Below are positions 1 through 43,344 of a stretch of 43,344 nt of DNA, in pieces; position 1 is the first letter of the stretch; each line of letters starts with the position of its first letter. Source of the DNA: a virus; IMG/VR virus record IMGVR_UViG_3300029448_000097, positions 1 to 43,344 of that record; one strand, written 5' to 3'. The notes under the pieces are model-generated. The model was not told where the DNA came from and made no database searches. It worked only from the letters and a program-made list of their open reading frames with translations. The position numbers and the translations under genes are program-made.

Positions 1-22
1 TTTGTATAATATATGTAATCAC

Positions 23-301
23 CTATTTTTTACGTCTTTTAACGTTTTTTACTCTTCTTGGCTTACCTGATGGCTGCCCAAGTCTTTTCTTTTCCCTTAT
101 TTTAGCAGCTTTTTCCGATGCAGACATCTCAGAAGCTGTTTTTACGGTATCTCCCGATACTCTTTTGCTTGGTCTACAATAGGGTGTGCCACGCTTTTCG
201 CCTTTACGTCTACCGCAAGGCTTACCTGTTCTTACATCTATCCACTTTTCTTTAAACCAGCGTTTAAGGGCTGCTCCTTTTTTAGTTTTTCTTACCGCCA
301 T
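23..301 (-). CDS. small basic viral protein (GKPCGR/YCRPSKRVS type), 92 aa
   Basis: A Lys/Arg-rich protein of unknown function. It contains GAALKRWFKEKW, then VRTGKPCGRRKGEKRG, then YCRPSKRVS and a lysine-rich C-terminus. I recognise this layout from small conserved proteins of marine phages and some large DNA viruses (DUF5872/DUF6321-like; the exact family is not confirmed here). The two cysteines and the basic charge suggest nucleic-acid binding or a minor virion component, which is inference. I chose the ATG at 301 because homologues that I recall start M-A-x-R-K. An in-frame ATG at 322 would add seven residues and lengthen the overlap with the preceding gene from 20 to 41 bases. It is the last complete gene at the left edge; positions 1-22 hold no gene. 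Confidence 0.8.
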   Translation of the reverse strand: MAVRKTKKGAALKRWFKEKWIDVRTGKPCGRRKGEKRGTPYCRPSKRVSGDTVKTASEMSASEKAAKIREKKRLGQPSGKPRRVKNVKRRKK

Positions 302-425
302 CTTTAGGTTTTGAATGTCCACATCCTTTTTTCTTTAATGCTAAGTGTTCTTTATATGTCATTGCTTTCTTTTCAGAACCATCTTTGCAATACATCATAT
401 GTGGTTTATATTTTTTTGTTGCCAT
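282..425 (-). CDS. 47-aa basic small protein (KPHMMYCKDGS type)
   Basis: Read from the minus strand at ATG 425 to TAA 282. It encodes 47 residues beginning MATKKYKPHMMY, followed by a TYKEHLALKKKG stretch and a Lys/Gly-rich tail. The KPHMMY...TYKEHLALKKKGxGH pattern is one that I recognise from small hypothetical proteins of marine phages; no function is known. It starts three bases after the 43-aa gene upstream and overlaps the next gene (start 301) by 20 bases in another frame, so the three genes look translationally linked. An opposite-strand reading frame covers the same bases, but it lacks phage-protein character and conflicts with the one-strand layout. Confidence 0.75.
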   Translation of the reverse strand: MATKKYKPHMMYCKDGSEKKAMTYKEHLALKKKGCGHSKPKDGGKKN

Positions 426-428
426 AAT

Positions 429-560
429 TTATTTTTTAGATTTATTACCCCAGTTTGCTGCCCCAACTTTTCTGCACTTAGCTATTGCACCACTAGCGTA
501 AGCGGACGGAAACACTTTATACCTTGCTTTTACTTTTTTATAACATGCATCTTTTGCCAT
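429..560 (-). CDS. 43-aa basic small protein (CYKKVKARY...PSAYASG type)
   Basis: Read from ATG 560 to TAA 429. It gives 43 residues that start MAKDACYKKVKARYKVFPS, then AYASGAIAKCRKVGAANWG and a short NKSKK tail. The CYxKVKxRYKVxPSAYASGxxxKCRKxGxxNWG signature recurs in small proteins of phages and large DNA viruses, usually near other small basic proteins; its role is unknown. Two cysteines about 23 residues apart and the strong positive charge could support metal or nucleic-acid binding, which is inference. It begins two bases after the stop of the giant ejection protein gene, so it is probably expressed late as part of the virion transcript. Confidence 0.8.
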   Translation of the reverse strand: MAKDACYKKVKARYKVFPSAYASGAIAKCRKVGAANWGNKSKK

Positions 561-562
561 AA

Positions 563-3500
563 TTATTTTATTTTTAGCTTTTTAATTTTTAATTTTTTAA
601 TTTTTGTAGGTTGTAACTTGTTTTTCTTTTTTATTAATCTTGTATTATCTTCTTCTATTTTTAAAGTCCATCCGTCCCAACCTAATAATAATGCTAATTT
701 CTGCCATAATTCAGTTTCTGAATCAACAATTCCTTTTCCTTGCTCATACAATCTCATTGCTTGATCAAGAGGTATGTTAGCTGTAGCTGATATGAATCTT
801 GCAGCTGCCATTGTTGCGGGATTATCTAAACTAAGTCCTGCTTCTTTTATTTCATCCATGTCATAATCGAATACAGAAAGTGCTTGTCTTATTTGTGTTA
901 CCTTTCTGTCTACAGGAGGCATAAAATCAAACAATTTCCATGCTGCTTCTCCAAATTTAGGCCTTGGCCTATTTGCTCTTCTTGCTATATCAACCGCAAC
1001 ATTTTTAGCCATTAAAAATACATTGCCATATACACCTGTACCTCTAATAATTGAATCCGCCATACCTTCAGCGGTTTTTATAACTCTATCTCTTTCTTTT
1101 TCATCTTCTTCTTCTTCTCCAAATCCCATTGCAAATAATGCTTGCTGCATTGCGTTGAATATAAAGTTTTGAACAAAACTATAATATATAAGCTTTGACC
1201 AATTAGTTAGAGGATCACCGCGCCCGTCTCGTATATCTTGTGCAGCCCTTTTCATAAGTCTAGCATACTGCATAGGTGTATTAGCAAAAGCTAAAACAAC
1301 TCTACCCAAATTACTTGCTTGTTGCATAGATATTTTATCAGGTCTACTAGATTGTTGTGTTTCTTCAGCTATTTCTCTAAAATCCTCAAAGGCTCTTTCA
1401 AAAGCGGTGTCTTGCTCTAATCCTTTATTAGTATACGTATTTGTTCTATTTCTAATAAAACTTGCCCCTCCTAATGCAATTGCAAAACTATCTGCATATC
1501 TTGTTAAAACAAAACCTTTACTTAATAATAAACTTATAACACCACGTACCCCTCCTTTTTCAGCCTGTTCTACAAGTTCAGATTCGTTAATATTTATTTT
1601 CAAACCACCTCTTCTTTGAACCAAATAGTCTGAATTAAATAATCTCATAAAATCTCCCCAAAATTGCTGTTGATTAGAAAAAGCTTTACCAGCTTGCAAT
1701 AAATTATTATCACTCCAGTTTATAAAGTTTATAGTTGATATTGTTTGCAGAACAGCAGATTTTCTATTTAAGAACATAATAGTACCAACCGCGTCATTAA
1801 GCCAATCCAACATAACATTAACTTGTTTGTTATTGCTAGGCTTTCTATTTCTACCAGTTTTCATTCTACGAAGACTATCTTCTAATGCTTCTCTATAATT
1901 TCTACCGAATAAGGCTTCAAGTTTATTTAAATTTTCTTCTGAAAATATTGTATCAACATTTTTTTGCCATTGTTGGAGGTATTTTGCTCTTTTTGTTGTA
2001 TTTATACTTTGTTTTAAATCTGTTGATATAGTTCCAGCCTCCCAGTTATTGTCAGGCTTTATATAACCATCAGCTTTAGTAATTAATATTAAATTATCTG
2101 CAAAATCCTTAAAAGTTTTATCTTTTTTAATTAAGTTAATTAAACTTGCCTCTTCTTCTTTATTCAACCCTGGAATTTTCATTCCTTGTTTATTCCATAT
2201 GTAAACTCTAACAGCATCTCCCATTGTAAAATCACCATCTAATACTTTTTGTTGTAAAGGCGATTGCGCGAATATACCAGCTTTTTTAGGCAATTTAGGT
2301 AGTCTTGATTTTAATTCTTTAAAATCAGCCATCATTGACACTCTTTCTCTTTCAATATTCGCCATTGCTCTACCAAAAGGTCTAATTAAATTAATTCTTA
2401 CCCACTCTATAGCTTGATCGCCTTTAAATCCTTTAGGTAAAAACGCATATATTAGCCCTAAAAAGTCTTCTGCCCCAGGCGGTATAAATAAATTATATCT
2501 ACCTTTATTTTTACCTCTTCTTCTAGCTCTTACTGCAGAATATTTAGTAGTTGATAATATACCTGATTTATCTTCTAATATTGAATTAAATTCTAAATCT
2601 AAATTAGCTTCTTTACTGGGTAAGGTTCTAGGCGTACCATCTTTTTTTATGTTAAATTGTATTGAAAATGATTTTCCTTGTAATGTTTTATAGTTTTTTA
2701 ATGCAACCCCACCGTCAATTTTTGCAACGGCACTATTAAAATGTCTTCTTGTCCAACTGTCTTTCCATAAATTCCAGTTTCTACCCATGCCAAATTTATA
2801 AAATTTAGTTTTACCTTCATTGTCTATATATGTAGCTGTATCAACTTTGTCAGCATCTTTTTTCGACATCCCTATTAATACATAATTTTCTAAAACTTTA
2901 TCTAATAATTTTGGAAACGGTACTTCTTTTTTATTAATCCCGCTTAATAATTCTTTCCAAGCTCTGAAACTCTGCATTGCATGCTCCATTATCATTTGTT
3001 CATTATTTGCAGCCGCTACTACGTCAAATCCTGCAAGTTTAGCCATTCTTCTATGTAAATGTGATTTATCTTTATAGGAATTAACCATAAAGTGTATCAT
3101 AGTTAGAAGTCTTTCTTTTTTCTGAGCCTGTGTAATATTAGGTTCATTTATAAATTCATTAATAGCTAACCATAAATGTATACCCGAGTTGGTATATCTG
3201 TCAGTAGCGTCTATTAACCATTTTAAACTTTTAGTTTTAAGATTTTTTTGACTAATGGGCGCGCCTTTATAATAATTTTTTTCAGCATCCTCACGTACTT
3301 GCTTTCTTGTTGCTGATTTACCATAAGAAAAATTCTTTCTACCAACCCAATTTTTAGAACCTGCTAATAATTTTTGTTTAATTTCTTGAATTTGTTGCTT
3401 ACTAATATAACCACCCATTTCTAACCCACTAGTAACAATGCCAATATTTAATAAGCCTGGATATTTATCAAGATATGGTAAAAATTCAATTATTCCATCT

Positions 3501-6500
3501 GCATATCTTGTAGTGTTATCAGTAACATTATAATAAATATCTTGTAAACCCATTGAAAAAGCAAATTGCTTACTAGCTAGGGTTCTTTCTATTTTTCTAG
3601 CCGCTGTTGCTTGGTCTTCGGTAGATAATGGCGATTGCTTTATTGCTGTCGGAGATAAATTGAATGCAATTTCTTTACCAAATTCCCCAAAAAGTTTATT
3701 TCTTCTTGCTCTTATAGTAGAATTGGGCTTCTTTTCACCATAACTATAATATTCTTTTAAAGTTTTTAATGATGGTTTTAATCTATCATATAAATCAACA
3801 CCTTGCGCTTCATTTTCAACAAAAGCATTTTTTTCATCTCTTGCTTTTCTAATCTCTTCTTGTGTTGTTAATCTTTTATTTAACTTAGCAAAGTTTTTGT
3901 TTTCTAATTTTCTTTCTGCTTGGTATAAATATTGTATTGATAATAACTTTTTCTTAGGGTCAAAAAGTTTATCTATATATTTGTCAAAAAACTTTTCAAA
4001 ATTACCAGCCGCTTTTCTTATTTTAGGCATTACTGCATTTTCAAACAAATTTTTAATATTGTTTCTAAAATCAGCATCGCTGGGGTCAAAAGCTTGGTCT
4101 TCACCAAATATTTCATCAACAAAATCTTGTAAATCTTTTATATCATCTTCTGTGAGTATATCAATTTCATCTTCCATTTTAGGATTAGAAGTATTTTCTA
4201 TGTTCTCACTAAGTATTTTAGCATCTATCATAGATTCTACATCTATTGAAGTTTCATCTAAAATATCAATTGTAGTGCCCGCGTCTGTTTCAATAGATTG
4301 CGCTTTTGGTTTCTTTACATATTCTAATTTAACATCTTGAAATGCTCTAAATGCAATACCACCTAACCCCTTGCTTTCTTTTTTACCATAAATATAACTA
4401 AATACACTTCTTTTATTTCCTTCTAATGTTGGATTAAAGTTTTTAAATACTCTTTCTGTAATTCTTTCTCTTACCTTTCTTTTAATATCTTCTTGTACCT
4501 CAGGTGTTAAACTACCAGTGTTTTCATCTCTTTGTATTATGCTATTTATAACTGGGTCTATAATAAGATTGACCTCTATTTCTGTGTATATACCTGCTCT
4601 AGCAACGTCACTGGTTTTAAAATCATCTTGTGTTTTTATATCTTCAGTTATATATTGGTCTAAAGCATTTTGACTAGCTTTTATTTGTTCAGGTGTTAAC
4701 TGTACTTCTTTAGATGGTTTAGATTTTTCTTCAATATCAACTTTACCGGCTTTTGTTACAGTTTTTGCAATATCGTCAGCGGCTTCTAATACTGTTTTTG
4801 TAGATAAAGGTTTAACACCTGTAAAACTATTATATCTTTTTATTAATTCTAAAGCATTTTCTCCACTAATTTCAAATGGCAAATTCTTTATATTTTTAGA
4901 ATAAGTTTTTGCAAAAGCCTCACCAAATTTATTAAACATGTTAGCTTGTTCAATATTCTCTAATGCTGCTTGATTAGCTAAAACATCAGATAATCCTGAT
5001 AAATATTCATCTACAATATCATTATTTTTAAGATCAAATTTACCATATACAGATAATCTTTGTTTTAATAATTTATATGCAGCTACCATTTTAGGATCTG
5101 TTGAATTTGCAAAATCTGCATCTAAAGCTTGTATTATAGCTGTTTTTTCATTTCTTGATAATGATTCAAATATAAAGTGCATTACCTCATGGTGTACAAC
5201 ATTACCAGAAGTGCTTTTTCCATTGTTAGTTTTAAATATATTGTTGTCAACATTTTCTTCAACAAATAAAGCTAAATCACCTTTCATAGCTCCAGATGTA
5301 TACATACGCATACCTGATTTATTTACGGTGCCCTCCAGCATGTCAATAATATTTTCGTCGTTTAAAAGGTCAGGTCTATTTTTTTTAAGCCATGTTTTTA
5401 ACTCGGCTCTAGTTTTACGCATTATACCTTGTTTACCCGCAAACACTCCAGTTTTGTCCGCGTTTATATATGATAATAAAGTTTTACCTGTTGTATGAAA
5501 ATATTCTAGAAGTCTTGTATCAATTAATTGATTATCATAACTTTCAATTCTTTGTTTTTCATTTTCAATTTTAGCTTCAATTGAAATACTGTTGTTTGTT
5601 TTAAATTCTTTTTCTAAACCAGCAAGATTAGATTGTGCATCTGCTTTTTCAATTTCTAAATCAAACATTTTTTTCCTACCTTCATAAGATAAATATTTAT
5701 AAGTAGAATTATTTGCTACATTTTCAGCAACATCTATATTTCTTAATATTTGATCTTTTTCAGATTGAGTTCTATTACTTTTCTTTACCTCTACTTTTAA
5801 CGCGTTTGCTATTGCTCTTAAACTTTTAGGATTTCTTAATGCTGTTAATTCAGCTATTCCTTCTCTAACGGTCATGCTCGTGCCCGTTATACTTACCTGT
5901 GTACCACTGGTGCCTAATATTGTTTGAGCTGTTGTTTCTGCAATTAATTTTGCAGTTATAGGGTTATCTAACGCTAATGCTGAATTTATTTCTTGTCCAT
6001 TTTCTGTAACAAGTTCCGCTAATTGGGAATATCCAGCGCCAACTAAAAAATCTTTTGCATCTTGGTTAACTTTACCTTTTAATATACCCCTAAGAGCTGT
6101 TTTAGGTACAAATTTAGTTGCTTTACCTATTAAAAAAAGATTACTTGCGTAATCCATAGCTGCATTTTGTATTCCTACTCTATTAGCTTCATTAAATGCA
6201 TCTACAGTTTTACCATCTTGAACAGCATTTAATACAGCATCAGCTTGTTGTTCTTTTGGTAAGTTTTGAAAGGCTTCATATGTTAATCCCATTTCTTCAG
6301 CTGCAACTCTGTTAATTAATTCTGTTGCAACAGCCCCACCTTCTTGTGTGTATGTTGTAAATCCAAAACTAACTAATGCAGAAAACATTTGTGGTATTTG
6401 TTCTGCAATTACCCCTGTTGTTTTATCAAAAGTTAAATTAAAATCATCCCATAATTCATTATCCCCATCATCTTCAAATATATTTATACTTTCATATTTG

Positions 6501-7033
6501 TTTAAATACTCTTGCATTTCTTTAGATTCAATAAAATTTTCTCTAAATATTTTACTATCTTTTTCAATTAAGCCTTCATAATACTTTAAAGCATTTTCTC
6601 TATCTACATTTTCACCACCTACTGTGTAGCCTTCTTTCACAGAATATCTACCGCCTACAAAAAAATTATTTATACTATCTGGAGTATTTTTAATCTTTCT
6701 TATCTGTGTTCTATTATCTTCAATTCTTCCCGCAGCGCTGTCTCTCAAATAATCATCAGAAACACTTGAGCCAATTTTTTTAAAAGCATTTACAAATCTT
6801 CTGCCCAACGTGGGGTTAATTTTTTCTTCTTTTGTAGGAGTTAGTTCAAGTGCTTTATTATAAAGAAATCTTTTTGAATTTTCAGATGGTAACGCCCCAG
6901 TATATTTTGTATATAAGGCGTCTATTGCTTTAGTGGGGTCCTGGGTTAGTAGAAAAGAAATTTGTTTAGTTCTCAATTCTTCCCCCATATCAGCATCGAA
7001 TTTTTGAAGTAATGCTTGGTATAGTTCTTCCAT
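563..7033 (-). CDS. giant ejection (internal virion) protein with HExxH zincin motif, 2156 aa
   Basis: Very large multidomain protein at the end of the virion operon, in the slot that gp16 holds in T7. Seen: an N-terminal helical region, a hydrophobic Ala/Gly/Thr-rich patch around residues 340-390, and VVHHEVMHFIF with HExxH at residues 615-619 followed by helical sequence containing DEYLSGLSD, a candidate third-ligand Glu. An acidic Asp/Glu-rich linker follows (about 930-1000). A long C-terminal region resembles the terminal part of large phage polyvalent or ejection proteins (FANTPMQYARLMKRA, hydrophobic GGASFI and NFIFNAMQQALFAMGFG segments). It ends in a low-complexity Lys/Ile/Leu tail. 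Known of the family: such proteins are injected with the DNA and often carry enzymatic domains. Inferred: it enters the host, and the zincin may cleave a host or virion target. No lysozyme or transglycosylase motif was recognised. Confidence 0.8.
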   Translation of the reverse strand: MEELYQALLQKFDADMGEELRTKQISFLLTQDPTKAIDALYTKYTGALPSENSKRFLYNKALELTPTKEEKINPTLGRRFVNAFKKIGSSVSDDYLRDSAAGRIEDNRTQIRKIKNTPDSINNFFVGGRYSVKEGYTVGGENVDRENALKYYEGLIEKDSKIFRENFIESKEMQEYLNKYESINIFEDDGDNELWDDFNLTFDKTTGVIAEQIPQMFSALVSFGFTTYTQEGGAVATELINRVAAEEMGLTYEAFQNLPKEQQADAVLNAVQDGKTVDAFNEANRVGIQNAAMDYASNLFLIGKATKFVPKTALRGILKGKVNQDAKDFLVGAGYSQLAELVTENGQEINSALALDNPITAKLIAETTAQTILGTSGTQVSITGTSMTVREGIAELTALRNPKSLRAIANALKVEVKKSNRTQSEKDQILRNIDVAENVANNSTYKYLSYEGRKKMFDLEIEKADAQSNLAGLEKEFKTNNSISIEAKIENEKQRIESYDNQLIDTRLLEYFHTTGKTLLSYINADKTGVFAGKQGIMRKTRAELKTWLKKNRPDLLNDENIIDMLEGTVNKSGMRMYTSGAMKGDLALFVEENVDNNIFKTNNGKSTSGNVVHHEVMHFIFESLSRNEKTAIIQALDADFANSTDPKMVAAYKLLKQRLSVYGKFDLKNNDIVDEYLSGLSDVLANQAALENIEQANMFNKFGEAFAKTYSKNIKNLPFEISGENALELIKRYNSFTGVKPLSTKTVLEAADDIAKTVTKAGKVDIEEKSKPSKEVQLTPEQIKASQNALDQYITEDIKTQDDFKTSDVARAGIYTEIEVNLIIDPVINSIIQRDENTGSLTPEVQEDIKRKVRERITERVFKNFNPTLEGNKRSVFSYIYGKKESKGLGGIAFRAFQDVKLEYVKKPKAQSIETDAGTTIDILDETSIDVESMIDAKILSENIENTSNPKMEDEIDILTEDDIKDLQDFVDEIFGEDQAFDPSDADFRNNIKNLFENAVMPKIRKAAGNFEKFFDKYIDKLFDPKKKLLSIQYLYQAERKLENKNFAKLNKRLTTQEEIRKARDEKNAFVENEAQGVDLYDRLKPSLKTLKEYYSYGEKKPNSTIRARRNKLFGEFGKEIAFNLSPTAIKQSPLSTEDQATAARKIERTLASKQFAFSMGLQDIYYNVTDNTTRYADGIIEFLPYLDKYPGLLNIGIVTSGLEMGGYISKQQIQEIKQKLLAGSKNWVGRKNFSYGKSATRKQVREDAEKNYYKGAPISQKNLKTKSLKWLIDATDRYTNSGIHLWLAINEFINEPNITQAQKKERLLTMIHFMVNSYKDKSHLHRRMAKLAGFDVVAAANNEQMIMEHAMQSFRAWKELLSGINKKEVPFPKLLDKVLENYVLIGMSKKDADKVDTATYIDNEGKTKFYKFGMGRNWNLWKDSWTRRHFNSAVAKIDGGVALKNYKTLQGKSFSIQFNIKKDGTPRTLPSKEANLDLEFNSILEDKSGILSTTKYSAVRARRRGKNKGRYNLFIPPGAEDFLGLIYAFLPKGFKGDQAIEWVRINLIRPFGRAMANIERERVSMMADFKELKSRLPKLPKKAGIFAQSPLQQKVLDGDFTMGDAVRVYIWNKQGMKIPGLNKEEEASLINLIKKDKTFKDFADNLILITKADGYIKPDNNWEAGTISTDLKQSINTTKRAKYLQQWQKNVDTIFSEENLNKLEALFGRNYREALEDSLRRMKTGRNRKPSNNKQVNVMLDWLNDAVGTIMFLNRKSAVLQTISTINFINWSDNNLLQAGKAFSNQQQFWGDFMRLFNSDYLVQRRGGLKININESELVEQAEKGGVRGVISLLLSKGFVLTRYADSFAIALGGASFIRNRTNTYTNKGLEQDTAFERAFEDFREIAEETQQSSRPDKISMQQASNLGRVVLAFANTPMQYARLMKRAAQDIRDGRGDPLTNWSKLIYYSFVQNFIFNAMQQALFAMGFGEEEEDEKERDRVIKTAEGMADSIIRGTGVYGNVFLMAKNVAVDIARRANRPRPKFGEAAWKLFDFMPPVDRKVTQIRQALSVFDYDMDEIKEAGLSLDNPATMAAARFISATANIPLDQAMRLYEQGKGIVDSETELWQKLALLLGWDGWTLKIEEDNTRLIKKKNKLQPTKIKKLKIKKLKIK

Positions 7034-8563
7034 CTAGTTATTATTTCCTTCGATGTTATTTAATCCGTTAATTATGTCTTGTGTAACATTTATTTCTGGT
7101 AAACTTTCTAATAAATTATCAAATGTTTTTTGGCCATCAAATTGTTCTGTTTTAGTATTAAACACGGGTGGCACTTTTTTTCCATCTGGTAACACAATGT
7201 CTCCAAACGCACCATCTTTTGCATTCATTATATAATAATTTATAACCTCTGTATCTAATCCAGCTGTTGTTGCATAAAGCCTAAATAAATCTTCTTGATT
7301 ACTTTGAGGAATAGATGTTTGATCATAAAATACGCCTATTTGATCACCACCATATGTTTCATTAAATAATTTCATTTTTTCTTCATTAGGTAATTCTCGG
7401 TATGCGCTTGATGTCATATCTACAGTTTTGGTATCTGTTTGTTGTTGTGCGGAATCCCAAGCTTTAAATAATTGATCTTTATCCATAAATTTACTAGCGT
7501 TTTTAATATCTAGTCTTTGTAAAGACTTAACTCTTTCTTGCGCATTCAAAGGCTGAGTTGCAAAATTAAGCGCATTTTGGATTGTAGGCATTGCTAATTT
7601 AATTTTTTGTTGCATGCTGGCTGTAAACTCACTTTCGCCGCCGCCAGGATTGTATGTGCCATATCCAACTGAATTTTGCTCAATCAACCCTTTCATTATT
7701 TTGTCAACTATAACAGGCTTGAAATTAATAGGATCCTCCTCGTATCTTGCCCTTTCTTCATCACTAAAAACATCTTTAAATAAATCATCATATAGAATTG
7801 ATTTAATTCTATCGTCACCACCATTATCCAGTTCAATTATTAATTTTCTTTTTAAAGAATTGACTAATCCACTAAATTTATTATCTTTTAAATTAACACC
7901 CTCTATGCCATCTTTAATTACAGATTTATTTAAATCATCTAAATATATCGAAAATTCGTCGTCAGTTTCAAACCAATCAAAATCTTTTTTAGTAAATGAA
8001 TAATTTTTACCTTCATGTGTTGTGTTGTAAGTAGGATTACCAAAATTATCATAAGTCATTGTGTAATCTAATTCATCTGGTAATAATATATTATCTAATG
8101 CACCTTTTTTACCGGCATCGTAACCTTTAGATATTCTCAAATGGTTTTCAGAATATTCTTTTCTTTTAGCTTGAACCCAAAGTAAGTTGTCATTTACATT
8201 TGAATATGAAGCGGTTATATTATTTAATTCATTTTGTAAAGTTAAATAATCAGAAGTGCCTGCCTGTGTTTCTGTCAGTAGATTACCTATTTCAAAAGCT
8301 CTTTTCTTTTTATCAAAAGCCCATGGGGTTAAACTTTCTCTTTGTATACCATCTAATTTTGAAAAATTAATTTCTTCTGGAAATTTATCAAGTATACCTC
8401 TAGCCCTAGTATCGGCCGCTTCTCGCGCTTTTCTATTTCCTTCAATTTGTTTTATTAAGTTATCAGTAGTTCTTTTTATACTTTTATCTATAGTGTCTAC
8501 TAGACCAGTATTAAAACCACCCGCCGCGAGTCTTGCTCCTAATATTAAGTTTTTATCTGCCAT
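7034..8563 (-). CDS. putative internal virion / ejection protein, 509 aa
   Basis: No enzymatic motif was found. The N-terminus is small-residue rich (MADKNLILGARLAAGGFNTG), followed by a long, charged, mainly helical sequence with Lys/Arg/Glu heptad-like stretches (about residues 25-160), a central acidic part and a polar C-terminus ending NNIEGNNN. Its place between a 234-aa Ala/Gln-rich protein and the 2156-aa giant mirrors T7 gp14-gp15-gp16, so I infer a gp15-like core or ejection protein. The stop abuts the giant gene's start (7034/7033) and its own start lies one base past the 234-aa gene's stop, which suggests coupled translation. It could instead be an unrelated structural protein; the position is the main argument. 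Confidence 0.6.
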   Translation of the reverse strand: MADKNLILGARLAAGGFNTGLVDTIDKSIKRTTDNLIKQIEGNRKAREAADTRARGILDKFPEEINFSKLDGIQRESLTPWAFDKKKRAFEIGNLLTETQAGTSDYLTLQNELNNITASYSNVNDNLLWVQAKRKEYSENHLRISKGYDAGKKGALDNILLPDELDYTMTYDNFGNPTYNTTHEGKNYSFTKKDFDWFETDDEFSIYLDDLNKSVIKDGIEGVNLKDNKFSGLVNSLKRKLIIELDNGGDDRIKSILYDDLFKDVFSDEERARYEEDPINFKPVIVDKIMKGLIEQNSVGYGTYNPGGGESEFTASMQQKIKLAMPTIQNALNFATQPLNAQERVKSLQRLDIKNASKFMDKDQLFKAWDSAQQQTDTKTVDMTSSAYRELPNEEKMKLFNETYGGDQIGVFYDQTSIPQSNQEDLFRLYATTAGLDTEVINYYIMNAKDGAFGDIVLPDGKKVPPVFNTKTEQFDGQKTFDNLLESLPEINVTQDIINGLNNIEGNNN

Positions 8564-8564
8564 A

Positions 8565-9269
8565 TTATGTTTTAGGTTTTAAAATTCCTGATGCTGCTAC
8601 GCCTGCTGCGCCGCCGGCCATATCTGTTAATCCGCCAACTAATTGATTTGTTGCATCTTTTCTTGCTTGGTCCGCCGCTCCTTTTCTTTGCTGAGCCATT
8701 CCAAGTAAAGTGCTTTGTTTTTCATAAGCCATTTTTTGGGACTGTGATTCTCCGCCTGCAATAGCCATTTGTCTTGACTGTTCACCTTGAGCACCTAATT
8801 GTGCATTTCTTTGTTCTTGTTGGGCTATGCTTACTGATGCCGCTTGTGCTTGTTGGTTTTGACTATTTGCCATTGCCTGTGCTAATGCGGCAACCCCTCC
8901 GCCTCCTGCTGAGGCAGCCATACTACTCATAATATTTGCAGCTCCTTGTGCACTTTGTTGTGCCGCAAAATCTGCTGCTTGAGTATTAACAGTTAAATTT
9001 GTATAAGGATTAGTTATGTTTTTATATGGATTAGATGTATCTAAATCTCTAAATGCTTGTTTTTCTTGTTTTAGTTCTTTAGCCGCTCTTCTTTGTTCAC
9101 GTCTTCTTTTACCACCTCCAAATAAACTAGCACCAAATTTTATAAGTCCACCTACTGCTTGACCAGCTGCTTGTATACCTGCTGCTGCTACCGCCGGCGC
9201 AACCGCCCAATTTACTCCTCCTGTAGGCGCTTCTATTATTAATTTTGATATTTCTACTATACTTTCCAT
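8565..9269 (-). CDS. putative internal virion protein (gp14-like), 234 aa
   Basis: Ala/Gln/Gly-rich protein with a hydrophobic N-terminal segment (about residues 18-50: AVAPAVAAAGIQAAGQAVGG and LIKFGASLFGGG), a basic RRREQRRAAKELKQEK helix, the motif NPYKNITNPYTNLTVNTQAA, then a long Ala/Gln/Ser helical region and a Gly/Ala-rich end (LVGGLTDMAGGAAGVAASG). An amphipathic or membrane-active N-terminus plus a low-complexity helical body is typical of small podovirus ejection proteins such as T7 gp14, which insert in the outer membrane during DNA entry. The NPYxNxxNPYxNLxVNTQAAxF pattern recurs in marine phage virion proteins that I have seen. Function assigned from composition and position. Confidence 0.65.
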   Translation of the reverse strand: MESIVEISKLIIEAPTGGVNWAVAPAVAAAGIQAAGQAVGGLIKFGASLFGGGKRRREQRRAAKELKQEKQAFRDLDTSNPYKNITNPYTNLTVNTQAADFAAQQSAQGAANIMSSMAASAGGGGVAALAQAMANSQNQQAQAASVSIAQQEQRNAQLGAQGEQSRQMAIAGGESQSQKMAYEKQSTLLGMAQQRKGAADQARKDATNQLVGGLTDMAGGAAGVAASGILKPKT

Positions 9270-9299
9270 TATATATTTTTATATATTTATTATTACGTA

Positions 9300-12200
9300 T
9301 TAACTACTTATACTAATTTCACTTCCAACAGCATATATTTCTTTAACCGTGTTTGCTGTGTTTTGCATCTTTACGGCTGCATGGTAACCCAATAACCCGC
9401 TTGTTTCCCATCTTGCGTTTTTTGCATAAAACACAAAATATTTAGAAAATGATCCACTTATAGGTGGCACTGTTGAATATGAAGCAGTAACTGATGTGTC
9501 TGTAACTACTGTTACGGCTCCAACCGCTGTAACAACACTTCCAGTTGGATGTATAAAATATAATGTGTCACCTTTTTGCAAATCTTGAGGTACATTATTT
9601 GTAAAACTATATGTAACTGTATTTCCTGAATTATTTGTAACAGTGTTATATACGCCGATGCCTTGTACATTTAGGGCTTTTAAATCAATCGTAGATGCAG
9701 TTTCTGCTTTGCCTCTTATATAATTAAAATATTTATTTTCTTTATTAACAAATGAATCTACAGCTCCATCTTGTTGGTTGGTAGCTATACTAGGGCATGT
9801 CCACCCACTATCCCCTTCATAATTCAATGTTCTAAAATTTTTCATATTAGCAGGGGCTTCATTCAAAATAACCTCTACATATGGAGTTATTTTTGAACCA
9901 TAAAAATTACAAACACTTCCAACATGATGTTCATATATATGACCATTTTTAAAGGTAAAATATTTATTTTGTATACTTTCCGCGGCTTCAGGTATAAAGG
10001 ACTTTTTACTAGTCCATCCGTTTATTGATTCAGAAAAAGAAAGAGTGCTATTTGCATTCGTAGGATGAGTACTAATATTGTACTGATGTTTTCTAATGTC
10101 ATAAGAACCTACCATATATCCAGTATTTGCCGGTAACGCGTCTCTAAAGAAATCTTTCATTCCATAATCTGATATAGCTTCCATTCCGTCCATAGAATGT
10201 CTTACGACTACACCGTTTTTTCTATCTGTAAAATATGCTCTATGTGTATAAAAAGCAAAGCTTTCTGGATTTGTACTTATACCATAATTAGAATTATAAG
10301 GCATTGCTTGTCCTAAAACTGCTTTATTTGATGTTACGTTAACATTCCCATCAGCATTAAACAAAGCATCTTTATTAGTTAATATTTTTATAACTTTATT
10401 TTCACAATACGCAATTATATCATTATATCTTGTGTGTAATAGTTGTATACTACCATAATCAGGATTAAGCTGTTTTGTAATATTTTCAGCTATAATAAAT
10501 TGATTTAATCTATTAACATTTGTTTTTCCATTATATATTTGAGAAAATATTAAACCATTAGGAATTGATTCCTCTTGATAATTATCTTCAAATATTGTTG
10601 AAACTCTAACTCCTTTACCAACAGGAGGGGCATTAAAGTCATCTCTTATCGTAACACCCTCAACTCCATTTTCAAAGCTAATACAATTATAATATGACAA
10701 TAGGTTCTTATTACCATGATTATCAGCTATCGTCATATTTTCTTGAGTTTCATAATATAAGTCAATGTCTACATCATCCTGAGGTTCTGTTTCAAATATA
10801 GGCGGATTAGTTATATTAACTAAATCATCACTATCAATTTCATAAACAGTTATTTGCATAACATTAGTATCTCCGTCTTCACCTTGTCTTCTTAATCTTT
10901 GAGTTAAGTTTGTATCTAAACCAATACCATAAACTTTTCTAGTGCTGCCATCGTAGTTTTCATTATATGAAAACACTCTTTCAATTTTATAATAATTTGA
11001 ATCTGCCGTTGGGCCGTTATCAAATTTTAAAAAGTTACCTACTTTTAAGTTTTGTAAAAAAGGGTGAGAGCCATAACTTGAATCACTATCCCCATATGAT
11101 TTATCTGTTCTTATTGCAAAATGGTAAGGGTCATTAACAAGTACAGAACCATGTACGCCGTTTTGCCAACCCGGAGATGTCGTAGAACTTGCATTATTAT
11201 TTGGAGATGTCCACCCACCCGCTGTAGGTGCGGCCGTACGAACGCTTGAACTACTTGTATTTTCACCCGCGTTTCCACCACAAAACATATGTAATGCTCT
11301 CGGGTCATCATCTGATTGGTCTCCATCTAAAGATATTGTACTAATTGCATTTAAATTTTCTGTATTAGTTGTGCTACCTTTAAATTCAGCAATTAAATTA
11401 GTGTCTGCTTTTAATTTTAAAAAAAATCTACCTTCAAATTCAGCTTTTCCTGATTCGTCTTTTTCTTCAACGCCTATTAGTTGTACGCCTGACCTTAAAG
11501 CTGTTGTAGTAGGATTGTTAATATAATCTTCATATAAACCTATAACATCATTACCAAATTCTTCTGTAAAATGTAATTCAATATCATCGTTTCCATCAAG
11601 ATTTAATTCTCTAGATTTTACTTCATAAACTTTGCTTTGTGTATCGCCACAAACAAACCTTACTTTTTTGCCAATAGACACTGCTGTGTAAGCATCTTTT
11701 GAAACACCTCTATCAGAGCCGCCTATTGCTGCTGTACTTGCAACTTTATTTTCTCCTTTATTATGAAAATCTCTAATAGTTACTCTATTTTTATCTGGCA
11801 CTGGTGTTGAGCCAGGCTTAATAGTTAACTGGTCGTGATCTTGTTCAAAGTCTCTACTAAATGTAAATGTTGTTGGAGAATAATATTCTTTTAATGGTTT
11901 TGCTAAAAACTTTGGTGGAGTTGTAAGTTTATCTAATACTTTAAATTTATCTGTAATTTCAGATGGATCATTACCTGTTTTTTTCTTTAAAATTAATATA
12001 TCATCAACACTAACTTTATTAATTTCTGCTGATGGAAATGATACATATACATAACCTTGATCATCTTGATAAAAACTATCAGCACATAAATTGTATTGTA
12101 TAGATGAAATTTCTTTAATAAAATATCTGTAATTTGTTGCAAAAGACGGGGCTGAAGAAGTTATTTTAGCCATTAATTGCGTCATATTTTTAGCTTGCCC

Positions 12201-13739
12201 TTGTGGTATTTTTATAATACCAGTTTTATCCGTAAGAACCGGAGTTTGTCTACCGTATTGATCCATGTATGCAACACCTATTTGATAAGTCCTATTAGAC
12301 TTCATAGATTGTCTTTCATTTCTATTAGAATCAGTAGGGTCATATCTATTTCTTAAACCAATGTCAAATGTAATAGGTGTAACAGGTAAATCAAATTGAT
12401 GCGTATAATTACCATATATTAATCTATTAGCTGTTATATTTTGCGACTTTGCTTTTTTAGGCACACTGTCAAATAATCTTAGTAATTGATTTGATGGTAA
12501 TACTTTAAATATTTGTTCATCTTTTACTTCAAATGTACTAGCAATACTGTTATTTGATTGTCTTTTTATGGTATCTACAATATATACATTTGTACCTACG
12601 GATTCTTTATATATTATATCAATCTCATCAACATCTCCATGTATATTACTATTTAAATTTGTAAGTGTTAACGAGCGCAGTGTGTTTACCATTGCTTTAT
12701 TATAACCATCTTCTGCGTTATACTCAAATCCCGAACCACCCCCGACAGTTGAATCTGGTAAAAAAGCAGGATTTGAAAAAGGCGCTAAACATGAATATTG
12801 TCCGTTATTGTATTTATATCTATATGAAAATCTTGGGAACTTTAATTCAAATAAAGGGTCATCTTCTTGTAATAAACATGTATAAGCTACAGCCGCACCT
12901 CTAACTTGTTTACTTATTGTTAATATTTCAGCACCTGTAAAACTTGCACCCCCTCCGTAATTTGAAGCCATTTTTATTCTAGCTTCAGTTTTTGTTATAT
13001 CTCCGCTTCCAGCAATAAAATCAAAACTAAATACTATAACGTCATTAGCTTGATAATTAGGGTCTGCGCTAAACGTACCACTAACCGTAGTCCCAGCATC
13101 TTTTGCATTTTGTAAATCACTTCCTGAAGATGCAGCTAAGTTTATTGAACAAGTTACCGTATTACCCCCTGCGGTACCGGCCCCACCTCTTGTGGAACTG
13201 CTCATAGTTAATCCAGGCGCAGCCTGAGGGGACTTTTTAATAACGTTTATTCTTTCGGCTGTTAATCCTGTGCTTGTGCCAGCAGAACCTGAAGTTTGAC
13301 TTCTCCAATATTCAACATCAACTTGTCTTGGTTCATTTAAATTATCTGTAAAAAATAATATACCATCAATAACATTTGCTCCAGTTATAAAATTAGCAGT
13401 GTTAAAATTTAATACACTTCCACTATCAACTATTATTGTATCATAAGTATTTGAAGCATAATCCCACTCTGCTATTAAATCTTTTGCTGAAGATGTAATA
13501 AACCAATATATTTTATTATTTTCAATATCTTTTGCAGTACCAATACATTTTGCATTAGATAAGCTTATTGTATCTCTTTGAGTATTACCTAAAATACTTT
13601 TTAACGCCCCAACATCACTACCTTCTGAAAAGTCAACATCAACATTTACAGCGTCTCTATATTCACCATTAGGAATCAATCTTTCATCAAGGTCTTTATT
13701 CATTTTACCCTGTATGAAAGCATTTTTAATTTCTGGCAT
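9300..13739 (-). CDS. tail nozzle / tail tubular protein B-like, 1479 aa
   Basis: A β-rich protein beginning MPEIKNAFIQGKMNKDLDER, then LIPNGEYRDAVNVDV and SEGSDVGALKSILGN. This start is typical of phage tail-tube or nozzle proteins in the T7 gp12 slot. Further typical blocks are NKIYWFITSS, INGVIDGILFFTDNLNEPRQ-like sequence around residues 115-135 (ANVIDGILFFTDNLNEPRQV in this copy), and a TDRKNGVVVRHSMDGMEAIS block near residue 1180. It is about twice the length of T7 gp12; the extra central part (about 600-1000) is Ser/Gly/Asn-rich and probably forms surface domains. Known role of the family: a hexameric nozzle that closes the short tail and opens for DNA release. It follows two connector candidates with a 3-base gap. 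A shorter same-strand frame at 11111-11326 is a shadow. Confidence 0.75.
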   Translation of the reverse strand: MPEIKNAFIQGKMNKDLDERLIPNGEYRDAVNVDVDFSEGSDVGALKSILGNTQRDTISLSNAKCIGTAKDIENNKIYWFITSSAKDLIAEWDYASNTYDTIIVDSGSVLNFNTANFITGANVIDGILFFTDNLNEPRQVDVEYWRSQTSGSAGTSTGLTAERINVIKKSPQAAPGLTMSSSTRGGAGTAGGNTVTCSINLAASSGSDLQNAKDAGTTVSGTFSADPNYQANDVIVFSFDFIAGSGDITKTEARIKMASNYGGGASFTGAEILTISKQVRGAAVAYTCLLQEDDPLFELKFPRFSYRYKYNNGQYSCLAPFSNPAFLPDSTVGGGSGFEYNAEDGYNKAMVNTLRSLTLTNLNSNIHGDVDEIDIIYKESVGTNVYIVDTIKRQSNNSIASTFEVKDEQIFKVLPSNQLLRLFDSVPKKAKSQNITANRLIYGNYTHQFDLPVTPITFDIGLRNRYDPTDSNRNERQSMKSNRTYQIGVAYMDQYGRQTPVLTDKTGIIKIPQGQAKNMTQLMAKITSSAPSFATNYRYFIKEISSIQYNLCADSFYQDDQGYVYVSFPSAEINKVSVDDILILKKKTGNDPSEITDKFKVLDKLTTPPKFLAKPLKEYYSPTTFTFSRDFEQDHDQLTIKPGSTPVPDKNRVTIRDFHNKGENKVASTAAIGGSDRGVSKDAYTAVSIGKKVRFVCGDTQSKVYEVKSRELNLDGNDDIELHFTEEFGNDVIGLYEDYINNPTTTALRSGVQLIGVEEKDESGKAEFEGRFFLKLKADTNLIAEFKGSTTNTENLNAISTISLDGDQSDDDPRALHMFCGGNAGENTSSSSVRTAAPTAGGWTSPNNNASSTTSPGWQNGVHGSVLVNDPYHFAIRTDKSYGDSDSSYGSHPFLQNLKVGNFLKFDNGPTADSNYYKIERVFSYNENYDGSTRKVYGIGLDTNLTQRLRRQGEDGDTNVMQITVYEIDSDDLVNITNPPIFETEPQDDVDIDLYYETQENMTIADNHGNKNLLSYYNCISFENGVEGVTIRDDFNAPPVGKGVRVSTIFEDNYQEESIPNGLIFSQIYNGKTNVNRLNQFIIAENITKQLNPDYGSIQLLHTRYNDIIAYCENKVIKILTNKDALFNADGNVNVTSNKAVLGQAMPYNSNYGISTNPESFAFYTHRAYFTDRKNGVVVRHSMDGMEAISDYGMKDFFRDALPANTGYMVGSYDIRKHQYNISTHPTNANSTLSFSESINGWTSKKSFIPEAAESIQNKYFTFKNGHIYEHHVGSVCNFYGSKITPYVEVILNEAPANMKNFRTLNYEGDSGWTCPSIATNQQDGAVDSFVNKENKYFNYIRGKAETASTIDLKALNVQGIGVYNTVTNNSGNTVTYSFTNNVPQDLQKGDTLYFIHPTGSVVTAVGAVTVVTDTSVTASYSTVPPISGSFSKYFVFYAKNARWETSGLLGYHAAVKMQNTANTVKEIYAVGSEISISS

Positions 13740-13742
13740 ACT

Positions 13743-14849
13743 TTAGTGTTTTATTACTTTAGATTTATTTCTCATTACTTGAACAAGCTCTTTAGGGTTC
13801 AAGTTTGCTAACCTTAATTTTGCGTTTCTCATTGACGCAAACCTATCTCTTTTATATCTTTGAATTATATATTCTGGAAAATTTGTTCTGGCGCTTACTA
13901 TAGAATATACAATATGCTTGTATAATGCTTCTTCAGCAAACTTATGTACCTTCATTTCAGAATCAGTGCCCATACTATCTGAAATATACTTTATTGTTAT
14001 CACAGCATTAGCTAAATCAGATGTAAAATGAAATTTACCATTTAATTCATCTATCATAAAATTACCATTTTTTTGAGCAATTTCTGGGTCTAACCCAAAT
14101 CTTCCGCCGTATTCAGATATTCTTTCATGTGCTCTTTCTAGGTCGTTATTTACATCATTATCAAATAGCCCTGTAAAATTACCGCTGTTATTATCTTTGA
14201 ATCGCGTTTGAGTAGTTGGTGTTTGAGTTAATAAACTATCGTCATCATCAAATAAATATTCTGCTTCTGAATCTTGTAATATAGATTCTGTTGGTATAGA
14301 TGTAAACCTTATAGGATATAAAGGTCTTTCTACACCTGCCTTATCAACCCTAGATATTTGAACATAATCTACATAATCTTGTGGCATTAATATTGACAAA
14401 GAGCTACCTACTTCAACTTCTTGTATTTTTTCAACTTTAGTTAAATCATAACTAAATTCCTGTAAACCTCTTTTTGCATGGAATAGTACATCTGATCTTT
14501 TGACTCTAGGTATTATTTTATCTTTACCTACATATGAAACCATAAAATTAGCGACTATATCTGTTAAGGATATATATCTATATCCCCCAGAAGGTGTTGT
14601 TAGTTTAACTTCTATAAGTTCACCCGCTGTTCTTCCTGAAGAAAATATTATTTTACCAGCATTACTACCCGATGAAGTATATGTATATAGATTGTCATCT
14701 ATTTCTAAACCATTAATAAAAACAATAAACTTTGATTCCGCCGTTGGCAAAGGGTCTAGTGTTAATAAAAACTGTGTTTGATTCGCGGTTGCCGTAAACT
14801 TTTGCCCCGGAGTATAATATTGATAATGTGTTTGATTTATAAATGCCAT
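13743..14849 (-). CDS. head-tail adaptor / tail tubular protein A-like, 368 aa
   Basis: Two parts are visible. Residues about 1-105 are β-rich (YYTPGQKFTATANQTQFLL ... GGYRYISL) and resemble a small fiber- or Ig-like attachment domain. From about residue 105, LTDIVANFMVSYVGKDKIIP, VKRSDVLFHAKRGLQEFSYD, then QDYVDYVQISRVD resemble a connector fold seen in podovirus gp11/gp4-like proteins; the end is helical and basic (HKFAEEALYKHIVYSIVSAR ... VMRNKSKVIKH). Placed between a 229-aa protein and the nozzle gene, it most likely forms a ring joining portal to tail. The N-terminal domain could anchor a fiber, which would match the unusual length relative to T7 gp11 (196 aa). It could equally be called the stopper; the sequence alone does not separate these. 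Confidence 0.65.
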   Translation of the reverse strand: MAFINQTHYQYYTPGQKFTATANQTQFLLTLDPLPTAESKFIVFINGLEIDDNLYTYTSSGSNAGKIIFSSGRTAGELIEVKLTTPSGGYRYISLTDIVANFMVSYVGKDKIIPRVKRSDVLFHAKRGLQEFSYDLTKVEKIQEVEVGSSLSILMPQDYVDYVQISRVDKAGVERPLYPIRFTSIPTESILQDSEAEYLFDDDDSLLTQTPTTQTRFKDNNSGNFTGLFDNDVNNDLERAHERISEYGGRFGLDPEIAQKNGNFMIDELNGKFHFTSDLANAVITIKYISDSMGTDSEMKVHKFAEEALYKHIVYSIVSARTNFPEYIIQRYKRDRFASMRNAKLRLANLNPKELVQVMRNKSKVIKH

Positions 14850-14852
14850 TTA

Positions 14853-15542
14853 TTATGCTTTTTCTTGTTGTACATCCTTCATTTCTTCAGCTGAACCTGT
14901 TTGGTAAAGATTTCCATCTTTTAATAATATACCTGATAATGCTAATATTTTATTAACTAATTCTGTTTCCTCAGACTCATGTATTTCAAAATCTACCGAA
15001 CTATTTGAAAGATATAGTCCCGTTGTAGAGTTTGCAGTCCACGATACTGTAGTTGGTATTTTTACATAGTTAACATATACACCACTAGTTATTTGAGTGT
15101 TATTGTCGCCATATACTTTTATACCAGTATTGCTTCTTATATAAATAGGATATTCATTAGTAGGCGAAGCAATAGGTGAAGATTTCATATATAACCATTC
15201 TCGTTGGGTTACTTGTTCTGCTTCGCGGCATGATGGGCAGTTTGTTAATACAGAGCCGAGTCTATATAAATCAGTAGGAAGAGATGTTCCGCTGTTACCA
15301 ACCGAACCTTGTTTTTCAAATAAGCTTATTTTTTCTTCTAATATTTCAACCATGTCAGCATACTCTGTTTGATTTCCAGGTATTCTACTAAATTGATTCA
15401 AATCGTAAAAATACTGTTCAAATATATCTAACTGTGCCTGATTAGCCATTGTGTTAAATTCCTGAGGTGTAATATATCCTCGCTGTTCTTTGTTAGTTAT
15501 AGCTAACACTCTTTGGTATACTGTGTTTACGTTTACTGCCAT
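14853..15542 (-). CDS. putative head-tail connector (ring) protein, 229 aa
   Basis: Begins MAVNVNTVYQRVLAITNKEQ with GYITPQEFNTMANQAQLDIF, a helical N-terminal block I recognise from virion-module proteins of Bacteroidetes and marine phages. The middle is β-rich (PTDLYRLGSV, a CPSC pair, EYPIYIRSNTGIKVYGDN, VYVNYVKIPTTVSW) and the C-terminus returns to helix (HESEETELVNKILALSGILL). The helix-β-helix layout, the length and the position directly upstream of the 368-aa adaptor support a neck or ring component. No enzymatic motif. The single CPSC could bind a metal but is too weak to call. A hairpin lies in the 56-base spacer before this gene. Confidence 0.55.
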   Translation of the reverse strand: MAVNVNTVYQRVLAITNKEQRGYITPQEFNTMANQAQLDIFEQYFYDLNQFSRIPGNQTEYADMVEILEEKISLFEKQGSVGNSGTSLPTDLYRLGSVLTNCPSCREAEQVTQREWLYMKSSPIASPTNEYPIYIRSNTGIKVYGDNNTQITSGVYVNYVKIPTTVSWTANSTTGLYLSNSSVDFEIHESEETELVNKILALSGILLKDGNLYQTGSAEEMKDVQQEKA

Positions 15543-15561
15543 TATATTATTGTTATAGGTT

Positions 15562-15585
15562 AAAGGCCCACAATCGCAGGCCTTT
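15562..15585 (-). other. intergenic hairpin, weak terminator or processing site
   Basis: AAAGGCC (15562-15568) pairs perfectly with GGCCTTT (15579-15585) across a 10-base loop. It sits in the only spacer between the 261-aa gene and the 229-aa ring-protein gene. On the transcribed strand the stem is followed by AACCTATAAC, not a U-run, so a strong intrinsic terminator is unlikely; a leaky terminator, an mRNA-stabilising 3' end or an RNase site are alternatives. Confidence 0.4.
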
Positions 15586-15598
15586 TCCTACAATTGCT

Positions 15599-16384
15599 TT
15601 ACTTTAATTTTTTTTCAATATTTTGAAATACTTCAATTCCGTCGTCGGTTTTAAAGTAAGCCGCTAATGCTGAATATGGGTTTTCATCAAATGGAACTTT
15701 AATTAATTTTCTATCAGTTGATCCCCACATAAATGTTCTTTGGTCATTAGATAGTTTAATAATACCTTGTTCTGTTGCTTTTATACCTACATTTCTAATA
15801 TTTAGATTTTCATCATTAGCTAATTCTAAGAATAAAAAAGGATTTCTTCTAGCAAATAGCAAGCAATCTCTTTTAAGTTCTTTAGAAGTCATCTTAGACA
15901 CCCCATTCCCAATCTCAGCTCTTAAAATTGCTTCAATATGATCCAATTCTAAAGTTTGAGCTAAATTTAAAGCTTTAATTTCCATTTCTAAATAGCCTAT
16001 ATCATTTTCAGCTATCTGTACTGGATTATGTTCTTTAAATTTTTTATTTAAATCTGGGTGGTGTGCTAAATATTTTTGTAAAGTTTGTTTTTCTTTTGGA
16101 ACAAATAATTTTCCATCTTTAAACATAATATGGCTTAATTTTTGAGGGCCTTTCATTTCATCTAAAAATATTGTTTTTTGATTTTCACAATATTTAATTT
16201 CTCTTTCATAGCCTAATTCCTTGTCAAACCATAAACATCCTCTACTTTTTATTATATAAACTATAGGAGATTCACCTATTGTTAGTTCATATAATTTATC
16301 TACAAATTGTGGCTTTATTATTTTAGGTGCCACTACCTTTTCTGCTACAGGTTCTACAACCTTAGTCTTTTTTGTTTTTTCCAT
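15599..16384 (-). CDS. conserved virion-module protein of unknown function, 261 aa
   Basis: Located between capsid and connector genes. It starts with a Lys/Val/Ala/Pro-rich linker (VVEPVAEKVVAPKIIKP) and continues with IVYIIKSRGCLWFDKELGYE, REIKYCENQKTIFLDEMKG and KEKQTLQKYLAHHPD, then helical text ending FKTDDGIEVFQNIEKKLK. I recognise the RGCLWFDxExGYEREIxYCENQxTIFxDE and ENPYSALAAYFxTDxG pattern from marine phages at the same place, but no function is attached to it. A head-decoration, head-completion or packaging-accessory role would fit the position. It follows the strong terminator-like hairpin, so its expression relies on read-through or an unseen promoter. Confidence 0.6.
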   Translation of the reverse strand: MEKTKKTKVVEPVAEKVVAPKIIKPQFVDKLYELTIGESPIVYIIKSRGCLWFDKELGYEREIKYCENQKTIFLDEMKGPQKLSHIMFKDGKLFVPKEKQTLQKYLAHHPDLNKKFKEHNPVQIAENDIGYLEMEIKALNLAQTLELDHIEAILRAEIGNGVSKMTSKELKRDCLLFARRNPFLFLELANDENLNIRNVGIKATEQGIIKLSNDQRTFMWGSTDRKLIKVPFDENPYSALAAYFKTDDGIEVFQNIEKKLK

Positions 16385-16410
16385 GATATAATATAATAAA
16401 AGTTAAAAAT

Positions 16411-16445
16411 AAAAAGGGCAGGGTGCCGAAGCACCCATTCCTTTT
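16411..16445 (-). terminator. rho-independent terminator after the capsid gene
   Basis: On the minus strand, GGGTGC-TTCG-GCACCC (16436 down to 16421) forms a perfect 6-bp GC-rich stem closed by C-UUCG-G, an exceptionally stable tetraloop. A flanking AAAAGG/CCTTTT pair (16445-16440 with 16417-16412) extends the stem across a 3x3 internal loop, and the stretch after it is T-rich (TTTTTATTTTT). It lies about 10 bases past the capsid stop codon. This is the best terminator in the window and is placed to limit transcription into the tail genes. Confidence 0.85.
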
Positions 16446-16455
16446 AAATTAAGTA

Positions 16456-17907
16456 TTAAGAGTCAAATCTGATAAAGTTGTTAGCAGCTTGTACCACTAA
16501 ACATCTTTCTGAAAGATAGTGAACCTCCATAATGTCTTTACCAGTTGTAGATGCTCCACCTACAGAACCAGTAATCCATGATTTCATTCTTCTATCGTCA
16601 GTTTCAGAAGCTCTGTATCTTACATGTAAGAAAGGTCTTCTAACATTTTTACCTAACATTTGGTCATACACTGAAGATGTACCAGCTGGTACTAAAAGTC
16701 CTTTTAATCCCCCTACTAAACCTCTTGTAGATTTATCGTTAAGATATTTCCAGTCAGTTTTATAAAAGTCATAAGAACCTCTTCTAAATCCAGAGAATCC
16801 TAAGTTAAGTGCCATATCAGCAGAGTTTTCAAATACACCAAAGTTTACACCACCTGTAATACCTGGGTTTAATCCCGCTAACAAGTCGTCAATAACTAGA
16901 TTTGCATCTCTATTTAAGAATAACATATTTTCTTCAATAGCGCCCTGCTTGTCTAGTTCCTTTAATAAATCGTCAAATTCTGATAATTCAGCTGATGCGT
17001 TGAATTGGTTTGCCGCAACAATACCTCTAGTTCCAATCGCAGATAAAAGTCCTTCAGTACCTTGAACAGCTACATCAGAAGCAGCAGTCCCAGATCCTGT
17101 AGCTGCTTTTTCAGCTTCAATCATAGACATTTCTAAATAGTCCTCAAATCTTACTCTAGTATCACCTTCAGCCTTCATATACCATAAGTAACCTGCCATT
17201 CCAGACTCACCACTTACTTCAACCCAACCAATTTGAGCTGTATCAGAACCAGAAACTTCAAAGTGATCTTTGATAATAATTGGTCTGTTAGTAAATGATT
17301 TAAAGTTTGGCTCAACAGCGTCAGTCATTGAATCAGAACCTTTTACAAATTCAGAACCGTAAACAAAGAATCTAATAACAACAGCTGTGTCACCACTTGC
17401 TAATGTTGCTAAATCATCAAAGTTTTCAGCACCGTAAGGTAATAATGTTAAAGAAAGGTTGTCAGAAGCTACAGCCGTACATTTAGCTTTAACTACTACA
17501 GTTCCAGCGCCTCCAACGATAGAAGCTACTACAGTAGCACCAACTCTTACAGAGTGAGCTATTGAAGAACCTGATTCGTTATCAACGTCTTTAATTGCAT
17601 TAACTAAACCGTTTGTACAGTTAATAGTTCCTTTATATGCTAGATGTAATCTACCTTGCTCAGACCAAATAACTTGATCAGAAGCCATAGGCATTTCAGC
17701 GCCTACCATTCTCAAGAATGAAGAAACAGAACGGTTTCCGTACCTTTCAACTTCTTGGGCGTACAATTCAGGTAGAAATTGTTGTGACCAATTCTTACCA
17801 TCTGTACCGTGAAAATTTAAATAGTTAGATGACAGCGTTACTTTCTGTGACGCTGGGCTAACTAAACTACTGGCTAATGGGCCAGTAAACGTATTATCGT
17901 TTGCCAT
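16456..17907 (-). CDS. major capsid protein (HK97-fold, inferred), 483 aa
   Basis: Shell-forming protein, assigned from order and composition: it follows portal and scaffold, has capsid-like length, and uses more G/C-ending codons than its neighbours, as highly expressed genes often do. Visible blocks: N-arm with LASSLVSPASQKVTLSSNYL, then QQFLPELYAQEVERYGNRSV, SFLRMVGAEMPMASDQVIW, a β-rich insertion (about 85-190), then WYMKAEGDTRVRFEDYLEM, a helix-rich middle and the C-terminal LHVRYRASETDDRRMKSWI. No signal or protease motif. Fold assignment is inference; a profile search would settle it. A UUCG-loop terminator follows directly. The spacer before the ATG is A/T-rich without a Shine-Dalgarno match. 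Confidence 0.8.
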   Translation of the reverse strand: MANDNTFTGPLASSLVSPASQKVTLSSNYLNFHGTDGKNWSQQFLPELYAQEVERYGNRSVSSFLRMVGAEMPMASDQVIWSEQGRLHLAYKGTINCTNGLVNAIKDVDNESGSSIAHSVRVGATVVASIVGGAGTVVVKAKCTAVASDNLSLTLLPYGAENFDDLATLASGDTAVVIRFFVYGSEFVKGSDSMTDAVEPNFKSFTNRPIIIKDHFEVSGSDTAQIGWVEVSGESGMAGYLWYMKAEGDTRVRFEDYLEMSMIEAEKAATGSGTAASDVAVQGTEGLLSAIGTRGIVAANQFNASAELSEFDDLLKELDKQGAIEENMLFLNRDANLVIDDLLAGLNPGITGGVNFGVFENSADMALNLGFSGFRRGSYDFYKTDWKYLNDKSTRGLVGGLKGLLVPAGTSSVYDQMLGKNVRRPFLHVRYRASETDDRRMKSWITGSVGGASTTGKDIMEVHYLSERCLVVQAANNFIRFDS

Positions 17908-17920
17908 TTTTCAAAAGTTT

Positions 17921-19174
17921 TTAATAGTTTTTTAATTTTAGTTTAATTCCTGACGAATCATCTCCACTAACAACTCTTGCTTTCATTCCGCCAGCTTCAA
18001 CATTTTGATGCCCTGATCTAGGACTCATGTTAATATTCTTGGCAGACTTAACAGATTGCTTAATAGCATCTGCTTTGCCTTGTTCATAAAAGTGTTGAGC
18101 GATAGCATCGGAATTCATCGCGGTAAATAAAGCTTTATGATAGCCAGGAGCATCAGCCATCTTATTTTCTTTATCTAAGAACTTCTTAGTAAAGTTATTG
18201 ATGTCGCTCTGGTTTTCTCTAACCTCATTTACATTCTTCACATTAAACCTAAATCTCTTATCCCCGACATTATATTCAAAACCTTTGAACTTATCGTTAA
18301 AAAGCGAAGTGGTTTTATTGTTAAACACATCTCTTTGAGATTGTGCTATTTTTTGATTAGCTTCGGTTTCTTCATTATATCTATTGAAAAAATCCATAGC
18401 TTTCTGGGCCTCAGGCGTAAGCTTATTCCCAGCTTTAATTTCTTTATAATATGTTGCTTTAGCATCTTCTAATTTATACTTAGCCTCAGCAACAGCCTCT
18501 TTAAAAGCCAATTTTTTTCTTTTTATATCTTTAGGTTCGTCAACTTCTTCATCGTAAGAAAAACTATCATCAATTAAAAATGTTATTTCTTCTTGCGTTA
18601 AATGAGGTTTACTTTGGGAATAATATTCCTGCAGCAAATCCATTTGTTCGAACTTTTCGTAATCCTTATTTAAAGCAACATAATCTTCTAAATCTCCACC
18701 GGTTTCATTCATAAACTTAACTAAGTCTTGAATATTTTGTGGATAATCTATTGATTCTTGTGCTTCAACTTCCGGTAATACTTCTTCTTGTTGCGGTGTG
18801 GGCTGGGTAATTTCAGCGCCTGCTTCCACTCCTGTATTGTCAGTTGAATCCTCTTCATCTGTAATTTCTTGTAATACCGATTCTTCTTCTTCTACCGCCG
18901 GTTCTTCTTCTTTTACTTCTTCTTCTCGTATTTCTTGCAATCCCACTTCGGCTTCTTCCCCAGTTTCTTCAACCTCGACGCTTCCGCTAGGCACGCTATC
19001 TTCTGTTTCTTGTTCTTGAACGGTATCTTCTTGATTATTAATTTTACTGTAGTCAACTTTATATACACCAGCCTCTTCATCGAATCCAGCATTTTTTTGT
19101 ACTACTTCTTCTTTTTCTTGCACAGATAATTCTTCACCTGTGTCTAACACTTTAGCTTTAATTTCTTTTGCCAT
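17921..19174 (-). CDS. scaffolding protein, 417 aa
   Basis: Lies between portal and capsid genes, the usual place of scaffolds. The first 140 residues are extremely acidic and low in complexity (runs such as EEVKEEEPAVEEEESVLQEI), followed by helical charged sequence (AFKEAVAEAKYKLEDAKATY), and a basic C-terminus (IKLKLKNY) of the kind scaffolds use to bind capsid protein. Scaffolds guide procapsid assembly and exit or are degraded before maturation. No prohead-protease motif is visible here or nearby, so removal probably needs no phage protease, or it lies outside the window. Opposite-strand frames here are artefacts of the repeated GAA/GAG codons. Confidence 0.75.
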   Translation of the reverse strand: MAKEIKAKVLDTGEELSVQEKEEVVQKNAGFDEEAGVYKVDYSKINNQEDTVQEQETEDSVPSGSVEVEETGEEAEVGLQEIREEEVKEEEPAVEEEESVLQEITDEEDSTDNTGVEAGAEITQPTPQQEEVLPEVEAQESIDYPQNIQDLVKFMNETGGDLEDYVALNKDYEKFEQMDLLQEYYSQSKPHLTQEEITFLIDDSFSYDEEVDEPKDIKRKKLAFKEAVAEAKYKLEDAKATYYKEIKAGNKLTPEAQKAMDFFNRYNEETEANQKIAQSQRDVFNNKTTSLFNDKFKGFEYNVGDKRFRFNVKNVNEVRENQSDINNFTKKFLDKENKMADAPGYHKALFTAMNSDAIAQHFYEQGKADAIKQSVKSAKNINMSPRSGHQNVEAGGMKARVVSGDDSSGIKLKLKNY

Positions 19175-19207
19175 AATAAAATATTATATGATTATACAAT
19201 TTATATA

Positions 19208-21631
19208 TTACTTAGGTTCAAATGCACCTAAGTTAAAATTACCGCTTATTATATCGTTTCCTGCCGATTCGAAATTTTTAGGCGGTCTGCCAGATTTTCT
19301 CTGGTCGATTAATTCAGATTGTTGAGATGCTTGTATTTTTGTACGTTCATCTTTACGATCTTCTTTTTTGTTCATTGCTCCGGATTCCGCCTCAGTTTTA
19401 ACTTTTGCTAAAGCCATATTCATTTGGAATTCCATTTGCATTAGTTGTTTCTTTAATTCAGCTTCTCTGTAAAGCTTATTAGTATCTAGCTGACTTTTAG
19501 CTTGCTCTAATTGTATTTTACTTTGAGTTAATGCTTGTTGTTTTTGTACCTCTGCTTGCGCCGCAACTTGTTGAGCTTGAGCATTTGCTTGTGCTTGAGC
19601 CTGTATATTTTGTTGTTGCGTTTTTTGGTCTCTTTCTTGCTTCTTTTTTCTTCTTAATTTTAAAAGTTGATTAGCAAGCTTAACGTTTTTAATCATTCTA
19701 ATATCAATAGCATCTTCTAATTCAATATTATTTTGTGCTATTGCTACTTGAATATTATTTTCTAATAATTGTTTTTCTTCTTCGTCTGGTTCTAATTCTA
19801 AGAATATACCAAAATCATGCAAATGTAACTCTGCTAATTCTTTTAATGTACCCACATTATGAGAACCAATATTTTGAATAAATGCATTTGCTGTTGGTGA
19901 GTATTCTAAAACATCAGAAATTCTTAATGATATTTTTTCAGCCATCTCAGCAGTTAAAAATAATCCACTTTGCAATATGTGTCTTGTAGCTGTATTACTA
20001 TTTGCTGCAGCAAGTTTTTGCACACCTACTAAAGCATTCTTATCTGGAGTACTACCATCTCTTGCTTCATTCAATCCAGTAGCGTCTCTAATCATTTGCA
20101 TATAATAATTATAAGTGCTAATTAAAGCGGATAGTTTTCCTGTACCGGAATTATTGCTTATTTCTTGTATTGGAACTTTTCCTGGATTCATATCACCGTC
20201 AGATGTAAATGATCTACCTATAATACTACCAGTTTGGAAAAACATGTTCAATGCTTCTTGAGGATTGTAATTACTGCCATTACCCAAATCCACTTCTGCT
20301 AATCCATCTGCGTCAACATATACACCATCGGGAACCATTCTGGCAAGTATTTGTTGAATTTTTAAATGAGTTAACTGAATCATATCTGCAAATCCAGTAA
20401 CTCTACTAACTAAAGATTCAACTTTACCATTATATAATCTTGGAGCTACTATTGAATAGTTTAATTTAACTTTGTTTACATCGCTTTTTTCACGCAACAT
20501 ATTTTCACAAAGATTCCATTTAAGCAGCTGTTTGGCCCCTGGCAAATACACACCTTCATAAACAACTTCAATATTTTTAGCAATACGCTCAAATTTTAAG
20601 CCTTCTACTGCTGGTGGATTGAAAGCGTCTGATTTTTTAATAATTTTTTCAGCGCCAGTCGCTGTTTCTTTTACTTTATAAACCTCATTCATGTACGTTT
20701 TGTAACTAAAGTACATTAATTGAATAGAATTATTGTCCGTATTGTTAACTTGAGAATTATACTTGTTATAGCTATTGTAATCTCCATTACCTTGGCTTTG
20801 TATTTTTTTTAAATCTTCATCTGTTAAATTTGGAAATTCTTTTTTAACCTCTGATATGTTAACATTTTTAATTTCACCTACATAATATATATCATCAAAA
20901 TATGGAGAATCTGTATAAGAATAAACTATATTTGCAGGATCAACATATTCAATTTTAATTCCTTCTGATTGTGTAAAGTTATTTTTAACACAAGCCATTC
21001 CAAGAACAGCTAAATCATAATAAAATCTTTTCTTAGTTAATTCATAATTATTCTGATTAAATATAGTAGCTATAGCTTGTTCTTCTGCAATTTCAATCCC
21101 CTGTTTATAACTTAATTGCATGTGCAACTCTAGTTCTTCATTATTTTCAGGAAGCTGATCTGCTGGGGTATTATACATATTAATACCAAATTCTTTTTGA
21201 GCGTAGTCAGACAAGTCTTTTGTTTTCATATCCATAAGCATGCCTTCCATATACTGAGTTCTTTTATTAACTCCAAATGGATCCTGTGAATATGCTTTTA
21301 TATCATAAGTTCTTTCTGCAATACCATTTACAACTATATCTACAAACTTAGGTATAATAGGTACCGGTTTCCAATCTAAATTTAAATATGATAAATCGCC
21401 ATTTATAGACAATTCATCTTTATATTTTTGGATTGACTGTTCTCCTCTGGCATACAATCTTAATTTATGAAAATTATTTTGATTTTGAAAAAATCTATTT
21501 ACTCCATGAGATTTTTTAAACCATTCATTCTCTATAGCCCTTGCAACTTCTAAGCCATATTCCATACTCAACTTTACATCGTCTCCTACGGTTTGACTTG
21601 GAAAATGTGATTTCATAACTGATTCAGCCAT
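19208..21631 (-). CDS. portal protein, 807 aa
   Basis: Dodecameric portal through which DNA is packaged and released, inferred from its place just after terL and before the scaffold and from its large size. Visible: NFHKLRLYARGEQSIQKYK near residue 50, WKPVPIIPKFVDIVVNGIAE (about 85-105), a middle with KIEYVDPANIVYSYTDSPYF, RVTGFADMIQLTHLKIQQIL (a long stem helix), and NYYMQMIRDATGLNEARDGS then NALVGVQKLAA in the crown side. The C-terminal ~120 residues form an Ala/Gln coiled-coil (QQNIQAQAQANAQAQQVAAQ, then KIQLEQAKSQLDTNKLYREA), an extension reminiscent of portal barrels. The start is one base after the terL stop. Opposite-strand frames are shadows. Confidence 0.8.
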   Translation of the reverse strand: MAESVMKSHFPSQTVGDDVKLSMEYGLEVARAIENEWFKKSHGVNRFFQNQNNFHKLRLYARGEQSIQKYKDELSINGDLSYLNLDWKPVPIIPKFVDIVVNGIAERTYDIKAYSQDPFGVNKRTQYMEGMLMDMKTKDLSDYAQKEFGINMYNTPADQLPENNEELELHMQLSYKQGIEIAEEQAIATIFNQNNYELTKKRFYYDLAVLGMACVKNNFTQSEGIKIEYVDPANIVYSYTDSPYFDDIYYVGEIKNVNISEVKKEFPNLTDEDLKKIQSQGNGDYNSYNKYNSQVNNTDNNSIQLMYFSYKTYMNEVYKVKETATGAEKIIKKSDAFNPPAVEGLKFERIAKNIEVVYEGVYLPGAKQLLKWNLCENMLREKSDVNKVKLNYSIVAPRLYNGKVESLVSRVTGFADMIQLTHLKIQQILARMVPDGVYVDADGLAEVDLGNGSNYNPQEALNMFFQTGSIIGRSFTSDGDMNPGKVPIQEISNNSGTGKLSALISTYNYYMQMIRDATGLNEARDGSTPDKNALVGVQKLAAANSNTATRHILQSGLFLTAEMAEKISLRISDVLEYSPTANAFIQNIGSHNVGTLKELAELHLHDFGIFLELEPDEEEKQLLENNIQVAIAQNNIELEDAIDIRMIKNVKLANQLLKLRRKKKQERDQKTQQQNIQAQAQANAQAQQVAAQAEVQKQQALTQSKIQLEQAKSQLDTNKLYREAELKKQLMQMEFQMNMALAKVKTEAESGAMNKKEDRKDERTKIQASQQSELIDQRKSGRPPKNFESAGNDIISGNFNLGAFEPK

Positions 21632-21632
21632 A

Positions 21633-23846
21633 CTATTGTTTTATTATTTTTGATAAACTTCCTTTATTTTCGTATTTTGAAAAATTAATATTTACTTTTT
21701 GCTTTACTTTTTCAGCGTGTGGTTTATATTTGTTTTTATTACAAGCCATAATAGCTAAACCAGAACTGATTGCGGCATCAAATTTTGTTCTTTTATTTAT
21801 ATCAAACTTAGCCCAATCATTAAGCGTTCTGTTGAAATATAAATCACCATATGAACCACCTGATAAAATGCCAACATAATCATTAATATATGTTTCAATT
21901 GCAGCAGCGTGTGCTTGTCTTATATCTTCGCTTGAGTTAGGTATACCACCTATTTCTTTTTCGGTTACTGATAATTTATTTCTTGCTTTGTCTGGTCTAT
22001 TCATAGAATAACCTCTGTAACCCCTTCTTTTTAAATAATATAATAACCTAGGCTTGTTATTTTCTGCCAATAAAGGCATGCCGTAAAATACTAATGCCAT
22101 TAACATATCTTCAAAAAACATTTCAGCTGTTGGAGGCCTAGCTATATATTCTAAAAAAAACATATTAGCAGGAGCGTTTTCCATACTAAACTTCGTTAAC
22201 CCGTGTAGGGATCCTTTAGAGCCTTGCCCATCTGTTGTTCCTGATATATCATAACTATCACAACCAAAAGCACCCATGTGTTCATTGCCTGGATATTTTA
22301 TACCGTTTTTAATTATAATATTATTTTGTAATTTTACATTCGGAACCCAGCTGACTTTAAACCTTCCGTTAAGATTTGGTGTAAACTGGACCTTTGTGTC
22401 TTTAATTCCATTTTTCCACGTAAAGCTGCCAACGGTAACTTGTGACAGATTTGCGACTTCATCGTTGTAATCAATTTGTTCGTAAATTTTTGCTAAATTA
22501 AATATACTATTTTTTGTTTCGTCTCTAAACGCATGCTCTTCAGTACGCGGAAACTGTCTATAGAATTCATTTAAAGCATCTTGATCACCCTTTAAGCCTT
22601 CAACTTCGTTTTCCCAGTGTTCAATAACCCCGATGTCAATTTCATCTCCGTGTACATCTTTAACAATTGTGTCTGGTGTTTCAAATACAGGTATTCCATA
22701 AGAATCGATGAATCCCTCGAAGTTCCATTCCATAGGAATGAACAAAGAATATAATCCCGAGCGAGTCTGTCCATTGCGGTTTCTTTTGGTAACATCTGAG
22801 TCATGGTATAATTTTTTAAAGTTTTCACCTCCTTTATCTGATGAGTTACTTGTTGAACCCATCATACATTTTCCGATTATTCTACTTCCTAATCTTAATG
22901 TGGTTTTCGTGACCCTCCAGTTGTTGAGGATGTTCTCGGGGCGCTCCCATTTGCCGGCTTCATCATGTACGAGGAGGGCGAGTTTCTCCCCATCGTAGGA
23001 GTTGTCACCGGTGTTCTTCCAATCGATGGTCGTGTCCAGTCCCTGGATGTCCTCCATGGCTTCGTTGGCGGTAAGCTTACGTCTGGTAAATTTACTGGCT
23101 GGGACACGGTAGGCAAGTTCGGTTTTGGGGCGGTCCATTCCGTCCTGGATGGGTTTGAAAAAGAATGGATAATTAACTGATATGGGTACCACCTTATCTG
23201 TGAACATCTTCTTTGCATCAGCACCGGACTTGGATAATATACCATACCTACTGTCACTTGATATGGTTGCCAAGTTAACAGTCTCTCCTGATGCCATGAA
23301 AGAAAACCCGGAACGCCTGTTCTTAAGGTAACACATCCCATAGGATCGTGTATCTGCTTTACAAGCTTCCCAGAAAATAAAGAATAATCTATTTGCTTCT
23401 CGAAACTCTGGCTTCCCGATGTCAATTTTAGTCCACTGCAGGTACATATAGTGAGTGCCACTAATATAAGTAGGAATGCCTTTGTTATAAAACCAAAAAC
23501 CCTCTTCTCTTTTAGTAAACTCTGAATCAATATATGCATGCCAATTATTTTTAAAATCTGATGGCAAATCTCGCCAATCAAATATTGTTTTTATTTTATC
23601 TAATTCTTTTGGATATTTTTGAACCTCCCATTTGTTATTGCCTTTAAAAACATTTTTAGGTTGCTTAGGTAAAGCTATTTTAAGGTTTTGTATCTCGTAT
23701 ACCTCCCCTATCACACCTGTTTTGCTGATAACAACAACGTCATGCTCTTTATTGTATCCGTATTTCCACTTTTTTGCTTTATTAAGCCTTTTAATCGTAT
23801 TGATTTTTATAGGCTCTATAACGCTATATAATGATTGTTTATACAT
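21633..23846 (-). CDS. terL: terminase large subunit, 737 aa
   Basis: DNA-packaging motor: ATPase domain plus RNase H-like nuclease. Seen: a Walker A-like segment YLKNRRSGFSFMAS with RRSGFS at residues 177-182 (the usual Lys before Ser is Phe here), Walker B LALLVHDEAG with D295-E296, a coupling-like GSTSN motif after it, and a nuclease strand GAFGCDSYD with D530. The N-terminal ~110 residues are an extra region before the ATPase core. The start overlaps the upstream stop as TAATG. Bases 22921-23160, within the ATPase domain, are clearly GC-rich (131 of 240 by hand count, about 55%), unlike the AT-rich flanks; see findings. Two same-strand frames inside (22592-22828, 22895-23581) and several opposite-strand ones are shadows favoured by that composition. 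Confidence 0.9.
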   Translation of the reverse strand: MYKQSLYSVIEPIKINTIKRLNKAKKWKYGYNKEHDVVVISKTGVIGEVYEIQNLKIALPKQPKNVFKGNNKWEVQKYPKELDKIKTIFDWRDLPSDFKNNWHAYIDSEFTKREEGFWFYNKGIPTYISGTHYMYLQWTKIDIGKPEFREANRLFFIFWEACKADTRSYGMCYLKNRRSGFSFMASGETVNLATISSDSRYGILSKSGADAKKMFTDKVVPISVNYPFFFKPIQDGMDRPKTELAYRVPASKFTRRKLTANEAMEDIQGLDTTIDWKNTGDNSYDGEKLALLVHDEAGKWERPENILNNWRVTKTTLRLGSRIIGKCMMGSTSNSSDKGGENFKKLYHDSDVTKRNRNGQTRSGLYSLFIPMEWNFEGFIDSYGIPVFETPDTIVKDVHGDEIDIGVIEHWENEVEGLKGDQDALNEFYRQFPRTEEHAFRDETKNSIFNLAKIYEQIDYNDEVANLSQVTVGSFTWKNGIKDTKVQFTPNLNGRFKVSWVPNVKLQNNIIIKNGIKYPGNEHMGAFGCDSYDISGTTDGQGSKGSLHGLTKFSMENAPANMFFLEYIARPPTAEMFFEDMLMALVFYGMPLLAENNKPRLLYYLKRRGYRGYSMNRPDKARNKLSVTEKEIGGIPNSSEDIRQAHAAAIETYINDYVGILSGGSYGDLYFNRTLNDWAKFDINKRTKFDAAISSGLAIMACNKNKYKPHAEKVKQKVNINFSKYENKGSLSKIIKQ

Positions 23847-24118
23847 TACTTAGATCTTCTTTCAGCAAATCCTTTAAATGCAACTTCTTTGTTTTCTAAA
23901 GGTTTATTTTCTAATAATGCTTTTTCTTCTTCAATACGATTAAGTATTTCAAAAGCATCAAATATAGCTAGTTTTTTTGTAGCTGCAGCATTTTTTAATC
24001 TATCTGCAGATATATCATCTTCTGTTTCGACTATAGGTTCTTTCGCAACTTTTATAAGTTCTTTAACAGCACTATGCCCAGCTTGGATTATATTCTTTTT
24101 CGTTTCCTTGACGTTCAT
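23846..24118 (-). CDS. putative terminase small subunit, 90 aa
   Basis: Short helical protein directly upstream of terL, coupled to it by a TAATG overlap. Residues 1-30 are basic-helical (KKNIIQAGHSAVKELIKVAK), then an acidic EPIVETEDDISADRLKNAAA segment and helix KKLAIFDAFEILNRIEEEK. The DISADRLKNAAAxKKLAIFDAxEIL pattern is common in small proteins preceding terL in marine phages. The small subunit normally recognises the packaging site and regulates the ATPase; I assign it by position, size and helical character only, and no HTH is evident. Its start lies 47 bases inside the upstream 195-aa gene; there is no later in-frame Met to choose. Confidence 0.45.
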   Translation of the reverse strand: MNVKETKKNIIQAGHSAVKELIKVAKEPIVETEDDISADRLKNAAATKKLAIFDAFEILNRIEEEKALLENKPLENKEVAFKGFAERRSK

Positions 24119-24659
24119 ACTTAATAGATATTGAATTAGTTAATACTCTATACAATCTTTCACCGTTAACAATAAATTCATATTCACTGCTCGGCGTAAA
24201 TCCAACTAAATCTTCCTTATTTATATCTTTAAGTTCTTTATCAACATATTTGATAATACCTCTTAATGGAACTTCTTTTTCTAATAATATATTATTTGAT
24301 TCAATTGGTTTAATAAAACAATAACCTTTTGGTGTATACCATTTGTTATTTCTTTTATATAAAAATATTTGGTCTGACTTAACAAAATATTTGTTATCTT
24401 CCCAATAGCTTCTGCTATTTTGTTCTACACCTCTAACGTCATACCATCTTCTAAAAACATTATGATGTACAATAACTTCATCGCCTACTTTAATTTCGGT
24501 ATTTTCTAGTTTAGGGGTTGATAAAACTATGCCAACACGACTTACATATCGATGATCAGATATTTCTGAATTTAATATCAGCTCTTTATCATCGATTTGT
24601 TTTATATTGTCGTATCTTTTATTTTTTGGTTTTATTATAAAATCAAAAACGCTATGCAT
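24072..24659 (-). CDS. putative tandem GroES-like co-chaperonin or related β-barrel protein, 195 aa
   Basis: Reads as two consecutive GroES-like units. Unit 1 (about residues 5-103): FDFIIKP, then RVGIVLSTP (41-49), IKVGDEVIVHH (56-66) and YFVKSDQIFLY (91-101), matching the GroES order RVxVK ... GxVLxxG ... VKVGDxVxF ... xESDILAI. Unit 2 (about 113-182): YCFIKPI, LRGIIKYVD, EDLVGFTPSSEYEFIVNGE and LYRVLTNSISIKY, matching the same order. GroES caps GroEL during folding; the phage groES and groEL lie about 17 kb away at the other end of the cluster. No clear hydrophobic mobile-loop tripeptide is visible, so binding to GroEL is not shown; a plain structural β-barrel remains possible. It starts at a TAATG overlap with the 75-aa gene. 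Confidence 0.5.
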   Translation of the reverse strand: MHSVFDFIIKPKNKRYDNIKQIDDKELILNSEISDHRYVSRVGIVLSTPKLENTEIKVGDEVIVHHNVFRRWYDVRGVEQNSRSYWEDNKYFVKSDQIFLYKRNNKWYTPKGYCFIKPIESNNILLEKEVPLRGIIKYVDKELKDINKEDLVGFTPSSEYEFIVNGERLYRVLTNSISIKYERQGNEKEYNPSWA

Positions 24660-24886
24660 TAGTATTCTAAATTGTATTCAACTGCTACGGCCATGTTTTT
24701 ATTAAAATCTTTCCAAGGTAAAACCTCGTTCTTTTTTTTAATAAAAATAGAAAATTTATTATCTTCTTCAATAATTGAATCTATTGTATGACCACCATAC
24801 ACTTCTTGTCCAACAGAATAATGCATTGCATCATTTTTATAATCTCTACCTATACTAATTTTTCTTATTAGCCTCATCTTCCTCAA
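24659..24886 (-). CDS. small phage protein of unknown function, 75 aa
   Basis: I do not know its function. Visible: basic N-terminus (MRKMRLIRKISIGRDYKNDA), MHYSVGQEVYGGHTIDSII and a charged C-terminal half (KFSIFIKKKNEVLPWKDFN). The KISIGxDYKxAMHYxVGQ pattern recurs in small proteins near terminase genes of marine phages. The start at 24886 overlaps the upstream gene by 32 bases; a second ATG nine bases downstream (24877) is equally plausible. Two SD-free, overlapping starts suggest translation coupled to the preceding gene. Confidence 0.65.
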   Translation of the reverse strand: MRKMRLIRKISIGRDYKNDAMHYSVGQEVYGGHTIDSIIEEDNKFSIFIKKKNEVLPWKDFNKNMAVAVEYNLEY

Positions 24887-25121
24887 TCTCTTTTATGGTT
24901 CCATCCGTCAAATTTACTGAAACTTTACCATACTTTTCTTCAAGCGTTTTTTGTAATTCTCCTAATTGAGATTGTGCTTGATTAACCTGCATCACACCCA
25001 TTTGTTTTTGAATTTCCAATCCACCAACTTGCATTTGTAAATTATTAATTTCTTGTACTTTTTCTTGAATTAGTTTTAATTCTTCGTCTGTGATTTTTAA
25101 ATCATCTGTTTTCTTTGTCAT
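24855..25121 (-). CDS. small coiled-coil phage protein, 88 aa
   Basis: Predicted mostly helical: KITDEELKLIQEKVQEINNL, then QMQVGGLEIQKQMGVMQVNQ and AQSQLGELQKTLEEKYGKVS with heptad-like hydrophobic spacing, ending in a short β-like SVNLTDGTIKEIEE. The ELQKxLEEKYGKVSxNLxDG ending is common in small phage proteins of unknown role. It could be an assembly factor or an oligomerisation helper, but no family evidence supports that. It follows a 66-base spacer containing a perfect inverted repeat (25159-25177). Confidence 0.6.
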   Translation of the reverse strand: MTKKTDDLKITDEELKLIQEKVQEINNLQMQVGGLEIQKQMGVMQVNQAQSQLGELQKTLEEKYGKVSVNLTDGTIKEIEEDEANKKN

Positions 25122-25158
25122 AAAATTTAATTTTAATTGTTATTACTATGTTTATATC

Positions 25159-25177
25159 ATTACGTATTTTACGTAAT
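25159..25177. repeat. perfect inverted repeat in intergenic spacer
   Basis: ATTACGTA-TTT-TACGTAAT, 8-bp arms around a 3-base loop, in the 66-base spacer between the 25188-25682 gene and the 88-aa gene. As RNA it forms a short AT-rich hairpin; as DNA it is a palindromic operator-like site. Neither orientation has a strong terminator context. Confidence 0.45.
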
Positions 25178-25187
25178 TTTTACTTTA

Positions 25188-25682
25188 TTAATTTAATGCT
25201 AAAGGTTCTTTGTCGTAAGTTCTACCTTTAGGATCAAATTTTTCAGTCATCCAAAACATACCGTCAGCTTTCCATTGGCCATGCCATCTAGCTGCTCCTT
25301 CATGTGATTTACAATCTGGTTTTGCAAATTCCCATATTCTATTACCTGTTCCTTTTATATCGTCTAAAGACTTTACATAATACATGTCAAAGGGGCCTAG
25401 CTCCATTGCTGCTTTCATTAAAACTGGTAAGTTTTCATCAATTTCACCTGTTATACAAATATCTATATCAGTTGTTTTCCAACCTTGTAAAAGACCACCA
25501 ACTAAATATAACTTATAATGTGCCCAATTCATTTTTAATAAATCATCAATACAACCTTGATATAAATCATCGTCTAGACTTTCCATCCAAGGAATAAGTG
25601 TATACCCTCCGTTTACATATCTTACTTCTCCGTCTGTTTTAAGATTAAGGTTTGCTGTGTTTAAATTTTCAAAATATCCCAT
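25188..25682 (-). CDS. putative Pol-β-like nucleotidyltransferase, 164 aa
   Basis: The stretch YLVGGLLQGWKTTDIDICIT (59-78) matches the nucleotidyltransferase-fold signature: GG at 62-63, then DxD at D72/D74 at the end of a hydrophobic strand; a third acidic residue, D99 in PFDMYYV, is suitably placed for metal binding. Such folds transfer an NMP to RNA, small molecules or proteins. The C-terminal half (EGAARWHGQWKADGMFWMTE, DPKGRTYDKEPLALN) is aromatic-rich and unassigned. It follows the 1883-aa fiber gene with a one-base gap, so it may be co-translated with it. Substrate unknown; the call rests on the motif, and the rest of the fold cannot be confirmed by eye. Confidence 0.6.
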   Translation of the reverse strand: MGYFENLNTANLNLKTDGEVRYVNGGYTLIPWMESLDDDLYQGCIDDLLKMNWAHYKLYLVGGLLQGWKTTDIDICITGEIDENLPVLMKAAMELGPFDMYYVKSLDDIKGTGNRIWEFAKPDCKSHEGAARWHGQWKADGMFWMTEKFDPKGRTYDKEPLALN

Positions 25683-25683
25683 A

Positions 25684-28600
25684 TTATATATCGTAATCTG
25701 TTAATTCTACTATAATTCCCATAGAAGCCCCACTCCATGTTTTACCTGATGAATTTTTTTGATAGCCAAAACTTAATTCATCTCCTGCGCTAAATGTATT
25801 ACTTGATGTTGGTGACCATGTTATTGCGTCACTTGAAATGGTTAGTTCTGAACTGCTGGCCACCTGTGAACCATTCACATAAAGAAACAATTGTGTTGTC
25901 ATTCCACTACTTGCGCTACCTGACACATTTTTCATAACAACTTTAGCTACTTTCCCAGCAGCAGGCATGGTTAAATTGTGGTAGTAAGTTCTAGCTGAAA
26001 CTGTTGCCTCACTGTCCTGCTTATTAAACGGCACAAGTAATATTGAACTAGATGTTCCATCTAACCAATTACTATTAAACAAACAAGGTATGTCTCTGTC
26101 CTCAATATCTGAAGATACTGTTAGACTTCCAGTAACCCCTACTTTTCCTGCGTTTACATTTACATTCAACATATCATTACCACCCGCTGTAAATTTTATA
26201 TGATCATTGCCGTCTTGATACATTCCTGTATTTTGATCTTGTGTAAAAGTATATGTTGGTTCTCCTTTAGTGCCTCTTGCAGCTCTTACTTTACCTGCAA
26301 AAGTTGCTGATTCATCTTGATTTAACGTTAAAATTAAATTAGTGCTTTGTGTATCTGTATGTGAAAAGTATAATCTTGCCGAATCAGAGCTCATAAAGAA
26401 TTGAGCATCCCCAGAAGTTCCTCTTACAAAACTTAATAAACTTTGTTGACCTTTTAAAGCCATTTGTGCTGTTGATGTATCGCCACCTCCAACACTAACT
26501 TTTCCTGCAAAAGTTGCGTTACCAGTATTTGTTACAGAAAATTTAGATGCAGTTCCTCCAGCATACCAAACTAAACTACCAGTCGCCCCAGTATTATAAT
26601 TTAATCCAATTTCACCACTACCACCTGGAGAAATTCTAACTGAAGAACTACCAAGAAATAAATTTGCCGCCGTTACATTACCTGCAAAAGTTACCCCAGA
26701 TGTTGCAATTCTAAAATATTCTGTACCTCCAATTTGATAAACCTGATCAGCTGTTGAATTAACAATTAAAGCACCGCCAACAGAAGACAAAGCAATATTA
26801 CTTGAATTATCTGTATCTGTTAAATTAAGAGCTGGAGTTGCATTAGAAATTGTAACATCACCTGCAAAAGTTGCATCAGTAGCACTAAGTCTTAACGCTT
26901 CTGTACCACCCGCGATTAAAGAAAGATTATTTGCACTAGCTCTTCCTATTCCAGTGTCTGAATCGTTTCTCCATGGAATTACCGTAGGATTTGTAGCTGT
27001 TGCAACTTCAGCATTAAAGTGGGCTCTACCTTCGTTAACTCCACCCATACAATTTGCGGAAAACTCATAAAGACCGGAACCTCCTATAGTTACTCTTAGA
27101 TCGTTATCAGATCTTTCATAAAACCCAGTATTACCATCTCCAAAAGCTACTGTTGGTGCTGAAGCTAAATCCGCAGGGGTTTCTGTTGATTTTATTTTAC
27201 CTGCAAAAGTTGCGTTACCAGATCCTGTTATTGTCCCTGCGTTTATTGTGCCTGCAAAAGTAGCAACTGAAGCCGAAGCCGCAGAAGAGTCAGATGTAAT
27301 ACTTAGTAATACAGCGCCGCTGTTGTCTGCTGTATTAGCAAATGTAAATCCCCCACCTGTAGTTCCATTTGTAGCTTGCCAAGTACCAAACATTCTAAAT
27401 TGATTAGTAGCATATACGTTAGCATCAGACCATATACCAAACTCACCAATTCTTCCTCTTCTTGTACCTTCTGTTGCAAAGCTTAGTGTTGATTTAGTAG
27501 TATCATACACTTCTTTATACATACCGTCATCAGTAAAGCCTGAAAAAGTATATGCCGGAGCACCTGCGCTTCCAACCGCAGTTTGAATTCTATTTCCAGC
27601 AACTACATTGCCCGCAAAAGTTGCTACAGCACTATTTGAAGGCCCTTGTGGTGTTAATGTTAAATTTGCTAGTTGTGAACCTGTTTTATCATTTGTAAAT
27701 TCTAAATTATTATTAGTTTCATTAGTTATATACCAATCATCTCCATTATCATCACTTTCATCTGTTCTTAATAATATTTTAGCAGTCTCACCTTCGTAGG
27801 CGCTTACAATAAATGTATCTGTACTTGCATATACATTACCTGTTCCATTTGGTGTTAAATATATACTAGCATTTGTTTCTGATGTTGTTATATGTAAACC
27901 TGGATTATTATGTGTTAATCTAGCATATTCAGTACCAGCTTTTCTTAAAACAACATCGCCACCGCCAGCATCTAATCTAAGATCATCTGGAACATCAATA
28001 GTAAAATCACCATTGCCACTTTGTACAAGTTCTACAAAATGATCATTATCGCCACTAATTTGTAACTTACCAGCTACAACTTTTACATTTTGACTTGAAT
28101 CAATTTGCAATGCTGTTGAGCTAGCCGTTTTTAATCTTATAACATCATTAGCATCAAATCCAATTGCTGTGCCAGAATCACCAGTATGGTTTATATATCC
28201 TGGTATATACAATTCGCCTTTTAAGTCTAAATCTCCTTGTGTTATTGATTTATGTTTTGTCTGATATTCTGTTGGTATTGTTATTGTAGCGGGTGATGTT
28301 AAATTAAAGTTTTCAATTTGACCAGCTGCGCCACCAAAATATTGTACTCTAACTTTTACAGAGTTACCATGCGAATTTATCTTATATATAGGTATATAGT
28401 GTCTTTGCGTTGAAGAATTCCAAGCTAAATCACCAATAGTAAATGCATCTGCTATCCCGCCTGTTGCTCTAATTGCTTTATTTTGACCATTGCCCCAAAT
28501 ACCAGAACTATTTCCTGATCCAGGATTAAAACCAAAAGGTATTATAACTTCAAGCTCACCTGTTATATTTTGATGAGAATAACTGCCAGATAAAGTTATT

Positions 28601-31335
28601 TTAAGCATACCCTGTATTGCAACATTTTGCAATTCTAAAAGTATACCTAGATTAGATGTTCCATTTGCAAAATAACCTGATGTAAAAGTTCTTTCAGCAT
28701 ATGTTCCTTTTTGTACTCCATAACTACCATCAACAAAAAGTTTATTACTAATTGTTGTTGCAGCACCTAAAGTAATTAAAGAACCAGTGTCTGTAATAGT
28801 AGAATCATTTAATGATGTACCATCAAATTTAACAACTTTATTTGTTACAATATTTGTAGGTCTAAAATCTGTTGCCGAAACATATGATCCAGCTATTACT
28901 GTGCCCGCAATAGTTGTATTTCCGCTAGAACCAGTAACTCCAAATGTTTTTGTTGAACCACCAGTGCTCGAATATATAGAAAGTGCATTGGTCCCAGCTG
29001 AATCAATTCTTAAGCCATAATTACTACTATTAGTTTTTCTAATATAAGCACCCCAATCGCTGCCATCATTCATTATTTTTAATCCAGCATCATTAGCATT
29101 ACCGTCACTACCAGAATAACTTATTAGTACACTATCTGTTAAAGTACTAACTATTCCAGTTGTTGATATAGTACCTGTAACTTCAAGCGGCTTGTTGATT
29201 TCCCATTGAGTTCCAGTATGATCGTATAATATTGAAGCACTTGCTCCATCTACAACTATACCCGCTCCATCGGCTGCTGCGCTATCTGCTGCACCTTTTG
29301 CTATTGTTATAGTCTTATCAGTTATATCTAAATCTGTAACGCTAACAGAATTTATATCTCCTGTTATATTTAAATCACCACTAACGGTAACATTACCTCC
29401 AAAAGTTGCATTACCAGTATCTAAAGCTATTGTAAGTGGAGTAATACTAGTTGTTGAAATAGTAAAATCAGTTCCTGATGCTGTTAACATTGGGTCTAAA
29501 CCACCACCTGCTAAATTATTAAATGTTAACTTCGGTGTTGATTTTGCTATTATAATATCACCTGCAAAAGTTGCATTACCATTTTTATCTATAGTTAATT
29601 GGTCTGTACCGCCTTTTTGTATTTTAAAGTTATCAGCACCAGTACCCGCATGAACTCTATTTAAAATAAAATTATGCTCTTGATTTTCATCAGCGTCTTG
29701 TGTTGATAATATAGTGTTTGTTAAATCAGTTGCCTCAAGTTTTATATCTTGACCTGCATACCTACCAACAGTTAAGCTACCTGAACTAGAATTTGGATAT
29801 ATTGTTACATTACCTGCAAAAGTTGCAGCTGAAGTACTAGCGTTAAGCGACATTACAGAACCACCGGTAGAGTTTTTATAAGCTAAACTGTTTGTACCAG
29901 CTTCAAGATAATGATCACCACCATAATCAAATGTTAACCTACTATTTAAAATTACATTTCCTGCAAAAGTTGCGTTACCACTTTGGTCTATTAATAGTTT
30001 TTGAGAAAACCCAGCTGTGTATAAACGGAAACCATCACCTGCACCACCTATATACATACCACCCGCATTACTACCAGCCCTAAATAATCCTAATTGCGCA
30101 CTGGCCCCTGATACTGTAATTCTTGGGTAGTTGCTTGAATCATTTGTAACAAAAGTACCGCTATTACCTGTTGATAAAGTTGAATACCCCTCAACTGTTA
30201 AAGGACCATCTATATTAAATAATTGTGTTGCTTCTAAAATAGTACTACTATTTGCACCAGGGTCACTAGCCGAAGTTGCAGAATGTGCCCACGTACCTAC
30301 TCTTTTTCTAACTTTATAAAAACCACCTAAAGTATGTACTGGAAGATACATGTACAAATCATATACATTGGTAGCTGAAGTTTTCCATACTATTTCTATG
30401 TGCGAGCTATTTAACCCTGTTCTTTCGTACCAAGAATTAAAATTTTGATTATTAGGCCCGCCGCCATTTCCATTAGATGTTTTAAAATATAGTTTAATAC
30501 AAAAATCTTGATTGTTAGCGGCATTGTAACCAGCATGCCCCTCCATCTCTATAACAGCAACGTTACCATTTTGCGAAAAACTTGATAGCGTACCTACTTT
30601 ATACCAACCCGCCGTGCTACCTGTGCTTGGCATATGATAAGGTTTGTAATCAACATTTCCTTCAAAAGTTGCATTACCTTCATAATCTATTCTTCCTGTT
30701 TCAGTGCCTCTGCTCTTAAATATTATATTTCTATAAGTAGTACTACTATTAGAATCGCTATCAGCATTTAACACTAAATTAACTATTGAATTTAAACTGT
30801 GGTTATTTGTGTCAGTAAATGTTATGTTACCCGTTGTAGTTATATCACCTGCTTGGTCTAATCTAAATATAACATTACCAGTACCAGTTGTGCCATCACC
30901 AACCTCAAAATAACTTGTACTGTTATTGTTATTACTATCAATATTAAATCTTATGTGATTATATGAGTTTAGTGTAATGCTATCATTAAAAGTACCACCA
31001 TAACTAGAAGTTAAAGAATGTTCAAAGGCAGTCCCATATGAATCTGAGTCCCATGTAAGATATAGTCCCCCAAATCTATATAATAAAGAATACGAGTTAT
31101 TTACATATCTACCGTAAATATGAGTATTGGCTATTATATCACCATTAAAAGTTGCTGTAGTGCTAAAAGTTGTTGCATTAGCAACTGTACCACCGGTAAA
31201 TGCTGTAGAATTAATCCAATTAGTACCAGTACCCGTAGAACTTAATATTTGTCCACTGGTTCCCGCATCTCCGCTTGTATCTAGTAATTTATCTTTTACT
31301 TGTAATTCAGTTGATAATTTTTTAATTTCTGCCAT
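25684..31335 (-). CDS. repeat-containing tail fiber, 1883 aa
   Basis: Long β-rich fiber, probably trimeric, for host binding. The N-terminus (MAEIKKLSTELQVKDKLLDT ... TNWINSTAF) is attachment-like. About thirteen ATFxG motifs (mostly NATFAGxV) recur at uneven 25- to 200-residue spacing, usually after L-x-I-D-x-S-G. A module with SVTDLDITDKTITIA and a downstream W-E-I-N unit occurs near residue 680. Non-repeat blocks that could be knobs lie at about 30190-30620 and 28240-28720. The C-terminus (about 140 residues from SVSSDIEDRDIPCLF to VELTDYDI) is a Ser/Thr-rich β-domain, a likely receptor-binding tip. No S74 auto-chaperone is visible. The repeats make a mis-assembly of this gene conceivable. 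Confidence 0.85.
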   Translation of the reverse strand: MAEIKKLSTELQVKDKLLDTSGDAGTSGQILSSTGTGTNWINSTAFTGGTVANATTFSTTATFNGDIIANTHIYGRYVNNSYSLLYRFGGLYLTWDSDSYGTAFEHSLTSSYGGTFNDSITLNSYNHIRFNIDSNNNNSTSYFEVGDGTTGTGNVIFRLDQAGDITTTGNITFTDTNNHSLNSIVNLVLNADSDSNSSTTYRNIIFKSRGTETGRIDYEGNATFEGNVDYKPYHMPSTGSTAGWYKVGTLSSFSQNGNVAVIEMEGHAGYNAANNQDFCIKLYFKTSNGNGGGPNNQNFNSWYERTGLNSSHIEIVWKTSATNVYDLYMYLPVHTLGGFYKVRKRVGTWAHSATSASDPGANSSTILEATQLFNIDGPLTVEGYSTLSTGNSGTFVTNDSSNYPRITVSGASAQLGLFRAGSNAGGMYIGGAGDGFRLYTAGFSQKLLIDQSGNATFAGNVILNSRLTFDYGGDHYLEAGTNSLAYKNSTGGSVMSLNASTSAATFAGNVTIYPNSSSGSLTVGRYAGQDIKLEATDLTNTILSTQDADENQEHNFILNRVHAGTGADNFKIQKGGTDQLTIDKNGNATFAGDIIIAKSTPKLTFNNLAGGGLDPMLTASGTDFTISTTSITPLTIALDTGNATFGGNVTVSGDLNITGDINSVSVTDLDITDKTITIAKGAADSAAADGAGIVVDGASASILYDHTGTQWEINKPLEVTGTISTTGIVSTLTDSVLISYSGSDGNANDAGLKIMNDGSDWGAYIRKTNSSNYGLRIDSAGTNALSIYSSTGGSTKTFGVTGSSGNTTIAGTVIAGSYVSATDFRPTNIVTNKVVKFDGTSLNDSTITDTGSLITLGAATTISNKLFVDGSYGVQKGTYAERTFTSGYFANGTSNLGILLELQNVAIQGMLKITLSGSYSHQNITGELEVIIPFGFNPGSGNSSGIWGNGQNKAIRATGGIADAFTIGDLAWNSSTQRHYIPIYKINSHGNSVKVRVQYFGGAAGQIENFNLTSPATITIPTEYQTKHKSITQGDLDLKGELYIPGYINHTGDSGTAIGFDANDVIRLKTASSTALQIDSSQNVKVVAGKLQISGDNDHFVELVQSGNGDFTIDVPDDLRLDAGGGDVVLRKAGTEYARLTHNNPGLHITTSETNASIYLTPNGTGNVYASTDTFIVSAYEGETAKILLRTDESDDNGDDWYITNETNNNLEFTNDKTGSQLANLTLTPQGPSNSAVATFAGNVVAGNRIQTAVGSAGAPAYTFSGFTDDGMYKEVYDTTKSTLSFATEGTRRGRIGEFGIWSDANVYATNQFRMFGTWQATNGTTGGGFTFANTADNSGAVLLSITSDSSAASASVATFAGTINAGTITGSGNATFAGKIKSTETPADLASAPTVAFGDGNTGFYERSDNDLRVTIGGSGLYEFSANCMGGVNEGRAHFNAEVATATNPTVIPWRNDSDTGIGRASANNLSLIAGGTEALRLSATDATFAGDVTISNATPALNLTDTDNSSNIALSSVGGALIVNSTADQVYQIGGTEYFRIATSGVTFAGNVTAANLFLGSSSVRISPGGSGEIGLNYNTGATGSLVWYAGGTASKFSVTNTGNATFAGKVSVGGGDTSTAQMALKGQQSLLSFVRGTSGDAQFFMSSDSARLYFSHTDTQSTNLILTLNQDESATFAGKVRAARGTKGEPTYTFTQDQNTGMYQDGNDHIKFTAGGNDMLNVNVNAGKVGVTGSLTVSSDIEDRDIPCLFNSNWLDGTSSSILLVPFNKQDSEATVSARTYYHNLTMPAAGKVAKVVMKNVSGSASSGMTTQLFLYVNGSQVASSSELTISSDAITWSPTSSNTFSAGDELSFGYQKNSSGKTWSGASMGIIVELTDYDI
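26290..31170 (-). repeat. ATFAG shaft repeats in the 1883-aa fiber
   Basis: About thirteen copies of a degenerate unit ending x-A-T-F-A-G-x-V/I. At DNA level the core GCAACTTTTGCAGG (or its near variants) recurs on the minus strand, for example near 26295, 26505, 26865, 27205, 29565, 29815 and 29955. The protein motif usually closes a strand just after L-x-I-D-x-x-G-N. Divergent copies are ATFNG, ATFEG and ATFGG. The DNA similarity is short, so it looks like repeated shaft coding and not a mobile or CRISPR repeat. Confidence 0.8.
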
Positions 31336-31338
31336 ATC

Positions 31339-34300
31339 TTATGCGTAAGTTGAATTTATATTATGACCTTCTGCTTCTACTTTTACTCTTGGAGTATAAC
31401 TTTGTGATGAAGATGTTGCTTTAAATGTAAATGTAATTGTAGAGCCATCAGCTGAAGCGGCTACATCTAAATCATTAGTACCTTCGTCTATAACTTTTCT
31501 AGCCCTCCAAGTTCCTGTATCATTATAACAAGAATAAACTATTTTTTGATATTTACCAGTTCCTCCAAAGCATGTAAATGTAAATCCACATGAACTACCA
31601 TTTCCATTTGCTGAAGCTGTTATTCCTGCCACTGCATTTCCAGTTGCATTTAATGACCCATAACTTTTTGTGTATGTAACAAATCCAGCCCCTGAAATAG
31701 CCCCCGCTACACTTAATTTATATGTAGGCGAAGCAGTTCCAATACCAACAAGACCACTTGAATCTACAGTTATTCTATCATTCGTGCCTAAATTTCCTGC
31801 GGATAATTTAAATTTATCTGAATCACTATTATCAATACCAAATGAATAAGTATCACCTGAAATATTAAACTTAATAGCTGCATCACCAGTGCTACCATTT
31901 TGTATAAGTAATTGTTGAGTGGTATCTGTGGTTGATGTTAATATGTGTAATTTATTTTCAGGATTTGTTGTTCCAATACCTAACCCTGTTGAGTTAAGTC
32001 TCATTGCATCAGCGCTCCCAACTTCCCATCTATGATCCGCATTTGTTATATAATACCTTTCGCTATAATCATAATTTGATAATATTATACCATTATTACC
32101 ACCTATATTATATACTATATCATTTGTATGTAATACAGTTGTTGCTACAGCTATAGTACCACCTGTATAATTAACACCTTTTTCAGCAATAATTTTGCCA
32201 GCAAAAGTTGTACTACTGTTTGTAAATGTAGCAGCATCTGTGCCTGATGGTCTTATCGTTAATGTTGCATCTGATGGTTGCCAAATTGCTGTATTACCAT
32301 TAAAAAGTATTGCTGACCCAGCTACAGAACCTGATGTTCCCGCTATATGTAATGGTGAACTAGGATTTGTTATTCCTATTCCAACTCTACCAGTGGAGGT
32401 GACACGCATTTTTTCACCACCAATATCAAATCTTATATCACCACCAACAGCAAATATATTTGTATAATCGTTTGCTATGCTCCATTGAATACCACCTCTT
32501 TTATTTGATGCTTCATAAAATTCAATTGTTGGGTCAGTTGAAACTCTAATTCTACCAGCTACTTCTAATTTTTGTCCGGGGTTAGTCGCCCCGATTCCAA
32601 CTTTGCCATCTGCCTTAATACGCATTCTTTCACTATTGTTTGTAGCAAAACGCATATCCGCATTTTCAAACAAATACATATTAGCAACTGTTCCATTCCA
32701 ACCAACTCTAAAACCATTACCATCACCAGCTTCTGTTACACCAGTTGTAAAATTCATTTGACAATCAGGGGTACCACTATCTGTAGGGTTATGAAGATGT
32801 AATTTTTTATAAGGGTTATCATATCCGATACCTACGTTACCATCATCTGCAATACGCATTTTTTCTGACAAAGAATTATAACCATTCCATGTATAAAAAA
32901 CTAAATTTGTATAGTCGTGAGCACTGGTTGATTCGTTTCTAGTTAAAACATCAATTTTAGCGGCTACATGTGTACCTGTTGCATACGTATTTTTCCAACC
33001 TAAAAACCCTAATGAAGCGTTTGCTGCTTGAGCAGTTTGTCTAAACTGTACATTACCAGTAGCTATAGTTAACTTTTCTTCTGGTGAAGTAGAATTTATA
33101 CCAACATTACCATTATCCAATATATTCATTGACGCGGTATCGCCAGTGTTTATTTGTAAACCTCCTACTGATGTATTTCTTTCTATAGAATTATAACCAA
33201 TATTACTATTTACAAAATCTATTGCTTGGCCTGATGCCATTCTAAACCCAGTTGCCGCATTTACATAAGCAGCAAAAGTTACAGAACCATCGCCAGCAAA
33301 AGTGTGTTTAATATTAGAGCCTGGACTAGCGCCTAAACCAAATTGTAATGTAGCAGAGTTACTACCGCCATTTCTTATATACCAAGCATTATTGCTATTG
33401 CCATTATCAAATACAACACCCCTAGCGCTGTCTAGTTCAATATGGCCCCCAACATTTATGCCATAGTTAAAATCCCAAGTGTCATTACTTTCATCCCAAA
33501 GTATACTTGGTTGTGTGCTTGGTCCTGATACTTTTAAACCAGAGCCACCTGAGTGTCCTTCATCTTGCCCTACGCCAACAGTTATTGTTTTATCTGAAAC
33601 ATCTAAATCCGTAACACTAACTGTGTTTAAATCGCCAGTAACTGATATATTACCAGTTACAGTTAAATTATTAAATGTTGGGTTATCAGTTGTTCTAAGG
33701 TTTTGATTCATTAAGTGAACCTCTGTAGCACCTTGCCCTGTATTAATTGTAGAGGCTGTTACACTACCTGCAAATTCTGCTGTACCGCCATTATTAAATT
33801 TAATATTAGCAGTACCAGAGCCGTCAATAAATTCCAGCCTATCAATACTAGTATCTTTATTATATTGCAAAGCGTAACCATTTGCCGCTCCACTATTTTT
33901 ACTATAAAACTGAATTTTAGAATTACCAGTTGAACTATTAATTACACCTAATGTAAGAACAGGTGTATTTGAATTAATAACAATATTACCACCACTTGTA
34001 ACACCATTTGTATAAGTTTCCGCCCAATATCTATTTGATGCACCTAAGTTACGGTTGCCAGTGCCATCAGGTATTAAATTACCTTGGGCTTGTATGTTAA
34101 CAGCTTTTATCATTAAGCTACTACTAGATGCTTCTATTTGAGCATGGCTATTTACATCTTGGAATGCAATATATGCGTTAGGAATACTTACATGGCCGTC
34201 GGCCTCTATATCTAAAGAAACGCCTGCTGCATTTTTAAATCTTAACTTTTGAACGCCAGCATCCCCAATTTGTATACTGTTAGTGCCTGTAGAAGAAAGG

Positions 34301-36225
34301 GCTCTTTGTGTTGAACCTGAAAGAACTATATATATATCACCCGCAAAAGTTGCAGTAGTGCCTGTTGTTTGTGTTATGTTAGCGTCTATAGTAACATCAC
34401 CATTAAAATAACTTGTACCATTATTATAGAAATCGTATGAACCATGAACATTACTGGTCATTACAGCAAACTTTCCACTAGAATATCCACTTGACATACC
34501 AAGTTTTCCCCCGTGTTTGTGTTCTAACGTGCCACCTGTTCCAGTCGCGTTGCTTCCAAATACAGTAGTATGTTCATGTGTTGTATTACTTGATGAAGTT
34601 GATGATGGTAAGACTGATAAATCTACATTATCTGATATTGCTTCTATTTTAAAATAATAAGTAGATGCGCTAGAAGAAGCTGATTTTACAAATAATGTAT
34701 AATCTCCATTGTTATTACTTGAAACTTTTAATGTAACTTGTGTGTAAGCCCCACTCTTTGATGTTATAAAAACATCTTGATAGTGGTTTGCTAATATATC
34801 TGCTGTGAAATTAGCAACATGACTACTGCCATGCGTTGTGCCGGTTAATCTAACAGCAGTGGCTAGTTGACTAGTATTCGCTGCTGCATAGTAAACTCTT
34901 ACGTAACTATTAGATATAGATGTGTTACAATATTTTATATGTTCTGATGATATTTTACCTGCAAAAGTTGCGTTATTAGATGCATCTATATTAAAAGAAT
35001 TTACATCATCAGTTATATTATAAACTCTAAAATTTCCATCTGCATTTATTATACTCCAATCATCATCATGATTTGTATCTGTTAAATTAATTCTTGGATA
35101 TGTAGATGTTATACTTAAAGTACCTGTACTATTAATATTACCAACAGCTAAAGCTCCTGTAATGTCAACACCCCCACCTGTTGTTAATAATTTTGTATTA
35201 CCAGCATTTTTTAAAGTAACAGCTGTTGATCCTGATTCAAACTGTGTAGCGTGTATTTCATTCCATTTATGACTTGATGTACCTAAGTCTTGATCAGATT
35301 GATCATTACCTGATGGTTGAATACCTCTGTTAAATTGTATTTTGTTATCAGTTTCATTTAATGTTATTTCACCCCAGCCACTTCCAGCTGCATTATACAT
35401 TCTAAATGCTTTTCCAGTTGGAACAGAAACAATACCAGCAAATGTTGCATTAGTATTTGTGAGAGTAAATCTATCTACACCACCAGTTCTTATTTTAAAA
35501 GTATCATTACTTGGGAATCCAAATTTACTATCATCTCCTGAATGAAGTATGTAATCCGCAATTGTTATTGAGTCTGCGGCTGTAACAGATACTGTACCTG
35601 CAAAAGATGCATTTTTAGAATTATCAATAGAAAGGGCTTCTTCTGTACCAATTAAAAACTTACCATTATTTCCTAAACCAATTTGGGTAGCTGCGCTTGT
35701 ATACGCGTAAGCACCTAATTTAATAACATTTCCACTAGTTATAGTTAATAATCCATAATTAGAACCACTGGTATTTTTACCAAAAATAGTTTTATTATTG
35801 TTTAAATATATATTACCTGAAGTTGTTATATCGCCATTATCTAAAGCAATACTTGACGTTACAGTTCCACCTGCTTTAAATTCAATTTTATCAGGTGAGC
35901 CTTCATTATAAAATATACCCCAATTAGTATACTGACCACTAACACGCCAAATTGTAGTATCTGGTGAACCTGTAACTGCTCCTTGAAGTTTACCTGTAAA
36001 AGCATCAGCGGCAATTACATTTTGAGAAGAGTCTATAGTTAGGGCTGTTGTAGAATTTGTTTGGAAATAAATATCACCAGAACTGGAAATATTTTTTATA
36101 AACATCCCTCCTGAAGAGGAAGCATGCCATAGATTATATTGTAAGAAATTAGAGTTATGGCCAGTCCATAAATATACCTTCCCAGATGATGGAAGTCTAA
36201 TGTCAGAAAGAAATGGTATTGCCAT
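31339..36225 (-). CDS. repeat-containing tail fiber with VGIGTTxP modules, 1628 aa
   Basis: Second long fiber. It begins MAIPFLSDIRLPSSGKVYLW, sharing MAIPFL with the 472-aa protein. The first two thirds carry about six ATFAG-type repeats and the SVTDLDVSDKTITVG module. A non-repeat segment (DNA about 34500-34935; NSYVRVYYAAANTSQLATAV onward) looks like an inserted knob. The last third has six VGIGTTxPxxKLxI-type repeats (INSTSPEEKL, IGYDNPYKKL, IGATNPGQKL, IGITNPSSPL, IGTTNPENKL, IGTASPTYKL), typical of bacterial and phage stalk proteins. S74-peptidase fibers often carry such repeats but end in an auto-chaperone; this protein ends in a different ~100-residue domain (YTKSYGSLNATGNAVAG ... NSTYA). 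Likely a side fiber; the receptor is unknown. Confidence 0.85.
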   Translation of the reverse strand: MAIPFLSDIRLPSSGKVYLWTGHNSNFLQYNLWHASSSGGMFIKNISSSGDIYFQTNSTTALTIDSSQNVIAADAFTGKLQGAVTGSPDTTIWRVSGQYTNWGIFYNEGSPDKIEFKAGGTVTSSIALDNGDITTSGNIYLNNNKTIFGKNTSGSNYGLLTITSGNVIKLGAYAYTSAATQIGLGNNGKFLIGTEEALSIDNSKNASFAGTVSVTAADSITIADYILHSGDDSKFGFPSNDTFKIRTGGVDRFTLTNTNATFAGIVSVPTGKAFRMYNAAGSGWGEITLNETDNKIQFNRGIQPSGNDQSDQDLGTSSHKWNEIHATQFESGSTAVTLKNAGNTKLLTTGGGVDITGALAVGNINSTGTLSITSTYPRINLTDTNHDDDWSIINADGNFRVYNITDDVNSFNIDASNNATFAGKISSEHIKYCNTSISNSYVRVYYAAANTSQLATAVRLTGTTHGSSHVANFTADILANHYQDVFITSKSGAYTQVTLKVSSNNNGDYTLFVKSASSSASTYYFKIEAISDNVDLSVLPSSTSSSNTTHEHTTVFGSNATGTGGTLEHKHGGKLGMSSGYSSGKFAVMTSNVHGSYDFYNNGTSYFNGDVTIDANITQTTGTTATFAGDIYIVLSGSTQRALSSTGTNSIQIGDAGVQKLRFKNAAGVSLDIEADGHVSIPNAYIAFQDVNSHAQIEASSSSLMIKAVNIQAQGNLIPDGTGNRNLGASNRYWAETYTNGVTSGGNIVINSNTPVLTLGVINSSTGNSKIQFYSKNSGAANGYALQYNKDTSIDRLEFIDGSGTANIKFNNGGTAEFAGSVTASTINTGQGATEVHLMNQNLRTTDNPTFNNLTVTGNISVTGDLNTVSVTDLDVSDKTITVGVGQDEGHSGGSGLKVSGPSTQPSILWDESNDTWDFNYGINVGGHIELDSARGVVFDNGNSNNAWYIRNGGSNSATLQFGLGASPGSNIKHTFAGDGSVTFAAYVNAATGFRMASGQAIDFVNSNIGYNSIERNTSVGGLQINTGDTASMNILDNGNVGINSTSPEEKLTIATGNVQFRQTAQAANASLGFLGWKNTYATGTHVAAKIDVLTRNESTSAHDYTNLVFYTWNGYNSLSEKMRIADDGNVGIGYDNPYKKLHLHNPTDSGTPDCQMNFTTGVTEAGDGNGFRVGWNGTVANMYLFENADMRFATNNSERMRIKADGKVGIGATNPGQKLEVAGRIRVSTDPTIEFYEASNKRGGIQWSIANDYTNIFAVGGDIRFDIGGEKMRVTSTGRVGIGITNPSSPLHIAGTSGSVAGSAILFNGNTAIWQPSDATLTIRPSGTDAATFTNSSTTFAGKIIAEKGVNYTGGTIAVATTVLHTNDIVYNIGGNNGIILSNYDYSERYYITNADHRWEVGSADAMRLNSTGLGIGTTNPENKLHILTSTTDTTQQLLIQNGSTGDAAIKFNISGDTYSFGIDNSDSDKFKLSAGNLGTNDRITVDSSGLVGIGTASPTYKLSVAGAISGAGFVTYTKSYGSLNATGNAVAGITASANGNGSSCGFTFTCFGGTGKYQKIVYSCYNDTGTWRARKVIDEGTNDLDVAASADGSTITFTFKATSSSQSYTPRVKVEAEGHNINSTYA
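31705..33120 (-). repeat. six VGIGTTxPxxKL stalk repeats
   Basis: Six units in the C-terminal third of the 1628-aa fiber, centred near DNA positions 33090, 32820, 32590, 32370, 31965 and 31725. Each has the shape D/G-x-V-G-I-G-x-x-x-P-x-x-K-L-x-I/V, most preceded by a M-R-I/L or R-I-x-x-D segment (KMRIADDGN, RMRIKADGK, KMRVTSTGR, AMRLNSTG). Spacing is 70-135 codons, longer than in compact VGIGTT arrays. Confidence 0.85.
32185..35610 (-). repeat. ATFAG-type shaft repeats in the 1628-aa fiber
   Basis: About six copies: ASFAGTV near 35595, ATFAGIV near 35440, ATFAGKI near 34960, ATFAGDI near 34340, AEFAGSV near 33765 and TTFAGKI near 32195, with two looser ones at 33275-33300. They use the same nucleotide core as the 1883-aa fiber gene, so the two genes share a duplicated or exchanged shaft module. 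Confidence 0.7.
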
Positions 36226-36244
36226 ATTACTTAATTGTATTGAA

Positions 36245-36270
36245 TATAGCGATACCTACGTACCGCTATA
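36245..36270 (-). other. intergenic hairpin between fiber genes
   Basis: TATAGCG (36245-36251) pairs with CGCTATA (36264-36270); after one mismatch a TAC/GTA inner stem continues to a 4-base loop. It occupies most of the 61-base spacer between the 472-aa and 1628-aa fiber genes. The transcript has no U-run after it, so it may be a processing or mRNA-stability element and not a terminator. Confidence 0.4.
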
Positions 36271-36286
36271 ATTTATTTTTATATTA

Positions 36287-37705
36287 TTAACCTACTGTGC
36301 TAATAAGAACACGAACATCTCCATTTGCAGGAGCAGATCCAAATGTCATTGTAACTTGATTGCTATTAGTTCTTACAACATCAGCATAAACAGTTTCATA
36401 AGAACTGACGTCAAATAATTGAACTATCACATCTTTTGAGCCTAAATTATGAGTAACAGCTATTGATGTAGCTGATCCATCACCGATAGTTGCTGCAAAT
36501 GTTCTAGGTATTTTATATTTAGTAAGAGCTGGGGTTGAGGCATGATCAAATGCTGTAAATTCCCAGTCGTCATCACCTTCATCCCATTTTAATTCAACAT
36601 TAGTTCCGCTACCTCTTTCAATTATAATACCAGCATCTTCAGTTGGAGTGCCAGTTACATTATCATTAAGAACAATTTTATTATCATCAACTGTTAATGT
36701 TTCAGAATTTATAGTTGTTGTAGTACCTTCAACTGTAAGTGTACCTCTAACAACTACCGTTGTATCATTATCTCCATCCCCAATATAAACAGTATCACCA
36801 GAATCAAATCCAGCTAATCTGCTTTTTAAATTTGCTTCACTAACATCATCGTTTGGAGTTGTAACAGAACTACCTAATGAAATAGATGAACCATTAACTG
36901 TTATAGAGTCATTTGCTAAATGTATGTTATCAACAGAACCATCAGTATAATGTTCTGAGTTTAAAGCATTATCAGCAATTTTAGTTCCATCAACTGCATC
37001 AGCAGCTAATTGTGTTGTGTCAACACCACCATCAGCAATTCTTATTCTAACTATATCATCACTAGTTGCACCTTCAATTTTAATACCAGTACCATCAAAT
37101 AATTTTAAAGTATCATTATTAGAATCTGCCGCAAGATTTTGAGTTGCTTGAAAAGTAAGTGAACCACTATGTGATGGATTTGTAGCAACTGTTTTAAATA
37201 TATTTTGAGAAGAACCTTTGTCTGTATTTGTAAATGTTAAATCGTAAGGATCAGTATCGCCACCGCCATCTGTATCAGTCCAGTTAATAGTAATTCCGCC
37301 GCCTTCAACAAATTTAACTTCTTTATTATGGTTTATTGTAAGCTCAGTTCCATCGCCATCTTCTAAGAAAAATTGCATTGCAGCAGCACCGTTAATTGTA
37401 ATGGCACCACCCGATTCAGATAGTGTTATATTAGTACCACCAATTAAATTTAATGTTTCAGTAGCCCCAATTGCAGAGCCATCTGCTTGCACAGTTCTAA
37501 ATGTATTTGTGTCCCCTGTTAATGAAACCCAAGATCCGGATCCACCGTCTGGATGTGAATAGTACTTTATTGTATCAGTACCTGTATCGTATATTAATTT
37601 ACCTCTTACATCTGATGCAGCGCCAGAGGTTGTTTTGTGTAAAATAGCGTTTTGCAGCTCTGATACACTTCGTAAGTCTAAGTGATTTAAAAATGGTATT
37701 GCCAT
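36287..37705 (-). CDS. tail fiber / tail-associated protein, 472 aa
   Basis: Starts MAIPFLNHLDLRSVSELQNA, a head shared with the 1628-aa fiber and typical of marine phage fiber proteins. Next a KLIYDTGTDTIKYYSHPDG-type β-repeat that includes GSWVSLTG, then Thr/Asp-rich strands, DAVDGTKIADNALNSEHYTD and a TVEGTTTTINSETLTVDDNK module followed by GIIIERGSGTNVELKWDEGD. This module is a recurrent fiber building block, and the SVTDLDI modules of the two long fibers look like relatives. The C-terminus (TFAATIGDGSATSIAVTHNL ... VRVLISTVG) resembles the end domain of other phage fibers that handle HNL-type β-sandwiches. It is probably an anchor or short fiber on which the longer fibers assemble, which is inference from the shared N-terminus. 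Confidence 0.8.
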   Translation of the reverse strand: MAIPFLNHLDLRSVSELQNAILHKTTSGAASDVRGKLIYDTGTDTIKYYSHPDGGSGSWVSLTGDTNTFRTVQADGSAIGATETLNLIGGTNITLSESGGAITINGAAAMQFFLEDGDGTELTINHNKEVKFVEGGGITINWTDTDGGGDTDPYDLTFTNTDKGSSQNIFKTVATNPSHSGSLTFQATQNLAADSNNDTLKLFDGTGIKIEGATSDDIVRIRIADGGVDTTQLAADAVDGTKIADNALNSEHYTDGSVDNIHLANDSITVNGSSISLGSSVTTPNDDVSEANLKSRLAGFDSGDTVYIGDGDNDTTVVVRGTLTVEGTTTTINSETLTVDDNKIVLNDNVTGTPTEDAGIIIERGSGTNVELKWDEGDDDWEFTAFDHASTPALTKYKIPRTFAATIGDGSATSIAVTHNLGSKDVIVQLFDVSSYETVYADVVRTNSNQVTMTFGSAPANGDVRVLISTVG

Positions 37706-37711
37706 AGTTTT

Positions 37712-38053
37712 TTAGTTTAAGTATGCGTAGCCACTTTCTGCAGCCGCTAAAGTTATTGTTATAGTATTGTTGTTGTCGTATTTTACGCCAGCAAATGCAC
37801 CTACATTTTCATAGATCTCATCGCTGCTTGAGAATTTTAAGCTAACACTTGGAAATGATTCAGTATTATGATTTATAGTCCAAGTATTTGAAGCTGTGTT
37901 TTGATGATGAGTATATAGCCTAGCTTTTTTTATAAAGGTTTTTAAATCTTCAATTTTATAATTTTTTGTTTGCCCAGTAGCTCCATCTGTGCCTAAAAGC
38001 TTATCATTATTATTGATAGTATCATCTATAGAAAGGTTTTTAATTCTAGGCAT
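37712..38053 (-). CDS. short fiber-related protein, 113 aa
   Basis: N-terminus MPRIKNLSIDDTINNNDKLL followed by GTDGATGQTKNYKIEDLKTF matches the head found in many phage fiber or attachment proteins (xDKxxGTDxxxGxTKNYxIxDL). The C-terminal half (WTINHNTESFPSVSLKFSSS ... ESGYAYLN) is the small β-sandwich that typically closes such fibers. Together this looks like a minimal fiber consisting of anchor plus tip without a shaft. It overlaps the holin stop-start by one base and sits just upstream of the 472-aa fiber gene, consistent with joint expression. Confidence 0.7.
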   Translation of the reverse strand: MPRIKNLSIDDTINNNDKLLGTDGATGQTKNYKIEDLKTFIKKARLYTHHQNTASNTWTINHNTESFPSVSLKFSSSDEIYENVGAFAGVKYDNNNTITITLAAAESGYAYLN

Positions 38054-38451
38054 TATTTTTTTCTTAATTTTTCAACCGAGCGCCCACCGAAATATGCACC
38101 GATTACAGTTATTAAAACTAGTTGAAGTAAATCTGTCCATTTTTCTTCGACTTGAAAAGCTATAGATCCAGAATCAATAAAAACCATTAATACAGTAGTT
38201 ACAATTAAGAATACTAATACTAATGGCCTAACCGAACGAGTCAGCCAATTTCCATGCTCTAGATCTGCTTTCCATCTTTCGGTAACATTCTTTTGCATTT
38301 CTTTTTCTGCCTCTATAAATATCTGCGTCATTTCTTTTTCAAACTCAGCTTTTTCATCTTTAGTTCGAATAAACTTATCGGCAACACCGGCCAGCTTGTC
38401 TACAACTGCGCCGCCAGCATTACCAAATAGTTTAGATAATATTTTTGACAT
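38053..38451 (-). CDS. holin, GTA 3-TM family-like, 132 aa
   Basis: Predicted inner-membrane pore protein. The N-terminal half (1-68) is helical and charged (FIRTKDEKAEFEKEMTQIF ... MQKNVTERWKADLEHGN). WLTRSVRPLVLVFLIVTTVL starts the first membrane segment (about 69-92), and LLQLVLITVIGAYFGGRSVE the second (about 108-122) with a Lys-rich tail (KLRKK). The NWLTRSxRPL and GAYFGGRSVEK elements match the family of holins known from gene-transfer agents and many phages. It times host lysis; an endolysin was not recognised in this window. Two segments are clear, and a third would have to be the weak hydrophobic N-terminus. Confidence 0.8.
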   Translation of the reverse strand: MSKILSKLFGNAGGAVVDKLAGVADKFIRTKDEKAEFEKEMTQIFIEAEKEMQKNVTERWKADLEHGNWLTRSVRPLVLVFLIVTTVLMVFIDSGSIAFQVEEKWTDLLQLVLITVIGAYFGGRSVEKLRKK

Positions 38452-38452
38452 A

Positions 38453-38851
38453 TTATTTTATTTTCTTTTTAATTAGATTATGGGTTGCATGATAATCACC
38501 AGTATAAAGTACTTCTATAATGGATTCATCTACAAATCTATATTCTGCATACACCACCCACTCATCAATATTCTCATGCTTAATTCTTGTTTTAATTGAT
38601 AAAGTGTCTATATCTTTATATTCATCTCCTTCATAAACTAGTATTAAATCATTTTCAACGCTTAATACTTCTTCTTTTATTAAGTTATTGCCTGCAAAAG
38701 AAAAATTTATAAATTCGTACCCATTTTTTTCATTATATGAGATAACTACATAGTTGTCTTCAACTTGTGTATCAGACCATAATCCCTGATAATCTTGGCT
38801 AAATATAGCTCCGCTAAATAGCAGAGCTATTAATAAAATTGTTTTTTTCAT
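38453..38851 (-). CDS. secreted protein with flavobacterial-type signal peptide, 132 aa
   Basis: Residues 1-19 form a textbook Sec signal peptide: MKKT, then the hydrophobic ILLIALLFSGAIFS, followed by Q-D-Y. A signal ending FSQ or FAQ is characteristic of Bacteroidetes. The mature part (~112 aa) is β-rich and acidic (LWSDTQVEDNYVVISYNEKN, VENDLILVYEGDEYKDIDTL, DEWVVYAEYRFVDESIIEVL) and basic at the very end. There is no lipobox Cys, so it is not an evident lipoprotein or o-spanin. Located next to the holin, it may act in the periplasm during lysis or as a superinfection or surface-modifying factor; neither is shown. It may have come from a host, given its composition. Confidence 0.65.
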   Translation of the reverse strand: MKKTILLIALLFSGAIFSQDYQGLWSDTQVEDNYVVISYNEKNGYEFINFSFAGNNLIKEEVLSVENDLILVYEGDEYKDIDTLSIKTRIKHENIDEWVVYAEYRFVDESIIEVLYTGDYHATHNLIKKKIK

Positions 38852-38884
38852 AATTTAATTAGATTTAATTTGATTTATATATAT

Positions 38885-39847
38885 TTATTTTTCAAAACTT
38901 TTTAAAATATCAGTTCTTCTTTTATTAGATCTTCTGCGGGCTGCGCTTGCATCACTTCTTGTAGCTCGGCCAGAAGTTTGATCATCAGTATAAAATTTTG
39001 TTTTGAATTTTTTAAGATTACCACTTTCCATTTCTTGTGGATTTTTCTTTAAATAAGGTGCATTCTTAGGTATATTACCTCCAGAATAAAAAGTTCCTGA
39101 GTAAGGCGCTCTTTGTCCGCTGTAATTACCATCACCAGGCGTTCCTTTCAGTTTGTATTCAACTCTCCCAAGAATAGATTTTACTCCTGCCATATCTTGG
39201 CCATATTTTTTAAAGTCTTTTCCTAAGTCTCTTCCATACAGCTGCTGAGCTTTAAATCCATCACCCCTGTTTACCATTGTTAAAGAATCTTTAACATGAC
39301 CTTTCAACATCCCATATGCCGCGTGGTCGTATGGATTTTTAGAATCCCCTACAACACTTTTCTTTGTTGGTATTACAGAAGCTCTATTTCCTTTGCCTCC
39401 TAAGTAATTTTTAGCTATTCTTTCTCCGTCATATTTGCTTCTTGTATTTTCTATCTCTTGTCTATAAGAGTCAAATTCTTGTTTTACGAATCTTGGTTGA
39501 CCACCTATTATCTCTGTTTTTTTGTTATCAGGGTCTTGTAACATTACTTTATCCATTGGCATTGCTGGATTACCAGCTACCCGCGCCATATATGCAACTT
39601 CAGGTGATTTTAGTGCAAAAATTGTATTTGCTTTTTCAACGGCCATTCCGCCTTCAATAGCTTTATCTTTTGCAATTTCTTTTTTTGTTTGATTTACTTG
39701 TTTTACGGTTTTATCAAACTTTTCTCCTTTTCTTGTCTGTCTCTTTGAAACGCCAGGTTTATTTCTGACCTCGTCAAGATACTGTGTTTTTGTTTTTTCT
39801 AGCTTATCGGTTTTTCTTTTAAGCTTTCTTTGTTTAGAATTAGGCAT
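38885..39847 (-). CDS. basic protein of unknown function, 320 aa
   Basis: No domain recognised. It is strongly basic at both ends: MPNSKQRKLKRKTDKLEKTK and ARRRSNKRRTDILKSFEK. Middle blocks: AVEKANTIFALKSPEVAYMA, GGQPRFVKQEFDSYRQEIEN, NPYDHAAYGMLKGHVKDSLT, then Gly/Tyr/Lys-rich PYSGTFYSGGNIPKNAPYLK. A DNA-binding or virion-internal protein is plausible from the charge. It is preceded by the equally basic 166-aa gene with a two-base gap and followed by a 33-base spacer before the secreted protein gene. Confidence 0.55.
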   Translation of the reverse strand: MPNSKQRKLKRKTDKLEKTKTQYLDEVRNKPGVSKRQTRKGEKFDKTVKQVNQTKKEIAKDKAIEGGMAVEKANTIFALKSPEVAYMARVAGNPAMPMDKVMLQDPDNKKTEIIGGQPRFVKQEFDSYRQEIENTRSKYDGERIAKNYLGGKGNRASVIPTKKSVVGDSKNPYDHAAYGMLKGHVKDSLTMVNRGDGFKAQQLYGRDLGKDFKKYGQDMAGVKSILGRVEYKLKGTPGDGNYSGQRAPYSGTFYSGGNIPKNAPYLKKNPQEMESGNLKKFKTKFYTDDQTSGRATRSDASAARRRSNKRRTDILKSFEK

Positions 39848-39849
39848 GA

Positions 39850-40350
39850 TTATTTTTTTTTGTTATTATTTGTAAGTTGTTTTTTTTCTATATTTTCTTT
39901 TAAAGCTTTATCTCTTTTTACTTTTGCAGCTTTTATTTCTTTCTTTTTTTGCTTTCTTGTATCTTTCCTACTAGTGTAGGTACCCTCTGTGTCATTTCTT
40001 CTTAATCTATTAGTAGCTCTAGACTTTAACCTAGCATCTTTTATTTCATTGTATGCTTTTAGTTTTGGCGATGGTGTAGTGCTTGGTGAATTTTCAGCAG
40101 GATTTACAACATCTGAATTAGTAGGAGATTCATTAGCATCAAAATTAGGAAATGTAACTTCGAAAGAAGGCTCTAACATTTCACTATTTATAGCTTGCTG
40201 TTCTTTACGTATATCTGCTTGCTGTTTATTAAACTCCTGTATTGTTAATGGTTTAAATAAACCACCCATACTTCTGGTTGGATCAATAACGCTCGCTATA
40301 CCATCATCCATTTTAAAGGGCTGATTTTTAATTTTTTTTAAAAAGTTCAT
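39850..40350 (-). CDS. basic protein of unknown function, 166 aa
   Basis: Unrecognised. N-terminal half polar to acidic (FKPLTIQEFNKQQADIRKEQ, EPSFEVTFPNFDANESPTNS), middle Ser/Pro/Thr-rich linker, C-terminal 60 residues very basic (LKSRATNRLRRNDTEGTYTS, RKDTRKQKKKEIKAAKVKRD) ending NNNKKK. Probably disordered in part, with nucleic-acid or membrane affinity. The next two genes downstream are also basic, suggesting a run of accessory or virion-internal proteins. Confidence 0.5.
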   Translation of the reverse strand: MNFLKKIKNQPFKMDDGIASVIDPTRSMGGLFKPLTIQEFNKQQADIRKEQQAINSEMLEPSFEVTFPNFDANESPTNSDVVNPAENSPSTTPSPKLKAYNEIKDARLKSRATNRLRRNDTEGTYTSRKDTRKQKKKEIKAAKVKRDKALKENIEKKQLTNNNKKK

Positions 40351-40351
40351 G

Positions 40352-40519
40352 TTATTTATATTTATATGGAAAGAATTTATTCATAGCTTCTCTTCTACCT
40401 TCGCATCCACACGGAATATTCAATCCAGTTGATACTTTATCTACAAACCCCTTTATTCCAGTTTTTGTTGTAAAATTTTCTATTGAGTCTCCTAGGCCCT
40501 GTGGTTTATTTCTATACAT
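40352..40519 (-). CDS. 55-aa small protein (GLGDSIEN...CGC type)
   Basis: Read from ATG 40519 to TAA 40352. Sequence starts MYRNKPQGLGDSIENFTTKT, then GIKGFVDKVSTG, a CGCEGRREAMNKFFP block and a YKYK end. The GLGDxIExFTxxTGIKxxVDxVSxG...CGCxxRxxxxNxxFPYK pattern is one that I recognise from short uncharacterised proteins in phage genomes, often near packaging or lysis genes. Function unknown; the CxC with basic surroundings could bind a metal or nucleic acid. It fits exactly between the neighbours (stop 40352, next start 40350). Confidence 0.75.
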   Translation of the reverse strand: MYRNKPQGLGDSIENFTTKTGIKGFVDKVSTGLNIPCGCEGRREAMNKFFPYKYK

Positions 40520-40521
40520 AA

Positions 40522-40815
40522 TTATCTGTGTCTACTACAGCACCATCTTCTTCTAGCGGCTTTACCTCTTTCGCCAGTCCAACTTCTTGATCTACTGCAA
40601 AATGCTTTTTGTCTTTTATATGCTTTTGTACCTACTTTAACATCACATTTGGTAACTGCTGTTTTAAGCTTACTACCAGGATTATCTTTTTTATATTTAG
40701 CTACACCTTTTTTAGTCATACCGCCTCCGGCCGCTGCTCCTTCTTTCTTCTTATTTTTTACTGGGTTGTAATAACCAAGAGATTTTTTCTTTGATGGTGC
40801 ATTTTTATCTGCCAT
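40522..40815 (-). CDS. Cys/Arg-rich small basic protein, 97 aa
   Basis: Lys-rich head (MADKNAPSKKKSLGYYNPVK), a Gly/Ala linker (GAAAGGGMTKKG), KYKKDNPGSKLKTAVT, then KRQKAFCSRSRSWTGERGK and AARRRWCCSRHR at the end. The NPGSKLKTAVT...KAFCxRSxxWTGERGKAARRRWxC layout is known to me from small proteins of marine phages and large DNA viruses. It resembles the left-end small proteins in charge and style, though they lie about 40 kb away. Role unknown; RNA or DNA binding is inference. Confidence 0.65.
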   Translation of the reverse strand: MADKNAPSKKKSLGYYNPVKNKKKEGAAAGGGMTKKGVAKYKKDNPGSKLKTAVTKCDVKVGTKAYKRQKAFCSRSRSWTGERGKAARRRWCCSRHR

Positions 40816-40817
40816 AA

Positions 40818-41219
40818 TTAACTTAACTTTGTAGGTTTAAATCCCCTTGTATTATACACAGGTTTTTCAATTGGGCTTTGTTCATGCCCATTAGGTATAA
40901 CTTTACCTTTAACTAATATCCCATTTCCAACTCTTTTGTAAGTTTGTATTGGTTTACTTTTATCTGGTTGATGATAAACGTTATTACTATCAAACCAAGC
41001 CTCACCCTTTCTCATTTGCATAATATGCTCTTTTTCGTGTTCAACGGCTTTTTTCTTTTGATAGTTATTAAGTTTATTGTTTATATGAATTGTTCTATCC
41101 ATATTAGCATAACCCCAGGAACCACCTAAATTTTCTTCAAATACTGGTACATCAGGTGTTGAAAGTTCTTTATTCAAACCCAACATTTCCGATATGTTAG
41201 TTTTCATTTTGTAGCCCAT
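40818..41219 (-). CDS. small protein with HExxH (zincin-like) motif, 133 aa
   Basis: KKKAVEHEKEHIMQMRKGEA places HEKEH at residues 61-65 in a helical context, a match to the zinc-binding HExxH signature of metallopeptidases. Flanking text: GYANMDRTIHINNKLNNYQK upstream (β-strand then helix, as in minimal zincins) and GEAWFDSNNVYHQPDKSKPI downstream. A third ligand is not certain; E72 in KGEAWFD is a candidate. Known of the family: minimal zincins cut peptides, and some are inactive structural domains. It overlaps the upstream winged-helix gene as TAATG. Possible roles include processing of virion proteins or host proteins; the motif alone does not choose. Confidence 0.5.
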   Translation of the reverse strand: MGYKMKTNISEMLGLNKELSTPDVPVFEENLGGSWGYANMDRTIHINNKLNNYQKKKAVEHEKEHIMQMRKGEAWFDSNNVYHQPDKSKPIQTYKRVGNGILVKGKVIPNGHEQSPIEKPVYNTRGFKPTKLS

Positions 41220-41659
41220 TATCTATCTTTATCTTTAATCATATCATCTATAGCTTTATTATAGACTTTATCGGTATATGATTTATTATTATAAAATACG
41301 CTACGCTCGCTAGTAGGTAAGTCTTCTTGCGCGAGCATAATTCTGTATATACGAGATATAAGTTGACTACATTTAAATGAGGTTTTGTATATACTGTATT
41401 TTATAGTTGTTCTATTGCGATTACGCCATACATCTATCCATCCGTCTTTACGGAGTCTTTCCCATCGGTTTTTATCCCATGAATATGTATACGCACCTTC
41501 TATAAATTCATTACGTGTAAATCGCGATTTGCAATCTAAATAGACTAAAAGTTCTAAATCCGCATCTTTTAAGCCATAAGTTTTACAAGCCCATTTACGA
41601 ATGAGCCTGTAATACTTTAATAAATTTAATTCTCTTATGTCGCTAGGATCTAGTATCAT
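41219..41659 (-). CDS. MarR-like winged helix-turn-helix protein, 146 aa
   Basis: LLKYYRLIRKWACKTYGLKD, then LELLVYLDCKSRFTRNEFIE and a basic wing (WERLRKDGWIDVWRNRNRTT, then IKYSIYKTSFKCSQLISRIY) match the helix-HTH-wing order of MarR-like regulators. The tail (EDLPTSERSVFYNNKSYTDK) is polar. MarR proteins bind DNA as dimers; here it might regulate late genes or be a small DNA-handling protein. It overlaps groES by four bases (ATGA) and is the third gene of the groEL-groES cluster. No operator is identifiable, so targets remain unknown. Confidence 0.55.
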   Translation of the reverse strand: MILDPSDIRELNLLKYYRLIRKWACKTYGLKDADLELLVYLDCKSRFTRNEFIEGAYTYSWDKNRWERLRKDGWIDVWRNRNRTTIKYSIYKTSFKCSQLISRIYRIMLAQEDLPTSERSVFYNNKSYTDKVYNKAIDDMIKDKDR

Positions 41660-41913
41660 TCAACTAAAACTATATCACCAAGCTTTAAAACATAATATAG
41701 TTGATCTTTCCATTCAATACCATGCCCTGCTTGTTTATCGTATCTAACTATATCATCTTTTTTTAGTACATCAGCCATTGGACCTGCTGATATTACTTTT
41801 CCTTTTAAATATCTTACATCTTTATTCTGGTCCTCTGTAAGTTCTAAGCCACCTACTTTCTTCGGCGCTTCTTTTATTTTTTCAACGACTACGTAGTAAT
41901 TAATTGCCTGCAT
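41656..41913 (-). CDS. groES: phage GroES co-chaperonin, 85 aa
   Basis: Caps the GroEL chamber during ATP-driven folding. It has the GroES layout: YYVVVEKIKEAPKKVGGLEL (strand and mobile loop, GGLEL at 21-25), RYLKGKVISAG, KKDDIVRYDKQAGHGIEWKD and YVLKLGDIVLVE. Compared with the usual loop tripeptide (IVL in E. coli), the middle residue is Glu (L-E-L), which is unusual. It is shorter than E. coli GroES (97 aa) in the roof and C-terminal regions. Its start lies 14 bases inside groEL, so the order is groEL then groES, the reverse of most bacteria. Likely co-translated with the phage GroEL. Confidence 0.85.
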   Translation of the reverse strand: MQAINYYVVVEKIKEAPKKVGGLELTEDQNKDVRYLKGKVISAGPMADVLKKDDIVRYDKQAGHGIEWKDQLYYVLKLGDIVLVE

Positions 41914-43344
41914 TTATTCTGATATTACTAATTACACAATCAGCAGAGAATATAGTGTTGACAACACTTACTGCGTTTTTAAGAGCTGTTTTAGTTACAA
42001 GTACAGGATCAATAATACCAGCTTCTATCATATTAACAGATTTATTATATATAACATTAAGACCTGTTCCTTTTTTACCTGTTTCCTTGTATTCTAAATT
42101 TGCATTATCTAAAATAGTTTTATAAGGTGACTTTATAGCTTCTAATAAAATACGTTCGCCTTCATTTTCTGGCTTGATACTATAGTGCGCATCTAATAAA
42201 GCAACTCCTCCTCCAGATACAATACCTTCTTGCAGTGCTGCTTTTGTAGCATATATTGCATCTTCAACCCTATCTTTCTTTTCTTTTAGTTCTATTTTTG
42301 AATTTGCCCCGACTTTAATCATTGCTACTTGCCCATTTAGCATAGCTAAACGTTCTTGTAGCTTCTTCTTAAAGAACGGATTCTGCTCATCTTTAACTTT
42401 TTGTTCAACTAACTCAACACGCTCTTTTGTTACTTCACCCTGATTAGATATTTGTAATACTGTATGTGTTTCATCAGTTATAGCTTGTTTTGCTTCACCT
42501 AGAACATCCGGTTGAATTAAGTCTAAATCGTCGCCTAATTCTTCATTTATAATTTTTGCTCCAGTTAATACCGCAAGATCTTCTACTGTATCTTGCTTAG
42601 TTGGACCGAATCCAGGCAGATCTACAACATTAACTTTTATATTGCCTTTAACCTTGTTAGCTAATAAAGCTGCCATAGGTTGTTGTTCTACGCCTGCAAC
42701 GATTAACAAACTCCTTTTCTTTTTAATAACAAACTCCAATACATTTTGTATTTTACGGATATTGGGTATTGGCGATGTTACTATCAGTACGTACGGGTTA
42801 TCTAGTATTGCCCTGCCTTTATCCTTATCTGTCATAAAATGCGGCGATTTAAGTCCGCTACTAATTCTAGTGCCCTCTACGAATTTAACGTAGGTGTCAT
42901 GGGTCTCAGACTCTTCCATAAGAACGACACCGTCCCCGCCTACTTTCGAATATGCCTGCGATATTATATCACCTAGAGCTTCATCATTATTGCAACTGAT
43001 AGCACTTACGGATCTTAACATGTCCCCTCCGACCGGTAATGCTTCCTCCTGTAAGTACTCAGTCACTTTATCCAATCCTGATGATATACCTAATTTAATA
43101 TCACGAATACCGTCAGAATCAATCTTAGCATACGCTAAATGCAGCAATGTTTGCGCTAACACTGTTGCTGTTGTTGTGCCGTCACCAGCTTCTTTTACTG
43201 TATTTCTAGCTGCTTCCTTAATTAAAGTTGCGCCTATGTTTTCGACCGGATCATATAAGACTACGCTTTCCGCAACGGTTACACCGTCTTTTGTAATGAC
43301 CGGCCGGCCCATAGCGTCTTCATATATAACGCATTTACCGGAAG
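41900..43344 (-). CDS. groEL: phage GroEL chaperonin, N-terminus cut by the window edge
   Basis: Large chaperonin subunit that folds proteins in a cavity. The reading frame stays open to the right edge: the first visible residues SGKCVIYEDA precede GRPVITKDGVTVAESV, so the Met at 43312 is internal. Conserved parts: GDGTTTATVL (Asp equivalent to E. coli D87), apical sequence PYVLIVTSPIPNIRKIQNVL, KDRVEDAIYATKAALQEG (Asp equivalent to D398, codon at 42262-42260), SGGGVALLDA, and an equatorial end IIDPVLVTKTALKNAVSVVN. Catalytic Asp residues are present, so it looks active. The Gly-Met tail is missing; it ends INAGN. About 480 of roughly 520 residues are visible. GC content is higher near the right edge than toward the C-terminus. 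Phage chaperonins are known from virioplankton and giant Pseudomonas phages. Confidence 0.9.
   Translation of the reverse strand, partial: SGKCVIYEDAMGRPVITKDGVTVAESVVLYDPVENIGATLIKEAARNTVKEAGDGTTTATVLAQTLLHLAYAKIDSDGIRDIKLGISSGLDKVTEYLQEEALPVGGDMLRSVSAISCNNDEALGDIISQAYSKVGGDGVVLMEESETHDTYVKFVEGTRISSGLKSPHFMTDKDKGRAILDNPYVLIVTSPIPNIRKIQNVLEFVIKKKRSLLIVAGVEQQPMAALLANKVKGNIKVNVVDLPGFGPTKQDTVEDLAVLTGAKIINEELGDDLDLIQPDVLGEAKQAITDETHTVLQISNQGEVTKERVELVEQKVKDEQNPFFKKKLQERLAMLNGQVAMIKVGANSKIELKEKKDRVEDAIYATKAALQEGIVSGGGVALLDAHYSIKPENEGERILLEAIKSPYKTILDNANLEYKETGKKGTGLNVIYNKSVNMIEAGIIDPVLVTKTALKNAVSVVNTIFSADCVISNIRINAGN

Follow-up and report, generated by a model that had tools for sequence, protein, structure and literature searches.

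The window analysed here, from a marine phage (43,344 nucleotides; IMG/VR virus record IMGVR_UViG_3300029448_000097), encodes a giant ejection-type protein of 2156 amino acids, hereafter P0001, which almost certainly contains a zincin domain. Its open reading frame lies at positions 563–7033 on the minus strand, from ATG to stop, and has relatives in 64 IMG/VR loci; a preliminary description of this DNA had given no strand. The only HExxH in the whole protein is the HEVMH of residues 615–619 (H615, E616 and H619; minus strand, read from position 5191 to 5177), itself part of an HHEVMH at residues 614–619. Downstream, within DEYLSGLSD, we find the presumed third zinc ligand, E676 (positions 5008–5006), the four residues together matching a gluzincin-type signature: HExxH plus a later Glu. 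The surrounding zincin-like core, as judged from model elements and dN/dS, spans approximately residues 530–700 (positions 4934–5446, minus strand).

Counting over the 56 N-complete relatives, we see exactly one HExxH in 51, at 22–41% of protein length, and the motif is also present in all five N-complete MAG loci; the preliminary description, which had picked out the HExxH in this reading frame and let its reading stand or fall with conservation in homologues, is borne out on both points. Chance is ruled out as its origin by shuffling: P0001, with ten histidines, gave no HExxH in 200 shuffles, and shuffled versions of 57 proteins carry a mean of 0.002 per protein, against the 51 of 56 relatives. 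In an alignment of 50 copies (A1; mean identity 20%) the sole invariant columns are the H, E and H of the motif and E676. The first His and the Glu lie 50–68 residues apart. Since the rows of A1 were selected for HExxH, it is E676—the Glu guessed at earlier in DEYLSGLSD—that supplies the independent observation; it is invariant in 50/50 rows and among 19 cluster representatives sharing less than 30% identity, and is kept along with H, E and H in 7/7 MAG-derived copies added later. The region is under purifying selection, with dN/dS over residues 550–720 of 0.060, 0.077 and 0.234 (0.06–0.08 against two near-copies). The five N-complete relatives that lack HExxH form isolated tips of the C-terminal tree (51 rows), and four of them (L019, with EELSH; L025; L030, with QEVGH; and L061) retain a degenerate domain, indicating that some lineages can do without catalysis and that its loss need not cost the fold.

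Our model of the zincin region is of moderate confidence (mean pLDDT 68.5), its elements running in the order strand, helix, two strands, HExxH helix and later helix with E676; as a prediction, this agrees with the polyvalent MPTase core, described in PMC5512222 as three strands, an HEXXH helix and a second helix with Glu. Zincin-fold chains take ranks 1–20 among the structural neighbours of the model, at Z 4.3–6.0 (weak, Z <8); the fold anticipated in the preliminary description is hinted at by the identity of these neighbours, the similarity itself being slight. Of the LF rows, 10/11 align to LF residues before 260, outside its catalytic domain. Foldseek returned zero matches at E ≤0.001 from the PDB and BFVD, profile searches of the PDB with alignments A1, A5 and A6 gave nothing convincing, and scans of P0001 against Pfam, PHROG and NCBIfam produced no convincing match, with none to the curated MPTase families. 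Scanned member by member, A1 gives scattered weak matches, including Peptidase_M78 in 2/50 (best E 0.002) and the phrog_87 metallo-protease in 1/50 (E 1.6e-4). We consider the putative peptidase likely to be active; P0001 would bind zinc and cut protein.

P0001 closes a block of ejection-protein-like genes on the minus strand. Reading towards it, we pass a 1479-aa gene in the tail-nozzle position, named by position alone (9300–13739; matched in 52/64 loci), a 234-aa Ala/Gln-rich gene in the gp14 position (8565–9269; 41/64 loci) and a 509-aa gene in the gp15 position (7034–8563). The last of these finds a sequence match in just 4/64 loci; in all 56 N-complete relatives the place directly upstream of the giant is taken by an ORF of 300 aa or more. 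From this gene order, P0001 is probably injected with the DNA. The earlier assignment to the ‘T7 gp16 slot’ holds as far as position goes, the giant following gp14- and gp15-like genes as gp16 does; membership is not supported. T7 gp16 has an N-terminal transglycosylase (PMC8954989); no Pfam transglycosylase was matched in P0001, nor in 18 relatives at E ≤0.01, and tblastn of P0001 against 50,697 phage records gave no match at E ≤0.01. We have rejected gp16 membership on these grounds.

At the other end of the protein, the C-terminal ~650 residues have a mean column identity of 63% (52 rows) and define a conserved helical scaffold (residues 1473–2130; positions 644–2617, minus strand). Its model has a mean pLDDT of 63.2, and the fold matches listed for it, all below Z 5, include the ejectosome entries 7k5c_A (Z 4.4 over 72 residues) and 8vb2_A (Z 3.7 over 182 residues). 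Comparing relatives, we find zincin regions just 16–30% identical in 5/22 pairs with near-identical C-termini, from three clades, with HExxH retained in the aligned copies. Where C-terminal identity reaches 0.75 or more and zincin identity stays below 0.40, the upstream gene is ≤20% identical in 16/16 pairs, from which we take it that enzyme, N-terminal half and upstream partner—in the window, the 509-aa gene—travel together (44 of the 50 A1 rows entered the swap table and 42 the comparison of upstream genes, and the pairs are not independent of one another). The mosaic is one in which the zincin slot is mostly maintained as its sequence gets replaced. A second variable block carries HAD-like motifs in 41/65 members, an assignment based on the motifs, on phrog_415 (E 2.4e-5, L063) and on PF00702 in 1/18 relatives (E 0.0055); a single LPD14 match was also seen among the 18 scanned (E 0.0021). 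The HAD-like block is absent from the window copy, in which the zincin is the only recognised enzymatic domain.

A zincin in an injected protein of polyvalent type is a kind already known, and the preliminary description was right that phage proteins bearing proteases of this sort are on record: PMC5512222 describes the class, in which zincins are the commonest domain. P0001 resembles its members in its great size, its presumed entry along with phage DNA and its recurrent zincin module, and differs in that the window copy shows no second enzymatic domain, the one seen in 41/65 members being HAD-like; in the main text of that paper ‘phosphatase’ does not occur, and ‘had’ occurs solely as a verb. 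Domain swapping among ejection proteins is likewise a reported theme (PMC8954989). The swap pattern around the zincin is unusual within this known theme of injected multi-tool proteins. Among the papers listed by our searches none treats the P0001 family itself, the subjects being instead polyvalent proteins and the mosaicism already known for ejection proteins; virion proteomics of the giants did not turn up in them, nor in passages of PMC13288928, PMC8776804 and PMC7077304, and there was nothing for crAss-like phage, zincin and virion together, the main text of the crAss001 atlas (PMC10172136) being without the words ‘protease’, ‘peptidase’ and ‘zinc’.

Among named phages, the N4 virion RNA polymerase gp50 (Schitoviridae) is also the last giant of an ejection-protein block and, like P0001, has an embedded HExxH and later Glu, invariant in 16 rows; the zincin profile aligns to the N4 profile motif to motif (E 0.0015, 56 columns), with a probability of just 16%. 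N4 gp50 differs in carrying the vRNAP domains PF21894, PF21769 and PF21867, which are absent from P0001 (E ≤1) and from 18 scanned relatives (E ≤0.01); membership of the N4 vRNAP family is rejected for this reason. A cultured phage shares the gene position: gp18 (3694 aa, ‘structural protein’) of the elemovirus Flavobacterium phage vB_FspP_elemoE_6-9C, whose TerL is 45% identical to that of the window phage. With filters off, the A1 profile matches elemovirus gp18 at 1452–1672 (E 4e-12); with the profile of the C-terminal scaffold, gp18 gives no match. At default filters A1 matched 0/10 proteins from named phages, this gp18 included, and with filters off Gundel_74 gave a 12-bit domain only, its whole-protein score being non-significant. 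The idea of a family specific to these podoviruses, raised in the preliminary description, was given up in view of the gp18 match, the weak alignment with the N4 HExxH domain and the published polyvalent class.

What would such an enzyme cut? For injected zincins, PMC5512222 allows either the ejection machine or the host as a possible substrate. We narrowly prefer processing of ejection proteins to cleavage of host protein, and put the explanation forward tentatively, at slightly less than even confidence. The giant would be an ejected, polyvalent-type virion protein of two working parts: the helical C-terminal scaffold, presumed to dock and to form a channel or let DNA pass, and an N-terminal half that changes rapidly and carries the zincin-type metallopeptidase domain. 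The putative main targets, named with the same reserve, would be the ejection proteins themselves, cut to a limited extent inside the head or on leaving it; candidates are P0001's own N-terminal half or linker and the gp15-like partner inherited alongside, and the cuts might allow the machine to be threaded, assembled or released. This is consistent with gene order, with co-exchange of the upstream gene, and with the precedent of P1 DdrB, cut before packaging with its MPTase the proposed agent (PMC5512222). Counting against it are the loss of HExxH in 5/56 relatives, the weak fold support, the MPTase-bearing N4 vRNAP, which is packaged unprocessed (PMC5512222), and the absence of HExxH from the giants found at the syntenic position in phi38:1, phi13:2 and Panino.

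The exchange pattern fits a host-directed protease as well. Possibly, if with less conviction on our part, the zincin acts after ejection as a delivered effector, cutting a protein of the host's envelope, defences or regulation, with exchange of the N-terminal half an adjustment to different hosts; swapping between near-identical scaffolds in three clades with HExxH kept speaks for this, and PMC5512222 mentions such a role as one option for the MPTases of polyvalent proteins. Against it, such an effector has no known substrate, the motif has been lost in five relatives, and the zincin is exchanged together with an upstream structural gene, which indicates the ejection machine instead. Those losses, four with a recognisable degenerate domain, would fit a structural relic, the zincin fold serving as a building block without need of catalysis; we think this unlikely, as in an otherwise divergent domain conservation is highest at H, E, H and Glu, and HExxH is kept in 51/56. 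That the zincin is a peptidoglycan peptidase, standing in for the enzyme that T7 gp16 carries at its N-terminus against the cell wall (a transglycosylase, PMC8954989, of a type matched neither in P0001 nor in 18 scanned relatives), seems to us very improbable. No peptidoglycan-peptidase family was matched in P0001 or those relatives, and rapid exchange is unsuited to a uniform substrate. The zincin-fold neighbours of our model, moreover, have proteins as their known substrates, which also counts against a wall substrate.

More speculatively, and with considerable doubt, flavobacterial podoviruses may inject a protein in which two cassettes sit on a constant ejection scaffold and are swapped by recombination, zincin mostly for zincin, such that each phage's protease is tuned to its host at entry. 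Just as doubtfully, one cassette would comprise the upstream gp15-like gene and the zincin half, the other an HAD-like phosphatase or another domain. Near-identical scaffolds bearing different zincins, a few of them broken, form natural comparison sets, and elemovirus gp18, whose phage has been cultured on Flavobacterium, offers an entry point at the bench.

The giant protein of the window (P0001, 2156 residues; ORF at 563–7033, minus strand) carries HEVMH at residues 615–619, and E676 sits inside the sequence DEYLSGLSD. Our scan of IMG/VR, the database from which the window's own virus record comes, gave 64 loci encoding relatives, 56 of them N-terminally complete; exactly one HExxH is found in 51 of these 56, against 0.002 expected per shuffled protein, and the motif picked out in the preliminary description is thus kept in homologues. 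The third glutamate it suggested within DEYLSGLSD is E676, invariant in the 50 aligned copies. The rows of this alignment (A1) were selected for carrying HExxH; its columns average 20% identity, and those that never vary are H, E, H and E676. The same four are invariant in a subset of 19 representatives less than 30% identical. Bacterial and archaeal assemblies, scanned in turn, added 12 loci on MAG contigs, which we take to be phage contigs: HExxH is present in all five N-complete copies and in two fragments reaching the site (the other five are fragments without it), with a Glu in the same column in 7/7 copies once added to the alignment.

Relative to the near-copies L001 and L002, dN/dS over residues 550–720 is 0.060 and 0.077, like that of the conserved helical C-terminal ‘scaffold’ (residues 1473–2130; 0.056–0.077), with residues 1–200 at 0.24–0.29. 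Against the relative L077, the values are 0.234 over 550–720 and 0.256 over the whole protein. The dS to L001/L002 is only 0.11–0.13 at residues 900–1100 (~3734–4336), versus 0.30–0.34 for the whole protein; perhaps a recent recombination tract.

Turning to the fold, an AlphaFold2 model on A1 (mean pLDDT 68.5, pTM 0.67) has a core near 80, with model residues 131–139, directly ahead of the motif, falling below 50. The model begins with a strand and a helix, continues with two further strands and the helix that holds HExxH, and has E676 on a helix further on; this order agrees with the one that Iyer et al. (2017; PMC5512222) describe for polyvalent-protein MPTases. Foldseek with the model gave no match at E ≤0.001 in the PDB or BFVD. 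Ranks 1–20 of VIA-align (Z 4.3–6.0, rmsd 4.6–7.3) are 11 chains of anthrax lethal factor (LF), 8 of Pro-Pro endopeptidase (PPEP/Zmp1) and 1 of edema factor; the next row is an unrelated chain (Z 4.0), with PprI, ECE-1, collagenase and neprilysin further down. For ten of the 11 LF chains the aligned stretch lies before LF residue 260, outside the catalytic part; this N-terminal part of LF has a zincin-like fold that lacks an active site. With all Z below 8, these neighbours support a zincin fold for the modelled domain but do not prove it. The N4-type domain also led Iyer et al. to LF endopeptidase (PMC5512222). An alignment of the N4 vRNAP HExxH domain (16 rows, all sharing H, E, H and a Glu further on) meets A1 with motifs in register at hhalign E 0.0015, at a probability of just 16% over 56 columns; the control with the C-terminal domain gave 0.19. 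With default filters the A1 profile gave no match to elemovirus gp18; once these were switched off it found gp18 at 1452–1672 (E 4e-12, ten proteins searched).

The giant closes the structural gene block of the window, which includes TerL (21633–23846) and portal (19208–21631), both matched to PHROG families; ahead of the giant lie three genes, of 1479 aa (at the ‘nozzle’ position), 234 aa (rich in Ala and Gln) and 509 aa. By tblastn, TerL relatives occur in 91 phage records (68 Flavobacterium, 15 Cellulophaga, 4 uncultured, 2 Tenacibaculum, 1 Maribacter and 1 unnamed Caudoviricetes); the uncultured matches among those listed (3 of 4) are weak ones to cr-type gut phages. Going by depositors’ labels, comparable layouts ending in a giant are seen in elemovirus (gp22 to gp18; a 3694-aa ‘structural protein’), Cellulophaga phi38:1 (gp97 to gp101; 1691 aa) and N4 (gp53 to gp50), the Cellulophaga labels reportedly tracing to published virion proteomics. 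HExxH occurs once in the Gundel_74 giant and twice in that of Manatee Spring, and is absent from those of phi38:1, phi13:2 and Panino; the scaffold profile matches Gundel_74 (E 3.9e-12), with no match at E ≤0.1 in the other nine named-phage proteins. The Manatee Spring giant (L073 741–12320, minus; 3859 aa, two HEFGH motifs) is labelled ‘reticulocyte binding/rhoptry protein’ and the syntenic Panino giant (L075 2229–7718, minus) ‘tRNA methyltransferase’; both look like misannotations.

The family is a mosaic. Its C-terminal 650 residues average 63% identity over 52 rows, and in 5 of 22 pairs with C-terminal identity ≥0.90, from three clades, the zincin regions are just 16–30% identical. Between the relatives L016 and L024, the nozzle-position gene is 85.8% identical in DNA, the directly upstream gene and the N-terminal half through HExxH are unalignable, and alignment resumes at 91.5%, 172 and 140 residues past the motif, with a second unalignable block preceding the constant end. 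Break points lie at similar places in L051/L053 and L034/L053 (the upstream side of L034 is unseen because it is a fragment), and high identity in L023/L043 is limited to roughly the final 1050 aligned residues. The upstream gene is ≤20% identical in 16/16 pairs with C-terminal identity ≥0.75 and zincin identity <0.40; in L018/L026 it has changed alone (0.25 versus 0.71 for the zincin). Within the three clades HExxH is kept in L034, L051, L053, L023, L043, L016 and L024.

A second cassette ahead of the scaffold holds a putative HAD-like phosphatase domain, marked by the motif DFDDT[LIV]A in 41/65 members (40/56 N-complete; e.g. L063 residue 1968), 207–210 residues before the scaffold mark in 27 of 29 listed members and followed in most carriers by LTAR and FxDD; it is absent from the window giant. 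Matches to phrog_415 (polynucleotide kinase) occur in 3/18 members (E ≤0.001) and to PF00702 in 1/18, and a PDB profile search with the region gave none at E ≤0.01. Among the 56, 38 have both motifs, 13 HExxH only, 2 HAD only and 3 neither.

The five N-complete relatives without HExxH (L019, L025, L030, L054 and L061) are isolated tips of the C-terminal tree, requiring five changes; L061 and L025 belong to two of the three swapping clades. With filters off the zincin profile still matches four (L061 4e-14, L019 3.3e-9, L025 2.2e-8, L030 2.9e-9; E-values computed on very small sets), the motif site reading EELSH in L019 and QEVGH in L030, and does not match L054. HExxH thus looks ancestral yet can be dispensed with, and the fold can persist after its loss. 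In L054 a weak sigma-factor-like match to phrog_1025 (E 0.0043) covers residues ~562–683, roughly where the zincin lies in other members.

As to role, the computations show conserved catalytic and ligand residues, selection on them, the gene position and the mosaic; the giant would be ejected, with its domain binding zinc and acting as a protease. We favour, by a small margin, limited cutting of ejection proteins by the putative zincin. In the compared pairs the zincin is replaced along with the N-terminal half around it and the upstream partner, an exchange that would keep an enzyme with its substrate, and P1 DdrB provides a precedent (PMC5512222). The margin is small because the identical exchange pattern fits a host-directed effector. 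N4 vRNAP is packaged unprocessed, according to the same source, which argues against in-virion processing as a general rule. Zincins within giant injected phage proteins (PMC5512222; for N4, PMC12633501) and domain swapping in ejection proteins (PMC8954989) are already known. Our literature searches found no account of this family, of a fixed scaffold with two exchange sites or of a zincin + HAD-like pairing, and the available part of PMC5512222 likewise contains none of the three.

Elsewhere in the window, a 133-aa protein (40818–41219, minus strand) also has an HExxH, HEKEH, with a weak match to the phrog_87 metallo-protease (E 0.0092) and relatives in 5/64 loci. GroES- and GroEL-like genes lie at 41656–43312 on the minus strand, the former named from its sequence and neighbours in related phages, the latter matching Pfam Cpn60_TCP1 (E 4.6e-42).
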